Origin: Fragilaria crotonensis
Lineage: Eukaryota; Bacillariophyta; Fragilariophyceae; Fragilariales; Fragilariaceae
Length of the DNA stretch: 64,000 nucleotides
Assembly: GCA_022925895.1 (NCBI GenBank)
Contig: JAKSYS010000207.1
Span: forward strand, 1-64,000
Direction of reading: 5' to 3'
Below are positions 1-64,000 of the stretch, one piece after another (position 1 is the first letter of the stretch; each line of letters opens with the position of its first letter). Made by a program: the position numbers and the translations under genes. Below the pieces are notes generated by a model that was not told where the DNA came from, did no database searches, and saw only the letters and a program-made list of their open reading frames with translations.

Positions 1-24
1 CTTGTACATTTTGAATTGCCGCCT

Positions 25-742
25 TCACATAATCATGACTCGACACCGTCCAACACTTGATATTATTGATGGACTCTCCTGCAATTTGGCGCCAAGATAG
101 AATTCCGGGATCTCAATCTTATCATTCTTAAATTTGAACGTGGACTGGATATCCTTGAGAATGGCTTCTGCATCGCAAGAAATTGCCAGAATATCGTCAA
201 CGTACATAAGTACGTATTCGTAGTATTGTTCTCCATCATGCTTAGTCGCAGCCCTTAACCACACGTCAGGATCCGCCAATGACGATTGAAACCCAAGATT
301 AACAAGCTTCTCGGCCATAAAGAACGGAAACTGAAGCTCGCCGACTTCAGTCCATAAAGCGCTTTGACCACCAGAAAGGTCTTACCCTCATCAGGTCCAA
401 ACTCGGGTCCGGCTATCATCCAGCACTTTTCCTTGTTGGGCGCCGTTAGAAATGCGTTTTGTACATCGGCTCCAAGGACATTCAAGTCATTCAGGGCGGC
501 AATCGTCAGTAGTATGCGAACAGAGTCCCGGAAACGACTGTACTATACGTTACCGACGCAGGTGCTCCTGTTTTGTGTCCATCAGCGCAGTACCTCGCCT
601 TGCGTCTAAAGTTTTCTCCGAGCTTCACATCGAAGACCAGGTGTCCCGTTATTTGTGTGTATCCGATTAGAGTACTCGGGTCGCCATCAAATTCTTCAAA
701 TGCGACACGCACGTTGTTCATTTCTAATCTTATCGCGTCCAT
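25..742 (-). pseudogene. Copia reverse transcriptase fragments of element 1
   Basis: Three minus-strand frames in succession (742-506, 485-255, 318-25) match the Copia RT. The first has the early RT block followed by a motif ending STVVSGT. The second has DVQNAFLTAP and ALYGLKS, typical of the RT palm. The third has YVDDIL, the catalytic Y-x-D-D box, so the active site itself survives. Single-base shifts near 490 and 300 break the frame. The rest of RT and RNase H would lie left of base 1. Confidence 0.9.
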
Positions 743-872
743 CCAAAGGAATTTCCGTTTTCCTTATCAATTTCCATTGCCTCCTTGACGTTCTTTGGCA
801 CACGCACGCCGTACTTGTGCGTACGTGACCAGTACTTGACTTCGTTTTAATCTTTGGAGTATGCTTGTTTCT

Positions 873-3395
873 TTAAGACGTACGAAACCCACCACGCAAA
901 TGCCGGTTCATCGTCAATTGCTCGGTCAACCGCGTACTGGGCCAACTCGACGGGATAGGATTCTTAAAACCTTTAACGCGACCCAATCTGTCGATCCGTC
1001 TTTCCACTGAATCAACAATTCCCAGCCTCGAGTGGTTTGTTTCTGGCGTTTGACACCATATTGATTGACATATGTCCCTGACTCTTCGGGATGGCCTCCC
1101 GGGTGGTACGATGGTCAAGTATTTCCTCCAACATCATTTGCCGGTGACCCTCATCATCTACTTGTGCAATGAGATTCTCTGCAATGATATTGGCAGTAAG
1201 CTCCTCAACATGGCCATTTATGAATTCAACTTCATACGCTCGGGAGTCAAGCAAAGGATTGGCGTTCACTGTCCCCACGGGATTACCTTCGTTATCCTTC
1301 AGGCGCTTGATTACCTTTGCATGCACCATCGCACCGTCATCACCCCTCGGAAGTGCCAGTTCCATGCCAATATACTGATCGGTTTCAACCTCTACAAATT
1401 TGTCGTCATTGTCAACTTGATCATCAGCATGCGGGAGCATTGCATCATCAATCACCCTCGTGAATTCTTGGTAGAAGCCTTCATCTTCATTTTCATGATC
1501 AATGATTTTACTTAACTCAACGCCCCGTATCGTGTTGGCAATGTCTGACGATCGAGCTTCAAACGTGGTTTTCACTTTATCTTCATACTCGCTCATTTGT
1601 CTCTTTACTTCGTCCGTAGAACGCTCGTCGTTAGTAAGTCGTTGAACTGTAGTGGCCGAAATTGGAATAGCACTATCAGGAAGAATCCAATAGGACATTA
1701 ACCGTCCTACGCGGTGCGAAACACCTAGCCAACGACCGAGTTGCACCTCACCCAAACCGGCGTTACTACGGAAAGTGACCCAATCGTAAAATTCGAAATC
1801 AAGGTACTCTGATATATCCGGTGTTTCTCCCGTTATTATCTCCAACGGAGTCCTGCCCTCTGCATACTTCGAAAATTGGCACATAGATTCTCAGTCTCGC
1901 AGACCCAAACGAAGCCGTAGTCCCATAATCTTGGTGGCACCTTCTTCTTCAGCATGATACGATACCATCTTTCTTGATCTCGTGGATACTTTGTTCAGCC
2001 GGGTTCTCATTGGGTCGTCTCGGCCCAGACACATGATACTTAATTTCATAACGCCTAATAGCATCCATGAAGCGCGTCTTGGGCCCAGTTTGCACTGACG
2101 CCCCATCAAAGGTCAACTGAGCTGGTACTCCAAAATCACTTATGAATTGGGTAAGTGAATCCCCCACATGGTTGCCGTCGACCTTCATCAGAGGGTAGGC
2201 AACCTTAAATCCACATTTGTGTGAGTAAATCTGGCAACCAACGTTGCCGCGAAGGGACTTGAGTTTTCCATATGCTGTGTCAGTGGCAAATTTACCAGAG
2301 AGCCGTTTCACTCCGAATACACGATCCGCTCGGTAGCGTCTACCAATGGGCAGTATTGCCGATCGCATTCCGCGTTGAGTGGTGACCCTGAGGGTACGTT
2401 GCGCTCGTTTAGGTCCGATTCCAAACCGATCAGCTAACAATTCCGCCGACACTTTGGCGTGACGTTCCGTGCTTACAAAGGTTCGACGAGCTGGGATGTC
2501 TAGGTGTTCGTACACTGTCGTATCGACTTCAGAGGCTTGTTGCAAGCGTTTCGACAACAGCTCACCAACCCGTACAAGTGATGGATCAATTGAATGCAAA
2601 AGAGCGTCATTCGACGTCGCTTCTAAGTACTCTGTAATCGGAGGGAACGAAGGAACAAGTTGCGGTAAAGGTCTTTGCCATGCTGGCATCGTAGTTCCGC
2701 CTTGATGCAACGCTTGTACCATCATGAGGTTGGTGGGATCCCAGGGCGAAGAACTGGTCATCTGGACATGAGCACAATCCTGAAGTTCTTGGGCAGAAGG
2801 AACACGTGTTCGAAAATGGATCTTGGTGCCTGCGGTGTGCAGGGCAAATGAATAGGTCCTCATTAACTTCGATACCTAAATTATGGGTTGCATCATAAGG
2901 ATTATCCCATAGAGGGATGCCATAAGCACGCACTTGGTTGGGATTAATCAGAGAATGATCAAGCGCAGTGCCATAATAAAGAGATTCATGGAATACCAAA
3001 ATGAAGGTGGTGCCTGTCGTAGGATCATCATAAGCCGTAGCACCCGTCACAATAGGAACATTTTCAATAGGCTTGATGGATGAATCGTATGCGTAGACGT
3101 CTGCCGTTCTATAAGTAGATTGCAGAACAACAAAATTTGTGCCAAGACAGCACGTATCCGCATTGGAGTCACATTCGTTATAAGCTGCCGTATCAGTCGG
3201 TGGATCATTGAACGCTGATCGTAACAAGGGTTGCCGACGCAACACGACGGCATGTGGTAACCGCAGCAATACGCCGATTTTGGCGATTCTGGGCTTGTTC
3301 GTTCCGCCCTCCCATGACGGATTGACCTGTCGTAACCTGGCTAACTTGAGTGCGTTGTGAAACGGAAACACTATCAGTAGGGAGGAGACCTGCAT
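873..3395 (-). pseudogene. Copia protease-integrase region of element 1
   Basis: From right to left, the frame 3395-2607 has a protease-like patch reading CDSNADTC, the diatom Copia variant of the D-S/T-G site (around 3140-3180). The frame 2863-1949 holds the integrase core: FATDTAYG (first Asp), LTFDGAS (second Asp) and ENPAEQS (Glu). The frame 1884-1012 carries the integrase C-terminus with the LGRWLG and WILP patches, then the acidic linker towards RT. Frame changes near 2700 and 1920 prevent a continuous polyprotein. All three DDE residues are still readable, so decay is mainly by indels. Confidence 0.88.
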
Positions 3396-4788
3396 AGGGA
3401 CATCAGAGGCTTGTGTTCGGAGCTCTTGAGTTCATTCCGATTTCGTCGTTGCTCGTTGTAAGCTGCACGTTCACGACGAAGTGTATCTTTATCTTCTTGC
3501 TTGAACTTCATACACGTGACGAGGAAAACTAAAAGAGGCATGATACTCAATCTGAGATCCGTCAGTGAGCGTAATGATGCGGCTGTCACTTCGAGTCTTC
3601 TGCACGTTGCCGCGTCCGCTCCGACTTGATCGCCCTCCTCGTCCTCCACGACCATGTCCTCCACGGACAGACTGTCCCCTTGCACCGCGTCCGGAGTTTG
3701 TTTCATTGATGTTACGCCTCACACGGTTCTGAGCTGCGCCCATCTGAGGGGGTGCTTTGGTTAACCATGTTGCGAAAGAGCGAAAGTGCTTGCTCGTAGG
3801 TCATGGTCATTGGCACTCGTGATAATTCAATTTCCAACTGGGCTTTCGTTGGTGTGAGGAAATCTGCTTTGATTTTGTCAATCAGCATCCGTATTTTCAT
3901 CGAGTTCGAATGAACAATCCGGCCTTCTCGTTTCACATATGCATTGAACGCACGCGTCAAGCGCTTCGAATTCGGCCCACCACATGTGTGGGGTTTCTCG
4001 CCAGAATAGAAAAGGCTCTGAATAACCACATCTGCCTCGCGAATATCTATGGCATGAATGCCAACTCCTTCATAATGCTCAACCAGGCGGCGGAATGCTT
4101 CACGCCCGTCGTTCGGTCGCTGAAGGCCTTGAATCTTCGCTTCGGCAGTATCGTTGCCCGCAACAAAGTTCACTAAAAACGTGTGGACTTGTACCGTGTC
4201 AATTGCAATGAGTCCCCGGCCAGAGGGGCCGCAGCAACGTAATCGTCGAGGAAATCATCATGCAATGCTACTGTAGGTTCCTCAATATCGCGGCAAACGT
4301 ACTTCAATGGTACGCCATCGCGACCAGGGATAGATCGAATATAATTCAAAAAAGTTGGTTTCCAATCCTCCCATCTCGTGGCCTCCTTGAACTTCTCTGG
4401 TTTTGCTGCCTCCGCCAGAGTCTTCGAGTCGTTCTTGAATTTCATGAGTGTGATAACGGCGAATAAGATCAGTGACTCGTTCGATCGGAAATGCAGTATC
4501 TGTGGGATCGCGTCCAAGACGAATCTCATCACGCACCCACTGCACAAACGCTTTAATATTCTTGCGAATACCAGGATTCAAACGGATCTGGCCCTGTGCT
4601 GCAGTGAGATCAAAGTAGGTCTTGAAATGTTCGTCAAGTTCTCTAAAGGTGACGTCCATACAGGACGTAAAGGTGTTATCGAAAATGTCACTAGCGATAC
4701 GTTGGGCTTGTGTCTGTTCCATGAACAGAACATTATTATTCACGCCACACGCAATCAACGCGTCGACAACAGTAAATGCTCCTTCCAT
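3374..4788 (-). pseudogene. Copia gag of element 1, broken
   Basis: The N-terminus starts at the ATG at 4788 and runs to about 4400 as a helical gag-like stretch. After a shift it continues in a second frame (4547-4173) and then 4173-3712, which has capsid-like sequence ending FRNMVNQ. The tail (3743-3489) is a glycine/arginine box with repeated RGG-like units, which in Copia Gag usually takes the nucleic-acid-binding role when no CCHC knuckle is present. No CCHC knuckle is seen. At least two frame shifts make the copy non-functional. Confidence 0.8.
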
Positions 4789-4888
4789 TGGCCTATACGT
4801 TGAAAGGGATCTATTTTGTGAGCATATCGAATTCGTACCACTAATGTAGTGGCCAATAATACCTGACGAAAGTCAAGTACATAGATCG

Positions 4889-4925
4889 CATGACCGAAGT
4901 CAGGTAACTCATGACCGAAGTCAGG
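4889..4925. repeat. Two-copy 16-bp direct repeat
   Basis: CATGACCGAAGTCAGG occurs at 4889-4904 and 4910-4925, a period of 21 bases. It lies in the presumed LTR or leader region of element 1 and could be a duplicated regulatory site. Confidence 0.75.
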
Positions 4926-5650
4926 ATTCCGAACGTACAAACATAGTCGAAACTAGTTGATGCCGTTTCGGTCTTGCTCCATTCCATCGCACCCTTCATC
5001 CCTGGGCCTAGGAGCAAAGCTTTGGGTCTGATAAACCAATTAAAAGTAGCTGTAACGGCATTGATAAGATCAACCAAACTTACAAAGATAGGATTCAAGG
5101 AAAAACAATTATATATCATCATGTATCTGCACTGCGATTGTGATTTGCCTTTGTTCATTAATAGGCGTGATCGAACGTGCAATCGTATCAAGACACTAGT
5201 GTCAGTAATGCGAAGACAACGGTACAGTGAGACCGTATCATACCATGATTTATTTGCCAAGTCGCAGCAGGAGTGGAAAAACTAGGCTCACATCTATCCA
5301 TCACCGGATCGATTGTGCCATTCACTCCCTGCAACCAAGTTACGACTAGTTTAAGTCTTTTAATTTCCCCAAGCCCACCCCTGGATCCACCAAACTCCGG
5401 GGAGTTGGAGCTGTATTTACCGCCAGGGAGAATCCCCTGGCCAAGCCAAACACCAGACTCACTAAAGATAGGGTTTCCCCAACTCCAAACCATACGACAA
5501 ATTTAAGTCCAAGGGTGGGCATTGGGCAATTTCCAAACGAGGACGGAGGCGACAACAGACTGGTTTCGAAGCGGCGCAGCAACACACTTCGCAGACGGGA
5601 ACGGACTCCAACGACTTCGAAGCTTACCCCTAGTTGGTGATTTTAGCTAT

Positions 5651-5724
5651 CTATTTGAACAGCCTCTCCCTCTCCTCGTTCATGGAAGGGAAGAGTGCAT
5701 GAGCCGAGGGACTTAACCACTCTA
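5651..5724 (-). ncRNA. tRNA-like relic with A and B box-like blocks
   Basis: On the minus strand, GGCTAGAGTGGTTAAG resembles a pol III A box of a leucine or serine type tRNA (complement of 5712-5724). About 60 bases downstream, TGTTCAAATAG (complement of 5651-5661) is a degenerate B box. The spacing suits a tRNA with a long variable arm. I could not pair a clean acceptor stem, so this is a decayed tRNA or a tRNA-derived SINE head, not a working tRNA. No flanking duplication was found. Confidence 0.35.
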
Positions 5725-6121
5725 GCCCAGCATACACATACGAGTTCTCTGAACTCGGAGCTCAAGGCTTCAGGTTATATGTGGGTCCTTCGCCAGTTTA
5801 TGTTAACGTTATAAATTGTTGTGACTTGTTCGGGGAGATCTTTACTTCCCCGAACTCAGTCTTTTTACATTGAGATAATTGACACTACCTTCAAGGTCGT
5901 GCAGAAATGGTCGAGTCTTTCAACAGAGTCATAAGGGTCCTTGGTCGCTATTGTCATGGCCTGCACGATCAGAACATTGCCATAAAATTCCAATGACCCA
6001 TGACTGGGTTAGCGCCATGACCCTGACTCAGCCCTGATTACCTCACAGGTCCATTGTTGATGCCAACAACCTTTACAACCTTTCCGCTGTCCACACTACC
6101 GAATTACCTTTAACATCAGTT

Positions 6122-7327
6122 CTACCACCAAGTTTCAACTGGAATGACGACATTCTCCCGCTGCAAAACAAGTCTGTCAAAGCATCTGTCCCAAAATTCG
6201 ACATTGCCAGCGATTTTGATTGGATGAAAAAGACCATGTTCATACAAACTCAGACAACCCGGAATCGATTCGATCGCTCCCTGACACAAACTAACTTCCA
6301 TCACACTCGCATTGAACTTTTTCTTCGTCTCCACTATCAATGCCGGAAATGCAGACTCTAGGAAAATCTTCTTCTCAGTCATCAAATCTGCGAGTGGGGA
6401 AAAGAAGGATGTAAATCGAGTTGGAATGTACAAGAAGTCACTTCGTCCGACGTGAACGAACGAAAACGTTCCATCGTCGTCGAAGTATTGACTGAATCGC
6501 GCATCCATCGCGAGGTCGGAGACCCCAGGAAGTATATATTGCCACCACGGCCAGTAATTGGATGGTGGTGCATTCAAAGCAGCGTAGACATCGGTCATGT
6601 TTGATTTTGAAAATGATTTCCCAATTCGTGACATCGCGAACCCCCCATCTCGTGTCACTGAGAATCCAGGTGTGTACAAGTGACAAAAGGCTATTTGGGA
6701 GTCCCATGGGAAGCCTTGCTCAACAAGGCCTCTCATGTACACCATCATGTCGTCGTGCACGTACATGACACCAACAATACCGCCCATTCGCTCTGCACTT
6801 CGTAAGCTGTCTGCCACGTTCTTCATGGGAGAATACAGGCCACCACGTTCGTTTCCTCCGAAGAATGCACTGATACCTGACTGCTGCAATGCAGCAAGAG
6901 TTTTGTTTGAGAACGCACCTCGGACCTCGATGTGGGAAAACACCTCAGACCAGCGCCCAACCCAATGCCGCACGTGACTTACACCGATGTCGTAGTTAAA
7001 TTGTCCCATGAGAAGAACATTGTCGATCTTCGGAACACTGGTTTCCGGTGAAGGTAATTCGGTAGGGTGAAGGGTGGAAGGGTCAGTCGACAATGAGGAA
7101 GAGAATCCTGCTGAAACGGTTTCTGGCATCAACAATGCACCGCCTTCTCCAGAGTCGAACGACCAATTCACCGAGTCATTAATCGTTTTAAGAGAATCAC
7201 ACAAATAAGGTGATCTAAGCTCGTGCACGACTCCGTATATTATAAATCCAGCCATCATGCTGCGTTTGAGAATCCTAATGAAGAAGGCACTGCTCATTGT
7301 TGGATTTCCGTTTCGTTTTCCTGTCAT
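6122..7327 (-). CDS. Putative type II membrane glycosyltransferase-like protein
   Basis: A single uninterrupted frame of 401 codons starts at the ATG complementary to 7325-7327. After a short basic N-terminus (MTGKRNGN...), a weak hydrophobic stretch near residues 22-36 could be a signal anchor. The rest looks lumenal and is rich in aromatic residues. Features reminiscent of glycosyltransferases are GVMYVHDDMM around residue 175, a DD box after a beta strand, and later RSDFLYIP and an FLE-SAFPALI patch typical of acceptor-side loops. The pattern recalls DUF288/STELLO-type proteins, but this is inference from motif shape and the substrate is unknown. It lies between two Copia elements with no obvious operon or shared promoter, and there are no frame breaks. 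Confidence 0.6.
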   Translation of the reverse strand: MTGKRNGNPTMSSAFFIRILKRSMMAGFIIYGVVHELRSPYLCDSLKTINDSVNWSFDSGEGGALLMPETVSAGFSSSLSTDPSTLHPTELPSPETSVPKIDNVLLMGQFNYDIGVSHVRHWVGRWSEVFSHIEVRGAFSNKTLAALQQSGISAFFGGNERGGLYSPMKNVADSLRSAERMGGIVGVMYVHDDMMVYMRGLVEQGFPWDSQIAFCHLYTPGFSVTRDGGFAMSRIGKSFSKSNMTDVYAALNAPPSNYWPWWQYILPGVSDLAMDARFSQYFDDDGTFSFVHVGRSDFLYIPTRFTSFFSPLADLMTEKKIFLESAFPALIVETKKKFNASVMEVSLCQGAIESIPGCLSLYEHGLFHPIKIAGNVEFWDRCFDRLVLQRENVVIPVETWW

Positions 7328-7645
7328 GTTATGCTTGTACTGTACTACGGTAGTAGTAGCTCATGAACTCACTTTTAGTCGTCGATTAGTGACTTCTGAG
7401 GCATGTTGCATTCATACTTCAAACCCCGGACAACAACGACGAATGTAGCGACAGAAAATGCGGATGACGACAACATTTCATCGTGCGAATGCTCGACGTG
7501 GGATGTCCGTGAGGAAGGTCGACTGACAGACGGAGGCCGAACGTTAGTGGGATGCGCGTAGCCTTTCCCGCCTCAGTGGCGGTCGACTACCAAGTAAAAT
7601 CTACTGGTGTACGGTCGTTCGGTACTACCGTCTTCAGGAACCTAT
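7328..7645. other. Short intergenic gap before element A
   Basis: This holds the upstream region of the minus-strand gene and the left flank of element A. I see no gene, repeat or clear promoter motif. Confidence 0.5.
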
Positions 7646-8549
7646 TGACAGACTTTTAGTACCGCTCCTACGTATTTTTACTATCTACATTATCCAGTAG
7701 GACACTTCACATTAGGCTAGTAAACAGTATACGTCGTACCGTTACTGTCGCACGGGAATCAAATCCCACTCCAAAATTGCAACGATCAAATTCATGTCGT
7801 TCGTTATAAAAACGATCGTTTTCTCGCCCGGCGCTTCACCTCGTTCGCTCTCTTCAGACGTACGAACTCTCAGACGTGCATTCTTCAGACGTACGTTGTT
7901 TCTTTTGAGATCCTGAGTGTTCCTGAAGAACACTCATCAAAAGAAGTTGATCATCATTTGATGATCAACAATTTCTCACAAATTTGTCTACCACTGTAAA
8001 TATATTTAGCCGGCCCCCGATTTTTAACAATGTACAATTTTCGTAGCAGCGTAACTGACCATGACGACTTTTTACCCGCCGTCGTCACGATTCAGTCCCC
8101 CAGTAGCGATAGCCAGTGTACTAGTACCCACTTGGCTACCGACGTCACCGTAGGACTCCACCCACGTCCACATACTGTAGTGTCACCTACGCGCAACGTA
8201 GCACCATCTACTTGCATCGTACCTACAGATACTAGCACAGTCGCTTCGCCTACTAGCACTGTGTCTACGTCTACATGTACTGTAGTTACACCTAGTCATA
8301 CCGTAGCTCAGTATACCCGTCCAGTAGACTCACACGCGTATACCGTCGCGTCTGCTACTAGCACTCCCGCTTCCTCTGCCGCTAGCGTAGCATCCAGCAG
8401 TCCTGAAACCGTAGCACCGGCCAACGTTCGTACTGTAGCGACCGATACCGTCACCGTGACGTCACCACCTGCCTGCGACCCCGGTCTGGCGTGCGCCCGA
8501 TTTAACCATGGTCTGGCCTCCACTCCGCGCTCGCACGCAGAATCTATCA
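7646..8549 (+). repeat. Left (5') LTR of element A
   Basis: It matches 35015-35918 over its whole length with about a dozen substitutions, clustered around 7870-7910. Starts TG and ends CA. It contains a TATA-like TTATAAAAA near 7804, three spaced TCAGACGT boxes, two hairpins and an open frame from 8030. Confidence 0.95.
7804..7969 (+). promoter_or_regulatory. Candidate promoter block in the LTR of element A
   Basis: TTATAAAAA is followed at once by the perfect palindrome AAAACGATCGTTTT (7808-7821). Then come three copies of TCAGACGT[AG]C at 7854, 7870 and 7885. Two hairpins follow: GAGTGTTC/GAACACTC at 7915-7935 (5-nt loop) and an 11-bp arm at 7946-7969 (2-nt loop). The hairpins and most of the block are conserved in the right LTR. 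The TATA-like box with iterated sites suggests transcription starts here. That is inference. Confidence 0.5.
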
Positions 8550-8737
8550 TGGTTCACTCGCCTAGAATCAACCGACTTAGGCAGGCGCTCTGCCCTTTTA
8601 ACTCTGATACCTTCAGGTTAGTTAGGCTCAGGAATTCAGTTATGCTTCCATCTAAACTGTCAGATCTGAAGCAACTGAAAATAACAGAATTTTTCAACAG
8701 AGCTCCCCCCAGATTCAAAGTGCACACAATTTATTAA
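8030..8737 (+). CDS. LTR-borne Ser/Thr/Val-rich open frame
   Basis: The frame opens with ATG at 8030 inside the LTR, runs through the LTR end and the primer-binding site, and stops at 8735-8737 (235 codons). The right LTR has the same frame (35399-35923, 174 codons). Residues 25-150 are low-complexity repeats of short Thr-Val, Ser-Thr-Val and Pro units with no recognisable domain. If transcription starts near the TATA-like block, this would be the first ORF of the genomic RNA. It survives the substitutions between the LTRs. Codon bias of a repetitive DNA tract could produce it by chance, so expression is unproven. Confidence 0.35.
   Translation: MYNFRSSVTDHDDFLPAVVTIQSPSSDSQCTSTHLATDVTVGLHPRPHTVVSPTRNVAPSTCIVPTDTSTVASPTSTVSTSTCTVVTPSHTVAQYTRPVDSHAYTVASATSTPASSAASVASSSPETVAPANVRTVATDTVTVTSPPACDPGLACARFNHGLASTPRSHAESIMVHSPRINRLRQALCPFNSDTFRLVRLRNSVMLPSKLSDLKQLKITEFFNRAPPRFKVHTIY
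8550..8567 (+). other. Probable primer-binding site of element A
   Basis: TGGTTCACTCGCCTAGAA begins directly after the CA end of the left LTR. TGG would pair with the CCA tail of a tRNA, as is usual for LTR retrotransposons. The primer tRNA is not identified. Confidence 0.55.
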
Positions 8738-8792
8738 GAACTTAGTTAACAACAGCCCCAGCCCCTCCAGCAGCATTTCAGCCCCACCCACC

Positions 8793-10609
8793 ATGCCCAC
8801 CATTCGCTTCAACCTTACCAAAGCCGACAAGAAGTCGAAGAAGAAGGACTCGTCCCCCTTTCTTGCCTCCGAAACGGAGCCTCCAGTCGTCATCAGCGCA
8901 GATGTGAACATTCCTGCGGAAACTCCCACCCATCCCACCCTCTATCTAACCCGCTCTAAGAGAGCCAAAACATTGGGCAACACTAACACTAACATTAAGC
9001 AGAAGCGCTACGTTAAGACTAGCGCCAAGGGCACCAGCAAATCCGACATCGATGAAGCGGCCATCCTCGCCGAGGCCATCGAACGCGCCAACTCCGAGCG
9101 CAATCCACCTTATCGCGCCACCAGAAACTGTCCAACAGCTGCAACTTTCTCCCAGGGCATCCTTACAACTCCTATCGGGCACAATAAAACATTCAGGGCC
9201 ACCGAAACCGACGACGACGACAACAATGAAGCGGCTAGCAACGCCGAGGCCATCGACAGCGCAACTGCAGAGCGCTCTACTACTCATAAAGTCATGAGAA
9301 TCAAAGAGGAGTACACACCAGACATCCAGGGCACTCACCATCCTTCCCCCTATTCGCAGTTACCAACCCCAGACAGACTTATTCGACGAAAGCGACGTCG
9401 ACGACGACGACCAAGATGACGACTACAGCGTTCGCAGTGACGACGACCGCAAGATTCCTGCTCCCACCCGCCCAAAATCCACCAGGAAGCAACAATTCGA
9501 CGACTCAGACGTCCCTGCCTCCTCCCCCGATGCTTCCCCTGCGAAAAGGATGCGTTTTCAGACGCAAAAACAGCCCGAGATCCGTTATGAAACCCGCCAA
9601 TATGTTCGTGAATGTGGAAGTCAACAAATCAATTTCGTTGGGCGTTCGGACCTTCACACGACAAAAAGTAAAGTCAGAAACTCCTCAGGCGCTCCCAGAC
9701 CTCAAAAACAAGCTCCCACTTACGAAAATCGGAGCGACCAATCCGGAGATATTGCCGCTCAAAGCAACCCCATTGCGGACCCCCATTTCCCAATTTCCGA
9801 CCACGACCATGATCGTGGTGATTCGCACTATCAGCTCCCAAGAGTCCTGGACTTGGGACACATTGGACCCCCGCGCCGAACTGCCAATGACATTTCCACC
9901 ATGATCGTACAGATTTCTTTCAGTACTGCAGCTGCGACATTTGGCAGCCCGTCCGTCCATATTTTTCCCCATAATGCAAACGTCATCTTGCGTCCGACCG
10001 GTTTTGAAATCCTACCCACGCCTATCCGTCCGCGCGCGCCAACCCCGCCTTCTGACGTCCCCTCTCCTAATTACCAACGTCCAATTCGTGACCAACCTAA
10101 CGGCCATGCTCGTGTTCCTAATTACAACGGCGATCCCGTGGACGATGACGAAATGACTGACGCGTCTGACGATGTTCCAGCTCGTTCCACGACCAACATT
10201 TATCGCGATGACGATATGGATGACGATGACGACGACGATAGTGATGTAGTTAATGCTTCAAGTGTCTTCTCCATCTACTGCCCGTGTCCCAAACAATTAT
10301 GCCTTTCCGTTCGCGATCAGACGTTGCCCACCAAAGCACGAAAAGCTCCCGCTGACGTTGAAGTTGAAGAACGAAGCAACGGCGACAAAAAGGAATCTTC
10401 AAAACAACTTGGTGCACCCCTAATAAATCAAAACTCTACCTGCTCAGTCCCAGATTCCTCAGACAATGATGACAGCACAGACACCAGCTCATTTATCCCA
10501 GATTCCTTCACAGTTAAAACTTTGGATTCCCTAACTCTCATGGACAGGATGACAACCAGAAAAGCTACCAAAAATGTAAAAATGACGAAAAATATTCCAA
10601 GACCAGCAA
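8793..10609 (+). pseudogene. Element A ORF1, 5' part (interrupted by element B)
   Basis: The frame from ATG 8793 to about 9375 has a Lys-rich start and alternating acidic and Ala-rich stretches, ending in a run of Arg after a shift. The natural-looking frame from about 9375 on reads an Asp-rich segment, then Pro-rich and further Asp-rich stretches (around 10200-10240). It runs straight into the left end of element B at 10610. Joining 10609 to 26907 keeps the same frame, so ORF1 was open here when B inserted. No known domain is recognised. It precedes gag, a place where Copia normally has no ORF. Confidence 0.6.
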
Positions 10610-10926
10610 TGTGATTTTACTACCTATCGGTACTATCTAACCTGTGATAGACGAATAGGATGTAAAGGGCTTTTAGAAATTTATAAATCGGTGTTAGCCA
10701 ATATTGTGAGTATTGATTGCAGATTATCATTTGATCCAGAATGTGGGGACATTAGTACCTTGACATAATGGTGACGTGATTGCAAGTATAATTCCTACCA
10801 CAATTGATACTGTACCAATGACCGAGTATTGTATCATGAGGTCATAATACGGTAAGTCGATTTGGGTAGCGTTGTCATACTGTGCCTAGCCGCACTGCTG
10901 TCCGGCTGCACCGTCGTATCATCACA
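10610..10926 (-). repeat. 3' LTR of element B
   Basis: Identical by eye to 26584-26900. On the minus strand it is preceded by a short purine-rich GAGGGAG (right of 10926), the expected polypurine tract. Confidence 0.95.
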
Positions 10927-10965
10927 CTCCCTCACGCGTCCAAATTGAGCTCTGCGTTCAGCGCA

Positions 10966-11099
10966 TTACCATCCCATGACAGTGCGTCTGTGCTTTGCCA
11001 ATTGGATCTCGTTGAGAGCCTTTGTCAAGTAGTCGGCTGGCTGTTCTTCCGTTGCGATCGCATGGATACTTATCTCCTGCCGTTCCACGTAGTCTCCAT
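10966..11099 (-). CDS. Element B pol, C-terminal piece beyond the inserted transposon
   Basis: The minus-strand frame ending at the TAA complementary to 10966-10968 encodes the end of the Copia RNase H: a stretch reading EEQPADYLTKAL (the usual ADxxTK block) and a basic tail ending TVMGW. The main pol frame stops at 21066 just after the HHFRH block. Removing 11100-21065 and one AT joins the two parts in frame. Confidence 0.88.
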
Positions 11100-11120
11100 C
11101 AGAAGGTACGTTTTGTTTAG
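11100..11120 (+). repeat. Left terminal inverted repeat of the Plavaka-type unit
   Basis: It pairs with 21045-21065. The right copy differs at two of 21 positions. A target AT lies directly outside. Confidence 0.88.
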
Positions 11121-11631
11121 GTTGTCATTTTTTATTGAGAAATTTGTTGCATATTCACAATATTTGTTTGATATGTATTATTTTATGGCGGTTTCATACA
11201 TTAATACGGCGTCTTTTGTAAGTCTCCGACACTTTAATGTTTGTCTTAACGAACATCTATTGGATGTATAGCATTCGTGTTGTAATGATAACAAATAGAA
11301 GAAAATTTTGTTCAGTATATCACAATTATGATGATCAAAACAACAGTGGATGATTTCTTAACAACATTGAGTTCTTTCATAAAATTGTTTGATTTTCGAT
11401 TACTCAATTGTCGATTCAAAGCCTCAACATTTTCCCGCATCTTCGAAAACATCTTTCGTTTTCTTACCATTTTCCTCGAGGCTATTGAAATAGAATTGTG
11501 AATTCCTGCCAAGTGGTTTCTTTACTCGTCGCAATTCTTATTTTATATCTTCAAGGCATTTGTTTCATTTTACAGCATTTTTTGTGCACATGCAAAATCT
11601 CACAGCTTGTTTCTAAAATTGTTTCTTGAAA
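11121..11631. other. AT-rich leader of the Plavaka-type unit
   Basis: About 500 bases of AT-rich DNA between the left TIR and the transposase ATG. It probably contains the transposase promoter and subterminal transposase-binding sites, but I could not pick out a convincing iterated motif. Confidence 0.4.
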
Positions 11632-14600
11632 ATGGCATCGGGCTCAACTAGTGGTATTACCTCTTCTTCGCGATGTGCTGGTTGTCATCGATTGTTCAAG
11701 AGGCTTTCAACTCACATTGCTCAGAGTCCCATTTGCGAGCAGCTCTACACAACATGCCACGAGTTCATTTCTGGTAGTGTTCTTCGTAACAATGATGCGG
11801 CAACACAATCCTCACCACTAAGGAGAAGCGGACGGCTTTCATCAAATGATTTGTCATCTGTGACTCATCCACTTTCTGGGAATCTTTCTTCGACAAGGAA
11901 GCCGGCAAATGGTCCAGCATTGACTCGAAAGACGAACGTGCAATCGTCAAAAGTGGACGCATCATCAGGTATAGCCAGGACTAGCAAAGAGCGTTGTTTC
12001 GAGGATGGTAAGATTGAAGATGATCGCGAGGATGGATTCCCATCATTAGATGATGCACTTCCTTGGAACAATGAGGGAGAAGATCCTCACGTTGACGGAG
12101 AAGGGGCACCCGATCGATGTGTGCTGAAACTGTATGAGGAACTGCTTGAGTTGCGTTCAAATCCACTTGGCCTCGACCGATTCTCTCGAGAGGAAAAGGT
12201 CCATATTGAATTGCTACACCTTCTCAAGGAGCTAAATGCACCTCTCAATGCATTTACTCGTATTCTTAATTGGTCAGCTCAAGCCAACAGTAATGGACAT
12301 ATATTCCAGGTGGACTGCCAACCATCCCGAGAGAAGGTTGTACAAAAGTTGTATTGCAGGTACAACATGAAGGGATTAATACCAAAGGAGAAGCAGCTCT
12401 ATCTGCCTTATTCAAAGAGGATCGTATCCATGGTGTATTTTGATGCCTCTCAAGTCTTCGCATCTCTCCTCTCGTGCCCTCTTCTGAATCGCGACGAAAA
12501 CTATTTGTTTCATGAACATAAGGATCCTTTTGTTGAACCCTCAAAGTCTGGTGACATTGGAGACATCAATACAGGTCGTTGTTACCGCAGGACGTACAAA
12601 GAACTTGTCAAGAAAAAGGGTGTCGACATGATTTTACCAACAGTCGTAGCAATGGACAAGACACAAGTAGACACATATGGTCGGATGCAGATGGAACCCA
12701 TGACTATATCTCATGGCCTTCTCAAGCATGGTGTTCGATCGCAGCATAGCGCAATGCGAATCCTTGGCTATATATGCCAATTTCCAGCACACAAGCCGAC
12801 AAGCAAAAAAGGTAGAAAGTCTGGGTTTGCTCCCACCATGGCTGCCGATGTTCCTGACGGCACTGTTATTGGTCAAGTTGCACTGAAGTCTATTCCCAAT
12901 GTGAGCTGGTCCACTTACATCCTTAACGAGATGCACATGCAGATCAAGTTCATCCTCGAAGAATCCGGCTTCCTTGACTTGCAACGCAAGGGATTCAATT
13001 GGATGTTACATTACGATGGGAAGGTTTATCCCATTGTACTGCATCCTTACATCCCATTCATAATTGGCGATACTGAGGGCCATGATCGTCTATGTGGGCA
13101 TTATACAGCTCGCTTCAGCTCCGTTAAGCAACTTTGTCGCGTGTGCGAATGTCCCACCCTTGAATCTGATACTCAAAGGCGAAGTATCGCCACAGGAATC
13201 CAGCTGCTATCAACAAGCTGGTCAGATCGGGTGATTTGGAAGGGCTGAAAGCAATGTCGCAGAACTATCTGGTCAACGGCTTTGACAAGGTTCGTTTTGG
13301 TCTCCATAATAAGAGGGGAATATTTGGGGCGTGTCCTGGTGAGATGTTGCACCTCATTTCCTTGGGCTGGTTTAAATACTGTCTCGAAGCGTTCGCAGCT
13401 CAAGCAGGCGGTCGCGACTCCTTGTCCCTGAAATATTATGATCGACTGTGTGCTTCCATTGGTGGGCGATTGTCACGACACAGCGACCGCGATCTCCCAA
13501 GAATGAACTTCCCAAAAGGATTTTCTTCCGGCACCAATTTGATGGGGCACGAGATAACAGGATGCCTGTTGGTGAAGTTGTTTGCAATGCACACAACCAG
13601 ATTCAGACAAATATTCACACCGCCCCTGCCACCCAAAAACGGTGCAAAGAAGTCGAAGAACAAGTCGAAAGTCAAGGACCCAAAGAAGTTGAAAGTTAAG
13701 GACCCAGAACTACAAAGGCTGAGCAACGAGGCACATCTTGCGGATTGGATACTCGTTGTATCATCCCTCCTCCAGTGGCACCAATGGATGAAGCAATCCA
13801 CCATTTCAAAAGCGCAAGTCACAAAATCACATTGTGCAGTGCAGTGGCTGATGCGTCAAATGGCAAGTGTCTCACCGAGAGCGAGTGGAATGGGCAATAA
13901 CACTATCAAGACCCACTTGGTCCTACACCTCAGCGAAGACATCCTCGATCATGGGGTTCCTGAGAACGTTAATAGTGCCTATGCCGAATCAGCACACATA
14001 CCTCTATCAAAGATCACGGCAAGGAACACCCAAAACGTGCGAAGACATTCACAAGGCAGGCGGCACACAGGTACATCGAAAACCTTGCTATTGCCTCCGC
14101 ATGGCAAGACATGCAGCAGGATATCATTCACAAGGGCGGTAGTTCTTTGCGACTGCTGCTGGAAAGTCCGGTGAAGACGATGCACTTCCAACAATGTCTG
14201 GCCGACAATTCACAATCTCACGGAGGGTTGGGGATCCAAGCCCTAGCTTCCGCTGGAATCGGACGTATCCCACAGACAATCCTGGTGGCGACTCCTTGTC
14301 TCGCAGTGCAATGCATTTCCTTGGGCAACATTGTTTGCTGCCCTTTTGACCGATGGGAAGCTTCCATGCTTCACAGAGTTCATTTGCGTCAATGGGCATA
14401 AGTATCGTGCACATCCAAGCATATACGATGGCAAACCTTGGAATGACCATGCAATGGTTGAGTGGCACGGCTTCCAATATCCACTACCGGCATTTATCCA
14501 CACCTTTGTTGACCTTCGTCACTTGCCCTGAGGTGCACGGATTGCCCTTCAAGAATCGGGACAGCCATCAATAAAAGAAGCAGGAGTGTACGCTCTCATA

Positions 14601-15229
14601 CACTCCTTTGATGCAATCGACGAGGAAGTGAGGGAATTCTCCAACACAATGATAGGTCGTTACAAACTAAATCGCAAGGATGCGAAATCAAAGCCAACAT
14701 TGTTCATGGTTAACGTCAACAACCTTGTCGCACCAACCATAGGCATTCGCGATGTCGGAGCGGAGGAGTATTACCTTTCCTTTTCCGGAGGAAAGACGAA
14801 TGGGTAACGTCATGGGACTCGATGATCAACAAGTGTCATGAATCGCGAGATTCACCTTCGTTAGAAAGTGACTACGAGGAGGAAGAGGTTGACGATGAAG
14901 ACAATGTTGATGATGAAGAGGATGTTGACGACGAAGATGATGTTGACAACGAAGATGATGTTGATGATGAAGATGATGTTGATGACAAAGATGATGGTGA
15001 CGACGAAGATGATGTTGATGATGAAGATGATGTTGACGACGAAGATGATGTTGATGACGACGAAGATGATGTTGATGACAAAGAAGGTGATGTTGATGAC
15101 GAAGGTGATGGCGACAACGAGGAGGAGGATGGTGCCAATGATGAATATGACAGCGTCCACAACAAAGAAGATTCTGATGGGGTAGTGGTGCAACCTTACG
15201 CGAACAAGAAGAAGCGTAGGAGGTACTAA
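11632..15229 (+). pseudogene. Plavaka-like transposase, broken by frame shifts
   Basis: ATG at 11632 starts a C2HC finger-like block (CAGCHRLFKRLSTH...C, 11671-11745) as in Plavaka N-termini. The core at about 12640-12720 reads AMDKTQVDTYG, and CRVCECP follows at about 13140, the usual Cys pair of this family. Next come PGEMLHLISLGW and NTIKTHLVLHL, then a C-terminal block with AHPSIYDGKPW. The tail (about 14870-15180) is a long Asp-rich repeat ending in KKKRRR, a likely nuclear signal. Reading needs five one-base shifts near 13178, 14028, 14140, 14330 and 14800, plus an in-frame TGA at 14529-14531. Neither intron sites nor spare sequence explain these. It would cut and paste the element in the nucleus if intact. 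Confidence 0.82.
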
Positions 15230-15313
15230 AGAATCCAACAATAGACAAGCATTTATTCATGAATGACATTTCGAAGCCTGCGATCATCCTGTAGTAGTAA
15301 GTGGCGGACTTCG

Positions 15314-17127
15314 TCATGTACGCCTCTTCTTTGGAATCCTGTAGTTATCAATGTTCTCTTGTTGTGACAAGGGCCCCGCCTCCTTGGCCTCTGGTGCATG
15401 CGCTTGTGGATCATGCTGCTCATGCGCATTGTCGGCACCATCCTCGTCATGGCCACCACGAACGCTACTGTCTCCATTCTGATGATCGCCAACTTCTTTC
15501 TCGCAAGAATCAACAACACCCAACTTGTTGCTTGCCTGACACTGCGCTCTCCCTGCCTTCACTACCTTTTCCTTCGCGGCGGTGAACGTTCCATACAGCT
15601 TGTTACCAAACTTCTTGCGATCGAAACCAACTTTTCCACCGCTGAGTCCGTCAGGCTGGGAGATCGACGTACAGTGTCTGATTACACGACCATCCCAACT
15701 GATTGCCACACCATGTCCAAGTTTAATAGCCAGGCCAGCGAAAGGTTTCCCCTCCAATTGCTCTCCATGTGCCCCCCGCCGGGGTGCCCGTTTGCCGTGG
15801 ACGTTCGGCAGAACAAAATACCAGTTGGCACCACAGCCGGGAATCTCTTCCGTCCAAACACTGTAGCCTTGTGAAGCGTCGTGCACGTCGAAGTGCGACG
15901 AATTACCAAGGTTGACACTCATGTCAATAGTAAATCCTGCGCTACGTTTTTTATGGGGGTCACCTTCCATTGGTGAGATAGGCTGGAGACCAGTATCGGA
16001 TTCCGTGTCCTCATCACAGCCAGCACCTGAGGGAAGAAAACTTCCCCACATCGTGCCAAACAAAGGACCATATTTCGCAGAAGGCGCTCGGGAACCATCA
16101 GATTCGAAGCATAGGGACGCATCGCACCATTAAAGTCAAAGCCAGTACCAATGGCGTGCATTGTGCCAACATCACCACCTTTAGACCTCACACTCCCACC
16201 CTTTCCCAGTCGACGGTTCAACACAGTGTTGTGGAATGTGATGTGGTTCAATGCCCCAAGTAGGTGCGTGTGGTGGTCCCATTCGTCACGATACATAGCA
16301 GATTGTCGGTCGGCTTCGCCATCAACGACCATCAGGTTCCTGATCATAACCACCGACTGCCGATCAGCACAATGACCCACAGTGTCAACATCAATCCAAA
16401 CATCCACGTAGTGATCGAGTGCTGGATCGATGATCCAACACTGTTCAGGGAGCCTAAAGTGGTGGCAACCCATGGCATAGTGGCGGCCATTCATCCTCGC
16501 ACTGTTGGACCTCGCCAGACGGCGGTTATACTCAGCCTTCAAAACACCTTGCGGCCAACAGCCAATATCCTGGCCGTTGAAAATGTCCGGTGGCAGCATG
16601 GGACCATCACTGTCATGACACTGTACTGCCCTATAGATTATGCGATTCTGTCGTCGTGCAATTGTTTTGTGGAGTGAAATCCTCCAAGCCGACACACGGT
16701 TGAAGTCGCGATAGTACTTTGCAGACCATCGGGTATCCGAAAACCTTTCACGTAGCCATCCTTGCCAAATGTGTACGTGACTTCGGCAACTCCTGTAACA
16801 CCACTGCTGGATAGCGGCGTCACTGTTCTCTTCATGCGCAGCCAGCTCATGTCGAGAGGAATGAGTGACTTTGCAACCCCCGCATCACCTTTGCGGCGCT
16901 CCCGTGCACAGTAAAACACGCCACACTGAGGCATAAACAGAATCATTGTCCTGAACTTGTAATCGAATGCATCGTTGAGGTCCTCAGGTTTGTAACACCA
17001 GACCGTTACAACTTTGTCCGGATCAACGGGAAGTTTACTATTATTCTTATCCCCGCCCTTACCCGCAAACAAGCAATCATTGTCGTCGCCTCCATATGGA
17101 TCGTCAGTGACATCGTTCATGTTAACG

Positions 17128-17171
<44 letters not shown>

Positions 17172-17693
17172 GTTGTTGTCATCCTTGTCAGACTTCCCAT
17201 TCGGGGAAAACTCCTTGCTGGTTTTCCTTTTGGGGCGAAGGTGCCGGTTAAGAATGACGTCCATGACGTAAAATTCTTCGAGATAATCAGACATAGTTCC
17301 ATGACTAGGGAACATGTCACCCATCTCACGGAGACGGAAAGGCTCGTCGCATCCAAAAGCATCAGCAATCCATCTGGTGGGAGTGTTGCATATTGTGGGC
17401 TCACCAAGAATCCGATTGTCTTCCTTCGTCACACTCTGCTGAAAGCGCAAAGTAAATGCCTCTCGCTTTGATGGGATCAGAGCCCTAGACAAGAGTGCCA
17501 TCGCCTGATTTTGGGACGGCAGATATTCACGTGGACTACGTCCCTCTGGAACCGAAGTATCCCCATCTCCAGCGGCGTCTTGTTCGTCGTTCGAGAGCCG
17601 CGGCGATGATCCCATGCTCAAAACTGATGCCTGGCAAGGCGATGTTCTCTTCGACTTCGCAATCAGATCACTATCACGTCGATTGGACGACAT
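15314..17693 (-). pseudogene. Transposon-borne gene with a 2OG-Fe(II) dioxygenase-like C-terminus
   Basis: Three minus-strand frames (17693-16638, 16695-15919, 16063-15314) join with one-base shifts near 16670 and 16045. The N-terminal part is unknown and has a 15-residue Asp run (17127-17171). The middle has a conserved-looking WIDPALDHYVDVW-like region rich in His. The C-terminal part shows a double-stranded beta-helix pattern: HFD (15890-15895, candidate H-x-D), WYFVLPNV, GLAIKLGHGVAISWDGR, then RHCTS (distal His, about 15675). This layout fits 2-oxoglutarate/Fe(II) oxygenases and recalls TET/JBP enzymes that oxidise DNA bases, which in fungi ride on KDZ transposons. That assignment is inference; no clear 2OG-binding Arg was seen. 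It converges on the transposase gene. Confidence 0.5.
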
Positions 17694-17709
17694 GGTATTC
17701 CTCTTCCCG

Positions 17710-17820
17710 CTGTATGGCAGGAAAAGGAAAAAATGTCTTGTTCAGAACCTCTCACTGCTGTATGGCAGTGCAACGAGCGCGTGATGGATGAAACAACCTC
17801 CACTCTCCGCTGTATGGCAG
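17710..17820. promoter_or_regulatory. Three iterated CTGTATGGCAG sites before the dioxygenase-like gene
   Basis: CTGTATGGCAG occurs at 17710-17720, 17758-17768 and 17810-17820, spaced 48 and 52 bases. The first lies 17 bases upstream of the minus-strand ATG (17693). Two copies have a purine-rich extension GGA. Regular spacing at a promoter suggests binding sites for a regulator, possibly the transposase or the accessory protein. That is inference. Confidence 0.55.
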
Positions 17821-18756
17821 GAGGAAAGGATGCGACAACAACACAAGAGAACGATCCGACAGTGATAAGCTACTTCTTGCAAAGTGCTTCAAAGAACACA
17901 ATTTGAAAGGTTGTGTACAAACTGTGAGTGATAGAAAGCCATACACTTGCGAATGGCAACGACGTAGTACAGCGTGTACGACACATACTGAAGACTTAAA
18001 AATTACTCTGAGTACTTTACTCTAAGTACATTTTTTTAATGCATACATTTTATAGGTAATGTATACCATGTGACTTGACCCAAAAAGTTCAGGAGCACAG
18101 AAATCACTCTAAGTACTCTCAATACACACGGCAAGGGTGGCGAGCACATGGTCGGTGCATACCAAATAGCTACGCCGTAATGAGTGTGTTTATCACATGA
18201 CCGATATGTGATAAACAACAATGCAGATGTATACTACGCAGAGTAGTATACCAAAGTATTGTAGATAGAAAAATTTAATATGTACTAATGTGATATTATT
18301 TTGTATCGCGAAAAATTTGTGGCGTATGGAAGAACGTATGTAACATTATAATGATTAATATGATATAAAATGTAACGGACGCACCATATTTACAGAAACA
18401 ATGCCAAAACACATGTTACTTGAATAGTATGATTAGTACCCAAATTAGTCGAAGTAACTTGTCACGCGAAACATTATGAAACATCAACTGACAATAAACA
18501 AACTATATTACAATACAGATTGAAGTTTAAGGTGGATTAATTACATAATCACTATACAAGGGTCAATATATGCGATTTCAAAAAGATATGTTCACAAGAT
18601 TGTTCAACAATGCACGACTTCATTCAAACAAGGCAAAAACATACTAAGCACGCAATAGTAGCCTTGCAACATATCGCATAGAATTTGCTGTTCATCAATA
18701 GTTTAATAGTTTGATAAGACTACCACTTCCCACTCTCCTTCTTGTGTACATCCATC
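17821..18756. other. AT-rich spacer between the two divergent accessory genes
   Basis: About 0.9 kb without a coding frame, AT-rich, lying between the start of the minus-strand gene and the start of the plus-strand gene. It most likely holds both promoters. TACTCTAAGTACATT-like and other short AT-rich repeats occur near 18010-18120. No other structure is seen. Confidence 0.45.
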
Positions 18757-20679
18757 ATGGGTCCATTGCCAGCTACGAAAGACAACGGTCCACCGGAGGA
18801 GACAGCTTCGGAAGACGAGGGTCCACCGGAGGAGATGATGATTCCTCCTCGTCGCAAGTCCCCTCGCACCCGTAAAAAAGAAGCGAAGGCGACAAGAGTG
18901 GCGGCGATTGAGGAGGAGTTCCAGAAGACTGCAAGGAGGCAACTGAACCAGAATCCAAAGAACAAGACGAATGAAAAAGGTACGAACAAGACGAATGAAA
19001 AAGGTACGAACAAGACGAATGAAAAAGGTACGAACAAGACGAATGAAAAAAGTAAGAAGAATGTTGTAAGTACTAGTACCAACCAGAATGATGAGGGAAC
19101 CACTGCTGCGGCTCCAATTGATGAGCGAACCGCTGCTGCTGATTCACTTAATACCGACGACAAGAAGAGGAAGAACAAGAACCCGCAGGTAAGCACGAAT
19201 ACTACCAACAAATCGAGTAAGGGCGCAGCAAAAGTGGCAAAACTTGTGAAGAAGACGGTGGCACGTAGGGTGGTGACAAGGCGTAACCCGGCACCACCTG
19301 AAGAAGAGGAAGAGCAAACATCGGATGACGATAAATCATCGGTGGCAGAAATTGTTTTGGTACGTACAGTGGGTACGAAACATAATCCAAAACCACGTGT
19401 AAAGGAAGAGGAAGAAGAAGAGCAAAACTCCGCTGCTAATCATTCACCAGATCCACCACGCTATGTCAATAGGGACGATGTTGATGATGACGAGGAATAT
19501 GAAACTAGCTACCATACTGCTGACCATTCATCATCAGATGATGACGATGACATTCTTGTGGACAATGAAAATGAAGAAGCAGTGGTGGATTGTGATCAGG
19601 AGGATTTGTCAACTTCAAGCGACGAGGAGTACGAAAGGCCAAGGGGGCGTAGGGACAACGAGTATACTACGGGTCATACAGCCAGTAAAATCCCAACGGT
19701 TGCGGTTGTTGCCAAAGCACCAACAAGTGCTGCCGCATCAACTCTGGGACTTGATGGTGAAACGCTCCACATACGCGGGATGTCGCGATCGCAGTCAATT
19801 AAAAATCGGCAAAAACATGTCACTGACCGTGTACGAGTATTTGTCAAATCCGATATCTTCAGGAAGATCAAGTTTATAAACAGTGATGCGAGTTTTCAAC
19901 AGGCAATCAGGTTGGTGATGGATCATGAGAATGTGCCGGAACAGCAGCGTGGTCATTTCCAGATGCTATACGAGAGCGTGTTTAATGAAGCCTTGAACAC
20001 CAAACGAAGTTCTTGTGAGCAATCGGGTGGAAAGATTGTTCGAGAAACCATCGCCAAGTTTAAATTGACTGGAGAGGAATTGTTCACAATGGACGAGCTC
20101 TGTAAGCTGAGAAGAGCCACAACGGAACGCGAGTTGCAAGCTTTCTATTGGTTTTTGGAACATACTTGGAATGCGTGTGCGGAAGGAGGTATTGGGGAAA
20201 GCACAAGACAAGGCAGTTGATTTCGAAGCAAGAGAGCCCGGTGGTCGTGGCAGAATTGTCACAAAAGTGACGAGGCATTTGCGTTACTAATGTTTGAAAA
20301 TTATATTGATAAGTGGAAATCCATGCCTCCTGTTGCTGATGAGGCCGAAGATTCTGATTCAGAGCAAGGACAACGAAAGAAGAAAGCGAAACCTAGACAG
20401 CGAGGAGCATACACACGAACAAAAAGTGGGCACTGCAAATACGGTGGGTGGAGTCATGAGGGAATCGCACGATTCAATGAACTTTACAGCCTTGTGCAGG
20501 AAGACAGGCAATGCACCCAAGCAGAGGCAATGGAGAAGCAATTACTGGCGTTTTGCATGAGTCAGGCAGGTCTAGTGCATGGACGAGATGCACGAGGAGG
20601 AGAACAAGACAATGACACTGCAGTGCCAGCAGCAATGACTGCAACCTTTGTTGAGGCGGCATGGGATTTAGATGATTGA
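18757..20679 (+). pseudogene. Accessory protein of the Plavaka-type unit, one in-frame TGA
   Basis: ATG at 18757 (ATCATGG context) opens a single frame to 20679, interrupted only by TGA at 20218-20220. The first 300 residues are low complexity: acidic and Lys-rich, with four 24-bp tandem repeats (18961-19056) encoding NKTNEKGT, then Glu and Asp runs. The C-terminal part is compact: a helical region around residues 350-480, and after the TGA a segment reading HCKYGGWSHEGIARFNELY that looks conserved and could be a small DNA-binding fold. I do not recognise the family. It may act with the transposase on the element ends, as accessory proteins do in CACTA elements. Confidence 0.55.
18961..19056 (+). 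repeat. Four 24-bp tandem repeats inside the accessory gene
   Basis: Each copy encodes NKTNEKGT; the last copy is slightly diverged (ends K-S-K). The number of copies may vary between element copies. Confidence 0.9.
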
Positions 20680-21044
20680 GAACGACTGTTTTGCTGAACG
20701 ACAAAAGAAAGTAAAGAATCGATAAGATAGTAATACACGGTATCTATGTGCAAGGGATGTTGCGTTCAGAACATATATGGATGACGGTGATGTACCAATT
20801 ATAGTTTGAATTAAACATAATATGATTATGAACCGACTCTTATAAATTGATGTAATTGCTGAGTACGTAACATAAACGTTTTAATCTCAACAAATATGTT
20901 TTGTGCTTGTTTTGTTTGAGACAAATAAATTGCAAATCAACTTTATGAAGCTGTTGCGCAATATTTGTTTTATTCATAACCAAAAATAGTGAAAAGGTAC
21001 TGATCGGTCATAATTTAATGTTTGGAACTAAACATCTAAAAAAA
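20680..21044. other. Right subterminal region of the Plavaka-type unit
   Basis: AT-rich DNA between the accessory gene stop and the right TIR. No coding frame and no clear iterated motif seen. Confidence 0.45.
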
Positions 21045-21065
21045 CTAAACAATACGCACCTTCTG
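21045..21065 (-). repeat. Right terminal inverted repeat of the Plavaka-type unit
   Basis: Reverse complement of 11100-11120 with two differences. A target AT lies at 21066-21067. The stop that ends the main pol frame of element B (21045-21047) is supplied by this TIR. Confidence 0.88.
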
Positions 21066-24000
21066 ATGTCTGAAGTGATGCAATCGTATGTTGAGGTGCT
21101 TCGTTCTTGGACGATATTTATGTACCTTCGCCATTTCCAGTGCGCCACTGTTGTCCTCGAAGACGCGGCAGTGAACTTTGGCCTGCGCGGTGGCGATGGG
21201 ATACCCTCTTGACTTCATCTCTTTCAGAAGTTCCATGATTGGTATGGCGTCCCTGAGCGCGTAGCTGAGTCCTGTGTACTCGCTCTCTGTGGTGGACAGT
21301 GCGATTTCGGTTTGCAACTGGGATTTCCAGAGCAAGGGACATCCCGCATAGTTTATAATATACCCGTGTCGGGAACGTGCAGTGTCTCGGTCGGTCGCTG
21401 CTTCAACTGGATCCCAGTCACCGCAGAAACTCGCGTCCACAAACACCTCGAGATCCTTTCCACTTATCGGATTCAATATTGTCCCTTGATGTCGAGTCCC
21501 TTTCAGATATCTGCCGAGCCACCTAATGGCGTCTCCGTGTTCGCGTTTAGGATTTGAGACGAAGCGTGCGCACTGATGTACAGCAAACGATATGTCACTC
21601 CTTGTCGCCTTTTCCAAGTAGTTGAGTTTACCCACTACGGAACGGTAATTGAATGAGTTGTCGAATGCCGATGAGCCACTGTGCCTTGTGAGTAACTTTG
21701 AAGAGGCCGCTGGGGTTGTCCTTGGTTTGACCGTGTCGTCATTCATCCGAAGGTCATCAAGGATTTGTCCGATCAAGTGAGGTTGAGTCAGATGTATCGT
21801 TCCATCATCCTTGCGCTCGATGTTGACGCCTAGGAAGTCGGCCAGGTCACCCTCTACTGTTATTGACAGTCGTGCCTTGTTCTTCAAGTCTTCAATCACC
21901 CTGTCGATCTCATCTTTGTCTGGTCCGGCCAGAAGACTGTCATCCGTGTAAAGAACATACAGTGTCTTTCCTCGGTAGAAGACACATTCGTCAACCTTGG
22001 ACTGTTTGAACCCCAGGTCGTTGATTAGCTTATCGACGAGGAATTTGTTCCATACACGCCCAGCCTGCTTCTGTCCGTATATGTTCCGATGAATCATGAG
22101 AACATAGTCTCTTGGATCACTGCCATCTTTGAGCTCTACTCCAGATGGTATTTTCATGTACAGTGTTCTTTCTACTGGTGCCTGTGCGAACGCTTGGACG
22201 AAGTCAATTTGTTTCGTGTGCCATCCGTGCACCGCAGTGAGCGTCAGTAACATGCGGACGGAGTTCCAGGAAGCTACTGGTGAGTACGTTTCATTATAGT
22301 GCACTCCATGGCGCATGCGTGATCCGTCGATGTTAAGTCTGGCCTTGTACTTCTTGACTGAACCGGTTTTCGCGTCGCGCTTACGCTTCAGTTGCCATAC
22401 TGCCGGAAGTATGATTTCACCTTGCGGTACCTCCGACTTTGGTATTACGGTAAAGTTGCCGTTTTCGAACTGATCTCTCAGTTCCTTCTCCACTCCCTCT
22501 AGGAACTTGGCCCAATCCTTTTCTTTCATTGCTTCGTGGAAGTAAAGGGTATCGGGGTCCGACACCGCTTTGTATGCGAGGAGCGGGTCATCGTGATCGC
22601 GATCGTCATCGGGGAACATTGCTGCGAAGCAGAACAGTTCGCCCTCAACATCATCGGCGGTTAATGGGGATATCTCCGCCACCATGGCCTCGATCGTTAA
22701 TCGTCGAATCGGCTTCGTCTTTCGACCGGACCGTGTTACTGTTACAGTGTTACGGTCCACAACTTCGCTGTGGCTTCCACTGCCAACTTTCAAAGTTCGA
22801 GACACTCGGTTGTTCTCGTTTGCTGCAGCTGGTTCACTCTGTTGTTGTGACTCCGGAGTACCTGCCTGATTCGTCGATGCCTTTTCCTGCCTTTTCCTTT
22901 TCCTATTCCCTGAGGTGTTGACTCCCTCAGGGCTCCACATCCGTTCGATTGTGGTTTGTCTCTCTGAGCTTTTGTCTTTTTCCGTCAGAGTCTCCCTCTG
23001 AGCGACAAAACCTGCTCTGTTCTGCCAGTTGGATTTCACCGTGATGTCTTTGACGGTTTCGAATGCTGCGTCAAATGCGACATGGAATTGAGGACTTACG
23101 AGCGCCGTTCCCCTATCCAGTACGAGCGCTACGTTCCTTCCGTGGTGAGGTGACGTGCCGATGTATATTCCGACCTTCGATCTGCTTTTCCATTTGTGAA
23201 ATGGTTGCTGGCCCTGAAGGCTGTTGTCCAGCACATATGCTGGACATCCAAACGGTTTCCAATGTTTTGGATTCGATACCACTTTTGTCTTCGTGAATAT
23301 CTCCGTCGGAGATCGTCGTTCCTTATCCTGGAGGCATGGTGTGTTGTTTATTGCTTCGTTCGCGACTCGTACTGCGTACGGCCATAGGTTTGCCGTCACA
23401 CCATCTGGCCACCGTGAGCTTGCATGGATCAGCATCGAGCGAGCCATTTCCTGAAGCTCTCTAATGCGCCTCTCGGCAATGCCATTTTGATGATGTGCAT
23501 TCACACCCGCGAATGTAAGTCCCTGGCCGTCCTTCGCACAGCTGTCAGTCCAAAGTCGTGCTTTGAATATGCCATTGTCGGCGTGATAATTTTCGATTGT
23601 TATGCCGTGTCGCTTTGCATACCGCTCAAAAGCTTTCTTGCCTTCGACAGTTTCCTCTGCCGATGCAGTCTTCTGCAAGTAGACGTAACCCATTCGACTA
23701 AACTGATCGACGTATACTGTCGCATATTTGTATCGTTTGGTCGTGAGAAATCCCGTCATCTGTGCTATCAAACCTGGTGTCGGCGATACCAACTGGTCGA
23801 CGGATACTATTTGTCCGGGTCTCACAGGTGTTCCTTCATCGATGAGGTTCTTTCTGGTCTTGCCTCGCCACGGTCTTGGTGTTGCTTTTGCGTACAGGCA
23901 TGCTGTGCATACTGGTGTTCTGCACTTTGCCAGGCGTCGCGGTCGTATGCCTTGTTCGGCCATTGTTTGAAGCTTTTTCATTGGCACATGGCCATATTGA

Positions 24001-25256
24001 TGGTGTAACATCAACAATTCCGCCATTTCCTCTTTTGGCTGTCGAGTTTCTTCGTCGAGTATTACGTTGGGTGTGCTGACCATATTTGCGGTGGCGTTTT
24101 CTCCCTCTGAGTTTGTCGTGGGCGGACCTTGTAGATTAAAGTCCGTTGGTGACGGCTTGTCGTCATCGCCTTCCGGAGGTCGTTGCCAGAAATGTTGCCA
24201 CGGCAGTGGGGTCGTAACCGGCACCTCATCGTGAGCATCATCGTCGTCATCATCAGAGATGATGCCGCTGGGTAACGCCATCGGTTGTCGACAATGGTCC
24301 GCGTCGTCAATCTCACAACAGAAGGCCGCAAATTGAGAGTACCCGTGCGCCAAGGAGAATGTCGCAACGTTATCGCGTTTTCCGAGAGGCACGTGACGCT
24401 TGCTGGCACCGTCGTTCCAGTACAGGACGCATTCGGTTGCATTCGTGTGCTCCCCGCATGGGCTTTTGTGGTTCCGATTGCTGCCAGTCTGGCTCTGCGC
24501 CCAATGTTGTGGACTGAGCAGCCTTACCTTCCCATCAGGAATGAAGTATGAGTTTGGAATGTCGAACGTGGACTTGCATCCGGCGTCGTCCTCCCAACTC
24601 CACCGTATTGTCCCAACGTGGACATTGGTTGTTCTGGAGCCTCCAAAGCCTTTCACGACTCGATTGCTCGGCTTGAGCTCTCCGATAAAGTCTTCTCTCA
24701 TGTGGGAGATGCATCCCGAGCATCGATTGTCAATCCCGATAAGAGAGGAGTCTGTATCGAAGTGCACCGATCGCTCTGTGGCAATCGCAGTTCTTGCCTG
24801 CATCGCCAACACTGACATAGCGATCACCGCGCTACGGTGTCGATGTGCCTTCAGCGTTGTTCGAAGTCTTTGGCGTGGAGTTCGGCGTGCGTTTGACTTG
24901 AGATTGGACTCTATCCAATCGCCCAGCGCACACGTTGCCGACTCTGTCTTGTTCCACAGGTAAGACCATAACTTGCCTGCGATTGAGATTTTCTTCCGTC
25001 TGTTCTTTCTGACGTACTCATTGTCACTGCTGTATAGCACATGGTGTATCATGATGACGGTGAGTTGAACGGTCTGAATGCTTGACATGATGACCGTGTT
25101 TATGATGGTCCTCCAAATCATCCTCAATGTGTCGGCGGTACGTCGTGTGACGTCTTGGATTGCTGTCGTGCAAGTTTGAACGTAGGGTTGAGGCCAGTTC
25201 AATAATACTAGTATGAGAGTGGTTACCCATGCTAATCGGCTGGCCCACCCGAGGAG
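21066..25256 (-). CDS. pol: Element B Pol: protease, integrase, RT, RNase H
   Basis: The frame continues from the gag TGA without a stop for about 1400 codons. N-terminal hydrophobic stretches precede the protease block DTDSSLIGIDNRCSGC. The integrase has a full HHCC region (HHQYGH...CRTPVCTAC), SVDQLV, YHADNG and QNGIAERR (D, D, E). RT has FVQAFAQAPV and LYTDDSLL. RNase H has VFVDASFCG, TTESEYTGL and VFEDNSG. The last block, after HHFRH, lies beyond the inserted transposon at 10966-11099. There is no frame shift or internal stop, so Pol would have been functional before the insertion. It makes cDNA and integrates it. Confidence 0.95.
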
Positions 25257-25259
25257 TCA
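25257..25259 (-). promoter_or_regulatory. In-frame UGA between gag and pol, candidate readthrough site
   Basis: Gag ends EETE-stop with TGA followed by CTC, and the same frame stays open into Pol without an ATG before the protease. Stop-codon readthrough would make a Gag-Pol fusion. UGA followed by C is a leaky context in eukaryotes. No frame shift is needed. Confidence 0.6.
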
Positions 25260-26552
25260 TTCTGTCTCTTCCCCAGATGATACAGCCTCGGATGCCTGCT
25301 TCTCAATCCTTGCAACGTATGCTTTGGCGATCTTCAACTTCTTGGCGAGAGTCTCTTTCTTATCGCCCTTATCGTTTGAGGTGTCGGTCGCTTCGCGTTT
25401 GCTGCCGGATGAAGCTTGCGCCCCTCCCTTGCATTCATTGGGCTTGTGTGCCCTCCACTTCTCACACTTGCCGCCTGTGTCTTTTCCACACCAGTACCAG
25501 GTGAAGCCTTTGTGTTCAACTTCCTTCTTATCGCCTTGTTTGGGTTTAGACCATGTCTTGGGGTGACCTTTCTGCTTGTTGTGTCCCTTTTTGTTCTTGG
25601 ACTTATCGCTGGTCTTCTTTCCACTAGTCTTCTTTCCCAGTTCAAACGATACCTTCTTGTTTAAGTTCTTAACCGTAGTCTCGAGTTTTGCTTCAAGCGC
25701 GACTATTTTCTCTTCTGCAGTCGGCGCGTTCCACGTTCCCTTCTCGACCATTGAATCGTACTTGTTTTTCGCCGCTAACATCAGCTCATCCGGCGTCATC
25801 TCCTCGCCCTCTTCATGATCATCCTGTTTGCGTCCCAACCATGCTCGGAAGACTTCGTCGCTTGCGGCTCCGTAGCCTTTAAACAGGTTGATTAGGAGAT
25901 CGGAGGTCGATTGGTTTCGCGCCGTCAGGGATTGTAAGAGCAGCTTCACGTACTGGTTGAATCGTCCGATGTCGCTGTCGATAGTGGTGATGTACTGATC
26001 GAGACTGGACAATTTTGTACGGATTTGGTTGGTGGTAGCATTTGTGTCGAGGTGGCTCTCCCTGATAATTACCTTGAGGAGTGCAACTCCACTGCATACG
26101 TTATTCTCACCAATTCGATACTGGCTCGACCAAATGGACACTTTCTTCTTTGCATCGGTTGTCAGGGAGGCCATGAGACACTTGTATAACATGTAAGTGT
26201 CCTGTGCTGGTCTCCCTTCTTCTTCGATGTATTGCAGTTCGGATATAACGACTTGTTCCAAAGTCAACGTTCCATAGTTCTCGATGAGGTTTTCTTCTCT
26301 CTCATCTGGTTCGTCAGCATTCAACGTGATGTTCAGAATCCCTCCTGTCCAACCCATCTCGTCGGCTCTGTCTTGAACGTCCTTGAGGAATTGAAACAGG
26401 TTGTCCGCCTCACAGTTGAATAAGTCGTCCGATACTTGCCTGATACCCGCCTTGTAGATCTTCGCATGGTCGCTCCTCGTGTAATCGAGGGCACCGTCAA
26501 TAGCCAGTGCCGGGGCGAGCGCGAAGATAACTGGGGGTTCTTCTTCTTCCAT
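25257..26552 (-). CDS. gag: Element B Gag
   Basis: The frame of 431 codons runs from the ATG complementary to 26550-26552, just inside the 5' LTR. The N-terminus is acidic, with LAIDGALDYTRSDHAKIY and a QFLKDVQDRADEMGW block like Gag of CoDi2-type diatom Copia. The C-terminal third is Lys-rich, with a FTWYWCGKDTGGKCEKW cysteine/histidine patch that may bind RNA in place of a standard CCHC knuckle. It ends in TGA and Pol continues in the same frame. Gag would form the virus-like particle in the cytoplasm. Confidence 0.92.
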   Translation of the reverse strand: MEEEEPPVIFALAPALAIDGALDYTRSDHAKIYKAGIRQVSDDLFNCEADNLFQFLKDVQDRADEMGWTGGILNITLNADEPDEREENLIENYGTLTLEQVVISELQYIEEEGRPAQDTYMLYKCLMASLTTDAKKKVSIWSSQYRIGENNVCSGVALLKVIIRESHLDTNATTNQIRTKLSSLDQYITTIDSDIGRFNQYVKLLLQSLTARNQSTSDLLINLFKGYGAASDEVFRAWLGRKQDDHEEGEEMTPDELMLAAKNKYDSMVEKGTWNAPTAEEKIVALEAKLETTVKNLNKKVSFELGKKTSGKKTSDKSKNKKGHNKQKGHPKTWSKPKQGDKKEVEHKGFTWYWCGKDTGGKCEKWRAHKPNECKGGAQASSGSKREATDTSNDKGDKKETLAKKLKIAKAYVARIEKQASEAVSSGEETE

Positions 26553-26583
26553 GTCCTTGTTCTTTACTTGCGCAGAGGAAGCG

Positions 26584-26900
26584 TGTGATTTTACTACCTA
26601 TCGGTACTATCTAACCTGTGATAGACGAATAGGATGTAAAGGGCTTTTAGAAATTTATAAATCGGTGTTAGCCAATATTGTGAGTATTGATTGCAGATTA
26701 TCATTTGATCCAGAATGTGGGGACATTAGTACCTTGACATAATGGTGACGTGATTGCAAGTATAATTCCTACCACAATTGATACTGTACCAATGACCGAG
26801 TATTGTATCATGAGGTCATAATACGGTAAGTCGATTTGGGTAGCGTTGTCATACTGTGCCTAGCCGCACTGCTGTCCGGCTGCACCGTCGTATCATCACA
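26584..26900 (-). repeat. 5' LTR of element B
   Basis: Identical by eye to 10610-10926. It ends ATCACA next to the target duplication CAGCAA (26901-26906). Gag starts 31 bases inside it. Confidence 0.95.
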
Positions 26901-29863
26901 CAGCAAGGCCTCAACCCCCAACCAAGTCCAAGCAATTTGCAACTCCCATCAATGTTGCCAACCCTTTCTATGTCAAGCCACCTATCAATGCTGCAATCCC
27001 ATTCACCATTTCAATTGATGATGATGAAACTGAGACCCCTTCAACTCCTTCAAGCAGAAACAGAACTCAATCATGTCAGGTCAATTATTTGAAAACCTTC
27101 AACACCTCTGGACCTAGGAATCTTGATGCACCACCATCTCCAGCAATCAGTCTCAATTCAGAACTTTTCAGTCCCTTGTTTTCCAATTTGAGCAGCAGCA
27201 ATGACAGCACCTTTGATTGCCTTTCCACATCCACTGGAATCACAGCATTTCTTGAACTATCTGATGATGATGAAACTTTGGAGCTTCCATACCGCCTTGA
27301 CAAACTGCACATCCCTTGCCCTGAAGACAATGTCTTGGACCCAATCCATCATGTCCCCTTTTTGCAACACCATTCTGATTTGGATTCCAGAACCAATCCC
27401 CATGCCTCACTTCTTTTCTATGCTGATGCAACTCTTCAAGATGATATCAATGGGCCAATCACCATGTGCAACCTTCCAACATGTGTTGATTCAAGTATCA
27501 CAGCTGCAAGCTTCTGCCTACGTTATATCCAGTCTAATCCAGTCACCAAACAATGCATTCGCGACTTGACGACCGAACATCTTCGCCACCTGATGTGCAA
27601 CCTTTATCCCATTCTCATTGCTGGATCTGACAAAGACCCCAATCAAGAGGAATTCATTCAATGCATCCAACACACTTTCAACAGAACTACCAATTTGGTC
27701 ATGGACAATCTTTCTTCTGAGCACAGATCTCAACTCACCAATGGCACCCCATCATTATTTGTATCCCTTTTGAGTGACTATGAACCTGGATCCTTTGGAC
27801 ATGAATGCTCCCTATCCATCCTTTATGCCTTCAAGATGATGTATCTCATCCACCTTTATATTCAGGGACAAACATCTTCATGCCCTCACCAACCTCCTGA
27901 ACTTGCTGATATCATTCGCAATATCCCAACTTTTGCGACCGCTCTACGTCTTTTCCCGAACCGGAGTAACTTCAGAGATGTCCCGCGCTTCATTATCAAA
28001 TTCTTCCAAGATCAGCAACTGCCTCCCAGTCCCTATGATATCACTTTGGACAGCACCAGGACTCGCCATATTCAAACTCCTACACATTTGGACTCTGCAT
28101 CCCTCATTGCATTCACTCATTCACCGCTTGTCAACGGTTTTGGAGAACCCACAACTGGAATATCTCCATCTTCTTCCCATGTTGCCCGTGTCTTAATCTC
28201 AGCAACACTCCGCCAACATGCAACTTTGACTTCCAAACTCACAACTGGAGATGACTTACATTTGCAATCCTCAAACATTTGCATTGGTTCCCTTCCTCCT
28301 GCTGATCTACTCATGAATCACAATTGCTCAGCCTTCCCAATGGCCACATCCCCTACACCTGAACAGTTATCAATCATGCACTCAAAAGCCACTGCTATTG
28401 CCGTCAACTTTGTCATCTGCCGTCCGCTCACTTCCAATGACCTTCAGAACTTCACCATTCCAATTGGAAACTGTGATTATGCAACCCTTAAGTCCAACTT
28501 TGACCCCATCAAGACAGATACCATCAACCATTCCATTGATTTCCTGCCAGATCATGAGTATACCATGTTCAGAGTTGTCTCAAACATCAATGTCACTGAC
28601 CCTCAATGTGTCCTACCTCAGACACCCTTGCCAACCAAAGTCCTTATCTTCCAAGGCAACACCCAAGAGCATCAGTCAACTCCTTCCTACACTCCAGGAT
28701 CCCCAACTGAGCTTCCTATTCCATTGCCAAGTGCTCACATTTTCCCTCTTATCTACAACAAGGAGAACAAACCAATCATTTTTCACCAACACAATGGGAC
28801 CATCAAACCATACACAACAACAACAGTCCAACAGCTTTTCAATGACCAAGCCTGCATTCCAATGAACACCTGTTATGCTGCCAATCCCTGGACTTGCCCC
28901 AACAATCCTAGCCAACTTTGGCGCCAACCAAATCCTGTTTATCATGTTATTGATGATCCCAAAACCATTCCCTTGTCTCTTGCAACTCGCCTCATCCAAG
29001 TGATTACTACAAAACGTGGATCCACCGATGTCTATGGATCCTGGGCTCTCCCACACCTTGAGAATGCCCTCAGCAACCCATTGTCTCAGATCACTCACAA
29101 TCCTTTTTCATATTATTGGCAACAACACAATCATCCTGAATATCCTTTCATCAAAGCCTCTGAACCCAATATCTTGAGCAACCCCCCTGGTGAGTCTGGT
29201 GTGAACACTAGTCTCTTTAACAACCAGGTTACTACTTGCAACTTACCTGATCCTTCTTGCCTGTACAGACACATTGGTGTAAATGCTACAAGAATGGACA
29301 GCAGTAATTGTAATGTAGTAAGATTTCAATTGGACAAACAAGAATCATCTTTTTGTGAACACACAGCCCTCATGGTTGTCCGCACCCGTAGATCGTCTCT
29401 TCAAGAAGAAAATCCCCCTGAAATTGAACCAGAAACTGCAGATCCAGATACTTCTGACAATTCTTCCGAAACTGACATTTCCCGACACGAAACGCATAAC
29501 ATTGATGCAAATCAGCCATCTTCTGACGTCCAAGCTCAAGAAATTGACACACCTGCCGAAAATCCTTTGAAACGTCTCTCACGCACTGTCACACAAATTC
29601 TGTCTCCAAAATCTGTGCAACCAGACACCCAAATTGAAACATCCTCTTCACCAAAGACAGACACTCCATCCAAACCTGCAGCAAAGGACAAACCTGCAAA
29701 ACATCCAACTTTGCCTATCCTCCAATTCATGAAACATTCTTTACTGATGATGAAGATAATGAAGACCAACAGGATGACCCTCCTCAGATCCCTTTGCAAT
29801 CCCCAGATGCACTTACTTCTTCAACCAGAACTGACTTCACTTATCCACCCATTGAAGATTTAA
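26901..29863 (+). pseudogene. Element A ORF1, 3' part
   Basis: The frame continues from 10609 across one target copy (CAGCAA) with no change, giving an ORF1 of roughly 1500 codons in all. This part is less repetitive than the 5' part: it has a folded-looking region (about 27300-29300) with scattered Cys (CPEDNV, MCNLPTC, CSLSILYAF) and regular hydrophobic spacing. The end is a Ser/Pro/Thr tail with NPLKRLSRTVTQILSPK. Element C keeps a homologous tail (GPLKRFSDAFSGILTPK), so ORF1 is shared by the family. No known domain is recognised. A one-base shift near 29705 separates it from gag. Confidence 0.6.
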
Positions 29864-31979
29864 CTAAAACCCTTTTGAAATATGCCAAAAATGCCAATCT
29901 CCGGAAACTATCATACCCAACCGATCTTGTCGCCCGACGCCGACAATTCAATGCCTTCATGGATAACCTCCGCATCGTTTGTAACATCTCTCCCTGGACA
30001 CGCCAAGTCTTTGATCTTTGGCCCAAACAGATTTCCTACTCCCATCCCTTCATTGGCACTGCAATTTACAATCTCATTTTACACATGTCTGTGATCCCTG
30101 CCAAAAACACATCATTGATGGCCCACCAGATGCCAGAACTGCAATCTTTACTCTCCGCCGACATTGTGCTCCGCTTACTCCAGATCATGTTGAACGCACA
30201 AGAGAAGCCTTTTATTCTATTAAACAAGGCCACAATGAAGTTGCAACCTCCTATTTGAATCGCATCCGAGTTTTGACGCGCGATTGCTACCACGCCGGCA
30301 TTCCCAACACAGACGCAGATCTTATTAAAAGAGCCATTCGCGGTGGAAGTAATCACCATTTTTATGCTGCCTCTTACCAACGTTTTGATGCCGACCTCCG
30401 CAGAGCCGAACTTAACGATGAAGAATTGCCCGCTTTCTCCGAACTTGAAAGCCATCTTTTGAATATTGACGAATCCCTTGGCCTAACTTTGCCATCACAA
30501 AATCAACGCAATTATAACCAACATGCCAATGCTGCCCGTCAACAATCCCATCGCCCTGCCCATCGTCCGACTTTCCAAAAACAGTTCACCCCGCGACAAC
30601 ATCAAGCTCTCAGCTCAATTCTGCGACCTTATACCCAACAAAACAGCAGCAGCAATCGGCCACCAATCAGACCCCAAAGCAACCAAAATCAGCATTCAAA
30701 CCGTCCGAACAATCACCAAAACAATCGTCGCAACGCTCCGCCACCTAGATCGAATCATGGCAACCGACCGCCCTTGCGACCAACTTCATCAAACTCCAAC
30801 AACCAACGTCGACCGCAGAGCAATTCCACCCCATTTCGGCCAAATCCTTCACCCAATAATGCCACCAACATAGTTTGTAACAATTGTGGAAGAACTGGTC
30901 ACTATGCAAGACAATGCCCAACTGCAACTAACAGACCTCAGAACAACAATAACAGAAATGGAGGAAACCCAAGGTCACCAACCAATAATGAGAACACTGC
31001 TCCCAGAAATCAAAGAGCTTATTTTGTCACTGATTCATCTTCACCTCATGCTGAAACAACTCATTACCATCAAGCCTTCCTTGCCTCATTAAACAACAAC
31101 CCTGCCTTCAACAATGGCCCACCAACAATCTGGCCTGACACCAACTTGCCTCAAATGGAAATCAACCCATCACTGACTGACAATGATTTTGTACCCTCCA
31201 TGTCACACTCACCTCCCAGCACTGATGCAATTGAATACTTCCCAGATGATCCCATGTCTGCATATCAGCGCTTTGGACCGCCAGATCTTGATAATTGGCT
31301 CCCTGACAGTGGTGCTACAAGCCACTACACTCCTGTCTTCAGTGATCTCCATGATGTTGAACCCTGCCATGTACCTGTTTCCCTTGCTGATGGAACCACC
31401 AAGATATCCACTTTCAAAGGCACAACTGACTGTTTCTTTACAACCACAGAAGGACAGAAAGCTATCCTTGGTCTTGCGGATGTTTACTACATTGAAGGTC
31501 TTAGCCACCGTCTTCTTTCCCTGACTGCCATCTCTGCCACCCAAAACTTCACAGTCATCATCCAAAACAGAGCAACCACAATCCGCTTTCCCAACAATTC
31601 AACATACACATGGCCAACCATCCTTCAAGAGCTACCCTCTGAACAAGCTTTCTCTATGACTTCCCAACCCAACACAACTTCTGATGACACTCCAAACCCA
31701 CCTGCCATCACTTTTGAGCAACACTTGGACACTTCAACCAATTCAAACCCAGACCAACCCACTGCAACCTTGCCACTTGAGATCACATCCCGTCGCCTTG
31801 CACATCGTAATTTCCGCAATCTTATGACTGGATCCCTTCACCATGTTTGGAATGATCACATTTTGTCACCAGCCACTGACACTCAAACTTGGCCAATCAG
31901 AATTTCAATCAGCCAAAAACGCCAGAAGCAAAGTCCCACTCCGCCAAGGTTCAGAACCATTCCATCAACTTCACCTTGA
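29705..31979 (+). pseudogene. Element A Gag and protease
   Basis: After ORF1 the frame shifts near 29705. Gag capsid sequence follows (PIEDLTKTLLKYAKNA...), with a second shift near 30077, just before CDPCQKHIIDGPPDA. The capsid continues to ELESHLLNIDES, then a Gln/Asn-rich linker and a CCHC knuckle, CNNCGRTGHYARQC (about 30880-30920). The protease has DSGATSHYTP (31310 region), the catalytic DSG. Next is the pre-integrase block RRLAHRNFRNL, and the frame ends after another shift near 31920. Element C's copy of this region helps place the breaks. Confidence 0.85.
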
Positions 31980-33678
31980 CCTTTTGAGAAACCCATTCCG
32001 TTTTGGCCTGACAACTAACACTAACTATTCTGCCTACCTTTTCATTGTGACAACCCCTGGCAAACTAACTGGTTGGATTGGACTACCCACTGAAAGTACT
32101 TTATCCATCCTCACTGCCCTGCAATCTTGGCTCACACAATCAGAACTTCTTGGACGCACCCAATCTGTCCGCTTTATCCGCACTGATGCTGGAACAGCAT
32201 TTACTTCTGCCAAATTCATCTCAACTTGCACCAACCTTGGAATCAAAGTTGAAGCTGCAGCCCCTGAACATCAAGAAATGAATGGAATTTGTGAAGCCAA
32301 ATGGAGAGAAGTCCACAACATTGCAAACACTCTGCTCAACACTGCCAGACTTGGAGGTACCTTCTTTCACCATGCTCATGCCTATGCAGTCCAAATTGTC
32401 AATGCTTGCCCTGCAAAGAATGTTACTGATCAAGATGGAAATCCTACAACTCCCTTCCACTATAGTTATGGCCGAAAACCCAGCCTCATCAACTTCCGCG
32501 TATTTGGATGCCCAGTCTATTTCAAACGTTACGAACCGACCTTTCGGAACAAGTTAATCACTTATAAACAACAGCTCCAACGTGCATCCCGTGGAACTTT
32601 TATTGGATTCCCTGACAACTCTGCCGGCTGGCTTGTCTACTCTCCAGACCATCCTCAACGAATTATCACAACCCGTGACGCTTATTTTGATGAAGATTTC
32701 AGCTCTGCCCTTGCTTTTGACTCCAAACCTTTTGCTGGAGCCATTCCTATCCGCTCCCACATGGACCCTAATGGACTAGAAAATGTTAAGAATTCTGAAC
32801 CCACCATCATTCACCAAACTGGATCTGTTGCCAACCTTGGAATCAACCCTTCCTCCTTCATTGAAGAACTCACAACAGAAGATCCTTCAAAAACACTAAA
32901 CATAAGCACCAATAATGTTGATAATCACCCTCCTACTGAGAATGATGATGACACTGATGATGATGATCTACAACCTGGTCCAACACCACCTGCACCTCAA
33001 CTGCTTAATCTCACTCATCACCAGAAGAGACACACACCCCTTCAGAAAGAGATGACACTCTACTTCCAAGAATGTGCTGAATCACTACCATCCATTGATC
33101 CTATCCACACTGCTATGCTTGCCCTTGATGCCTCTGCTGAAACATCTACAGAAAATGATGATCCTGTTGATAAATACTTGCCAGAACCCCAATCCTTTCA
33201 AGCTGTCCTCAAACTTGATGATGACATCCGCTCTGCCTGGCTTCATGCAATCAAAATGGAAATCAAGAACCTCATTGATCATGGTACCTTCATTCTTGGC
33301 CAGAAACCCCATGCAGATGAATTGATTATCCCAGTTAAACTTGTGCTCAAAGCAAAGCAAACAGCATCTGGCAAACTTGACAAACTCAAAGCCCGCCTTG
33401 TTGCCCGCGGCGACATGGAAAAGAGAAGAATTAAGAAAACAAAGCAAAGTACCAGCAGCAACTACTTAAGCAAAGAGAAGAGAACACCAAAAGTTAAGAA
33501 GTCTAACACTATCCCAATTGAGATCCCTCAACCTTTTGAAGACACATGGTCACCCTGTGCATCTTCAAGAGGGGTCAAGCTCTCATATCCAAAACCTGTG
33601 CTTTCCGCCGCATCCTTAAAGGTGCTGACTTCATTGGAGCCTATCTTCAAGCCAAAGTTATTGGACGTCACTTTGTGA
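31843..33678 (+). pseudogene. Element A integrase and linker
   Basis: From about 31920 the frame reads the integrase core: LHLDLLRNP (first Asp), IRTDAGTAFTS (second Asp) and EMNGICEAKW (Glu), all present. The GKGF-like C-terminal block PVYFKRYEPTFRNK follows, then IGFPDNSAGWLVYSP. The usual Cys pair of the HHCC zinc region before the core is absent; WPIRISIS stands where C-x2-C is expected. The RT linker with acidic repeats (about 32930-32970) follows. The frame is lost near 33575, inside the RT entry EDTWSPCASSRGVKL. Confidence 0.87.
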
Positions 33679-35003
33679 TCCTGCCACTTTACCTTGCCTA
33701 CCACTTCCCAGAATATGCCAAATACTTTGGAGTCCCACTTCTTCTTGACAAAGGAATCTATGGCCTTGTCTACTCAGGCAAATATTGGAACATTGAATTC
33801 TCTGAATGGCTATACTCTCAAGGATTCATCCAATCCCAAGCAGAACCATCCTATTTTGCTTACTATGACAAACACAACCAATGGCTTCGCCTCCTATTCT
33901 TTGTCGATGACATGCTTTATGTTGGAAGCAATGATTCCATCGAGAAATCTTTCGAAGATTCCGTCCGCAACCGCTTTGACGTGAAATTCCTTGGTCCTGC
34001 ACAATGGTTCCTGCAAATGCGCATCCACCGCCACAAAGATTCCACTTACACTCTAGACCAACACCGATATGTCTTGAACGCTCTCCAACGTTATGACCCG
34101 AATTCCGAATTCCCTGAACGCGAAACTCCCTTCCCACCCGATTACGTCTTCACCAAAGATAACCGCCCTGTCACTGATCATGACAAGTCTATAATTGAGA
34201 AAAGACATTCCCGCCTCCCGTTTCGCTCAGCCGTATGCACCCTACTTTATCTAGCATATAACACACGTGCCGATATCCTTTTTGCAGTCTGCAAACTTGC
34301 AAAAGCCTGCATCTGCCCCGGTGAACTTGACTTCCGCGCCCTTATCTGGTTATTTGGCTATCTCAGACGCCGACCCAGCTATGCTTTGAAATTCTATCCT
34401 GATGGCACTTCTAACCCAATCTATAGTATCTGTGCCCAACACAGCATTCCATACTCTGACCTGACTGTCTTCTCTGATGCCAGCTGGCAAGATTGCCCTG
34501 ACACTGGCAGATCAACTGTTGGATACATGATCTTTCACAATGGTGCCCTCATTGAAGCCAACTCAACAATGCCTACCCCAATTGCAATGTCAACCTCTGA
34601 AGCTGAATACATGGCTGCCTGTTCTGCAACTATGGCTACTGCCCACATCAGAATGCTTTTATATGATATGACATACCTTGGCACTAAACAATGGCGCGAA
34701 TCATCCCAACGTTTACCTACAATCCCATCTGTCCTTATGATTGACAATGAAGCAACTGTTCAAATTGCCAAGAATGGCAAACTAACTCGCAAAACTCGCC
34801 ACATTGAAAGACGCTTTCACTTTGTCCGCCAAGGCCAACAAGATGGTACTCATCAACTCTATTGGATCCCTTGTGACTCTCAACTTGCTGACATCCTAAC
34901 CAAGACTCAGACATCATCCAAGATTGATCCTCACCTTGACAAAATCTTTTGCACACTCCCTGATCACCTACTTTCTCCATCACCAATTTCTACGGAGATC
35001 TGA
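33546..35003 (+). pseudogene. Element A reverse transcriptase and RNase H
   Basis: After the shift near 33575 the frame reads DFIGAYLQAKVIG, GIYGLVYSGKYW and LLFFVDDMLY (the Y/F-x-D-D box), then RNase H with VFSDASWQD, STSEAEYMAA, MIDNEATVQ and CDSQLADILTKT. All catalytic residues are readable. The stop lies at 35001-35003 before the AAGAGGGG tract (35007-35014) and the right LTR. Apart from the shift at its start this is an undamaged domain pair. Confidence 0.9.
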
Positions 35004-35006
35004 TTC

Positions 35007-35014
35007 AAGAGGGG
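35007..35014 (+). other. Polypurine tract of element A
   Basis: AAGAGGGG directly precedes the right LTR (TGACAG). Element C has the same tract before its 3' LTR, supporting their relationship. Confidence 0.75.
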
Positions 35015-35918
35015 TGACAGACTTTTAGTACCGCTCCTACGTATTTTTACTATCTACATTATCCAGTAGGACACTTCACATTAGGCTAGTAAACAGTATA
35101 CGTCGTACCGTTACTGTCGCACGGGAATCATATCCCACTCCAAAATTGCAACGATCAAATTCATGTCGTTCGTTATAAAAACGATCGTTTTCTCGCCCGG
35201 CGCTTCACCTCGTTCGCTCTCTTCAGACGTACGAACTTTCAGACGTGCACTCTTCAGACGTACACCGTTTCTTTTGTGATCCTGAGTGTTCCTGAAGAAC
35301 ACTCATCAAAAGAAGTTGATCATCATTTGATGATCAACAATTTCTCACAAATTTGTCTACCACTGTAAATATATTTAGCCGGCCCCCGATTTTTAACAAT
35401 GTACAATTTTCGTAGCAGCGTAACTGACCATGACGACTTTTTACCCGCCGTCGTCACGATTCAGTCCCCCTGTAGCGATAGCCAGTGTACTAGTACCCAC
35501 TTGGCTACCGACGTCACCGTAGGACTCCACCCACGTCCACATACTGTAGTGTCACCTACGCGCAACGTAGCACCATCTACTTGCATCGTACCTACAGATA
35601 CTAGCACAGTTGCTTCGCCTACTAGCACTGTGTCTACGTCTACATGTACTGTAGTTACGCCTAGTCATACCGTAGCTCAGTATACCCGTCCAGTAGACTC
35701 CCACGCGTATACCGTCGCGTCTGCTACTAGCACTCCCGCTTCCTCTGCCGCTAGCGTAGCATCCAGTAGTCCTGAAACCGTAGCACCGGCCAACGTTCGT
35801 ACTGTAGCGACCGATACCGTCACCGTGACGTCACCACCTGCCTGCGACCCCGGTCTGGCGTGCGCCCGATTTAACCATGGTCTGGCCTCCACTCCGCGCT
35901 CGCACGCAGAATCTATCA
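35015..35918 (+). repeat. Right (3') LTR of element A
   Basis: 904 bp, matching 7646-8549 with about 12 substitutions. It starts TGACAG and ends ATCA. The 174-codon Ser/Thr/Val-rich frame at 35399-35923 is preserved. Confidence 0.95.
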
Positions 35919-35990
35919 GGTAGTACGTGAAGCGGTCAGTATTGTGACGTCACGCTTGACGTCATTTCTGTGCATTCTAATTGAAAGCAC

Positions 35991-36032
35991 GCATACGCAC
36001 AAATGCATACGCACAAATGCATACGCACAAAC
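35991..36032. repeat. 14-bp tandem repeat, three copies
   Basis: GCATACGCACAAAT is repeated three times, with the last base changed in the third copy. Confidence 0.9.
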
Positions 36033-36202
36033 GCGGGATTCGTGCCACTACAGACCATTAGAAAATTAATTGGGTGGCTCGATCCAGCCGGCCATGCGTT
36101 ATTCGAACGTTCGACTCTTGAATTCAGAGTACTCCCCCCACTATTCTGCACAATAGAGTGATAACGGTAAAACCGATCCTTTGAACGATTGTAACTTGTC
36201 GA

Positions 36203-36293
36203 GAACTTCGAATTACTCAACAGGCGTGCACTATGTTGTCACTGGTGCATCGAAGAATAGCATAGTGCACGCCTGTTGAGTAATTCGAAGTTC
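36203..36293. repeat. Perfect inverted repeat, 33-bp arms, 25-nt loop
   Basis: Arms 36203-36235 and 36261-36293 are exact reverse complements. They could be the ends of a tiny MITE, a foldback element, or a small-RNA hairpin precursor. No flanking duplication was seen. Confidence 0.92.
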
Positions 36294-36764
36294 TGACCGA
36301 GCCCCTTTTGTGTACTGGTAGTCGTGTAGATACCACGTACGAAATCGGTTTCTCGATTGTGTTTCATCGTTGCAGGTCATGTGGATCACTCAAGGGCCAA
36401 GGCAATACTTAAGGATAATTTTTTAAATTATTCATTACGTTGATGTAGTCTTCAATATCAGAAATGACGTTAAACATCGGCCGTGCCGCCTTGAAAATAC
36501 GGCCCATAACCAAAAATCGATCCACCCAATTAAAGGTCGAATGGTCTCTAGTGCTAGCACTTGATTTAAAATCCGTGCGAAGTCAAGTGCTCGTACTTGG
36601 GAACCCGAGCAATACGTCTAGGCATACTGCTACGTATGGGTACCCTATTTCAAGGTTTGGGACTAACGGTGCACTATCGACGTATTCACGGTAGTTCCTT
36701 AATTCACGCAATATATCCTACTATATTATAAATTAATTGTGTGCGTGCGTGTGTGCGTGCGTGC

Positions 36765-36954
36765 GTGCGTGCGTCTGTTACGGAGTATGACCACTCTGGG
36801 GTACTGGATCAAATGAATACTGTCTCATACTCGGAAGTATGTATGTCATACATGCATACTGGAGTACTCCGTAAGCGATGTCGGTAAGATTTGCATATAC
36901 GTAGTTGCGTCAGTGCGTGCGTCTGTTACGGAGTATGACCACTCTGGGGTACTG
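36765..36954. repeat. 42-bp direct repeats with a short inverted element between
   Basis: Positions 36765-36806 and 36913-36954 are identical. They follow a GTGC-rich simple repeat (36739-36775). TTACGGAGTA (36778-36787) also has an inverted partner TACTCCGTAA (about 36865-36874), so a small foldback unit of about 97 bp may be embedded. Confidence 0.8.
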
Positions 36955-37404
36955 CACTACTTGCGTATAGTACTGAACTGTACAAACAGTACACACAACC
37001 GTGCACAAACCATACCGTACACGTATTCCAAAAGTCCGACCAATTGGGAGGTACCCACTAGTATATTAAATAGACATGGGAAACTGAAGTTCTACTACTG
37101 TATCGTTACGAATAAAACACTGCAAGGATTCGAGGTCGAAGGAAAGGAAGCAACGCGAAGCTTAAGTGTAATCCAAATATTGTTCTTATTTTTTTACACT
37201 CTTTTAATAATCGTTTCAGCATCATCTTTCTTATTACCTTCATCTAACCATTTCAGGTAAGATTATGCACAGTCACTCTGTTCCAATTTACACGAATGAT
37301 GAGGGAAAAATACGGCTACGATCATAACCTTCCAAGTTCCAAGTGCATACTTTCACAAATCTCACTCCACACTGACCAGCATCGCTTTATAGCTTGATCT
37401 GATC

Positions 37405-38316
37405 ATGGTGATGGTAAGCCAATCAATGAAACCGGCTCGAAATGGTTGGTTGTTTGCATTTGCAATCTGTACCTCCTTCGGGATTGTGATGGTGAACTTG
37501 AAACTGACGACCCCACACGTGCGGTTAGCAACTACGACAAGAAAATCGCGACTGGGCGATGGCTGCTACCATGTCTATTTGGACGTGGGTGCAAATATTG
37601 GAGTTCATGGTCGATTTCTGTTCGAGCCTCACATGTATCCTAACTCGAAAAAATCTGTCCCATTGTTCAACAAGCAGTATGGCCAAGATCGTGCCAACGA
37701 GGACTATTGTGTTTTTGCTGTTGAAGCCAATCCCAACCACTGGCCAAGGTTAAAAAATGTCAGTGACGCGTATGCTGCATTGGGTTGGAGGTATCACTAC
37801 GTTCAGGCTGCCGCCTGGGATCGGGATGGGGTCATGGTTTTTCATCACCAGGGAGATACAGGCCATAATGAGTGGGGCTTCTCGGTCAAGAAGCGGACAG
37901 TCCAAGGTGTCAACGCTGTTGACGTTCCATCCATTTGTCTTTCTGAATGGATTCAACGTGAAATTCTTGAGAGGGAAATTCCAGAGATTCCTCGCTCCCG
38001 AAGACAATACCCAAACCCAGTTGTTGGAATGAAAATGGATATTGAAGGATCTGAATACATCGTTCTTCCTGACCTGATGCTTACTGGAGTTTTTTGTCAA
38101 CTGACGTTCATGTTTGGAGAGGTACATCCGCATTTTGCACCGCTCAATTTCACCGGTCAAGGAGTTGATCTCACCACGCGTAAAAGCGCCGAAGTGCTTC
38201 AAGATGCATTGACCACTGTCGTCAAGGCCTCTCGAAACTGTAAAGCGAAATACTTTCCGGACATTGATGATGAATCCTATTTGCACGATGGAGTGCCACT
38301 TCCTGACATCAAGTGA
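37405..38316 (+). CDS. FkbM-type SAM-dependent methyltransferase, membrane-anchored
   Basis: A single frame of 303 codons from ATG 37405 (the earliest ATG, and only 5 codons before the next). A hydrophobic segment at residues 14-32 (GWLFAFAICTSFGIVMVNL) gives a type II signal anchor, so the enzyme would face the lumen of the secretory pathway. The methyltransferase part has YLDVGANIGVHG (SAM-binding loop), FAVEANP (acidic end of strand 2) and MKMDIEGSEY, the typical FkbM D-x-E-G-x-E box. FkbM enzymes usually methylate hydroxyl groups of sugars or small molecules; the substrate here is unknown. It has no frame break and no transposon in it. Confidence 0.85.
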   Translation: MVMVSQSMKPARNGWLFAFAICTSFGIVMVNLKLTTPHVRLATTTRKSRLGDGCYHVYLDVGANIGVHGRFLFEPHMYPNSKKSVPLFNKQYGQDRANEDYCVFAVEANPNHWPRLKNVSDAYAALGWRYHYVQAAAWDRDGVMVFHHQGDTGHNEWGFSVKKRTVQGVNAVDVPSICLSEWIQREILEREIPEIPRSRRQYPNPVVGMKMDIEGSEYIVLPDLMLTGVFCQLTFMFGEVHPHFAPLNFTGQGVDLTTRKSAEVLQDALTTVVKASRNCKAKYFPDIDDESYLHDGVPLPDIK

Positions 38317-38353
38317 AAGGTAGACCCATACTGGAGACGTTGAGCACCTTGAT

Positions 38354-38394
38354 GGCACACATCATGCATCAAGTATGTCATCAAGATGTGTGCC
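38354..38394 (+). other. Hairpin downstream of the methyltransferase gene
   Basis: GGCACACATC (38354-38363) pairs with GATGTGTGCC (38385-38394), starting 38 bases after the stop codon. In a eukaryotic 3' UTR this may affect mRNA processing or stability. It is not a bacterial-type terminator. Confidence 0.55.
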
Positions 38395-38649
38395 TGAAAT
38401 CTTGAGTGTAAGGCGCAACCTACTAAATATCTGCATCAATACCATTCCATCCACTCTCTCAATACATCAAGTGTCAGCACTCTCACTTCATACACGTAGC
38501 GAAACTACGGGGTAGCTAAGGGCTTAAAAGCAGGCTTTGGAAGAATAATACAGTATGCATACTACATACTGGTATTGACTTCCTGACAGTGTTCGTGTGG
38601 TCGGTACACGAGTACTGGCCGACGGTAGACTTAAGGTTAGTAGGACCTA

Positions 38650-38667
38650 GTGTCTAGCCTCCCGGAG
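38650..38667 (+). repeat. Left arm of the palindrome flanking the piggyBac-like element
   Basis: CTAGTGTCTAGCCTCCCG is the exact reverse complement of 41402-41419. Together with the adjoining GGGGTTAA it forms the target palindrome of the transposon. Confidence 0.85.
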
Positions 38668-38682
38668 CCTTGGGGTTAATTA

Positions 38683-41391
38683 ACCCCGTCCCGATTTCCA
38701 CTTCGTGTGTACAAAAAATACTCAAGTCTACTAAAAAGGGGTCGGGTCGACGATGACGGTCAAAACGATGATGATGCTACAAATGAATGATGATTGAAAC
38801 GTTAACACATTGTTTAAATGTCATCTAAGTGTGTGTGGTTGCGAGTGCGAGCAATATGAGCAATATGGTCGAGGAAGCACCGTTTTCCATTTTTGGTTGC
38901 GCCAAGGAACACCGTTTTATTGCTATCATTGCAGTCACTACATTGCCAAGTTGTCTTCTTTTGACACTCCTTACATCGGCCTTGGTACCTAAATGATGTC
39001 TTTTCTCCATGGGCATTCTTAAGTCTCTTCACCGGAGTCAAGTGGGTGAGGACTCCAGCACGTGCACATCCACTTTCCACGGCCCTGATGCATGCCTCTT
39101 GGTAGGATGTCCCATTTGGGGACGACCTCGGTCGTCGCGTTCCTGTTCTCCGATTGTCGCAGCTATTGTCAATAAGTTCCTCCGCAAGGAGGGAGTAAAA
39201 CTCCTTTTGTAGACACTTTCTTTGCTGCTGCGCAGAGGAAGTACCATTTTTGAATGCGTTGTACACGAGCCATGTATCGACGACGATCATGGCAAAAATA
39301 GAAAGGTTAACGCGAACCGACCAATCCTTCGTTTCGACCTTCTTCTCGATCCGAAGGTCGTCTTGACGATACCGATTGTGCCTGTTGATGGCACCACACG
39401 TAGTATGGTAGACCTCCGCAATTTGAGGTTGCTTGATGGTCATGGTGACCCGCTCCAGAGGAGCATTCCGATCTTGACTCACTTGCCGCCAACGGCAGTG
39501 AGTGTATGGCGTTCCTTCCGAGAGAGCCCCTGCTGTTGCAATACAGTACCTTCGTTCCCGATCCATCCACACGAAAGCAACCATAGCAGGATCCAGTTCG
39601 TCTGCAGAATCCGAAGCAAGGGCGAAGAAATCACCACGTTGGTTCAGTTCCACCGAAGTGAGGAAGGCTCTTGGGAAACCTCTTGTTGCGGTCTTGACGA
39701 CGCCGATGAAACGGAGGCCGTTCCGGAAGAGTTATTTTGCCGCTCCAACAGAAGCAAAGTACGAGTCTGCACAAACAATGCGATTCAAACCAAACCAAGG
39801 TGAGACAACAGATTTCAACACTTGTGTACCATGCAACAAACTTGACTCATTGTTTGGTTCATCATTGTCTTCCTCCTCACCGACGAGGTCAATACCTTTG
39901 ACCAACTTCAAACGCAACATCACTCCGCTTCTACCACACGCAGCGTTCTGAATTTCGCAGCCGTTCTCCGGCTTTCGGTCAATCGCGACGTATTGTGGAA
40001 GGCCGTGGTTGATCCAGTGCCCTCACTGGCCGTACCAACGGCTCATGGATTCGTCGACACAAATTGTGTCGGACGGAGTGAAATAATTTGCTCTGTGGTC
40101 GTTGAAGTTCGCGACAAAGTCATCCACCAACTTCCACCGATGTTGCTCAGTACTTTCGTTCTCAGCTTGTTCAGAAGGTTGCTTGCTCCATCGAATAGCG
40201 CGAAAGAGGTCGTCAAAGCGATGCTTTGACATACCGGTGAGTCCAAAGTGAGGTGCAGGTCGATACTTCATCGGCGCGACAGAACTCCAAAGACTCGCCC
40301 TGGATGTGAATTCAAAAGAAGTCATGAGTATTAACACACCAAAGAATTTCAGAAGCTCCGAGGTGTTAGTCGTATTGGCGTCCAGCTTCTCAAGCTCAAC
40401 GTTAGTCAGATCAACCATCGCAACAAGCTGTTTTGGAGGGAACATCAGAAGAAAGAAGTCGATGGCACTCATACCATTTATTGCTGAATTCCGTTGTCCA
40501 GGGTAGAGGTCCTCACCAACTACATTCCTCACACTCCACATACGTGGAGCGCAATTACCATTCAATGAAGTCTCAGTGCTGAATGCCCTCCGCCACTCAA
40601 CATGATGAGAAGTTGCAACAATGGAACGATCGTTCGCTGCAACAGTTGCTACAGCAACTGCTGGTGCGGCTGTCGTTGTCTCCAAACTCGCTCGTGCCTG
40701 CTGCTCCGGCTCCTCATCCGAACTTTGAATGGCATCAAGCATTTCTTGGGTGGTCATACCGGCAACAGAAGGTGCTCCGACGTTGATCGTTTCATTAACA
40801 TCTTCGACGTTTTCATTCACGAGTGCAGTCACGGGTTCATTGCTCACACCAGTGATCGATTCTGCGTCGGCCATCTTGATCCCTCTCAAATTCAACTGGC
40901 ACCTCTTAATAGTGCCACCACCAAGCTCGTAATCTGCGGTGACTAGAGTTGTTGCCCTTCTCCCGCCGTTCGATGAAGCGGAATCAACCGAAACGACAGT
41001 CCCATTAACGAACTTCGTTTTCGCGTTGGCTCCATATCGTCGATGGCACTCGGCCAGGACTGTCACGTGGTGAGCTTTCGCTTGCACCCGTGCCCGAACC
41101 ACATGTCGAGGATCATTTCTGGGCATTGTGAGCTCAGTTGCTTATGAGCAGATGCAGGTGCAGCACCACAAAGTTCATGGGGCAGCGCCAAAACAAACGA
41201 TTGAAATTCGGAAGCAAAAATTTTTAGCTGCTGAAAATTTTTAATAACTCTACAACAAAGAAGATTGAGCATACCCCCGTTGACGGCATGCCATCTAGAT
41301 GTGTTACGAAGGCATAGGCCAATCCTTAAAGCCAACGGACCTTGTCACCGAATTGGCGGAGCATATCCAAGGTTGGCAAAAACGAGGTTAA
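38683..41391 (-). mobile_element. piggyBac-like DNA transposon with TTAA target sites
   Basis: The left end reads TTAACCCCGT and the right end, inverted, TTAACCTCGT, each next to a TTAA (38679-38682 and 41392-41395), as piggyBac requires. The transposase lies on the minus strand (41126-38814). Because each junction shows TTAATTAA, the exact element edge could be 4 bp in or out. The insertion splits a palindrome (38650-38667 and 41402-41419). Confidence 0.85.
38814..41126 (-). pseudogene. piggyBac-like transposase with two in-frame stops
   Basis: One frame runs from ATG 41126 to 38814, broken only by TGA at 40023-40025 and TAA at 39732-39734. The N-terminal third is unrelated-looking and acidic. 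The DDE core has ICVDESMSRWYGQ (first Asp), then VCADSYFASVG (second Asp, about 39745) and YHTTCGAINRHNRYRQ, where Asn stands in the place of the usual third Asp (MGGVD in the insect family). The C-terminus is Cys-rich (RCKECQKKTTWQCSDC), like the piggyBac cross-brace zinc motif. The stops and the Asn mean this copy cannot make active transposase. Confidence 0.85.
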
Positions 41392-41401
41392 TTAACCCCA
41401 T

Positions 41402-41419
41402 CGGGAGGCTAGACACTAG
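41402..41419 (-). repeat. Right arm of the palindrome flanking the piggyBac-like element
   Basis: Exact reverse complement of 38650-38667. Confidence 0.85.
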
Positions 41420-41581
41420 AAGTCTAGCGTTGGACTTGGGCGATGGTGTTTTGTACACATACACCATGGCGGTAGATTTGTTGGTACAAGGATGTAGAAA
41501 TGTAGGAAACTTAGTAGTAAAGGCCTTTACTGTTTTTGGTTTGTGGAAATTATAAGATGAATTAAGGATGAAAAGTGAAGG
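41420..41581. other. Short gap between piggyBac-like element and SINE
   Basis: No gene or clear repeat is seen here apart from a nearby AGTCTAG inverted pair. It is too short to assign. Confidence 0.4.
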
Positions 41582-41597
41582 TGAGACTAGCAACATT

Positions 41598-41814
41598 CAA
41601 AAAAATCCCAGATCTGTTTTACATGCTGCCGCTGTGCTCATGATTAGGAGAACTCAACCCACACGGTACGATACTACCCTCTAGTGGATAGCGTCATACT
41701 GCAGGTTCATGAATCAATAGTTTTTTGACTTTTCTGCAGGACTTGAACCCACAGCCTCACCCAAAAGGATACCTCTGCTTGAGATTTTAGCCAACTATAC
41801 TATACACCAATCCC
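41598..41814 (-). mobile_element. tRNA-derived SINE with 16-bp target duplications
   Basis: Exact direct repeats TGAGACTAGCAACATT flank it (41582-41597 and 41815-41830). On the minus strand the 217-bp unit begins GGGATTGGTG, contains an A box-like TAGTATAGTTGG and a B box GGTTCAAGTCC about 50 bases later, then a tRNA-unrelated body, and ends GGGATTTTTTTG. This is the layout of a tRNA-derived SINE: pol III promoter head, body and T-rich tail. No acceptor stem pairs, so it is not a tRNA gene. It would depend on a LINE for movement. Confidence 0.82.
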
Positions 41815-41830
41815 TGAGACTAGCAACATT

Positions 41831-42139
41831 AGTTGGAGTCTCACAAATGAAGTGTGGTCTTAGTCCCACTTCCTGAGTGGTGTTTGGGAAGTGTTGTCCA
41901 TAGTAAAAAGGGTGTTGTTGAAGTTATCAACAACACTCATGATTTGAATTACATAGGAAGTAATTCAAATCATTTTTGTGTTGCAGACCGGTACCAAGTT
42001 CTGATTCTCAGAATTCTACTGGAACGGGTCACGGACAGACTAGGAAAGATAAAGGACTGTCTACTGTATTACCGTATGGTATTTAACCTTACAGTAAGTA
42101 CAAGAGACAGTGTGACAGAGTGACGGTAGATTCCTAACA
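41831..42139 (-). repeat. 3' LTR of element C, inner part
   Basis: On the minus strand the LTR starts TGTTAGGAATC at 42139, directly after AAGAGGGG. The far end is not determinable because no partner LTR is present; the SINE may lie within it. It holds a hairpin with 14-bp arms (41939-41952 and 41960-41973, 7-nt loop). Confidence 0.65.
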
Positions 42140-42150
42140 CCCCTCTTGGA

Positions 42151-42810
42151 TCAGATCTCTGGTCCCGGTGATGAAAGCATGTGGTCGGGGAGAACACAGA
42201 AGATCTTGGTGAGGTGAGGATTGATTTTGCCGGAGTATTGAGTCTTGGTGAGGATATTGGCAAGTTGAGAGTCACAGGGGATCCAATGAAGTTGGTGAAT
42301 GCCGTCTTGTTGGCCTTGATGGACAAAATGGAAACGGCGTTCGATGTGTCGCGTCTTGCGAGTGAGTTTTCCATTCTTGGCGATTTGGACAGTGGCTTCA
42401 TTGTCAATCATGAGGATGGCAGGTATGGAAGGAAGACGTTGGGTTGATTCACGCCATTGTTTGGTGCCAAGCTAGAGCATATTGTAGAGAAGCATTTGGA
42501 TGTGAGCTGTGGCCATTGTGGCAGAACATGCGGCCATGTATTCAGCTTCAGAAGTAGACATTGCAACAGGTGTAGGCATGGTAGAATTGGCTTCAATGAG
42601 AGCACCATTGTAGAAAATCATGTATCCAACAGTGGAACGGCCAGTGTCAGGGCAGTCTTGCCAGCTGGCGTCGGAGAAAACGGTGAGATCGGAGTATGGG
42701 ATACGATGGTGAAGGCAGATGTCATAGATGGGATTTGAAGTGCCATCGGGGTAGAATTTGAGAGCATAGTAGGGGCGGCGGCAAAGATAGCCAATGAGCC
42801 AAGATAGGGC
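42151..42810 (-). pseudogene. Element C RNase H, broken
   Basis: A segment homologous to element A RNase H (STSEAEYMAA-like, then MIDNEATVQIAKNGK and CDSQLANILTKT) is read in at least two frames. It ends before the AAGAGGGG tract. Confidence 0.82.
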
Positions 42811-44454
42811 TCAAAAATCAGGTATGCCAGGGGAGATGCATGCTTTAGCAAGTTTGCAGACATCATATAGGATGTCAGCTCTTGTGTTGTATGCAAGGTA
42901 GAGTAGAGTGCAGACAGCAGAGCGGAAGGGAAGGCATTGTTGCTTTTGTTCGACGAGAGTAATGTCAGAGGAGGTTACGGGGTGGTTATCCTTGCTGAAG
43001 GTGTAGTCAGGGGGGAAGGGGGTATCGCGTTCGGGGAATTCGGAGTTCGGGTCATAATGTTGGAGAGTATTCAAAACGTAGCAGTGTTGATCCAGAGTAT
43101 AGCTTGAGTCAGAATGCTTGTGGATACGCATTTGGAGGAACCATTGCGCGGGGCCGAGGAATTTGACATCAAAGCGATTGCGGACGGAATCTTCAAATTG
43201 TTTTTCGATGGAATCGTTGCTTCCAGCGTAGAGCATATCGTCGACAAAAAATAGGAGACGGAGCCATTGATTGTGTTTGTCGTATTGGACAAAATAAGAC
43301 GGTTCGGAAGGAGACTGGATGAATCCTTGGGAGTAGAGCCATTCCGAAAATTCAATGTTCCAATATTTGCCGGAGTAGACGAGACCGTAGATTCCTTTGT
43401 TCAGTAACATTGGGGAGCCAAAGAATTTAGCGTATTCAGGGAAGTGATAGGCATATTCCAATGGTAGTTTCACGAAGTGGCGACCAATAACTTTAGCTTG
43501 GAGGTAGGCACCAATGAAGTCAGCACTCTTGACACTTCTTCTGGATGCACAGATGGTTGCAATGAATAGTTTGACCCCTCTTGCAGATGCACAGGGTGAC
43601 CAGGTGTCTTCATAGATGAGTGGTTCAACAGGTATGGGTTTTGGAGTGCCAGGTGAAGGGGTAGATTCAGCAATTTCTTGACGTTGTTCAAGGAGTCGTT
43701 GTTGGTTGATGGCTTTGACTCTTTTCAGGAGATGTTTCTCCAGGTTGCCACGGGCGACAAGGCAAGCTTTTAGTTTGTCAAGCTTGCCAGTTGCAGTTTG
43801 TTTTGCTTTGAGCACAAGAAGTTTGACTGGGATAATGAGTTCATCTTTGTGTGGAGTTTGTCCAAGGATGAAGGTTTCATGGTCAATGAGGTTCTTGATT
43901 TCAATTTTGATTGCATGTAGCCAAGCATTGCGTACATTGTCATCAAGTTTGAGGACAGCTTTGAGAGACTGAGGTTCTGGAGGATATTTGTCCACAGATT
44001 CCAGGGGGTTGGCTTGTGAATTGTTGGTGGGAGAGTGGTCAATTGTCATCATGGCAGAGTGAATGGGATCAATACTTGGTAGATCTTCATTGCATTCTTG
44101 GAAGTATATTGTCATCATTTTATGGAGTTGAGAGTGATGTTGTTGATGGGTGACAAAGTTGACTTGGTGTGGTGTGGGTGGTGTTGGACCATGTTGAGGA
44201 GTTGTATGTTTGATTGCAGCAGGTGTAGAAGGTGGTGGATCGTCTTCATGGGCATTGTCATCAGTTTCAGGGATGGCAGGGAGGGAAGAATGATGGTTGG
44301 AGGTATCAATGAAGGTAGGTGGAAGGTTCAGAGTTCTCTGGGGTGTTGCGAAGTCCATTCGGATTGAAGTGGGAGCGGATGGGTATGGCTCCAGCAAAAG
44401 GTTTGGAATCAAAACAGAGAGCGGAGTTGAAGTCTTCATCAAAGTAGGCATCAC
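42811..44454 (-). pseudogene. Element C RT and linker
   Basis: An open frame of 547 codons with DFIGAYLQAKVIG, GIYGLVYSGKYW and LLFFVDDMLYAG (RT catalytic box intact). The acidic linker with HQQHHSQL repeats comes first. It ends at a stop within the RT-RNase H connection. Confidence 0.9.
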
Positions 44455-45355
44455 GGGTTATGATGAGGCTTTGGGGTTGATCTGGTGAGTAGATTAACCA
44501 TCCTGCAGAGTTGTCGGGAAATCCAATGAAAATTCCGCGAGATGCACGTTGGAGTTGTTGCTTGTAGGTTATAAGTTTGTTGCGGAAAGTTGGTTCGTAG
44601 CGTTTGAAGAATGTTGGACATCCAAAGATGCAGAAGTTGGCGAGGGAAGGCTTGAGTTGGAAGCTGTATTGATAGGGAGTTGTTGGGTTGCCATCTTGGT
44701 CAATAACATTCTTGGCTGGGCAGACATTGAGGATTTGAACAGCATAAGCATGTGCATAATGGAAGAATGCACTTCCAAGTCTTGCATTGTTTAGAAGGAT
44801 GTTGGCAGTGTTGTGGACTTCACGCCATTTGGCTTTGCAGATACCGTTCATTTCTTGATGTTCAGGTGCTGCAGCTTCAACTTTGATACCAAGTGAAGTG
44901 CATTCAGAAATGAATTTGGCTGAGGTGAAAGCAGATCCAGCATCAGTGCGGATAAAACGGACGGATTGGGTGCAGCCAAGGAGTTCTGTGTCAGTTAGCC
45001 ATTGCTTTAGAGCAGTAATAATGGAAGCTGTGCTTTCAGTTGGTAGACCAATCCAACCTGTTAGTTTGCCAGGTGTTGTGACAATAAACAAGTAGGCTGA
45101 AAAGTTGGTATTGGTTGTGAGACCATAGCGGAATGGGTTGCACATAAGGTCAAGATGAAGGCGATGGAAAGGTTCAGTGCCTTGGCGTTGAGGAGTTTTG
45201 TTGCGGGCACGTTTTTGGCTTATCGAAATGCGTAGAGGCCAGGAGTTGTGATCAACAGTAGGTGTCAAGACATGGTCATTCCATGTTTGGTGAAGGGATC
45301 CGACCATAAGATTGCGGAAATTGCGGAAAGGGAGGTGTCGGTAGATAAGTTCCAA
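44306..45355 (-). pseudogene. Element C integrase, catalytic Glu replaced
   Basis: LHLDLMCNP and IRTDAGSAFTS keep the two Asp residues. Element A reads GICEAKW, but here the block reads GICKAKW (codon AAA, complement of 44834-44836), so the third catalytic residue is Lys. The zinc-region Cys pair is missing as in element A (WPLRISIS). The integrase would be inactive. Confidence 0.85.
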
Positions 45356-45486
45356 AGGTAGAGCGGTGACTGAACGGCGTTGATCGGTGTCAACAGGAAG
45401 TGTAGTGTCATCAAATGTTGTTCATCAGGTTCAGAGCCAGGGTCAGGAGGTAGGTTAGAGTTGGAGATTGTTGAGAAGGCTTGTTG

Positions 45487-46533
45487 TCATGAAGGGAGTT
45501 CTCTGGTCAGTATTGGCCAAGTGTATGTGGAGCCATTTGGGAGTTGGATTGTTGTGGCTCTGTTCTTGATCAGGACACTGAAGTTTTGAGTGCATGATAG
45601 AGCAGTTAAGGAGAGGAGTCTGTGGCTGAGGCCTTCAACATAGTAGACATCAGTGAGTCCTAGGATGGACTTGAGGCCATCATCAGTGGTGAAGTGGCAT
45701 TCAGTTGATCCTTTGTGGGTGGACATCTTGGTGCTGCCATCAGCTAAGGAGATTGGGACACTGCAGGGTTTGACATTGTGGAGGTTGCTGAAGAGTGGAG
45801 TATAATGGCTGGTAGCACCACTGTCAGGTAGCCAGTTTTCAAGATGTGGGGGACCAAATCTTTGGTATGGTGATTGGGGATCATCATGGAAGTAATCTGT
45901 GGCTCCAGAGTTGGGAGGAGAATGATTGGCAGATGAGAGATAATCTCTGTCAAGGAGAGGTTGGTTGATGGTCATCTGAGGTAGGTCAGGATTGGGCCAA
46001 GGGATGTTGGATGGGTGATCATCAGTATTGTCAAGGGATGAAGCTCTGAAAAGGCTTGATGGTGGTATCTTGATTGATCTGGTGAGTTTTGGTCAGAGTC
46101 AGTGATGGAGTAGGCACGTTGTTGGTTGCGTGGAGCAGCGTTTTCATTGTTGGATGGTCTTTGAGGGTTGGCGGAGCGATTGTTTTGGTTGGATCTGGGG
46201 TTTGTGCAGTTGCGCGCATAGTGGCCGAGGCGTCCACAGTTATTGCAGACGATTGTAGCGGTATTGGAAGGGTTGTGCGAATGGTTGTTGTTGGATCCGT
46301 TGGGAGATGGACGTTGATTGGGGCTCAACGTCGGTCGGAAAGGTGGTCAATTGTTTTGTTGAGGCTGGTTGGATGGCCGCGGGGAGGGTAGTGGTGGTCG
46401 ACGTTGATTCGAGTTGTTGAATGGTGGTCGTGAAGGATGTGTAGGGGGTCAGAACGGGCGCGAATGGTTTTGCGGTGGTCGCGGCGGTTGGTTTCGGTTT
46501 TGATTGTTGCTGTTGGGATTGGAATAAGGTCAA
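45487..46533 (-). pseudogene. Element C nucleocapsid and protease
   Basis: The CCHC knuckle CNNCGRLGHYARNC is at about 46210-46250. The protease block DSGATSHYTP follows near 45830. The two lie in different frames, overlapping near 45972. Confidence 0.83.
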
Positions 46534-47955
46534 AGGATGGAACTGAAAGCTTGTTGTTGTCTTTGTGTGAAGACACGTTGGGTAGTTTGGTTGTGGCGCG
46601 GTTGAAAATGGTGGGATTGGTTAGCACGGGCAGCGTTGGCGTGTTGGTTGTAGTTGCGGTGGTTCTGGGACGGGAGTGTGAGGCCACGGGATTCGTCAAT
46701 GTTGAGGAGATGGCTTTCGAGTTCGGCGAATGGTGGCAGAGCTTCGTAATTGAGTTCTGTGCGACGTATGTCGGCGTCGAAACGTTGATAGGATGCGGCG
46801 TAGAAGGAGTGATTGCTTCCACCACGAACGGTGCGTTTGATAAGTTCGGCGTCGGTGTTGGGTATTCCAGCATGATAGCAGTTGCGCGTGAGAAGGCGAA
46901 TGCGGTTGAGGTAGGAGGTTGCGACTTCATGATGTGGTTGTTTGATGGAGCAGAAAGCTTTGCGTGTTGGTTCAACATGATCAGGAGTTAGCGGAGCGCA
47001 GTGGCGGCGTAGAGTTAGACTTGCAGTGCGAGCGTCTGGTGGACCATCAATGATGTGTTTCTGGCAAGGGTCACAAACGTTTGTGAAGATCAAATTGTAG
47101 AGAGCAGTGCCAACAAAAGGGTGTGAATAGAACACTTGTTTTGGCCAAAGATCAAAGACTTGGCACGTCCACAGGGAAATGTTACAAACAATTCGAAGGT
47201 TGTCAATGAAGGTGTTAAAGTGTTGGCGGTGTGCTTGAAGGTCGGTTGGGTAGGACAATTTGCAATGGTTAGCACTTTTGGCGTACTTCAAAAGTGTTTT
47301 CGTGAGGTCTTCGATTGGTGGACAAGTGAAATCGGCTTGCGTTGATGATGTGAGCGCATCAGGGGATGTGTGTTGAATGTGCTTGGGTTCTTGTTCTGAA
47401 TCATGGTCTGTGTCCTCATCAAAGAAGGTTTCAACAGTGGGAGGGTATGTGAAGGTTGCATGGGTCGCCTGGTGGCGCGGAGTTGGGCGTGTTGCAACGA
47501 ATTTTGGTGCATTTTGGGGGTTTTGGTCGTCGTTTCCAGAATTGGGTGATTTTTGCGTGTTTTTGGCAGATTTCGTACTGGGAGGTTGAATAATTTCGTT
47601 GTGTTGAGTTTGGGGTTGCAAAAGATTTTGCGACGGATTTGGTGGCTGGGGGTTCGAATTTTGGGGTGGGAACTTTTTGGTAGGTATAATTTTGGGTGTC
47701 GTTGAAAAAGTTGTCGAAATCGGAGGTTCTGGGTTCGAGTCGGTGGTGGCCGGATTGTGAGGTAATTTTACATTTTTTGGCGTGAGAATGCCTGAAAATG
47801 CGTCGGAGAAGCGTTTTAGAGGTCCAGTTGTTGATTTCGCAGTTGGAGACGAGTTAGAGGGTGTTTCGGTGTGTGAACTGCTTGTTTCGGGCGAGTTTGG
47901 TGGTAAAAATGCGAGATTTGGTTGAGTTCCGGGCAGTTGTTGAGTTGAATAAAAC
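46530..47955 (-). pseudogene. Element C gag with the tail of ORF1
   Basis: The frame open from about 47955 carries the Ser/Pro/Thr ORF1 tail (GPLKRFSDAFSGIL) fused in frame to Gag. Gag then reads PPIEDLTKTLLKYAK, NVCDPCQKHIIDGP and ELESHLLNIDES. This shows that ORF1 and Gag are one polyprotein in this family, whereas element A has a one-base shift between them. The 5' end is truncated. Confidence 0.8.
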
Positions 47956-47959
47956 CTAC

Positions 47960-48290
47960 CGTTACTACTGGAAATCCATCATTGTGGGGCAGCATGGCAT
48001 TAGTGATCAGGATAGAACAAAATTATAGGCTAAGCTCGGAGAAATCCCATACGGTCTGGCCGTAGCCCAATATAACGCAGACACAGTAGAATTCGTGCAG
48101 TCCCCGCGAGCAAAATACCGATCCATCGGTGATTCGCTCGTCCCCGGATTCGCACTCCGCACAAAACACCTGAAATCACATAACACCAGAGGCCGTCCGG
48201 ACATCCATCTCCAAATAGTATTAGCCCATCCACACCTACGCTCGTAGGCCAAGGCCAGCAACCTGCTTTGCAGGCCCAAGAGCCATCCCA
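47960..48290 (-). repeat. Remnant of the 3' LTR of element D
   Basis: Directly downstream of the D pol stop (48291-48293), a non-coding stretch on the minus strand begins near TGGCTCTTGG. It runs to the junction with element C near 47955. No partner LTR is present, so the ends are approximate. Confidence 0.45.
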
Positions 48291-49899
48291 TCACCATAGG
48301 ATGCGTTGCGATAAATCCCGAAGCTTCGGCCCTGCCAAGAGTTTCGTAAAGATATCTGCCAGGTTAGTCTCACCATCTTCCTTAGCAATTCGCACCGTCC
48401 CCGCAGCCTGAGCCTCGCGAGTGCGATGGTACGCGATTGCCTGATGCTTCTTCTTCAAGGTCGACTCCGGCCTGGTGGAGTTCTTGACGACCGCTTCATT
48501 ATCACAAAAAACATTGCAAGGATCCTCAATCGGAACACCCATCATCCTTAACTTGTACCGCAAACCCTCTATCAACTCAACTGCAATCTTTATGGCGATA
48601 AACTCCGAGCCAAACGTGGAAGATTCCACCGTGTTCTGCCGCTTGGAGTACCATATAATCGGTGCGCGATTGATATACAGGATCACGCCAGTGTGTGACC
48701 GACGCGTTAACTGACAACCTGCATGATCGGCATCAACAAAACAAGTCATCATAACTGGCTTCCCTCGCGGTTCAGGCATGTTCTCCGGTATGGCTTCCTT
48801 CGCGTCAGGATAATACTTCGACCGATCTTGCGTGGCAAATCGTCGCGGGTCATAGCTTGGCTCCGTGTCGTCAAACACCATCGTCGATCGGTCGTACTGC
48901 TTCAAATAAGCAAACACATGGAACAATTGTTGAAGATGACCCTCTCTCGCCGACACGAGATAACGTGACATGAGAGAAACCGGCATCAGTATGTCCACTT
49001 GCCCGAGTTTGCAGATCCACCTCAGCACGCCGACCAACCCTTGGTAATAATTGAGTCGCTGCGCATCCAACTCCGCCGTTTGATCCAGCTCCGGTCGATA
49101 ACCCTGACTTAGTGGAGTCGTTGTGCGTTTCGGCAACCCCAACCCCACGTTCTCCAACTCCGTCTCGACGTCCTTGACAGCCCTCGACACATACTTGGAT
49201 GATGACATGGCCCACCTGATCTTCCCCGGCTCATCCGATTCGGGTATCTTGAATTGCTTCACTTCGGCCCCAAGATATACATCAGGTGCCTTAACGCTTC
49301 CATCATTCAGCTTGTAGACCTTTGACAAGGCGTCCATCACATTCTTCAGATTCGTATCGAGACATAGGATGTCAGCGACATACGCCAAGACATAACTGTA
49401 GAACTTCGTTCCGTCGGCCGTCATTGCGGCCTTCATCCAAACGTCCGGATCCGCTTTGCAGCTGACATATCCCATGTCCCGAAGCGACGCGGCAAGATGG
49501 TCCCTGAATCGCGCTCCCGACGACTTCATTCCATAAAGTGCACTCACGATCTTCACTGGTCGTCCTCTCAAATCGGGTGGGAACTCCAACCCGGCAACAA
49601 CATATAGCCTCTCATCAGTCGGTGCCGAGAGATAAGCATTTTGGATGTCTGCCGCCAAGATATCAAGTCCGTTCAATGCTGCAAGAGTGAACGCGATCCG
49701 AACGCTATCACGTGACACGACACTCAAGAAGGTCATCTCCTTTGGTACTTCGTGTTTCGCACCATTCAGGACGAGTCGCGCCTTCCTCGTTAGGTCAAAT
49801 TTGATGTCAAATATCATGTGACATGTTGCCTTCGCGTACCCAACAGGCGGACTTGGATCGTCGCTGAACTCGAATGCCACCATCACGATCCTCATTTCC
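48291..49899 (-). pseudogene. Element D reverse transcriptase and RNase H
   Basis: One open frame to the stop at 48291: an IVMVAFEFSDD start, then DIQNAYLSAP, ALYGMKSSG and LAYVADILC. The catalytic box should read YVDD, but it reads YVAD (Ala codon GCT, complement of 49374-49376), so one of the two metal-binding Asp residues is lost and the RT cannot work. RNase H (FVDADHAG, FCDNEAVV, LADIFTK) is intact. The N-terminal part of pol lies beyond the LINE. Confidence 0.88.
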
Positions 49900-49994
49900 C
49901 ACACAATATTTACTTCTGAAACTCGTAAACACGTTCTGTCCGTCGTCCGTTTTTTACGTAGGTTTTCTTGTACGTTTTGTTGCAACCAACCACC

Positions 49995-52940
49995 ATGACC
50001 GCAGGAAAGGAAGCTCCGCTATCCATCGCCCTAACAGGCCCTCACGATCCTGACAACCCGACCTTTGGATTCCGCATCGAACACTGGGCCGACCAACCAT
50101 CAGCAGAGAATTTGAACCCCAGCGAGCTCGAATCTCATTATCGGCGTCTTGCAAATGCCGATGCCTACCGTCAACATGGTGACAAGGTCACCTGGAATCG
50201 CTACCTGAACCTCGGCTACTACGCCTTTGATGACTGTAAGGAGTTTGTCCATCATTGGTCCAAGTTTGACGAAGACCCAATTGGCTGCCATCGGATGATC
50301 TGGTATAACTTTATGTTCCATGTCGATCGTAAGCTCGACATTTCTTCCACTCTGCAGGCGTGGGCAACGGGTATCTCGCAGCCATATCTCCAGACCTTTG
50401 CTCCCCATCATCTTTCTATTGATACGAACGTCTACTCCTGGAAAGGCTTACTTGCAGACCAAAGCATGGACATCGAGTCTGCCACACCATGGCAACAAGT
50501 CACCAGAGTACGCCCAGCTCGCGAACGATCCCAATCTACGGAAAAGAAAATCGCCTCCAAGTTGACTAAGCTTACCAAACCAACAAAGAACCCTAAACCC
50601 GTCCCAAAGCCAACAACTGCACCACCCTCCAATGCAACCTCCATCACTCCCCAAGCGCAGCGCGTTATCCTCCAACTCTTCCAGCCCCAACACAACCCCT
50701 CTCCTCCCCTGCCGTCCCAGCTTCTATCATCACCTTGGAATAAAAATCAATCCGACAACAGCACATTCGCATCCGATAGGTCGGAGGATGCAAAACCTCC
50801 TGCCACAACGGCTTCGGTAACTGCACCAACCAACGACGGCACCCATCGATTGACAATCCGCTGGACCCGCAAGGATGATTTCCATGTACTAAACCCAAAC
50901 CCAATCGCCTGGTTAACCGAAGCCCTTACTCTTCTCCAGGGACTATTCAACAGAACAGACGGAGTGTTTTACAGATGGGAAAGCAAAGATTTAACACAAT
51001 CCCGAACTATTGACCAAATGACAACAAATGATCTTCGAGATTTCATCTCTCCTACAATCACTTCGTTGGACACCACCTTTCAATTCGTCTTCGGTCTCCG
51101 CTTTGCCTTTCAGACCAACTCCCCATCTCAATGGCGCTCCTCAGCATCCACACACCGCGCTCTTGAGACACATGACGCTACGATCGGATTCTCAAATTCA
51201 ACTTGTGCTAGCGGAAAAATGGTAATCGCAGGTTATATTTTACTTAAGGCGCCAAACAGCACCCATCGGATTCACTATATGAAAAGCCTGAGACAGCAAC
51301 TTCCTCCTCACACTCCTTTCTTTGATATCATCCTCCACCGCAACACCCCCATGGAACAACGTATCGATCATCTAGCGGTTCGGTGCGGAGAGCACCACGT
51401 AGCTCCCCTAACTCAGATCCTATCGGCACATCTAACGAGCAGTCGCACCACAGCACTATTTCTATCAAGATTGGCCTTCGCAAATTTGACACAAGAACAG
51501 ATAAAGCGATATTTCCTCCACCACGAAGCCTACATTAAGTCCCTAAAATCCATCCAACTTCCTATGTACTTGATGAACTTTGATCAGGTCCGAATCGAAA
51601 CTTGGGGTACCGGGGAAACCACTTCGCGCACCACTCGCGAATGGGCACAGTCCCTTCTATCATCGGACAACGTGCGCTGCGACGCTGTGAACGGAGGATA
51701 TGACGAAAAACCATACCTCCTCGTTCAAGCTGAACAACTCGCCTTTGTTCAGAATGCTCTTCGGGCGTACAAGCTCCGTCTGAACCCGCTTGGACATCGA
51801 GAAGCTCGTTTCCGAGACAGTCTACCAGGTCTACCAAACGTTATCCTTATTGACTCTTCCACTCAGCAGACACTTGACTTTCTGGAAGGTTTATCTTCTT
51901 CCGATATTTGGCAAAGCGCACCAGACTCAGTTCGACAGCCAGCAACTGACATCCCACAACAGACAAATACCCAGAATTCGCAATCCCAGCAGACACCACG
52001 CACAGCCTCCCCCCACACAGGCCCTAAACTACCACCACCTCCCCGCCCAACACCACCACAGAAAAGCTCATTGCGGGCACGAAGTACCTACGGCACTAAT
52101 AACAATTCAGATGACCAAACAGCCTCAACCCACTCCGCCATGACTCCTTCACAGTCAGGCACCGCACGAATTCATGACCTGGAATCCCAATTGAGGCAGC
52201 TCCACAGCGCAATCAAACTTGACTCCACGGCGACCAACTCCAGACTCTCCGAAATCGATACTCAACTCTCCAAATCAATGGACTGTCACCAAACGACGGT
52301 TCACTCCATTACCGATCTCCGTATCCAAATACAGCAACTCACCGGTATCATTACCAACATGGCAGACCGCTTCGATAATTTTCCTCCTCTCATCCCGCCA
52401 GAATTCCTCGCCCTCGGAAGAGTACCTGACCAGGAGGAAGAGCCGCGTGCCGAAACATTCATGGATACAAGTGGGACGGGGATCCGTCCCCAGCTGCGGC
52501 GGCACCCACTCAAACATCCAACCTACCACCTCATAACTCTTCCATGTCCGTTCAATCTCGGTCCTCTACCTCCACAGGGACAGGATCTTCCAGCTCATCC
52601 CTCCCACCTCCACCACAACAAAAGAAACCGCGTACTCTGCACTCCAACATGGAACAACTTTCACTCGTTTCTGGCAATACAACCACAGCGGAAGCTCCAT
52701 CGACGCCTAACATCACCGATATGGCCACAATGCTACCAACGCTACGCACTCCTCCACTACTGACACACCTACCGCTCCACCGTCCCAACCCCATTCTACC
52801 GATATCCCTCCTCACCTACGGGTTCTCTCGACTCATTTGACGATATCGAGGATGATATCCTCTACCCTCCCGCAGCACTCCCCGATCTGGATCAGCAATA
52901 CAACTTAACCCCTGCTCCTGACGGTGGCGCCAAAGGGTAA
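49995..52940 (+). pseudogene. LINE ORF1
   Basis: ATG at 49995 (CACCATGACC context) opens a frame to about 52480. The first 170 residues look folded, with WADQPS and WYNFMFHVDRKLD. A Pro/Thr-rich linker and a second folded region (around residues 290-610) follow. A helical coiled-coil-like segment comes near 2190-2390 bases from the ATG. Several shifts near 52480 and later disturb the end, but the natural frame reads PAPDGGAKG and stops with TAA at 52938-52940. It would bind element RNA. No RRM or CCHC motif is recognised. Confidence 0.65.
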
Positions 52941-54480
52941 TGTCAATCCCAAGCTCTCCTCCCACTCATCCCGACTCCTCGGTGTATGAGACTCCCTACA
53001 AACCATCAAGCATCACTTCTCCAAGCAATTTACCAGCACAATCCAGCAGCTTCCTCGGCATAAACGATCCAAAGCCACCACACCATCAAAACAACTATCT
53101 CGCCCCAATTCCTTCTTTGTTACAGGCCGCCCGGGGCGCTCAATTCACCACTCCACAGGACGCCGCGCCTAGAAAGTTCTACGGAGATGATGTATATCTT
53201 AAACATCCCGACGCGTTTCGAATTTTTTTCCAAAATGTGAAGGGCCTGACATACTCTTCTGGGTGCGAGGATTACAAATACTGTCTCCACAACTTGTCAA
53301 CACTCAGTGTCGACATTGCAGGCTTATCTGAAACCAATACACCATGGAACCAACTAGCTCATTTACAATCTGATTTCCGCCGGTGTTTACGCAGGCAATT
53401 TTCCCAATGCAAAGTCGAGTTCGGATCACCCTCGACAGAAATCGATCCGGTGAAGGTCACGGATGTTTATCAGGCAGGCGGGAATCTATCTTTTGCTCAT
53501 GGCTCTCTAGTTCCTATGCTCTCGGGCGACTCAAACCTCCAGGATCCGAGTGGACTCGGAAGGTGGAGCGGACTTACATTCCGTGGAAAGCAGAGCCAAT
53601 ACTTCACCGTATTAACGGGGTACAGGACATGTCGCGGCAGTATATCTTCCTCCTCCCTGGGCAGTACATATCATCGAGAGTACTCCTTTATGAAGGCAAA
53701 CGGAAATAAGCAACCGGATCCCCGACAGGCATTCTTCACCGACATTACAATTCTGATTACATCTCTTCAAGCACGCCAGCACTCCGTTCTCCTAATGCTG
53801 GATGCCAATTCTACCCTTTACGATGCGGGTTTCCTCGAAATGCAGACAACCTGCCAACTGCAGGATCTCCAGGCAAGCAGTCCAGCAACATCAACATACA
53901 TGGGTGCCCTCGATCGACGGATTGATTTCATGCTCGGCTGCTCGAAAGTGGTGTCGTCGATGAGACAACAGGGCACTCTATCGTACTATGATGGCCCCCT
54001 TTCCGACCACCGAGGACTTTACGTCGACCTCGATCTCCACTCCCTTCTTGGATATACTCCACAAACGTTCACCATTCCCCGATCGGACATGCGTTTATTG
54101 AAAGCCGGCAATCCCGAACTGGTCGAAGACTACGTGACAAGCATGCATAAATACTATCATGACCACGACATGACGGCGCGCATCAACTGGCTCTATGATA
54201 CCCACAAGACCATGACGCGACCTGCAATCCGCCGTATTCTGGAAAAATGGGACTCGGACCAAGGAAAAGCGATGCAAATGTCCGAGCGTTCCCTTCAAAG
54301 AACCCCTCAACGACACCAATGGTCACCCGAACTCCGAAACGCAGGACTCCTCCGCAGTTACTGGCGATTGAGACTTCAGGACGCTCAGCAGCAGACCAAT
54401 CACTCCTCAAAATCGATCGCCTCCAATCACAGATCCAACAACACAACCCAACATATGTATTTCCCTACGTCAGACCTTCC
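52940..54480 (+). pseudogene. LINE ORF2, endonuclease part
   Basis: ATG at 52940-52942 overlaps the ORF1 TAA as TAATG. The domain has FRIFFQNVKGL, DIAGLSETNT (metal-binding Glu), VLLMLDANST (Asp-Asn pair) and GPLSDHRGLYVD, the SDH triad of apurinic endonucleases. This enzyme nicks the target for priming. Homology continues to about 54450, where the frame is lost. Confidence 0.88.
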
Positions 54481-57400
54481 TCACATCGGACGAAATCCGG
54501 GTTCATCTCAATCAATCCTCCCGTCAACTACGAAAACTACAACGATCATCGGACACAGTCCGAAGCCGCAATCTATATGATTTGCTTGCAAAGTACAGAT
54601 CCGATTCAAACCCTAGCACAAGTGCTGACTCAACAAGACGAGCTCAGATTGTACAACGCACGATAGCAAAAGAGGATAACCAAGCTATGCACGCTCACAT
54701 TCGCACGCAGGTATCTCCCAAACTCCACTCGGGTCTCTCATACATCAACGTTCCAGTGTCCACTACCGATCCATCACTTCCTCCTTCGATTGTCCTAGCT
54801 CAAGTACGTCAAGAGGACATCATTTGGGAGAAAGTCATTGACCGCACCGCCATCGAAGCTCAAATCCTGAAGTACAATAGCGCAGCATTCCGAACAGCGG
54901 CCGAATCACCCTGTGGGCACGGCATCATCCATGACGAACTCACCTTCACAAGTCTATCATCCTCTGCTCAACACCTTCTCTCAGGATATGTCCCACCAGA
55001 ATGGCACAATGATGATACACAACTCAAGCATTCTTCTCCTCATTTGCAGTACCGGATCATGTCCGCGCACACGAAGAAATCTCCTCTGATATATCCTCTT
55101 CCGACATCGAATGGGGCATCAAGAAGTGGCGGGAATCAACCGCGACGTCTCCTTCGGGCCGTCATCTCGGCCATTACAAGGCTCTCATCACTGATCCCGT
55201 CCTGCTCGATGGTTTGACAAAATTTCTCAACATAGCTATTTCCAATGGGATATCCGTCAAGCGTTGGAGCAACGCGGTCAACGTCCTGATTGAAAAGATC
55301 CGGGCATTCCCAACATAAATCGGCTAAGAATCATTCACCTCTTCGAAGCCGACTACAACCTCTTTCTGAAGATTCAGTGGGGACACCGACTGGTCCGTCG
55401 GTCTGTTGAATTCGACTTACTCCATCCTGGTCAACATGGCTCAGTTCCATCCCGATCAACCATGGACCCGATCATGTTAACGCAACTAACCACGGATCTG
55501 TGCCGTATTCTTAAACATAATTTGGCACGATTCGACAACGACGCCAGCGCCTGTTACGATCGGATAATCGTTAACCTTGGCATGCTGGCGGCCCGCCGAT
55601 GCGGGATGCCTCTGAATGCAATCCAAACCCACGCTGAAGCACTCCAGTTCATGCAATATACCGTCAAAACTGTCCATGGTATTTCAGCCGACAACTACAG
55701 TGGCACTCCCTTTGCACCGTTGTTTGGAACCGGCCAAGGCAGCGGAGCCTCTCCCGCAGTCTGGTTATCTCTGGTGGTCATCCTCATGAACACGCTGGAT
55801 CATCTTATACCCGAACGAATGGAGTTTCAGTCCCCAGATGCGTCCATCAAACATTCCCGTCTCATTGATGCATTCGTCGACGACACCTCTCTCGGCTTTA
55901 CCGATCCGGGACTTCTAAGTCACACAGAAATGATTACTCGCATCAACCATATTGCCCAGACATGGGAAAGGCTGCTGCACTTCTCAGGCGGCTCCTTGAA
56001 TCTTTCCAAATGCTCGTGGTACATCATGTACTGGGATTGGACATCTGGCAGACCAGCACTTCGCCCCATATCACCTACCGATCCAAAGGTTCTACTCACC
56101 CGAGGGTCAGACCGCGAAACCACAACCCAGGTTAAATGCACAAGTGTCGACCAAGCGTCTCGACTTCTGGGAGTCTACCTATCACCTTCTGGCGATTTCT
56201 CGGAACAACTGAAGGTAATGAAGACAAAAGCCGACAACTATGCAACTCGGCTTCGTTCTCCACGACTCACGGCTCAAGACATCCGAGTCTTCCACAAAAC
56301 TACGTATACACCAGCCATGCGATACTCACTTGCTGCATTGGCAGTCGATGAGGAAGAACTTGGGTCAGTACAATCCAAAGTTTTAGCGGCAATGCTGCAA
56401 GGGATGGGAGTGTCCTCCAAATTGCCCACAGCAATAAGACACGCCCCACTTGACATGGGAGGGATAGAGCTGCTTGATCTCCGAACCGAAATGGGGATAG
56501 CATCTCTGCGCCTAATCAGAAACTCAGTGTTCGCCAACTCAGAAGTCGGCAAGATGATCGTGATGAACGTCCAATACTCCCAACTCGAAGCTGGCACTGG
56601 ATACAACATCCTTGAAAAACCATCCCAGCATGTTTCCTACTTAACTCCCACATGGATCACATCAGTCCGACAATTCATCAGCAACCACGCGATCACTATC
56701 ACCTTCACTGAGCAACTCCTCCCTGCTCTACGCACCACACGCGACAAGTATATTATGGATCCCAACCATCTACACCGATACTCTCTTGCGCAACAGCACG
56801 ACATAAACCTGGTACGGATATACCTGCAGGCCACGACACTCTCTGATATGTCTGCCGGGACGGATGGACGAACGATATGTACCTCATACGCCAAAGGCAT
56901 CCGACCCAGTGACTTCAAACATAGCTCGACATGGCCTCGTCAAGCAACACCAAGTTTAAAACAGCAGCGTCTCTGGACCTCATACATCACAACGTCGTAC
57001 ATCAGGTATCATCCCTACTGGGAGGAACCAATGGGGGCATTCCTTCCGAAGACCGGGACCACCCACAAGACATCAATCGATCCCCTTCATACCCCCAACG
57101 AGGCGACGTCATACTCTTCCCTTCGCAAGTTTCTGAAGGCGATTCCCCGATTCTACAGCCGTCTCCTGTCACATTACGAGCAAAAAGCAACTGATCTTCA
57201 GGTCTGGCAAGCATTCCGATCAAAAAAACGACTCGAAATCGTAACCGATGGGAGTCTCGAGTCCCACACCACGGGAACCTTTGGGTGGAAATTGATGACT
57301 CCAAAGGACGTAACGCTGTACCAGGGAACCGGACCGGTGGATGGACCTCCCGAAATCTCCAGCTCCACGAGGAGCGAGCTCGGTGGCTTTGCTGCTCCCC

Positions 57401-57789
57401 TCTTGCTTATTGCAGCTGTTGCACGATTCTGGGGGTTGCGGCACCGTTGCCGATACCGATGGATCGTTGACAGCCAGTGTGCCATCACAAAAGTCAAGCT
57501 AGTGACATTTCGCGGTTCCAAACCACGTCGCCAACTCAATAACGTTGATTACCTGTCTCTGATTGCATCTCTCCACAATGAACTTCGAGCTCCACGACCA
57601 TCACCTGGGTCAAAGTCACCAGGACCAGACAACAAGTTACTCCAACCTTCCCGCGACGCCCGCAACAACGTCGATGTCGACGCTCTTGCTGCTACACATT
57701 CCAATATGAAACGCACCAAGCCCATTCAACATATTCCACACCTACCCATACTCCGAGTAACAATGACAGCCGGGGCATACGACTCGTAG
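54480..57789 (+). pseudogene. LINE ORF2, reverse transcriptase and RNase H
   Basis: After frame changes near 54450 and 55090 comes the RT entry TSPSGRHLGHYKALI. The palm has FDNDASACYDRI (first Asp, about 55535), GTGQGSGASP and FVDDTSLGF (55871-55900). RNase H (57235-57480) reads VTDGSLE, SSTRSELGG and VDSQCAI with the D, E, D residues. All catalytic residues remain and decay is by indels. Confidence 0.88.
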
Positions 57790-57799
57790 GAAATTATGA

Positions 57800-58845
57800 T
57801 GAATATCTTCGGTTCCACATCAACGGATCACAACTTCGAGTATACATGCAGGATCGGTTCAAATGGACCAACAGCACATGGGACATCATTGATCACGTGC
57901 ATTTCGGAAAACACTTCCGATCTCTGAGCTCCCGTCAACAAGTCACCCATATGAAATATGTGCACAACCAACAGCCTCTGGGATACAGACTCTTGCACCG
58001 CGCCGCCATTAAGTCTCCGACAATCGCTCTTTGTCCATGCTGTTCCACTGAGGTTGAGACGCAAACACATTTTCTCCTCTGCCCTGATCACCCCTCACGC
58101 AAGCTCCTCCTCAAGACGTTCACAAAGTTCCTGCATGCTCTTGGCCCACACTCCATATACTACGTGTTCACAGCAGCCATCAACCACTGGTTCACCGACA
58201 GCAATGTACCATTTGAGGCAGATCTTCGCGGACTCCCTGCGCATATGCACGCTACGATACACAAAGCACTTCACGAACAATCCTCATCGGATGGGAACCA
58301 GCAGTTAAGGGTTTCTTAAGCTCAACATGGCACTCACTCGCATCTCTCCACATGGACAATCCGCTTTTAAATAACTGGGTACTCGGCACACAAACCATGC
58401 GAGATATCCTCAAGGCTCTTCACTCTTTGACAAGCGACCTCTGAAAGCGCGCAATTCGGTCATACACGACAAAGACCACCACGAAAAGGCCACGCGACGT
58501 ACAGCCGAGCAAGTGGAAATCCAACATTACTACGACAACCGCCATCTCCTTCCTACCGTCGATCAACACTACTGCGACCGGCCCATCAACACCATATTAA
58601 ATTCCACCCAGTCTGTTCGCCGTAGGTGGCTTCGACAAGTCCACCGTTCTCGAGCCACTAGACTACACGACAATGCTCTTCAACAGACGGTTACTCAATA
58701 TTTCCCAAGACGAACTATCAGTACGACTAACCCGGTGCCAGGACAAGCCATAACACAGCCGGCAGCCATGCATCCTGATCCACTACCACCAGCGGCACCT
58801 CCCCCATCTCAGATGTCCATCCTTCGGTATTTCACTTTACGATAA
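57800..58845 (+). pseudogene. LINE ORF2 C-terminal zinc block and tail
   Basis: CPCCSTEVETQTHFLLC (58035-58085) matches the Cys/His block at the C-terminus of many LINE RTs. The frame then shifts once more, and a Pro/Thr tail ends at 58843-58845. Confidence 0.7.
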
Positions 58846-58981
58846 GTCAGATACTTCCAGCTCTACGCCAGTCTGAAATATGATCTGGCCAAGACAGGGT
58901 ACAAAGTTAGTTGCTGCGAAAGCTTCTAGTATGTTGATAACCTTTATAATTTGTTCTTTCTCTCTCACGATCCTCATTTCC

Positions 58982-61315
58982 TTCTCAATGGCATCGCGCC
59001 AAAAGGTAGTCCCCGTTCTGCGATCGATCGTTAGCGCCTCCGCCACTGTCTTTGGCAGTTCGACGCCATACTTGTGTGACCGCAGCCAATACTTGGTTGA
59101 CTTAACCTTCTTGATAACACGATCCCGCCGACGCAATACATCTTGCACCCACCAAGCGAATGCAGGTTCTTCTGCAATCTTGTTGGCGACTGCGTACTCC
59201 GCCACGTCGACAGGATTCGCTTCTTTCAAGTCCTTTAACGGAATCCAATCCGTACTGCCATCCTTCCAAGAGACCAAGAGTTTCCAACCCCTTGTCGTCA
59301 ACTTGGGACGACGCTGCCCATGGCGGTTCACAATGAAACCGTCGTCCTTTGACAGTGCCGATCCATCTTTCTTGTGGTCGGTGATCTCTTGCAAAATGGC
59401 GAAGTGGCGACCCTCATCGTCCACCTGTGAATATAAGTTCTCGGCAATCACATTCGCGGCATATGTCGCAGTCAACCCATCTGGAAACTCAACCTGGTAC
59501 TCCCGGGTGTCCAAGATAGGATTCGAGTGCCGCATGCCAAGTGGATTACCGTCCCTCCCGTGCATCCGACCAACAACCTTCGCGCGTACCACGTCTTCGC
59601 CACGTGGCAGGAGCACGCTTGCCGAAATAAACTCGTCCATCGACTCAGGCGTGTAGTCGTCTGCCTCCTTCCTGGTGGCTGACTCTGGTTCGAGCGGTTC
59701 GAGGTCGTCTTCCGCATCTCGTTCCGCCTCCTGAACTTCCTCGATCGACGGGAACAACCCGTCGAAGTCGTCATCAACCTCCGATTGGCGTTTACTGTCG
59801 CCGATCTTTTCTTGCACATGTTCGTCGAAGCGTTCCTTTGCGTCGATCGTGTGCTGCATTCGCTCGATCTCGTCCCCGATCAGAAAGACCGTTGACCTTG
59901 CGATTGGGCGGCAGGAGATCGGCAATACCCAATGGCAGTTGCCACTCCCAATTCCTCTTGCTGGACCCAACCATCGACCAAGCTTCACCTCTCCGTCATG
60001 ATCCATGTAATGTACCCATTGGTACCAACTGAACTGGACGTACATCGAGATGTCGGGCGTGTCTCCATCCACCCTCTCCGCCGGAACACGACCATTTAAA
60101 ACCGGCGTATCGTGCGCCGTCAGTCGCCTCGTCCCAGCGTACCATTCGCCGCAGAAGCACCAAGTCCGCTTCGGCGATCCTCCAGACTGCATGAACCGTC
60201 GAATTCCACGTTTGATAGCGCGAATGGAACTCTCCGCCTTGTTCTGCCACGGACTATAAGGCTCCGTCAGCGTCTGGCGGATCTGGTAGTCCCGGACGAC
60301 GTCCTGCCAGTGCCTTGTTCTCTGCTCCAAGGCGCCATCCAAAATCAGCCAAGAACCCGGAACCCCAGACTCTTGGATGAAGCCGAGTAGTCCCCGTGAG
60401 GCGTCCGCCTTCGACTTCAAAGGGTAGAACTCGTCGTACCCGTACCCGTCCGTGAAAACTTGGGCACAGGTATATCCACGCAACGAAGTCGTCGGAGAGA
60501 ACATCGTATCCGTATAAAACTTCCCCGACAATCTTGGATAACGTATCGCCTGCTGCCTTGTCTTGAATCGCCGCGACACTGGATGCACATACTTCCTCAC
60601 TCCGACTTGCGTCGTAACCTCCAGCGTTCGCTTCGCGGTCTCCAATCCCAATCCCCAACGCTTCGCCAGAACCTCCTTCGTGATAACGGAATCCGGTGAC
60701 GACGTCGCCACTGCATAAAGCTCATGCTCCGAACCGATCATGCAGATCCCATCTCCTCTCAAGTCGCCGCCTGAGACTTGCACCATTTCCTCGAGTCGCT
60801 CCGCCAATAAGCCGTCGTCTGCACTTGCGACAGCCAAAATTTCCCTCGGAGCCATCAAACTCATCACTTCGTGCAGGTTTCCCCGCGTTCCTGTCCCCGA
60901 AAGCTGCATCGTGGTGTTGACCATAGAAACATTGAAATCGCTTTGCTCGCGGAGTTGGTTCTCAGCCTGACGAAAGTGTGGTGATCTAGGATCCCACGCC
61001 GCATCAGACGTCATTTCCAGCCGCGTACAGTTGGCAATCTCATCGTCAGTTGGTCTTCTTGAAGTAAAATACGAGACCACGCCCTCCATCTCCAAGGGAA
61101 TCCTCAGCTTCGAATCCGGGAAGGATATATCGTGCGGTGAGTCAGCATCAAATTGCTGAGGAGTATCACAAACAGAAAGCCCAAAGACTCTTAGTTGATT
61201 GGGACAAAGGAGTGACACAGGTAACCATTCTCCTAAGAATAAACATTCGTTGAAGATCAACAAATATGTCTCCCCATCGGTCGGGCAATCATACGCCATT
61301 GCTGACGACACAAGT
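58982..61315 (-). pseudogene. Element D protease (part), integrase and RT entry
   Basis: The frame reads NLQCPLVSSAMAYDC (after the protease), then FYTDTMFSPTT (first Asp), WLILDGALEQ (second Asp) and WQNKAESSIR (Glu), with the C-terminal LGRWLG and the acidic linker. It ends at DAIEKEMRIV where the LINE begins. The catalytic residues are intact. No frame shift is seen from 61315 down to 58982. Upstream of 61315 homology is lost. Confidence 0.88.
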
Positions 61316-61339
61316 GGACATTGAAGATTGTCCTGTGGC

Positions 61340-62540
61340 AGATGTACCACTCACAGAGATATATGACACCGGAAATGCGACATTAATTGATGACTACCTT
61401 TCTGTGTTGAAGAGATACGTTGTCCAGCAGATCGAAGACACCATTTGGTTGGATGACCAATCAACCACTCCGCTCTTTGATGCTGGCTTCCCAATTTTTC
61501 ATCGGAAGGCAGATGGTGCGGTTCAGTCACTACGCAGGCCAGCACTACAACGCCTGATCGATCAAACTATTCGGAATCGCCCAAATGTTACTGACCTCGT
61601 CCGCGTCGAGATCTTGATTCGTTTCCAGATTCCCATCTCAAAGCTCCCACGTCAATCGCGTTCCCCACCCACTATTCCTTCCGTGGTCGGGGGTTTGAAC
61701 GACGACGAAAGTGATCATCGAGAATCCCAGACGGGAGTCTCTGGACTTCAATCATCCGCTCCGCAAGACAACCCGGCGCCCACAGCAAACAGAAGTCCAA
61801 ATGAAACCGATCTACAATTCATTGGACCTCCACTCCTCGACGACGCCACGGGCCCCCCAGACGAGACTACGGAACGGACGAACACCGCAGGGTCCAACTT
61901 TCGAGGAATGCCCATCAACATTCCCGAACCTGCGAACAGGGCCCGGCCTCGCTTCGACGACGAGATGTCATATCACACCGGACAAGTTGGGCGCCCAGGG
62001 TATCGCGACACCACCGAACCTCGCGGACCACGTGGTCGACTAGCTTTCCAAGCGGAAGACGGCGGTACTCCTCGAACTCAGTTCACCCATGCTTCCGGAC
62101 ACACTGCAAATTCGCATGCGCCGATCACGCATGGGGCCGAGTCTTTTGAGGACTACATGCAACAGTTCATGTCCTCCGAAGTCAAGTACAAAGATTTTCG
62201 CAAAACTGTTGTTCAGAAATATGACTCTTCGCGCCAAGATTCTTTCGTCCACTGGTATAAACTATTCTGTGCAACTTGCCTGCAGTGGGGTCTATGGTGT
62301 CCGCCATACGAATCTGTGGAACCAGACAACATCCACGGTTGTTGGTGGTCCCTGCTCCCTGCATCAGTCCGAACCCAAGAAGCGTTCATGTCTGCATTGC
62401 TATACGGCGTCTTGTCTCAAGACACCGTCTTCCCAGTCGGCAGCCGAGAGCATAGCGCAGTTCAAGGTTGCACCGCAAACGCTGGATACGACGCCTTGTC
62501 GAACGAGATCGCCGCACTGGTCGAACAGAAGATGCCCTTC
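61340..62540 (+). pseudogene. Element E gag
   Basis: An open frame continues from 61266; the first 25 codons are antisense to element D and belong to the junction. Capsid sequence SFEDYMQQFMSSEV, then SFVHWYKLFC and LQWGLWCPPYE, matches diatom Copia Gag. A one-base shift near 62540 moves the frame. Confidence 0.75.
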
Positions 62541-63912
62541 CGTTTCATCTCACCATGTCGCAGCTTGCCACGACTTTCGTTCAATACTCCATTGAGATCG
62601 GACGCGACGTCACGGCACCACCTCCGTCCAACACAAGGGACCGTTATTCGTCATCGACCCCCATCATACGTCGCATCGAAGCCGCTCCTTTGTCCGCTGA
62701 CGCCCTTTCAGGGACACCCAATTCGTTGGGCGAACAAGATATGGATCTTCTCGTCCGCGCCATGTCACACAATCAGGCCGCATCTGCTGCCTGTATCGGG
62801 TGTAATCAACCAGGGCACACGCTGACGGACTGTAATCGCTTTGTAGATTACATTGTTGCCGAAAGTCTCGGACAACGACACCCGCAGTTGAAACATCAGG
62901 TCACCGCCGCCCACTCCCAGTTCCGGAGTCGCATCAACATGCGTAACGCCGATGGCCGCCCTCCTGCCGCACTCGCGCGTTCCGTTCGCAGCATTGTCAC
63001 TCATGCGGCGTCCACCACGTTGGCAACCAATGACGATGCAGACGCATCTTCATATCCCAGCGGTACTGGCTCATCGCAACCCACTGACGTCGATGACGAC
63101 AAGCCTCCCGACGGATATCAACTCAACGCTCTACGTGGTTCCTTCCCTGCTTCATCCGAGGACTTCGAGATGTGTTTCGTCGATGCCGACCCGAGATCAT
63201 GTATCCTTCCTGATGTCTTGCTACCGTTCTTCAAGTCCGTCTGTAGCAACGCACTCCCATTTCATACACCGGGAGACGTACTCGCGATTGACTCCACCAG
63301 CTTCCTGTTTCGCCGCCTCTCCGAAACATATGATCCCGAATCTCGCGCCGTCTTCGCACACGCCGATAATGGATCCATGGCCTGTACGACAAGCAATGCC
63401 TCCCTTCTCTTCTCGTACCGCCCCCTGTCCAGCACGAGCTCCAAGGTCCGCCTCTTTGATGCTGGAAGCCATTCGCATCATCCTGATGGTGTCGATTCCT
63501 CTGCCTTCCTGCTGCTCTTGTTCCGTCCCTCGCTGACAATGTCTCCTCGGATCTGGTCTCCACATCCACCACGCCATGCCGTGTGTTCGTACACACGTAC
63601 CACACCGCCTCCATCCCTGGCGTCATCATCAGTCACTGCGCGATCGCCAAACAGTTCGCTTCCGATGGCTACAGCATGACCAGTTCTGAAGACCGCGTCG
63701 GTATGATCCGCTTCCCTCATCGAACTCCGTCCGCCGCTACAGAGGATATATGCACCCGCCTCCAACCTACTCGTCTCCTTGGTGGTCTCACCTTCACCGA
63801 TTCCTTGTCGCTCCCCTCGCCGGCTGATCGCCTTGCACCCTTGCCCGGCGGGTCCGACCGTTTCATTGTTCGATCGTTGCTCACCGCCACTCCTGAGGCC
63901 CCGACGCCGTGA
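62468..63912 (+). pseudogene. Element E nucleocapsid and protease
   Basis: After the shift the frame has CIGCNQPGHTLTDC, a CCHC knuckle (about 62795-62840), then FAHADNGSMACT, a protease site with N for the usual second residue (about 63355-63390). A further shift near 63430 gives a second frame (63583-63912) with RVFVHTYHTASIPGVI. The sequence ends in the protease region. Confidence 0.75.
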
Positions 63913-64000
63913 TACTTTCCGGCCCTGAACATGCAACCTGATCCACATCCCATCTCCATGTATCCCGAGTTCCATGACGATACCTCCCCATCCATGCAGG

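Follow-up and report, generated by a model that had tools for sequence, protein, structure and literature searches.

Why should a transposon in a diatom genome carry, beside its transposase, a long gene on the opposite strand, and could the product of that gene be an enzyme that modifies DNA? The question is raised by an element in the window, a stretch of 64,000 nucleotides of Fragilaria crotonensis DNA, for which a preliminary description had proposed terminal inverted repeats (TIRs), a transposase and an opposite-strand gene shaped like a 2-oxoglutarate (2OG)/Fe(II) oxygenase. All three components are present, and the element belongs to the Plavaka lineage of cut-and-paste DNA transposons and has PlavakaB-type ends. 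Its limits, first placed at 11100-21065, were roughly right and needed only a small shift to 11097-21068 (9,972 bp; termini CATCA..TGATG), because the terminal CATC and GATG are part of the element. The features are as follows.

11095-11096, no strand: target-site duplication TC, left copy, same as 21069-21070; joined flanks with one TC are intact at C348 and C722
11097-11120, plus strand: left TIR, CATCAGAAGGTACGTTTTGTTTAG, 22/24 match to the right end
11617-15229, plus strand: Plavaka transposase, broken into several frames (PF18759 match of the first frame; intact relative in L001)
15314-17741, minus strand: opposite-strand oxygenase-like gene in three frames (16638-17741, 15919-16884 and 15314-16129), with at least 133 homologous loci
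15530-16200, minus strand: conserved core GDxGxMHxIGTR ... SHFDVHD ... NWYFVLPN ... LxHGVAISWDGRVIRHCTS ... LYGTFTAAK (alignments A1 and A2; 70 loci)
18718-20679, plus strand: third gene of the element, frames 18718-20220 and 20221-20679 (90 match rows in the genome; co-location with oxygenase-like loci)
21045-21068, minus strand: right TIR, reverse complement CATCAGAAGGTGCGTATTGTTTAG, from comparison of both ends
21069-21070, no strand: target-site duplication TC, right copy, same as the left copy

The element ends in CATCAGAAGG at 11097 and CCTTCTGATG at 21068, and its 24-bp TIRs are identical at 22 of 24 positions. The 23-base pre-insertion junction, which has a single TC, is found without change at two further sites of the genome (C348 and C722; control 0), and the presence of this joined empty site elsewhere shows that the window element inserted at 11097-21068. 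The insertion went into a Ty1/copia gene of the minus strand (RVT_2 match; RNase H position by eye). The exact end pattern CATCAGAAGGTNCGTNTTG has 23 matches in the 62-Mb genome, compared with 0 for the backward control, and copies with both ends were recovered on eight contigs including that of the window (C87, C98, C123, C157, C197, C242, C741 and C872), ranging from 7.5 to 14.7 kb. When these eight and a more distant relative on C30 were checked for target-site duplications, the 2-bp copies agreed in eight of the nine elements, the exception being C741. The flank of the C87 copy is a repeat, so that its duplication match extends to 9 bases.

The window copy is decayed, its opposite-strand gene being split over three overlapping frames and its transposase over several (11617-13248, 13170-14174, 13976-14401, 14247-14531, 14532-14807 and 14714-15229). 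Even so, the first transposase frame, 11617-13248, matches the Pfam Plavaka model PF18759 (E 3.2e-7, 30.3 bits, cut-off 26.3), as does the transposase of L001 on C529, which is a single frame of 1159 aa (E 1.1e-7, 31.8 bits), and that of L007 (30.2 bits); the divergent L004 transposase scores 19.7 bits, under the cut-off. At least 80 rows of the genome match the Plavaka model. Kojima 2025 (PMC12730594) describes C(2)C and H(3-4)H motifs in Plavaka transposases and gives CATCA..TGATG ends with 2-3 bp duplications as the marks of PlavakaB. The window element and its relatives combine the PF18759 match, these termini and a 2-bp duplication with C(2)C and H(3)H motifs identified by eye (CRVC in L001, CRIC in L007 and CRAC in L004, with HLVLH in all three). 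The Plavaka-type carrier of the preliminary description is thus borne out by the transposase match, and the termini narrow it to the PlavakaB type. The window transposase also bears an acidic repeat tail. That the host is a diatom was likewise confirmed, by silicon transporters in the genome (PF03842, 19 match rows, best E 4e-193).

The opposite-strand gene is a member of a large family that travels with the transposase. In the copies retrieved it occupies one long stop-to-stop frame, which measures 747 aa in L001, for example, and 1291 aa in L004, the longest. A genome search with the 271-aa C-terminal frame gave at least 146 rows, which merge into at least 133 loci; since 142 of 299 candidates were scored in this search and 80 of 420 in the transposase search, both counts are lower bounds. 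Judged from the coordinates of gene and end matches, the gene is present in all eight two-ended copies, which speaks directly to the claim that it is a shared part of the transposon: absence from the other copies was looked for, and presence was found instead. Of the at least 133 loci, 40 have a listed transposase match within 6 kb, and in 39 of these the two stand tail-to-tail, with a median gap of 2.4 kb; 200 rounds of random placement gave a mean of 2.9 and a maximum of 9. These proximity counts used 134 of the 146 oxygenase-like rows, 80 rows from the Plavaka model plus 83 of 92 from the transposase search, and 77 of 90 rows for the third gene, the omitted rows being further fragments at loci already included.

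The element holds three genes, the last of which lacks a Pfam match at E<=1 in its window frames; its L001 counterpart likewise has no Pfam match and that of L007 one weak, unrelated match (E 0.49). Among the matches listed, 45 oxygenase-like loci lie within 6 kb of this third gene, 44 of them head-to-head. Taken together, 57 loci are near the transposase or the third gene, and the other 76 of the at least 133 have neither among the matches listed, which may reflect decay, divergence or the limits of the searches. Conversely, 55 of 80 Plavaka loci have no oxygenase-like gene within 6 kb among the matches listed, so that other Plavaka groups in the F. crotonensis genome may lack it.

The history of the gene follows that of its carrier. 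Across nine elements with pairwise transposase identities of 43 to 94%, gene identity is correlated with transposase identity at r 0.93, a value reached in 2 of 5000 permutations. Eight pairs of cores lie below about 95% identity, three of them with saturated dS; in the five with finite dS the core dN/dS is 0.08-0.14, although in three of these five dS is at least 1.7 and near saturation. The 20 closer pairs range from 0.06 to 1.21, with three undefined and a pooled pN/pS of 0.22, and whole-frame dN/dS from 0.08 to 1.17. The opposite-strand gene is a conserved and selected component of the element that has diversified together with the transposase, and its linkage, co-divergence and low core dN/dS make it look like a long-standing component rather than a recent capture.

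What the gene encodes is harder to establish. The motifs HFD, WYFVLPNV, GVAISWDGR and RHCTS do occur on it in the order first claimed. Conservation of the core was assessed over 70 loci (70 of 93 profile rows, kept at a coverage over 70%, from 86 sequences; 56 rows distinct), and alignment A2 joins the window with 47 of 55 references, the other eight having been omitted by eye as near-duplicates or for their long inserts. Both H and D of the HxD motif are present at 70/70 loci, as is an Asp at H+5; the Trp and Glu that follow this Asp and the stretch WDGR-x-x-RH-x-TS are invariant or nearly so. Two residues could serve as the distal His. That of RHCTS is found in 69/69 loci (one gap) and is never replaced, whereas that of LxHG is found in 66/70, with Y, D and, in a pair, N at the other four; for this reason the RHCTS His would most likely be the distal iron ligand, as far as conserved letters can indicate. 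The LxHG His stands 49-56 residues from HxD (mostly 50-51) and 9 before an Arg in 17/17 sequences, a spacing that resembles that of CcTet, whose iron ligands are given in the published description as His326, Asp328 and His376, with Arg385 nine residues after His376. The HxD...H triad of the family is a pattern of sequence letters. When letters were shuffled among conserved columns, HxD...H arose in 4.9% of trials; including the H+5 residue lowered this to 0.34%, although H+5 was picked post hoc, after reading the papers.

The H+5 position matters because of what it does in known enzymes. Contacts to N4 of 5mC are published for hTet2 Asn1387, NgTet1 Asp234 and CMD1 Asp350, and since the CMD1 iron ligands are His345, Asp347 and His397, Asp350 is H345+5 by published numbering. 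HxD, Asp or Asn at H+5 and a distal His would then be common to these TET/JBP enzymes and the diatom family. For hTet2 and NgTet1 we take Asn1387 and Asp234 to be the H+5 residues. CcTet, as described, differs from the diatom family in having Gly at H+5. A further resemblance is found in a TET2 segment, confirmed in PDB chain 4nm6, which reads GVAVAPTHG-x11-HATT where the family has, for example, GVAIKLTHG-x11-HCTS at equal spacing; we regard this as a likeness and not as a test of homology, and against the family profile the TET2 segment reaches 0.5 bits, a score exceeded by at least 8 of 2000 shuffles.

Beyond these letters, TET/JBP and the diatom family differ, in that we found no profile similarity between them and the Arg that binds the 2OG carboxylate is not evident in the latter. 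The core profile offers three conserved basic candidates for that role, R156, R159 and K191; R156 is the residue 9 after the LxHG His, a His substituted in 4/70 loci, and inspection by eye shows no Arg that follows the RHCTS His at the TET distance. Profile-profile comparison with 11 phage TET proteins gave 15.4, against a mean of 15.1 for shuffled and a higher value, 19.5, for the reversed profile. The Tet_JBP model (PF12851), for which a search had been asked, finds nothing in the genome at E<=1 (0 matches) and nothing among 19 long and 48 core members, which rules out membership by profile, and we do not class the gene with the TET/JBP family. Pfam yielded no oxygenase family in the same 19 long or 48 core members, nor did NCBIfam and PHROGs for the 48 core members, where weak, unrelated names appeared; searches of PDB sequences with the family returned weak, unrelated matches and nothing else, and the search for relatives in phage records, viral contigs and prokaryote genomes led nowhere. 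Single-sequence AlphaFold models of the protein have low confidence (pLDDT 42.6 and 36.6) and contain predicted strands, and Foldseek found no match at E<=0.001 with the first of them (pLDDT 42.6). A simple propensity calculation gave one helix and then several strands, which would fit a beta-helix but says nothing further.

The dioxygenase reading of the preliminary description is still a matter of motifs: the 70 loci conserve HxD, the Asp at H+5 and a distal His, but no oxygenase family is recovered from Pfam, NCBIfam, PHROGs or PDB sequences. As the metal-ligand letters are conserved, the oxygenase idea stays alive, and we consider the claim plausible but unproven. Our best overall explanation, to which we give a probability of about 0.5, is a PlavakaB-type element that carries a TET/JBP-like, DNA-oxidising non-haem Fe(II) oxygenase directed against silencing. 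The C-terminal core would be a non-haem Fe(II) oxygenase domain with iron bound by the invariant HxD and a distal His, and this part of the proposal, with the RHCTS His as the ligand, seems to us fairly probable. The enzyme would act like the TET/JBP proteins of fungal transposons and oxidise a DNA base, probably the 5mC with which host methylases mark transposons, and new insertions might thereby escape or outlast silencing. Cytosine methylases (PF00145) account for 13 match rows in the genome, and methylation in another diatom, Phaeodactylum, is described as limited to transposons (PMC12344493). By analogy with the fungal enzymes, we see the chances that DNA is the substrate and that the enzyme serves to evade methylation silencing as evenly balanced.

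Among other readings, the protein might be a non-enzymatic accessory factor of transposition, active in end binding or in assembly of the complex, its His and Asp residues being structural or zinc-binding. The second protein of CACTA/EnSpm elements offers a comparison for such a role. The absence of any matched enzyme family is consistent with it, and the lock-step divergence with the transposase and the presence in 8/8 two-ended copies are what an obligatory partner would show; however, the conserved residues are chiefly His, Asp, Arg, Trp and Gly, which follow one another much as in the active site of an oxygenase, and some fungal PlavakaB elements are described as carrying a TET/JBP gene (Kojima 2025), which leaves this role rather doubtful. 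Less probable still is a beta-helix Fe(II) oxygenase with a substrate other than DNA (protein, RNA or histone) or with another purpose, such as a chromatin change at the donor site. Without a family-level TET/JBP match, the case for DNA depends on analogy and on one residue, the Asp at H+5, yet that residue, invariant at 70/70, corresponds to a base-contacting position in CMD1 and, as we take it, in hTet2 and NgTet1, and we think a non-DNA substrate improbable. A host gene lying beside or inside the transposon by chance we reject, given that the gene recurs at no fewer than 133 loci, is consistent in orientation and distance when close to a transposase, and sits between both ends in 8/8 copies.

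The proposed oxygenase would have precedents in fungi. According to Kojima 2025, PlavakaB families of two Agaricales, Agaricus bisporus and Gymnopus confluens, carry a TET/JBP gene, and earlier work (reference 21 there) had implied an association of Plavaka with TET/JBP. These fungal elements and the window element have in common a Plavaka transposase, 5'-CATCA..TGATG-3' termini, 2-3 bp duplications and an internal oxygenase-type gene, but the fungal hosts are Agaricales rather than a diatom, and the diatom gene matches neither Tet_JBP nor any other 2OG model. The earlier work cited as reference 21 we take to be Iyer 2014. The KDZ transposons (Kyakuja, Dileera, Zisupton) with TET/JBP genes share with our proposal the idea of a transposon bearing a base-modifying oxygenase; their transposase is described as without similarity to that of Plavaka (Kojima 2025), and their ends and duplications differ. 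A Plavaka carrier had been put forward as a separate lineage with that same idea: the pairing of Plavaka with TET/JBP is already published for the two fungi, but the diatom host stands. Fungal PU- and PE-type TET genes, as described by Kojima 2025, moved between transposon superfamilies, in contrast to the diatom gene, which in nine elements has co-diversified with its transposase. The PE-type TET/JBP proteins, found on Plavaka among other transposons, are very diverged oxygenases recognised by structure-based comparison; compared by description only, they have HxE where the diatom family has HxD (Kojima 2025).

Among the open-licence PMC papers listed, judged by title or the start of the abstract, none presents a Plavaka/oxygenase transposon in a diatom. 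The concept is known in fungi, and the diatom gene family and its host are absent from the literature found there. The element is a diatom variant of the fungal design, its putative enzyme assigned to no family and possibly of the non-haem-iron kind. More tentatively, diatom Plavaka elements could harbour iron oxygenases acting on DNA that form an old lineage of their own, outside TET/JBP or at its extreme edge and locked to the transposase through deep divergence, an algal counter-silencing enzyme parallel to that of the fungal TET+ transposons. The co-substrate pocket of this enzyme may have changed, as no evident counterpart of the usual 2-oxoglutarate Arg is seen; a comparison is offered by CMD1, which works with vitamin C.

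If the protein is indeed an oxygenase that modifies bases, fungal Plavaka elements and those of a diatom, on distant branches of the eukaryotes, would share a carried eraser or modifier of a silencing mark, and by acting on DNA bases the element may bring its own route of escape from silencing. Should it prove to be no oxygenase, a structure would still be worthwhile for a family of at least 133 loci that is under purifying selection and has no recognised domain.

The third gene of the Plavaka element belongs to no known family and has 90 match rows in the genome. Among the matches listed, it lies head-to-head with the oxygenase-like gene, so called for its HxD/distal His residue pattern, at 44 of 45 neighbouring loci, and it is possibly a DNA-binding partner. 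Asp/Glu-rich acidic stretches are common to all three genes of the window copy. The features concerned are as follows (window coordinates unless stated).

18718-20679, plus: third gene
14865-15185, 17125-17185, 19474-19600: acidic Asp/Glu stretches
10900-11096 and 21071-25256, minus: Ty1/copia element (RVT_2, E 3.7e-41)
40023-41141 (minus), 30015-35003 (plus), 42811-45421 and 48291-50018 (both minus): DDE_Tnp_1_7 transposase and further copia-type fragments
49962-52763 and 55294-57789 (both plus), 58837-61350 (minus): three long open frames, 831-933 aa
L004 (divergent copy on contig C829) 1265-5137: oxygenase-like frame of 1291 aa

In the divergent subfamily represented by L004, the oxygenase-like frame carries a long C-terminal extension, which gave no Pfam match. 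Elsewhere in the genome, the listed oxygenase-like gene is absent within 6 kb of 55 of the 80 loci matching the Plavaka transposase family PF18759 (among matches listed). Strong PF18759 matches include C872:110523, C140:31359 and C259:25326; these and other strong matches form a second Plavaka group, matching best at about profile positions 85-318. Separately, a single listed open frame of 1456 aa at C97:29749-33762 contains three silicon transporter matches and apparently encodes a fused triple transporter.

A Pfam search with the three long window frames returned no match at E<=0.001. The Plavaka insertion is nested within the Ty1/copia element, which it splits, and mobile elements are dense across the 64-kb window.
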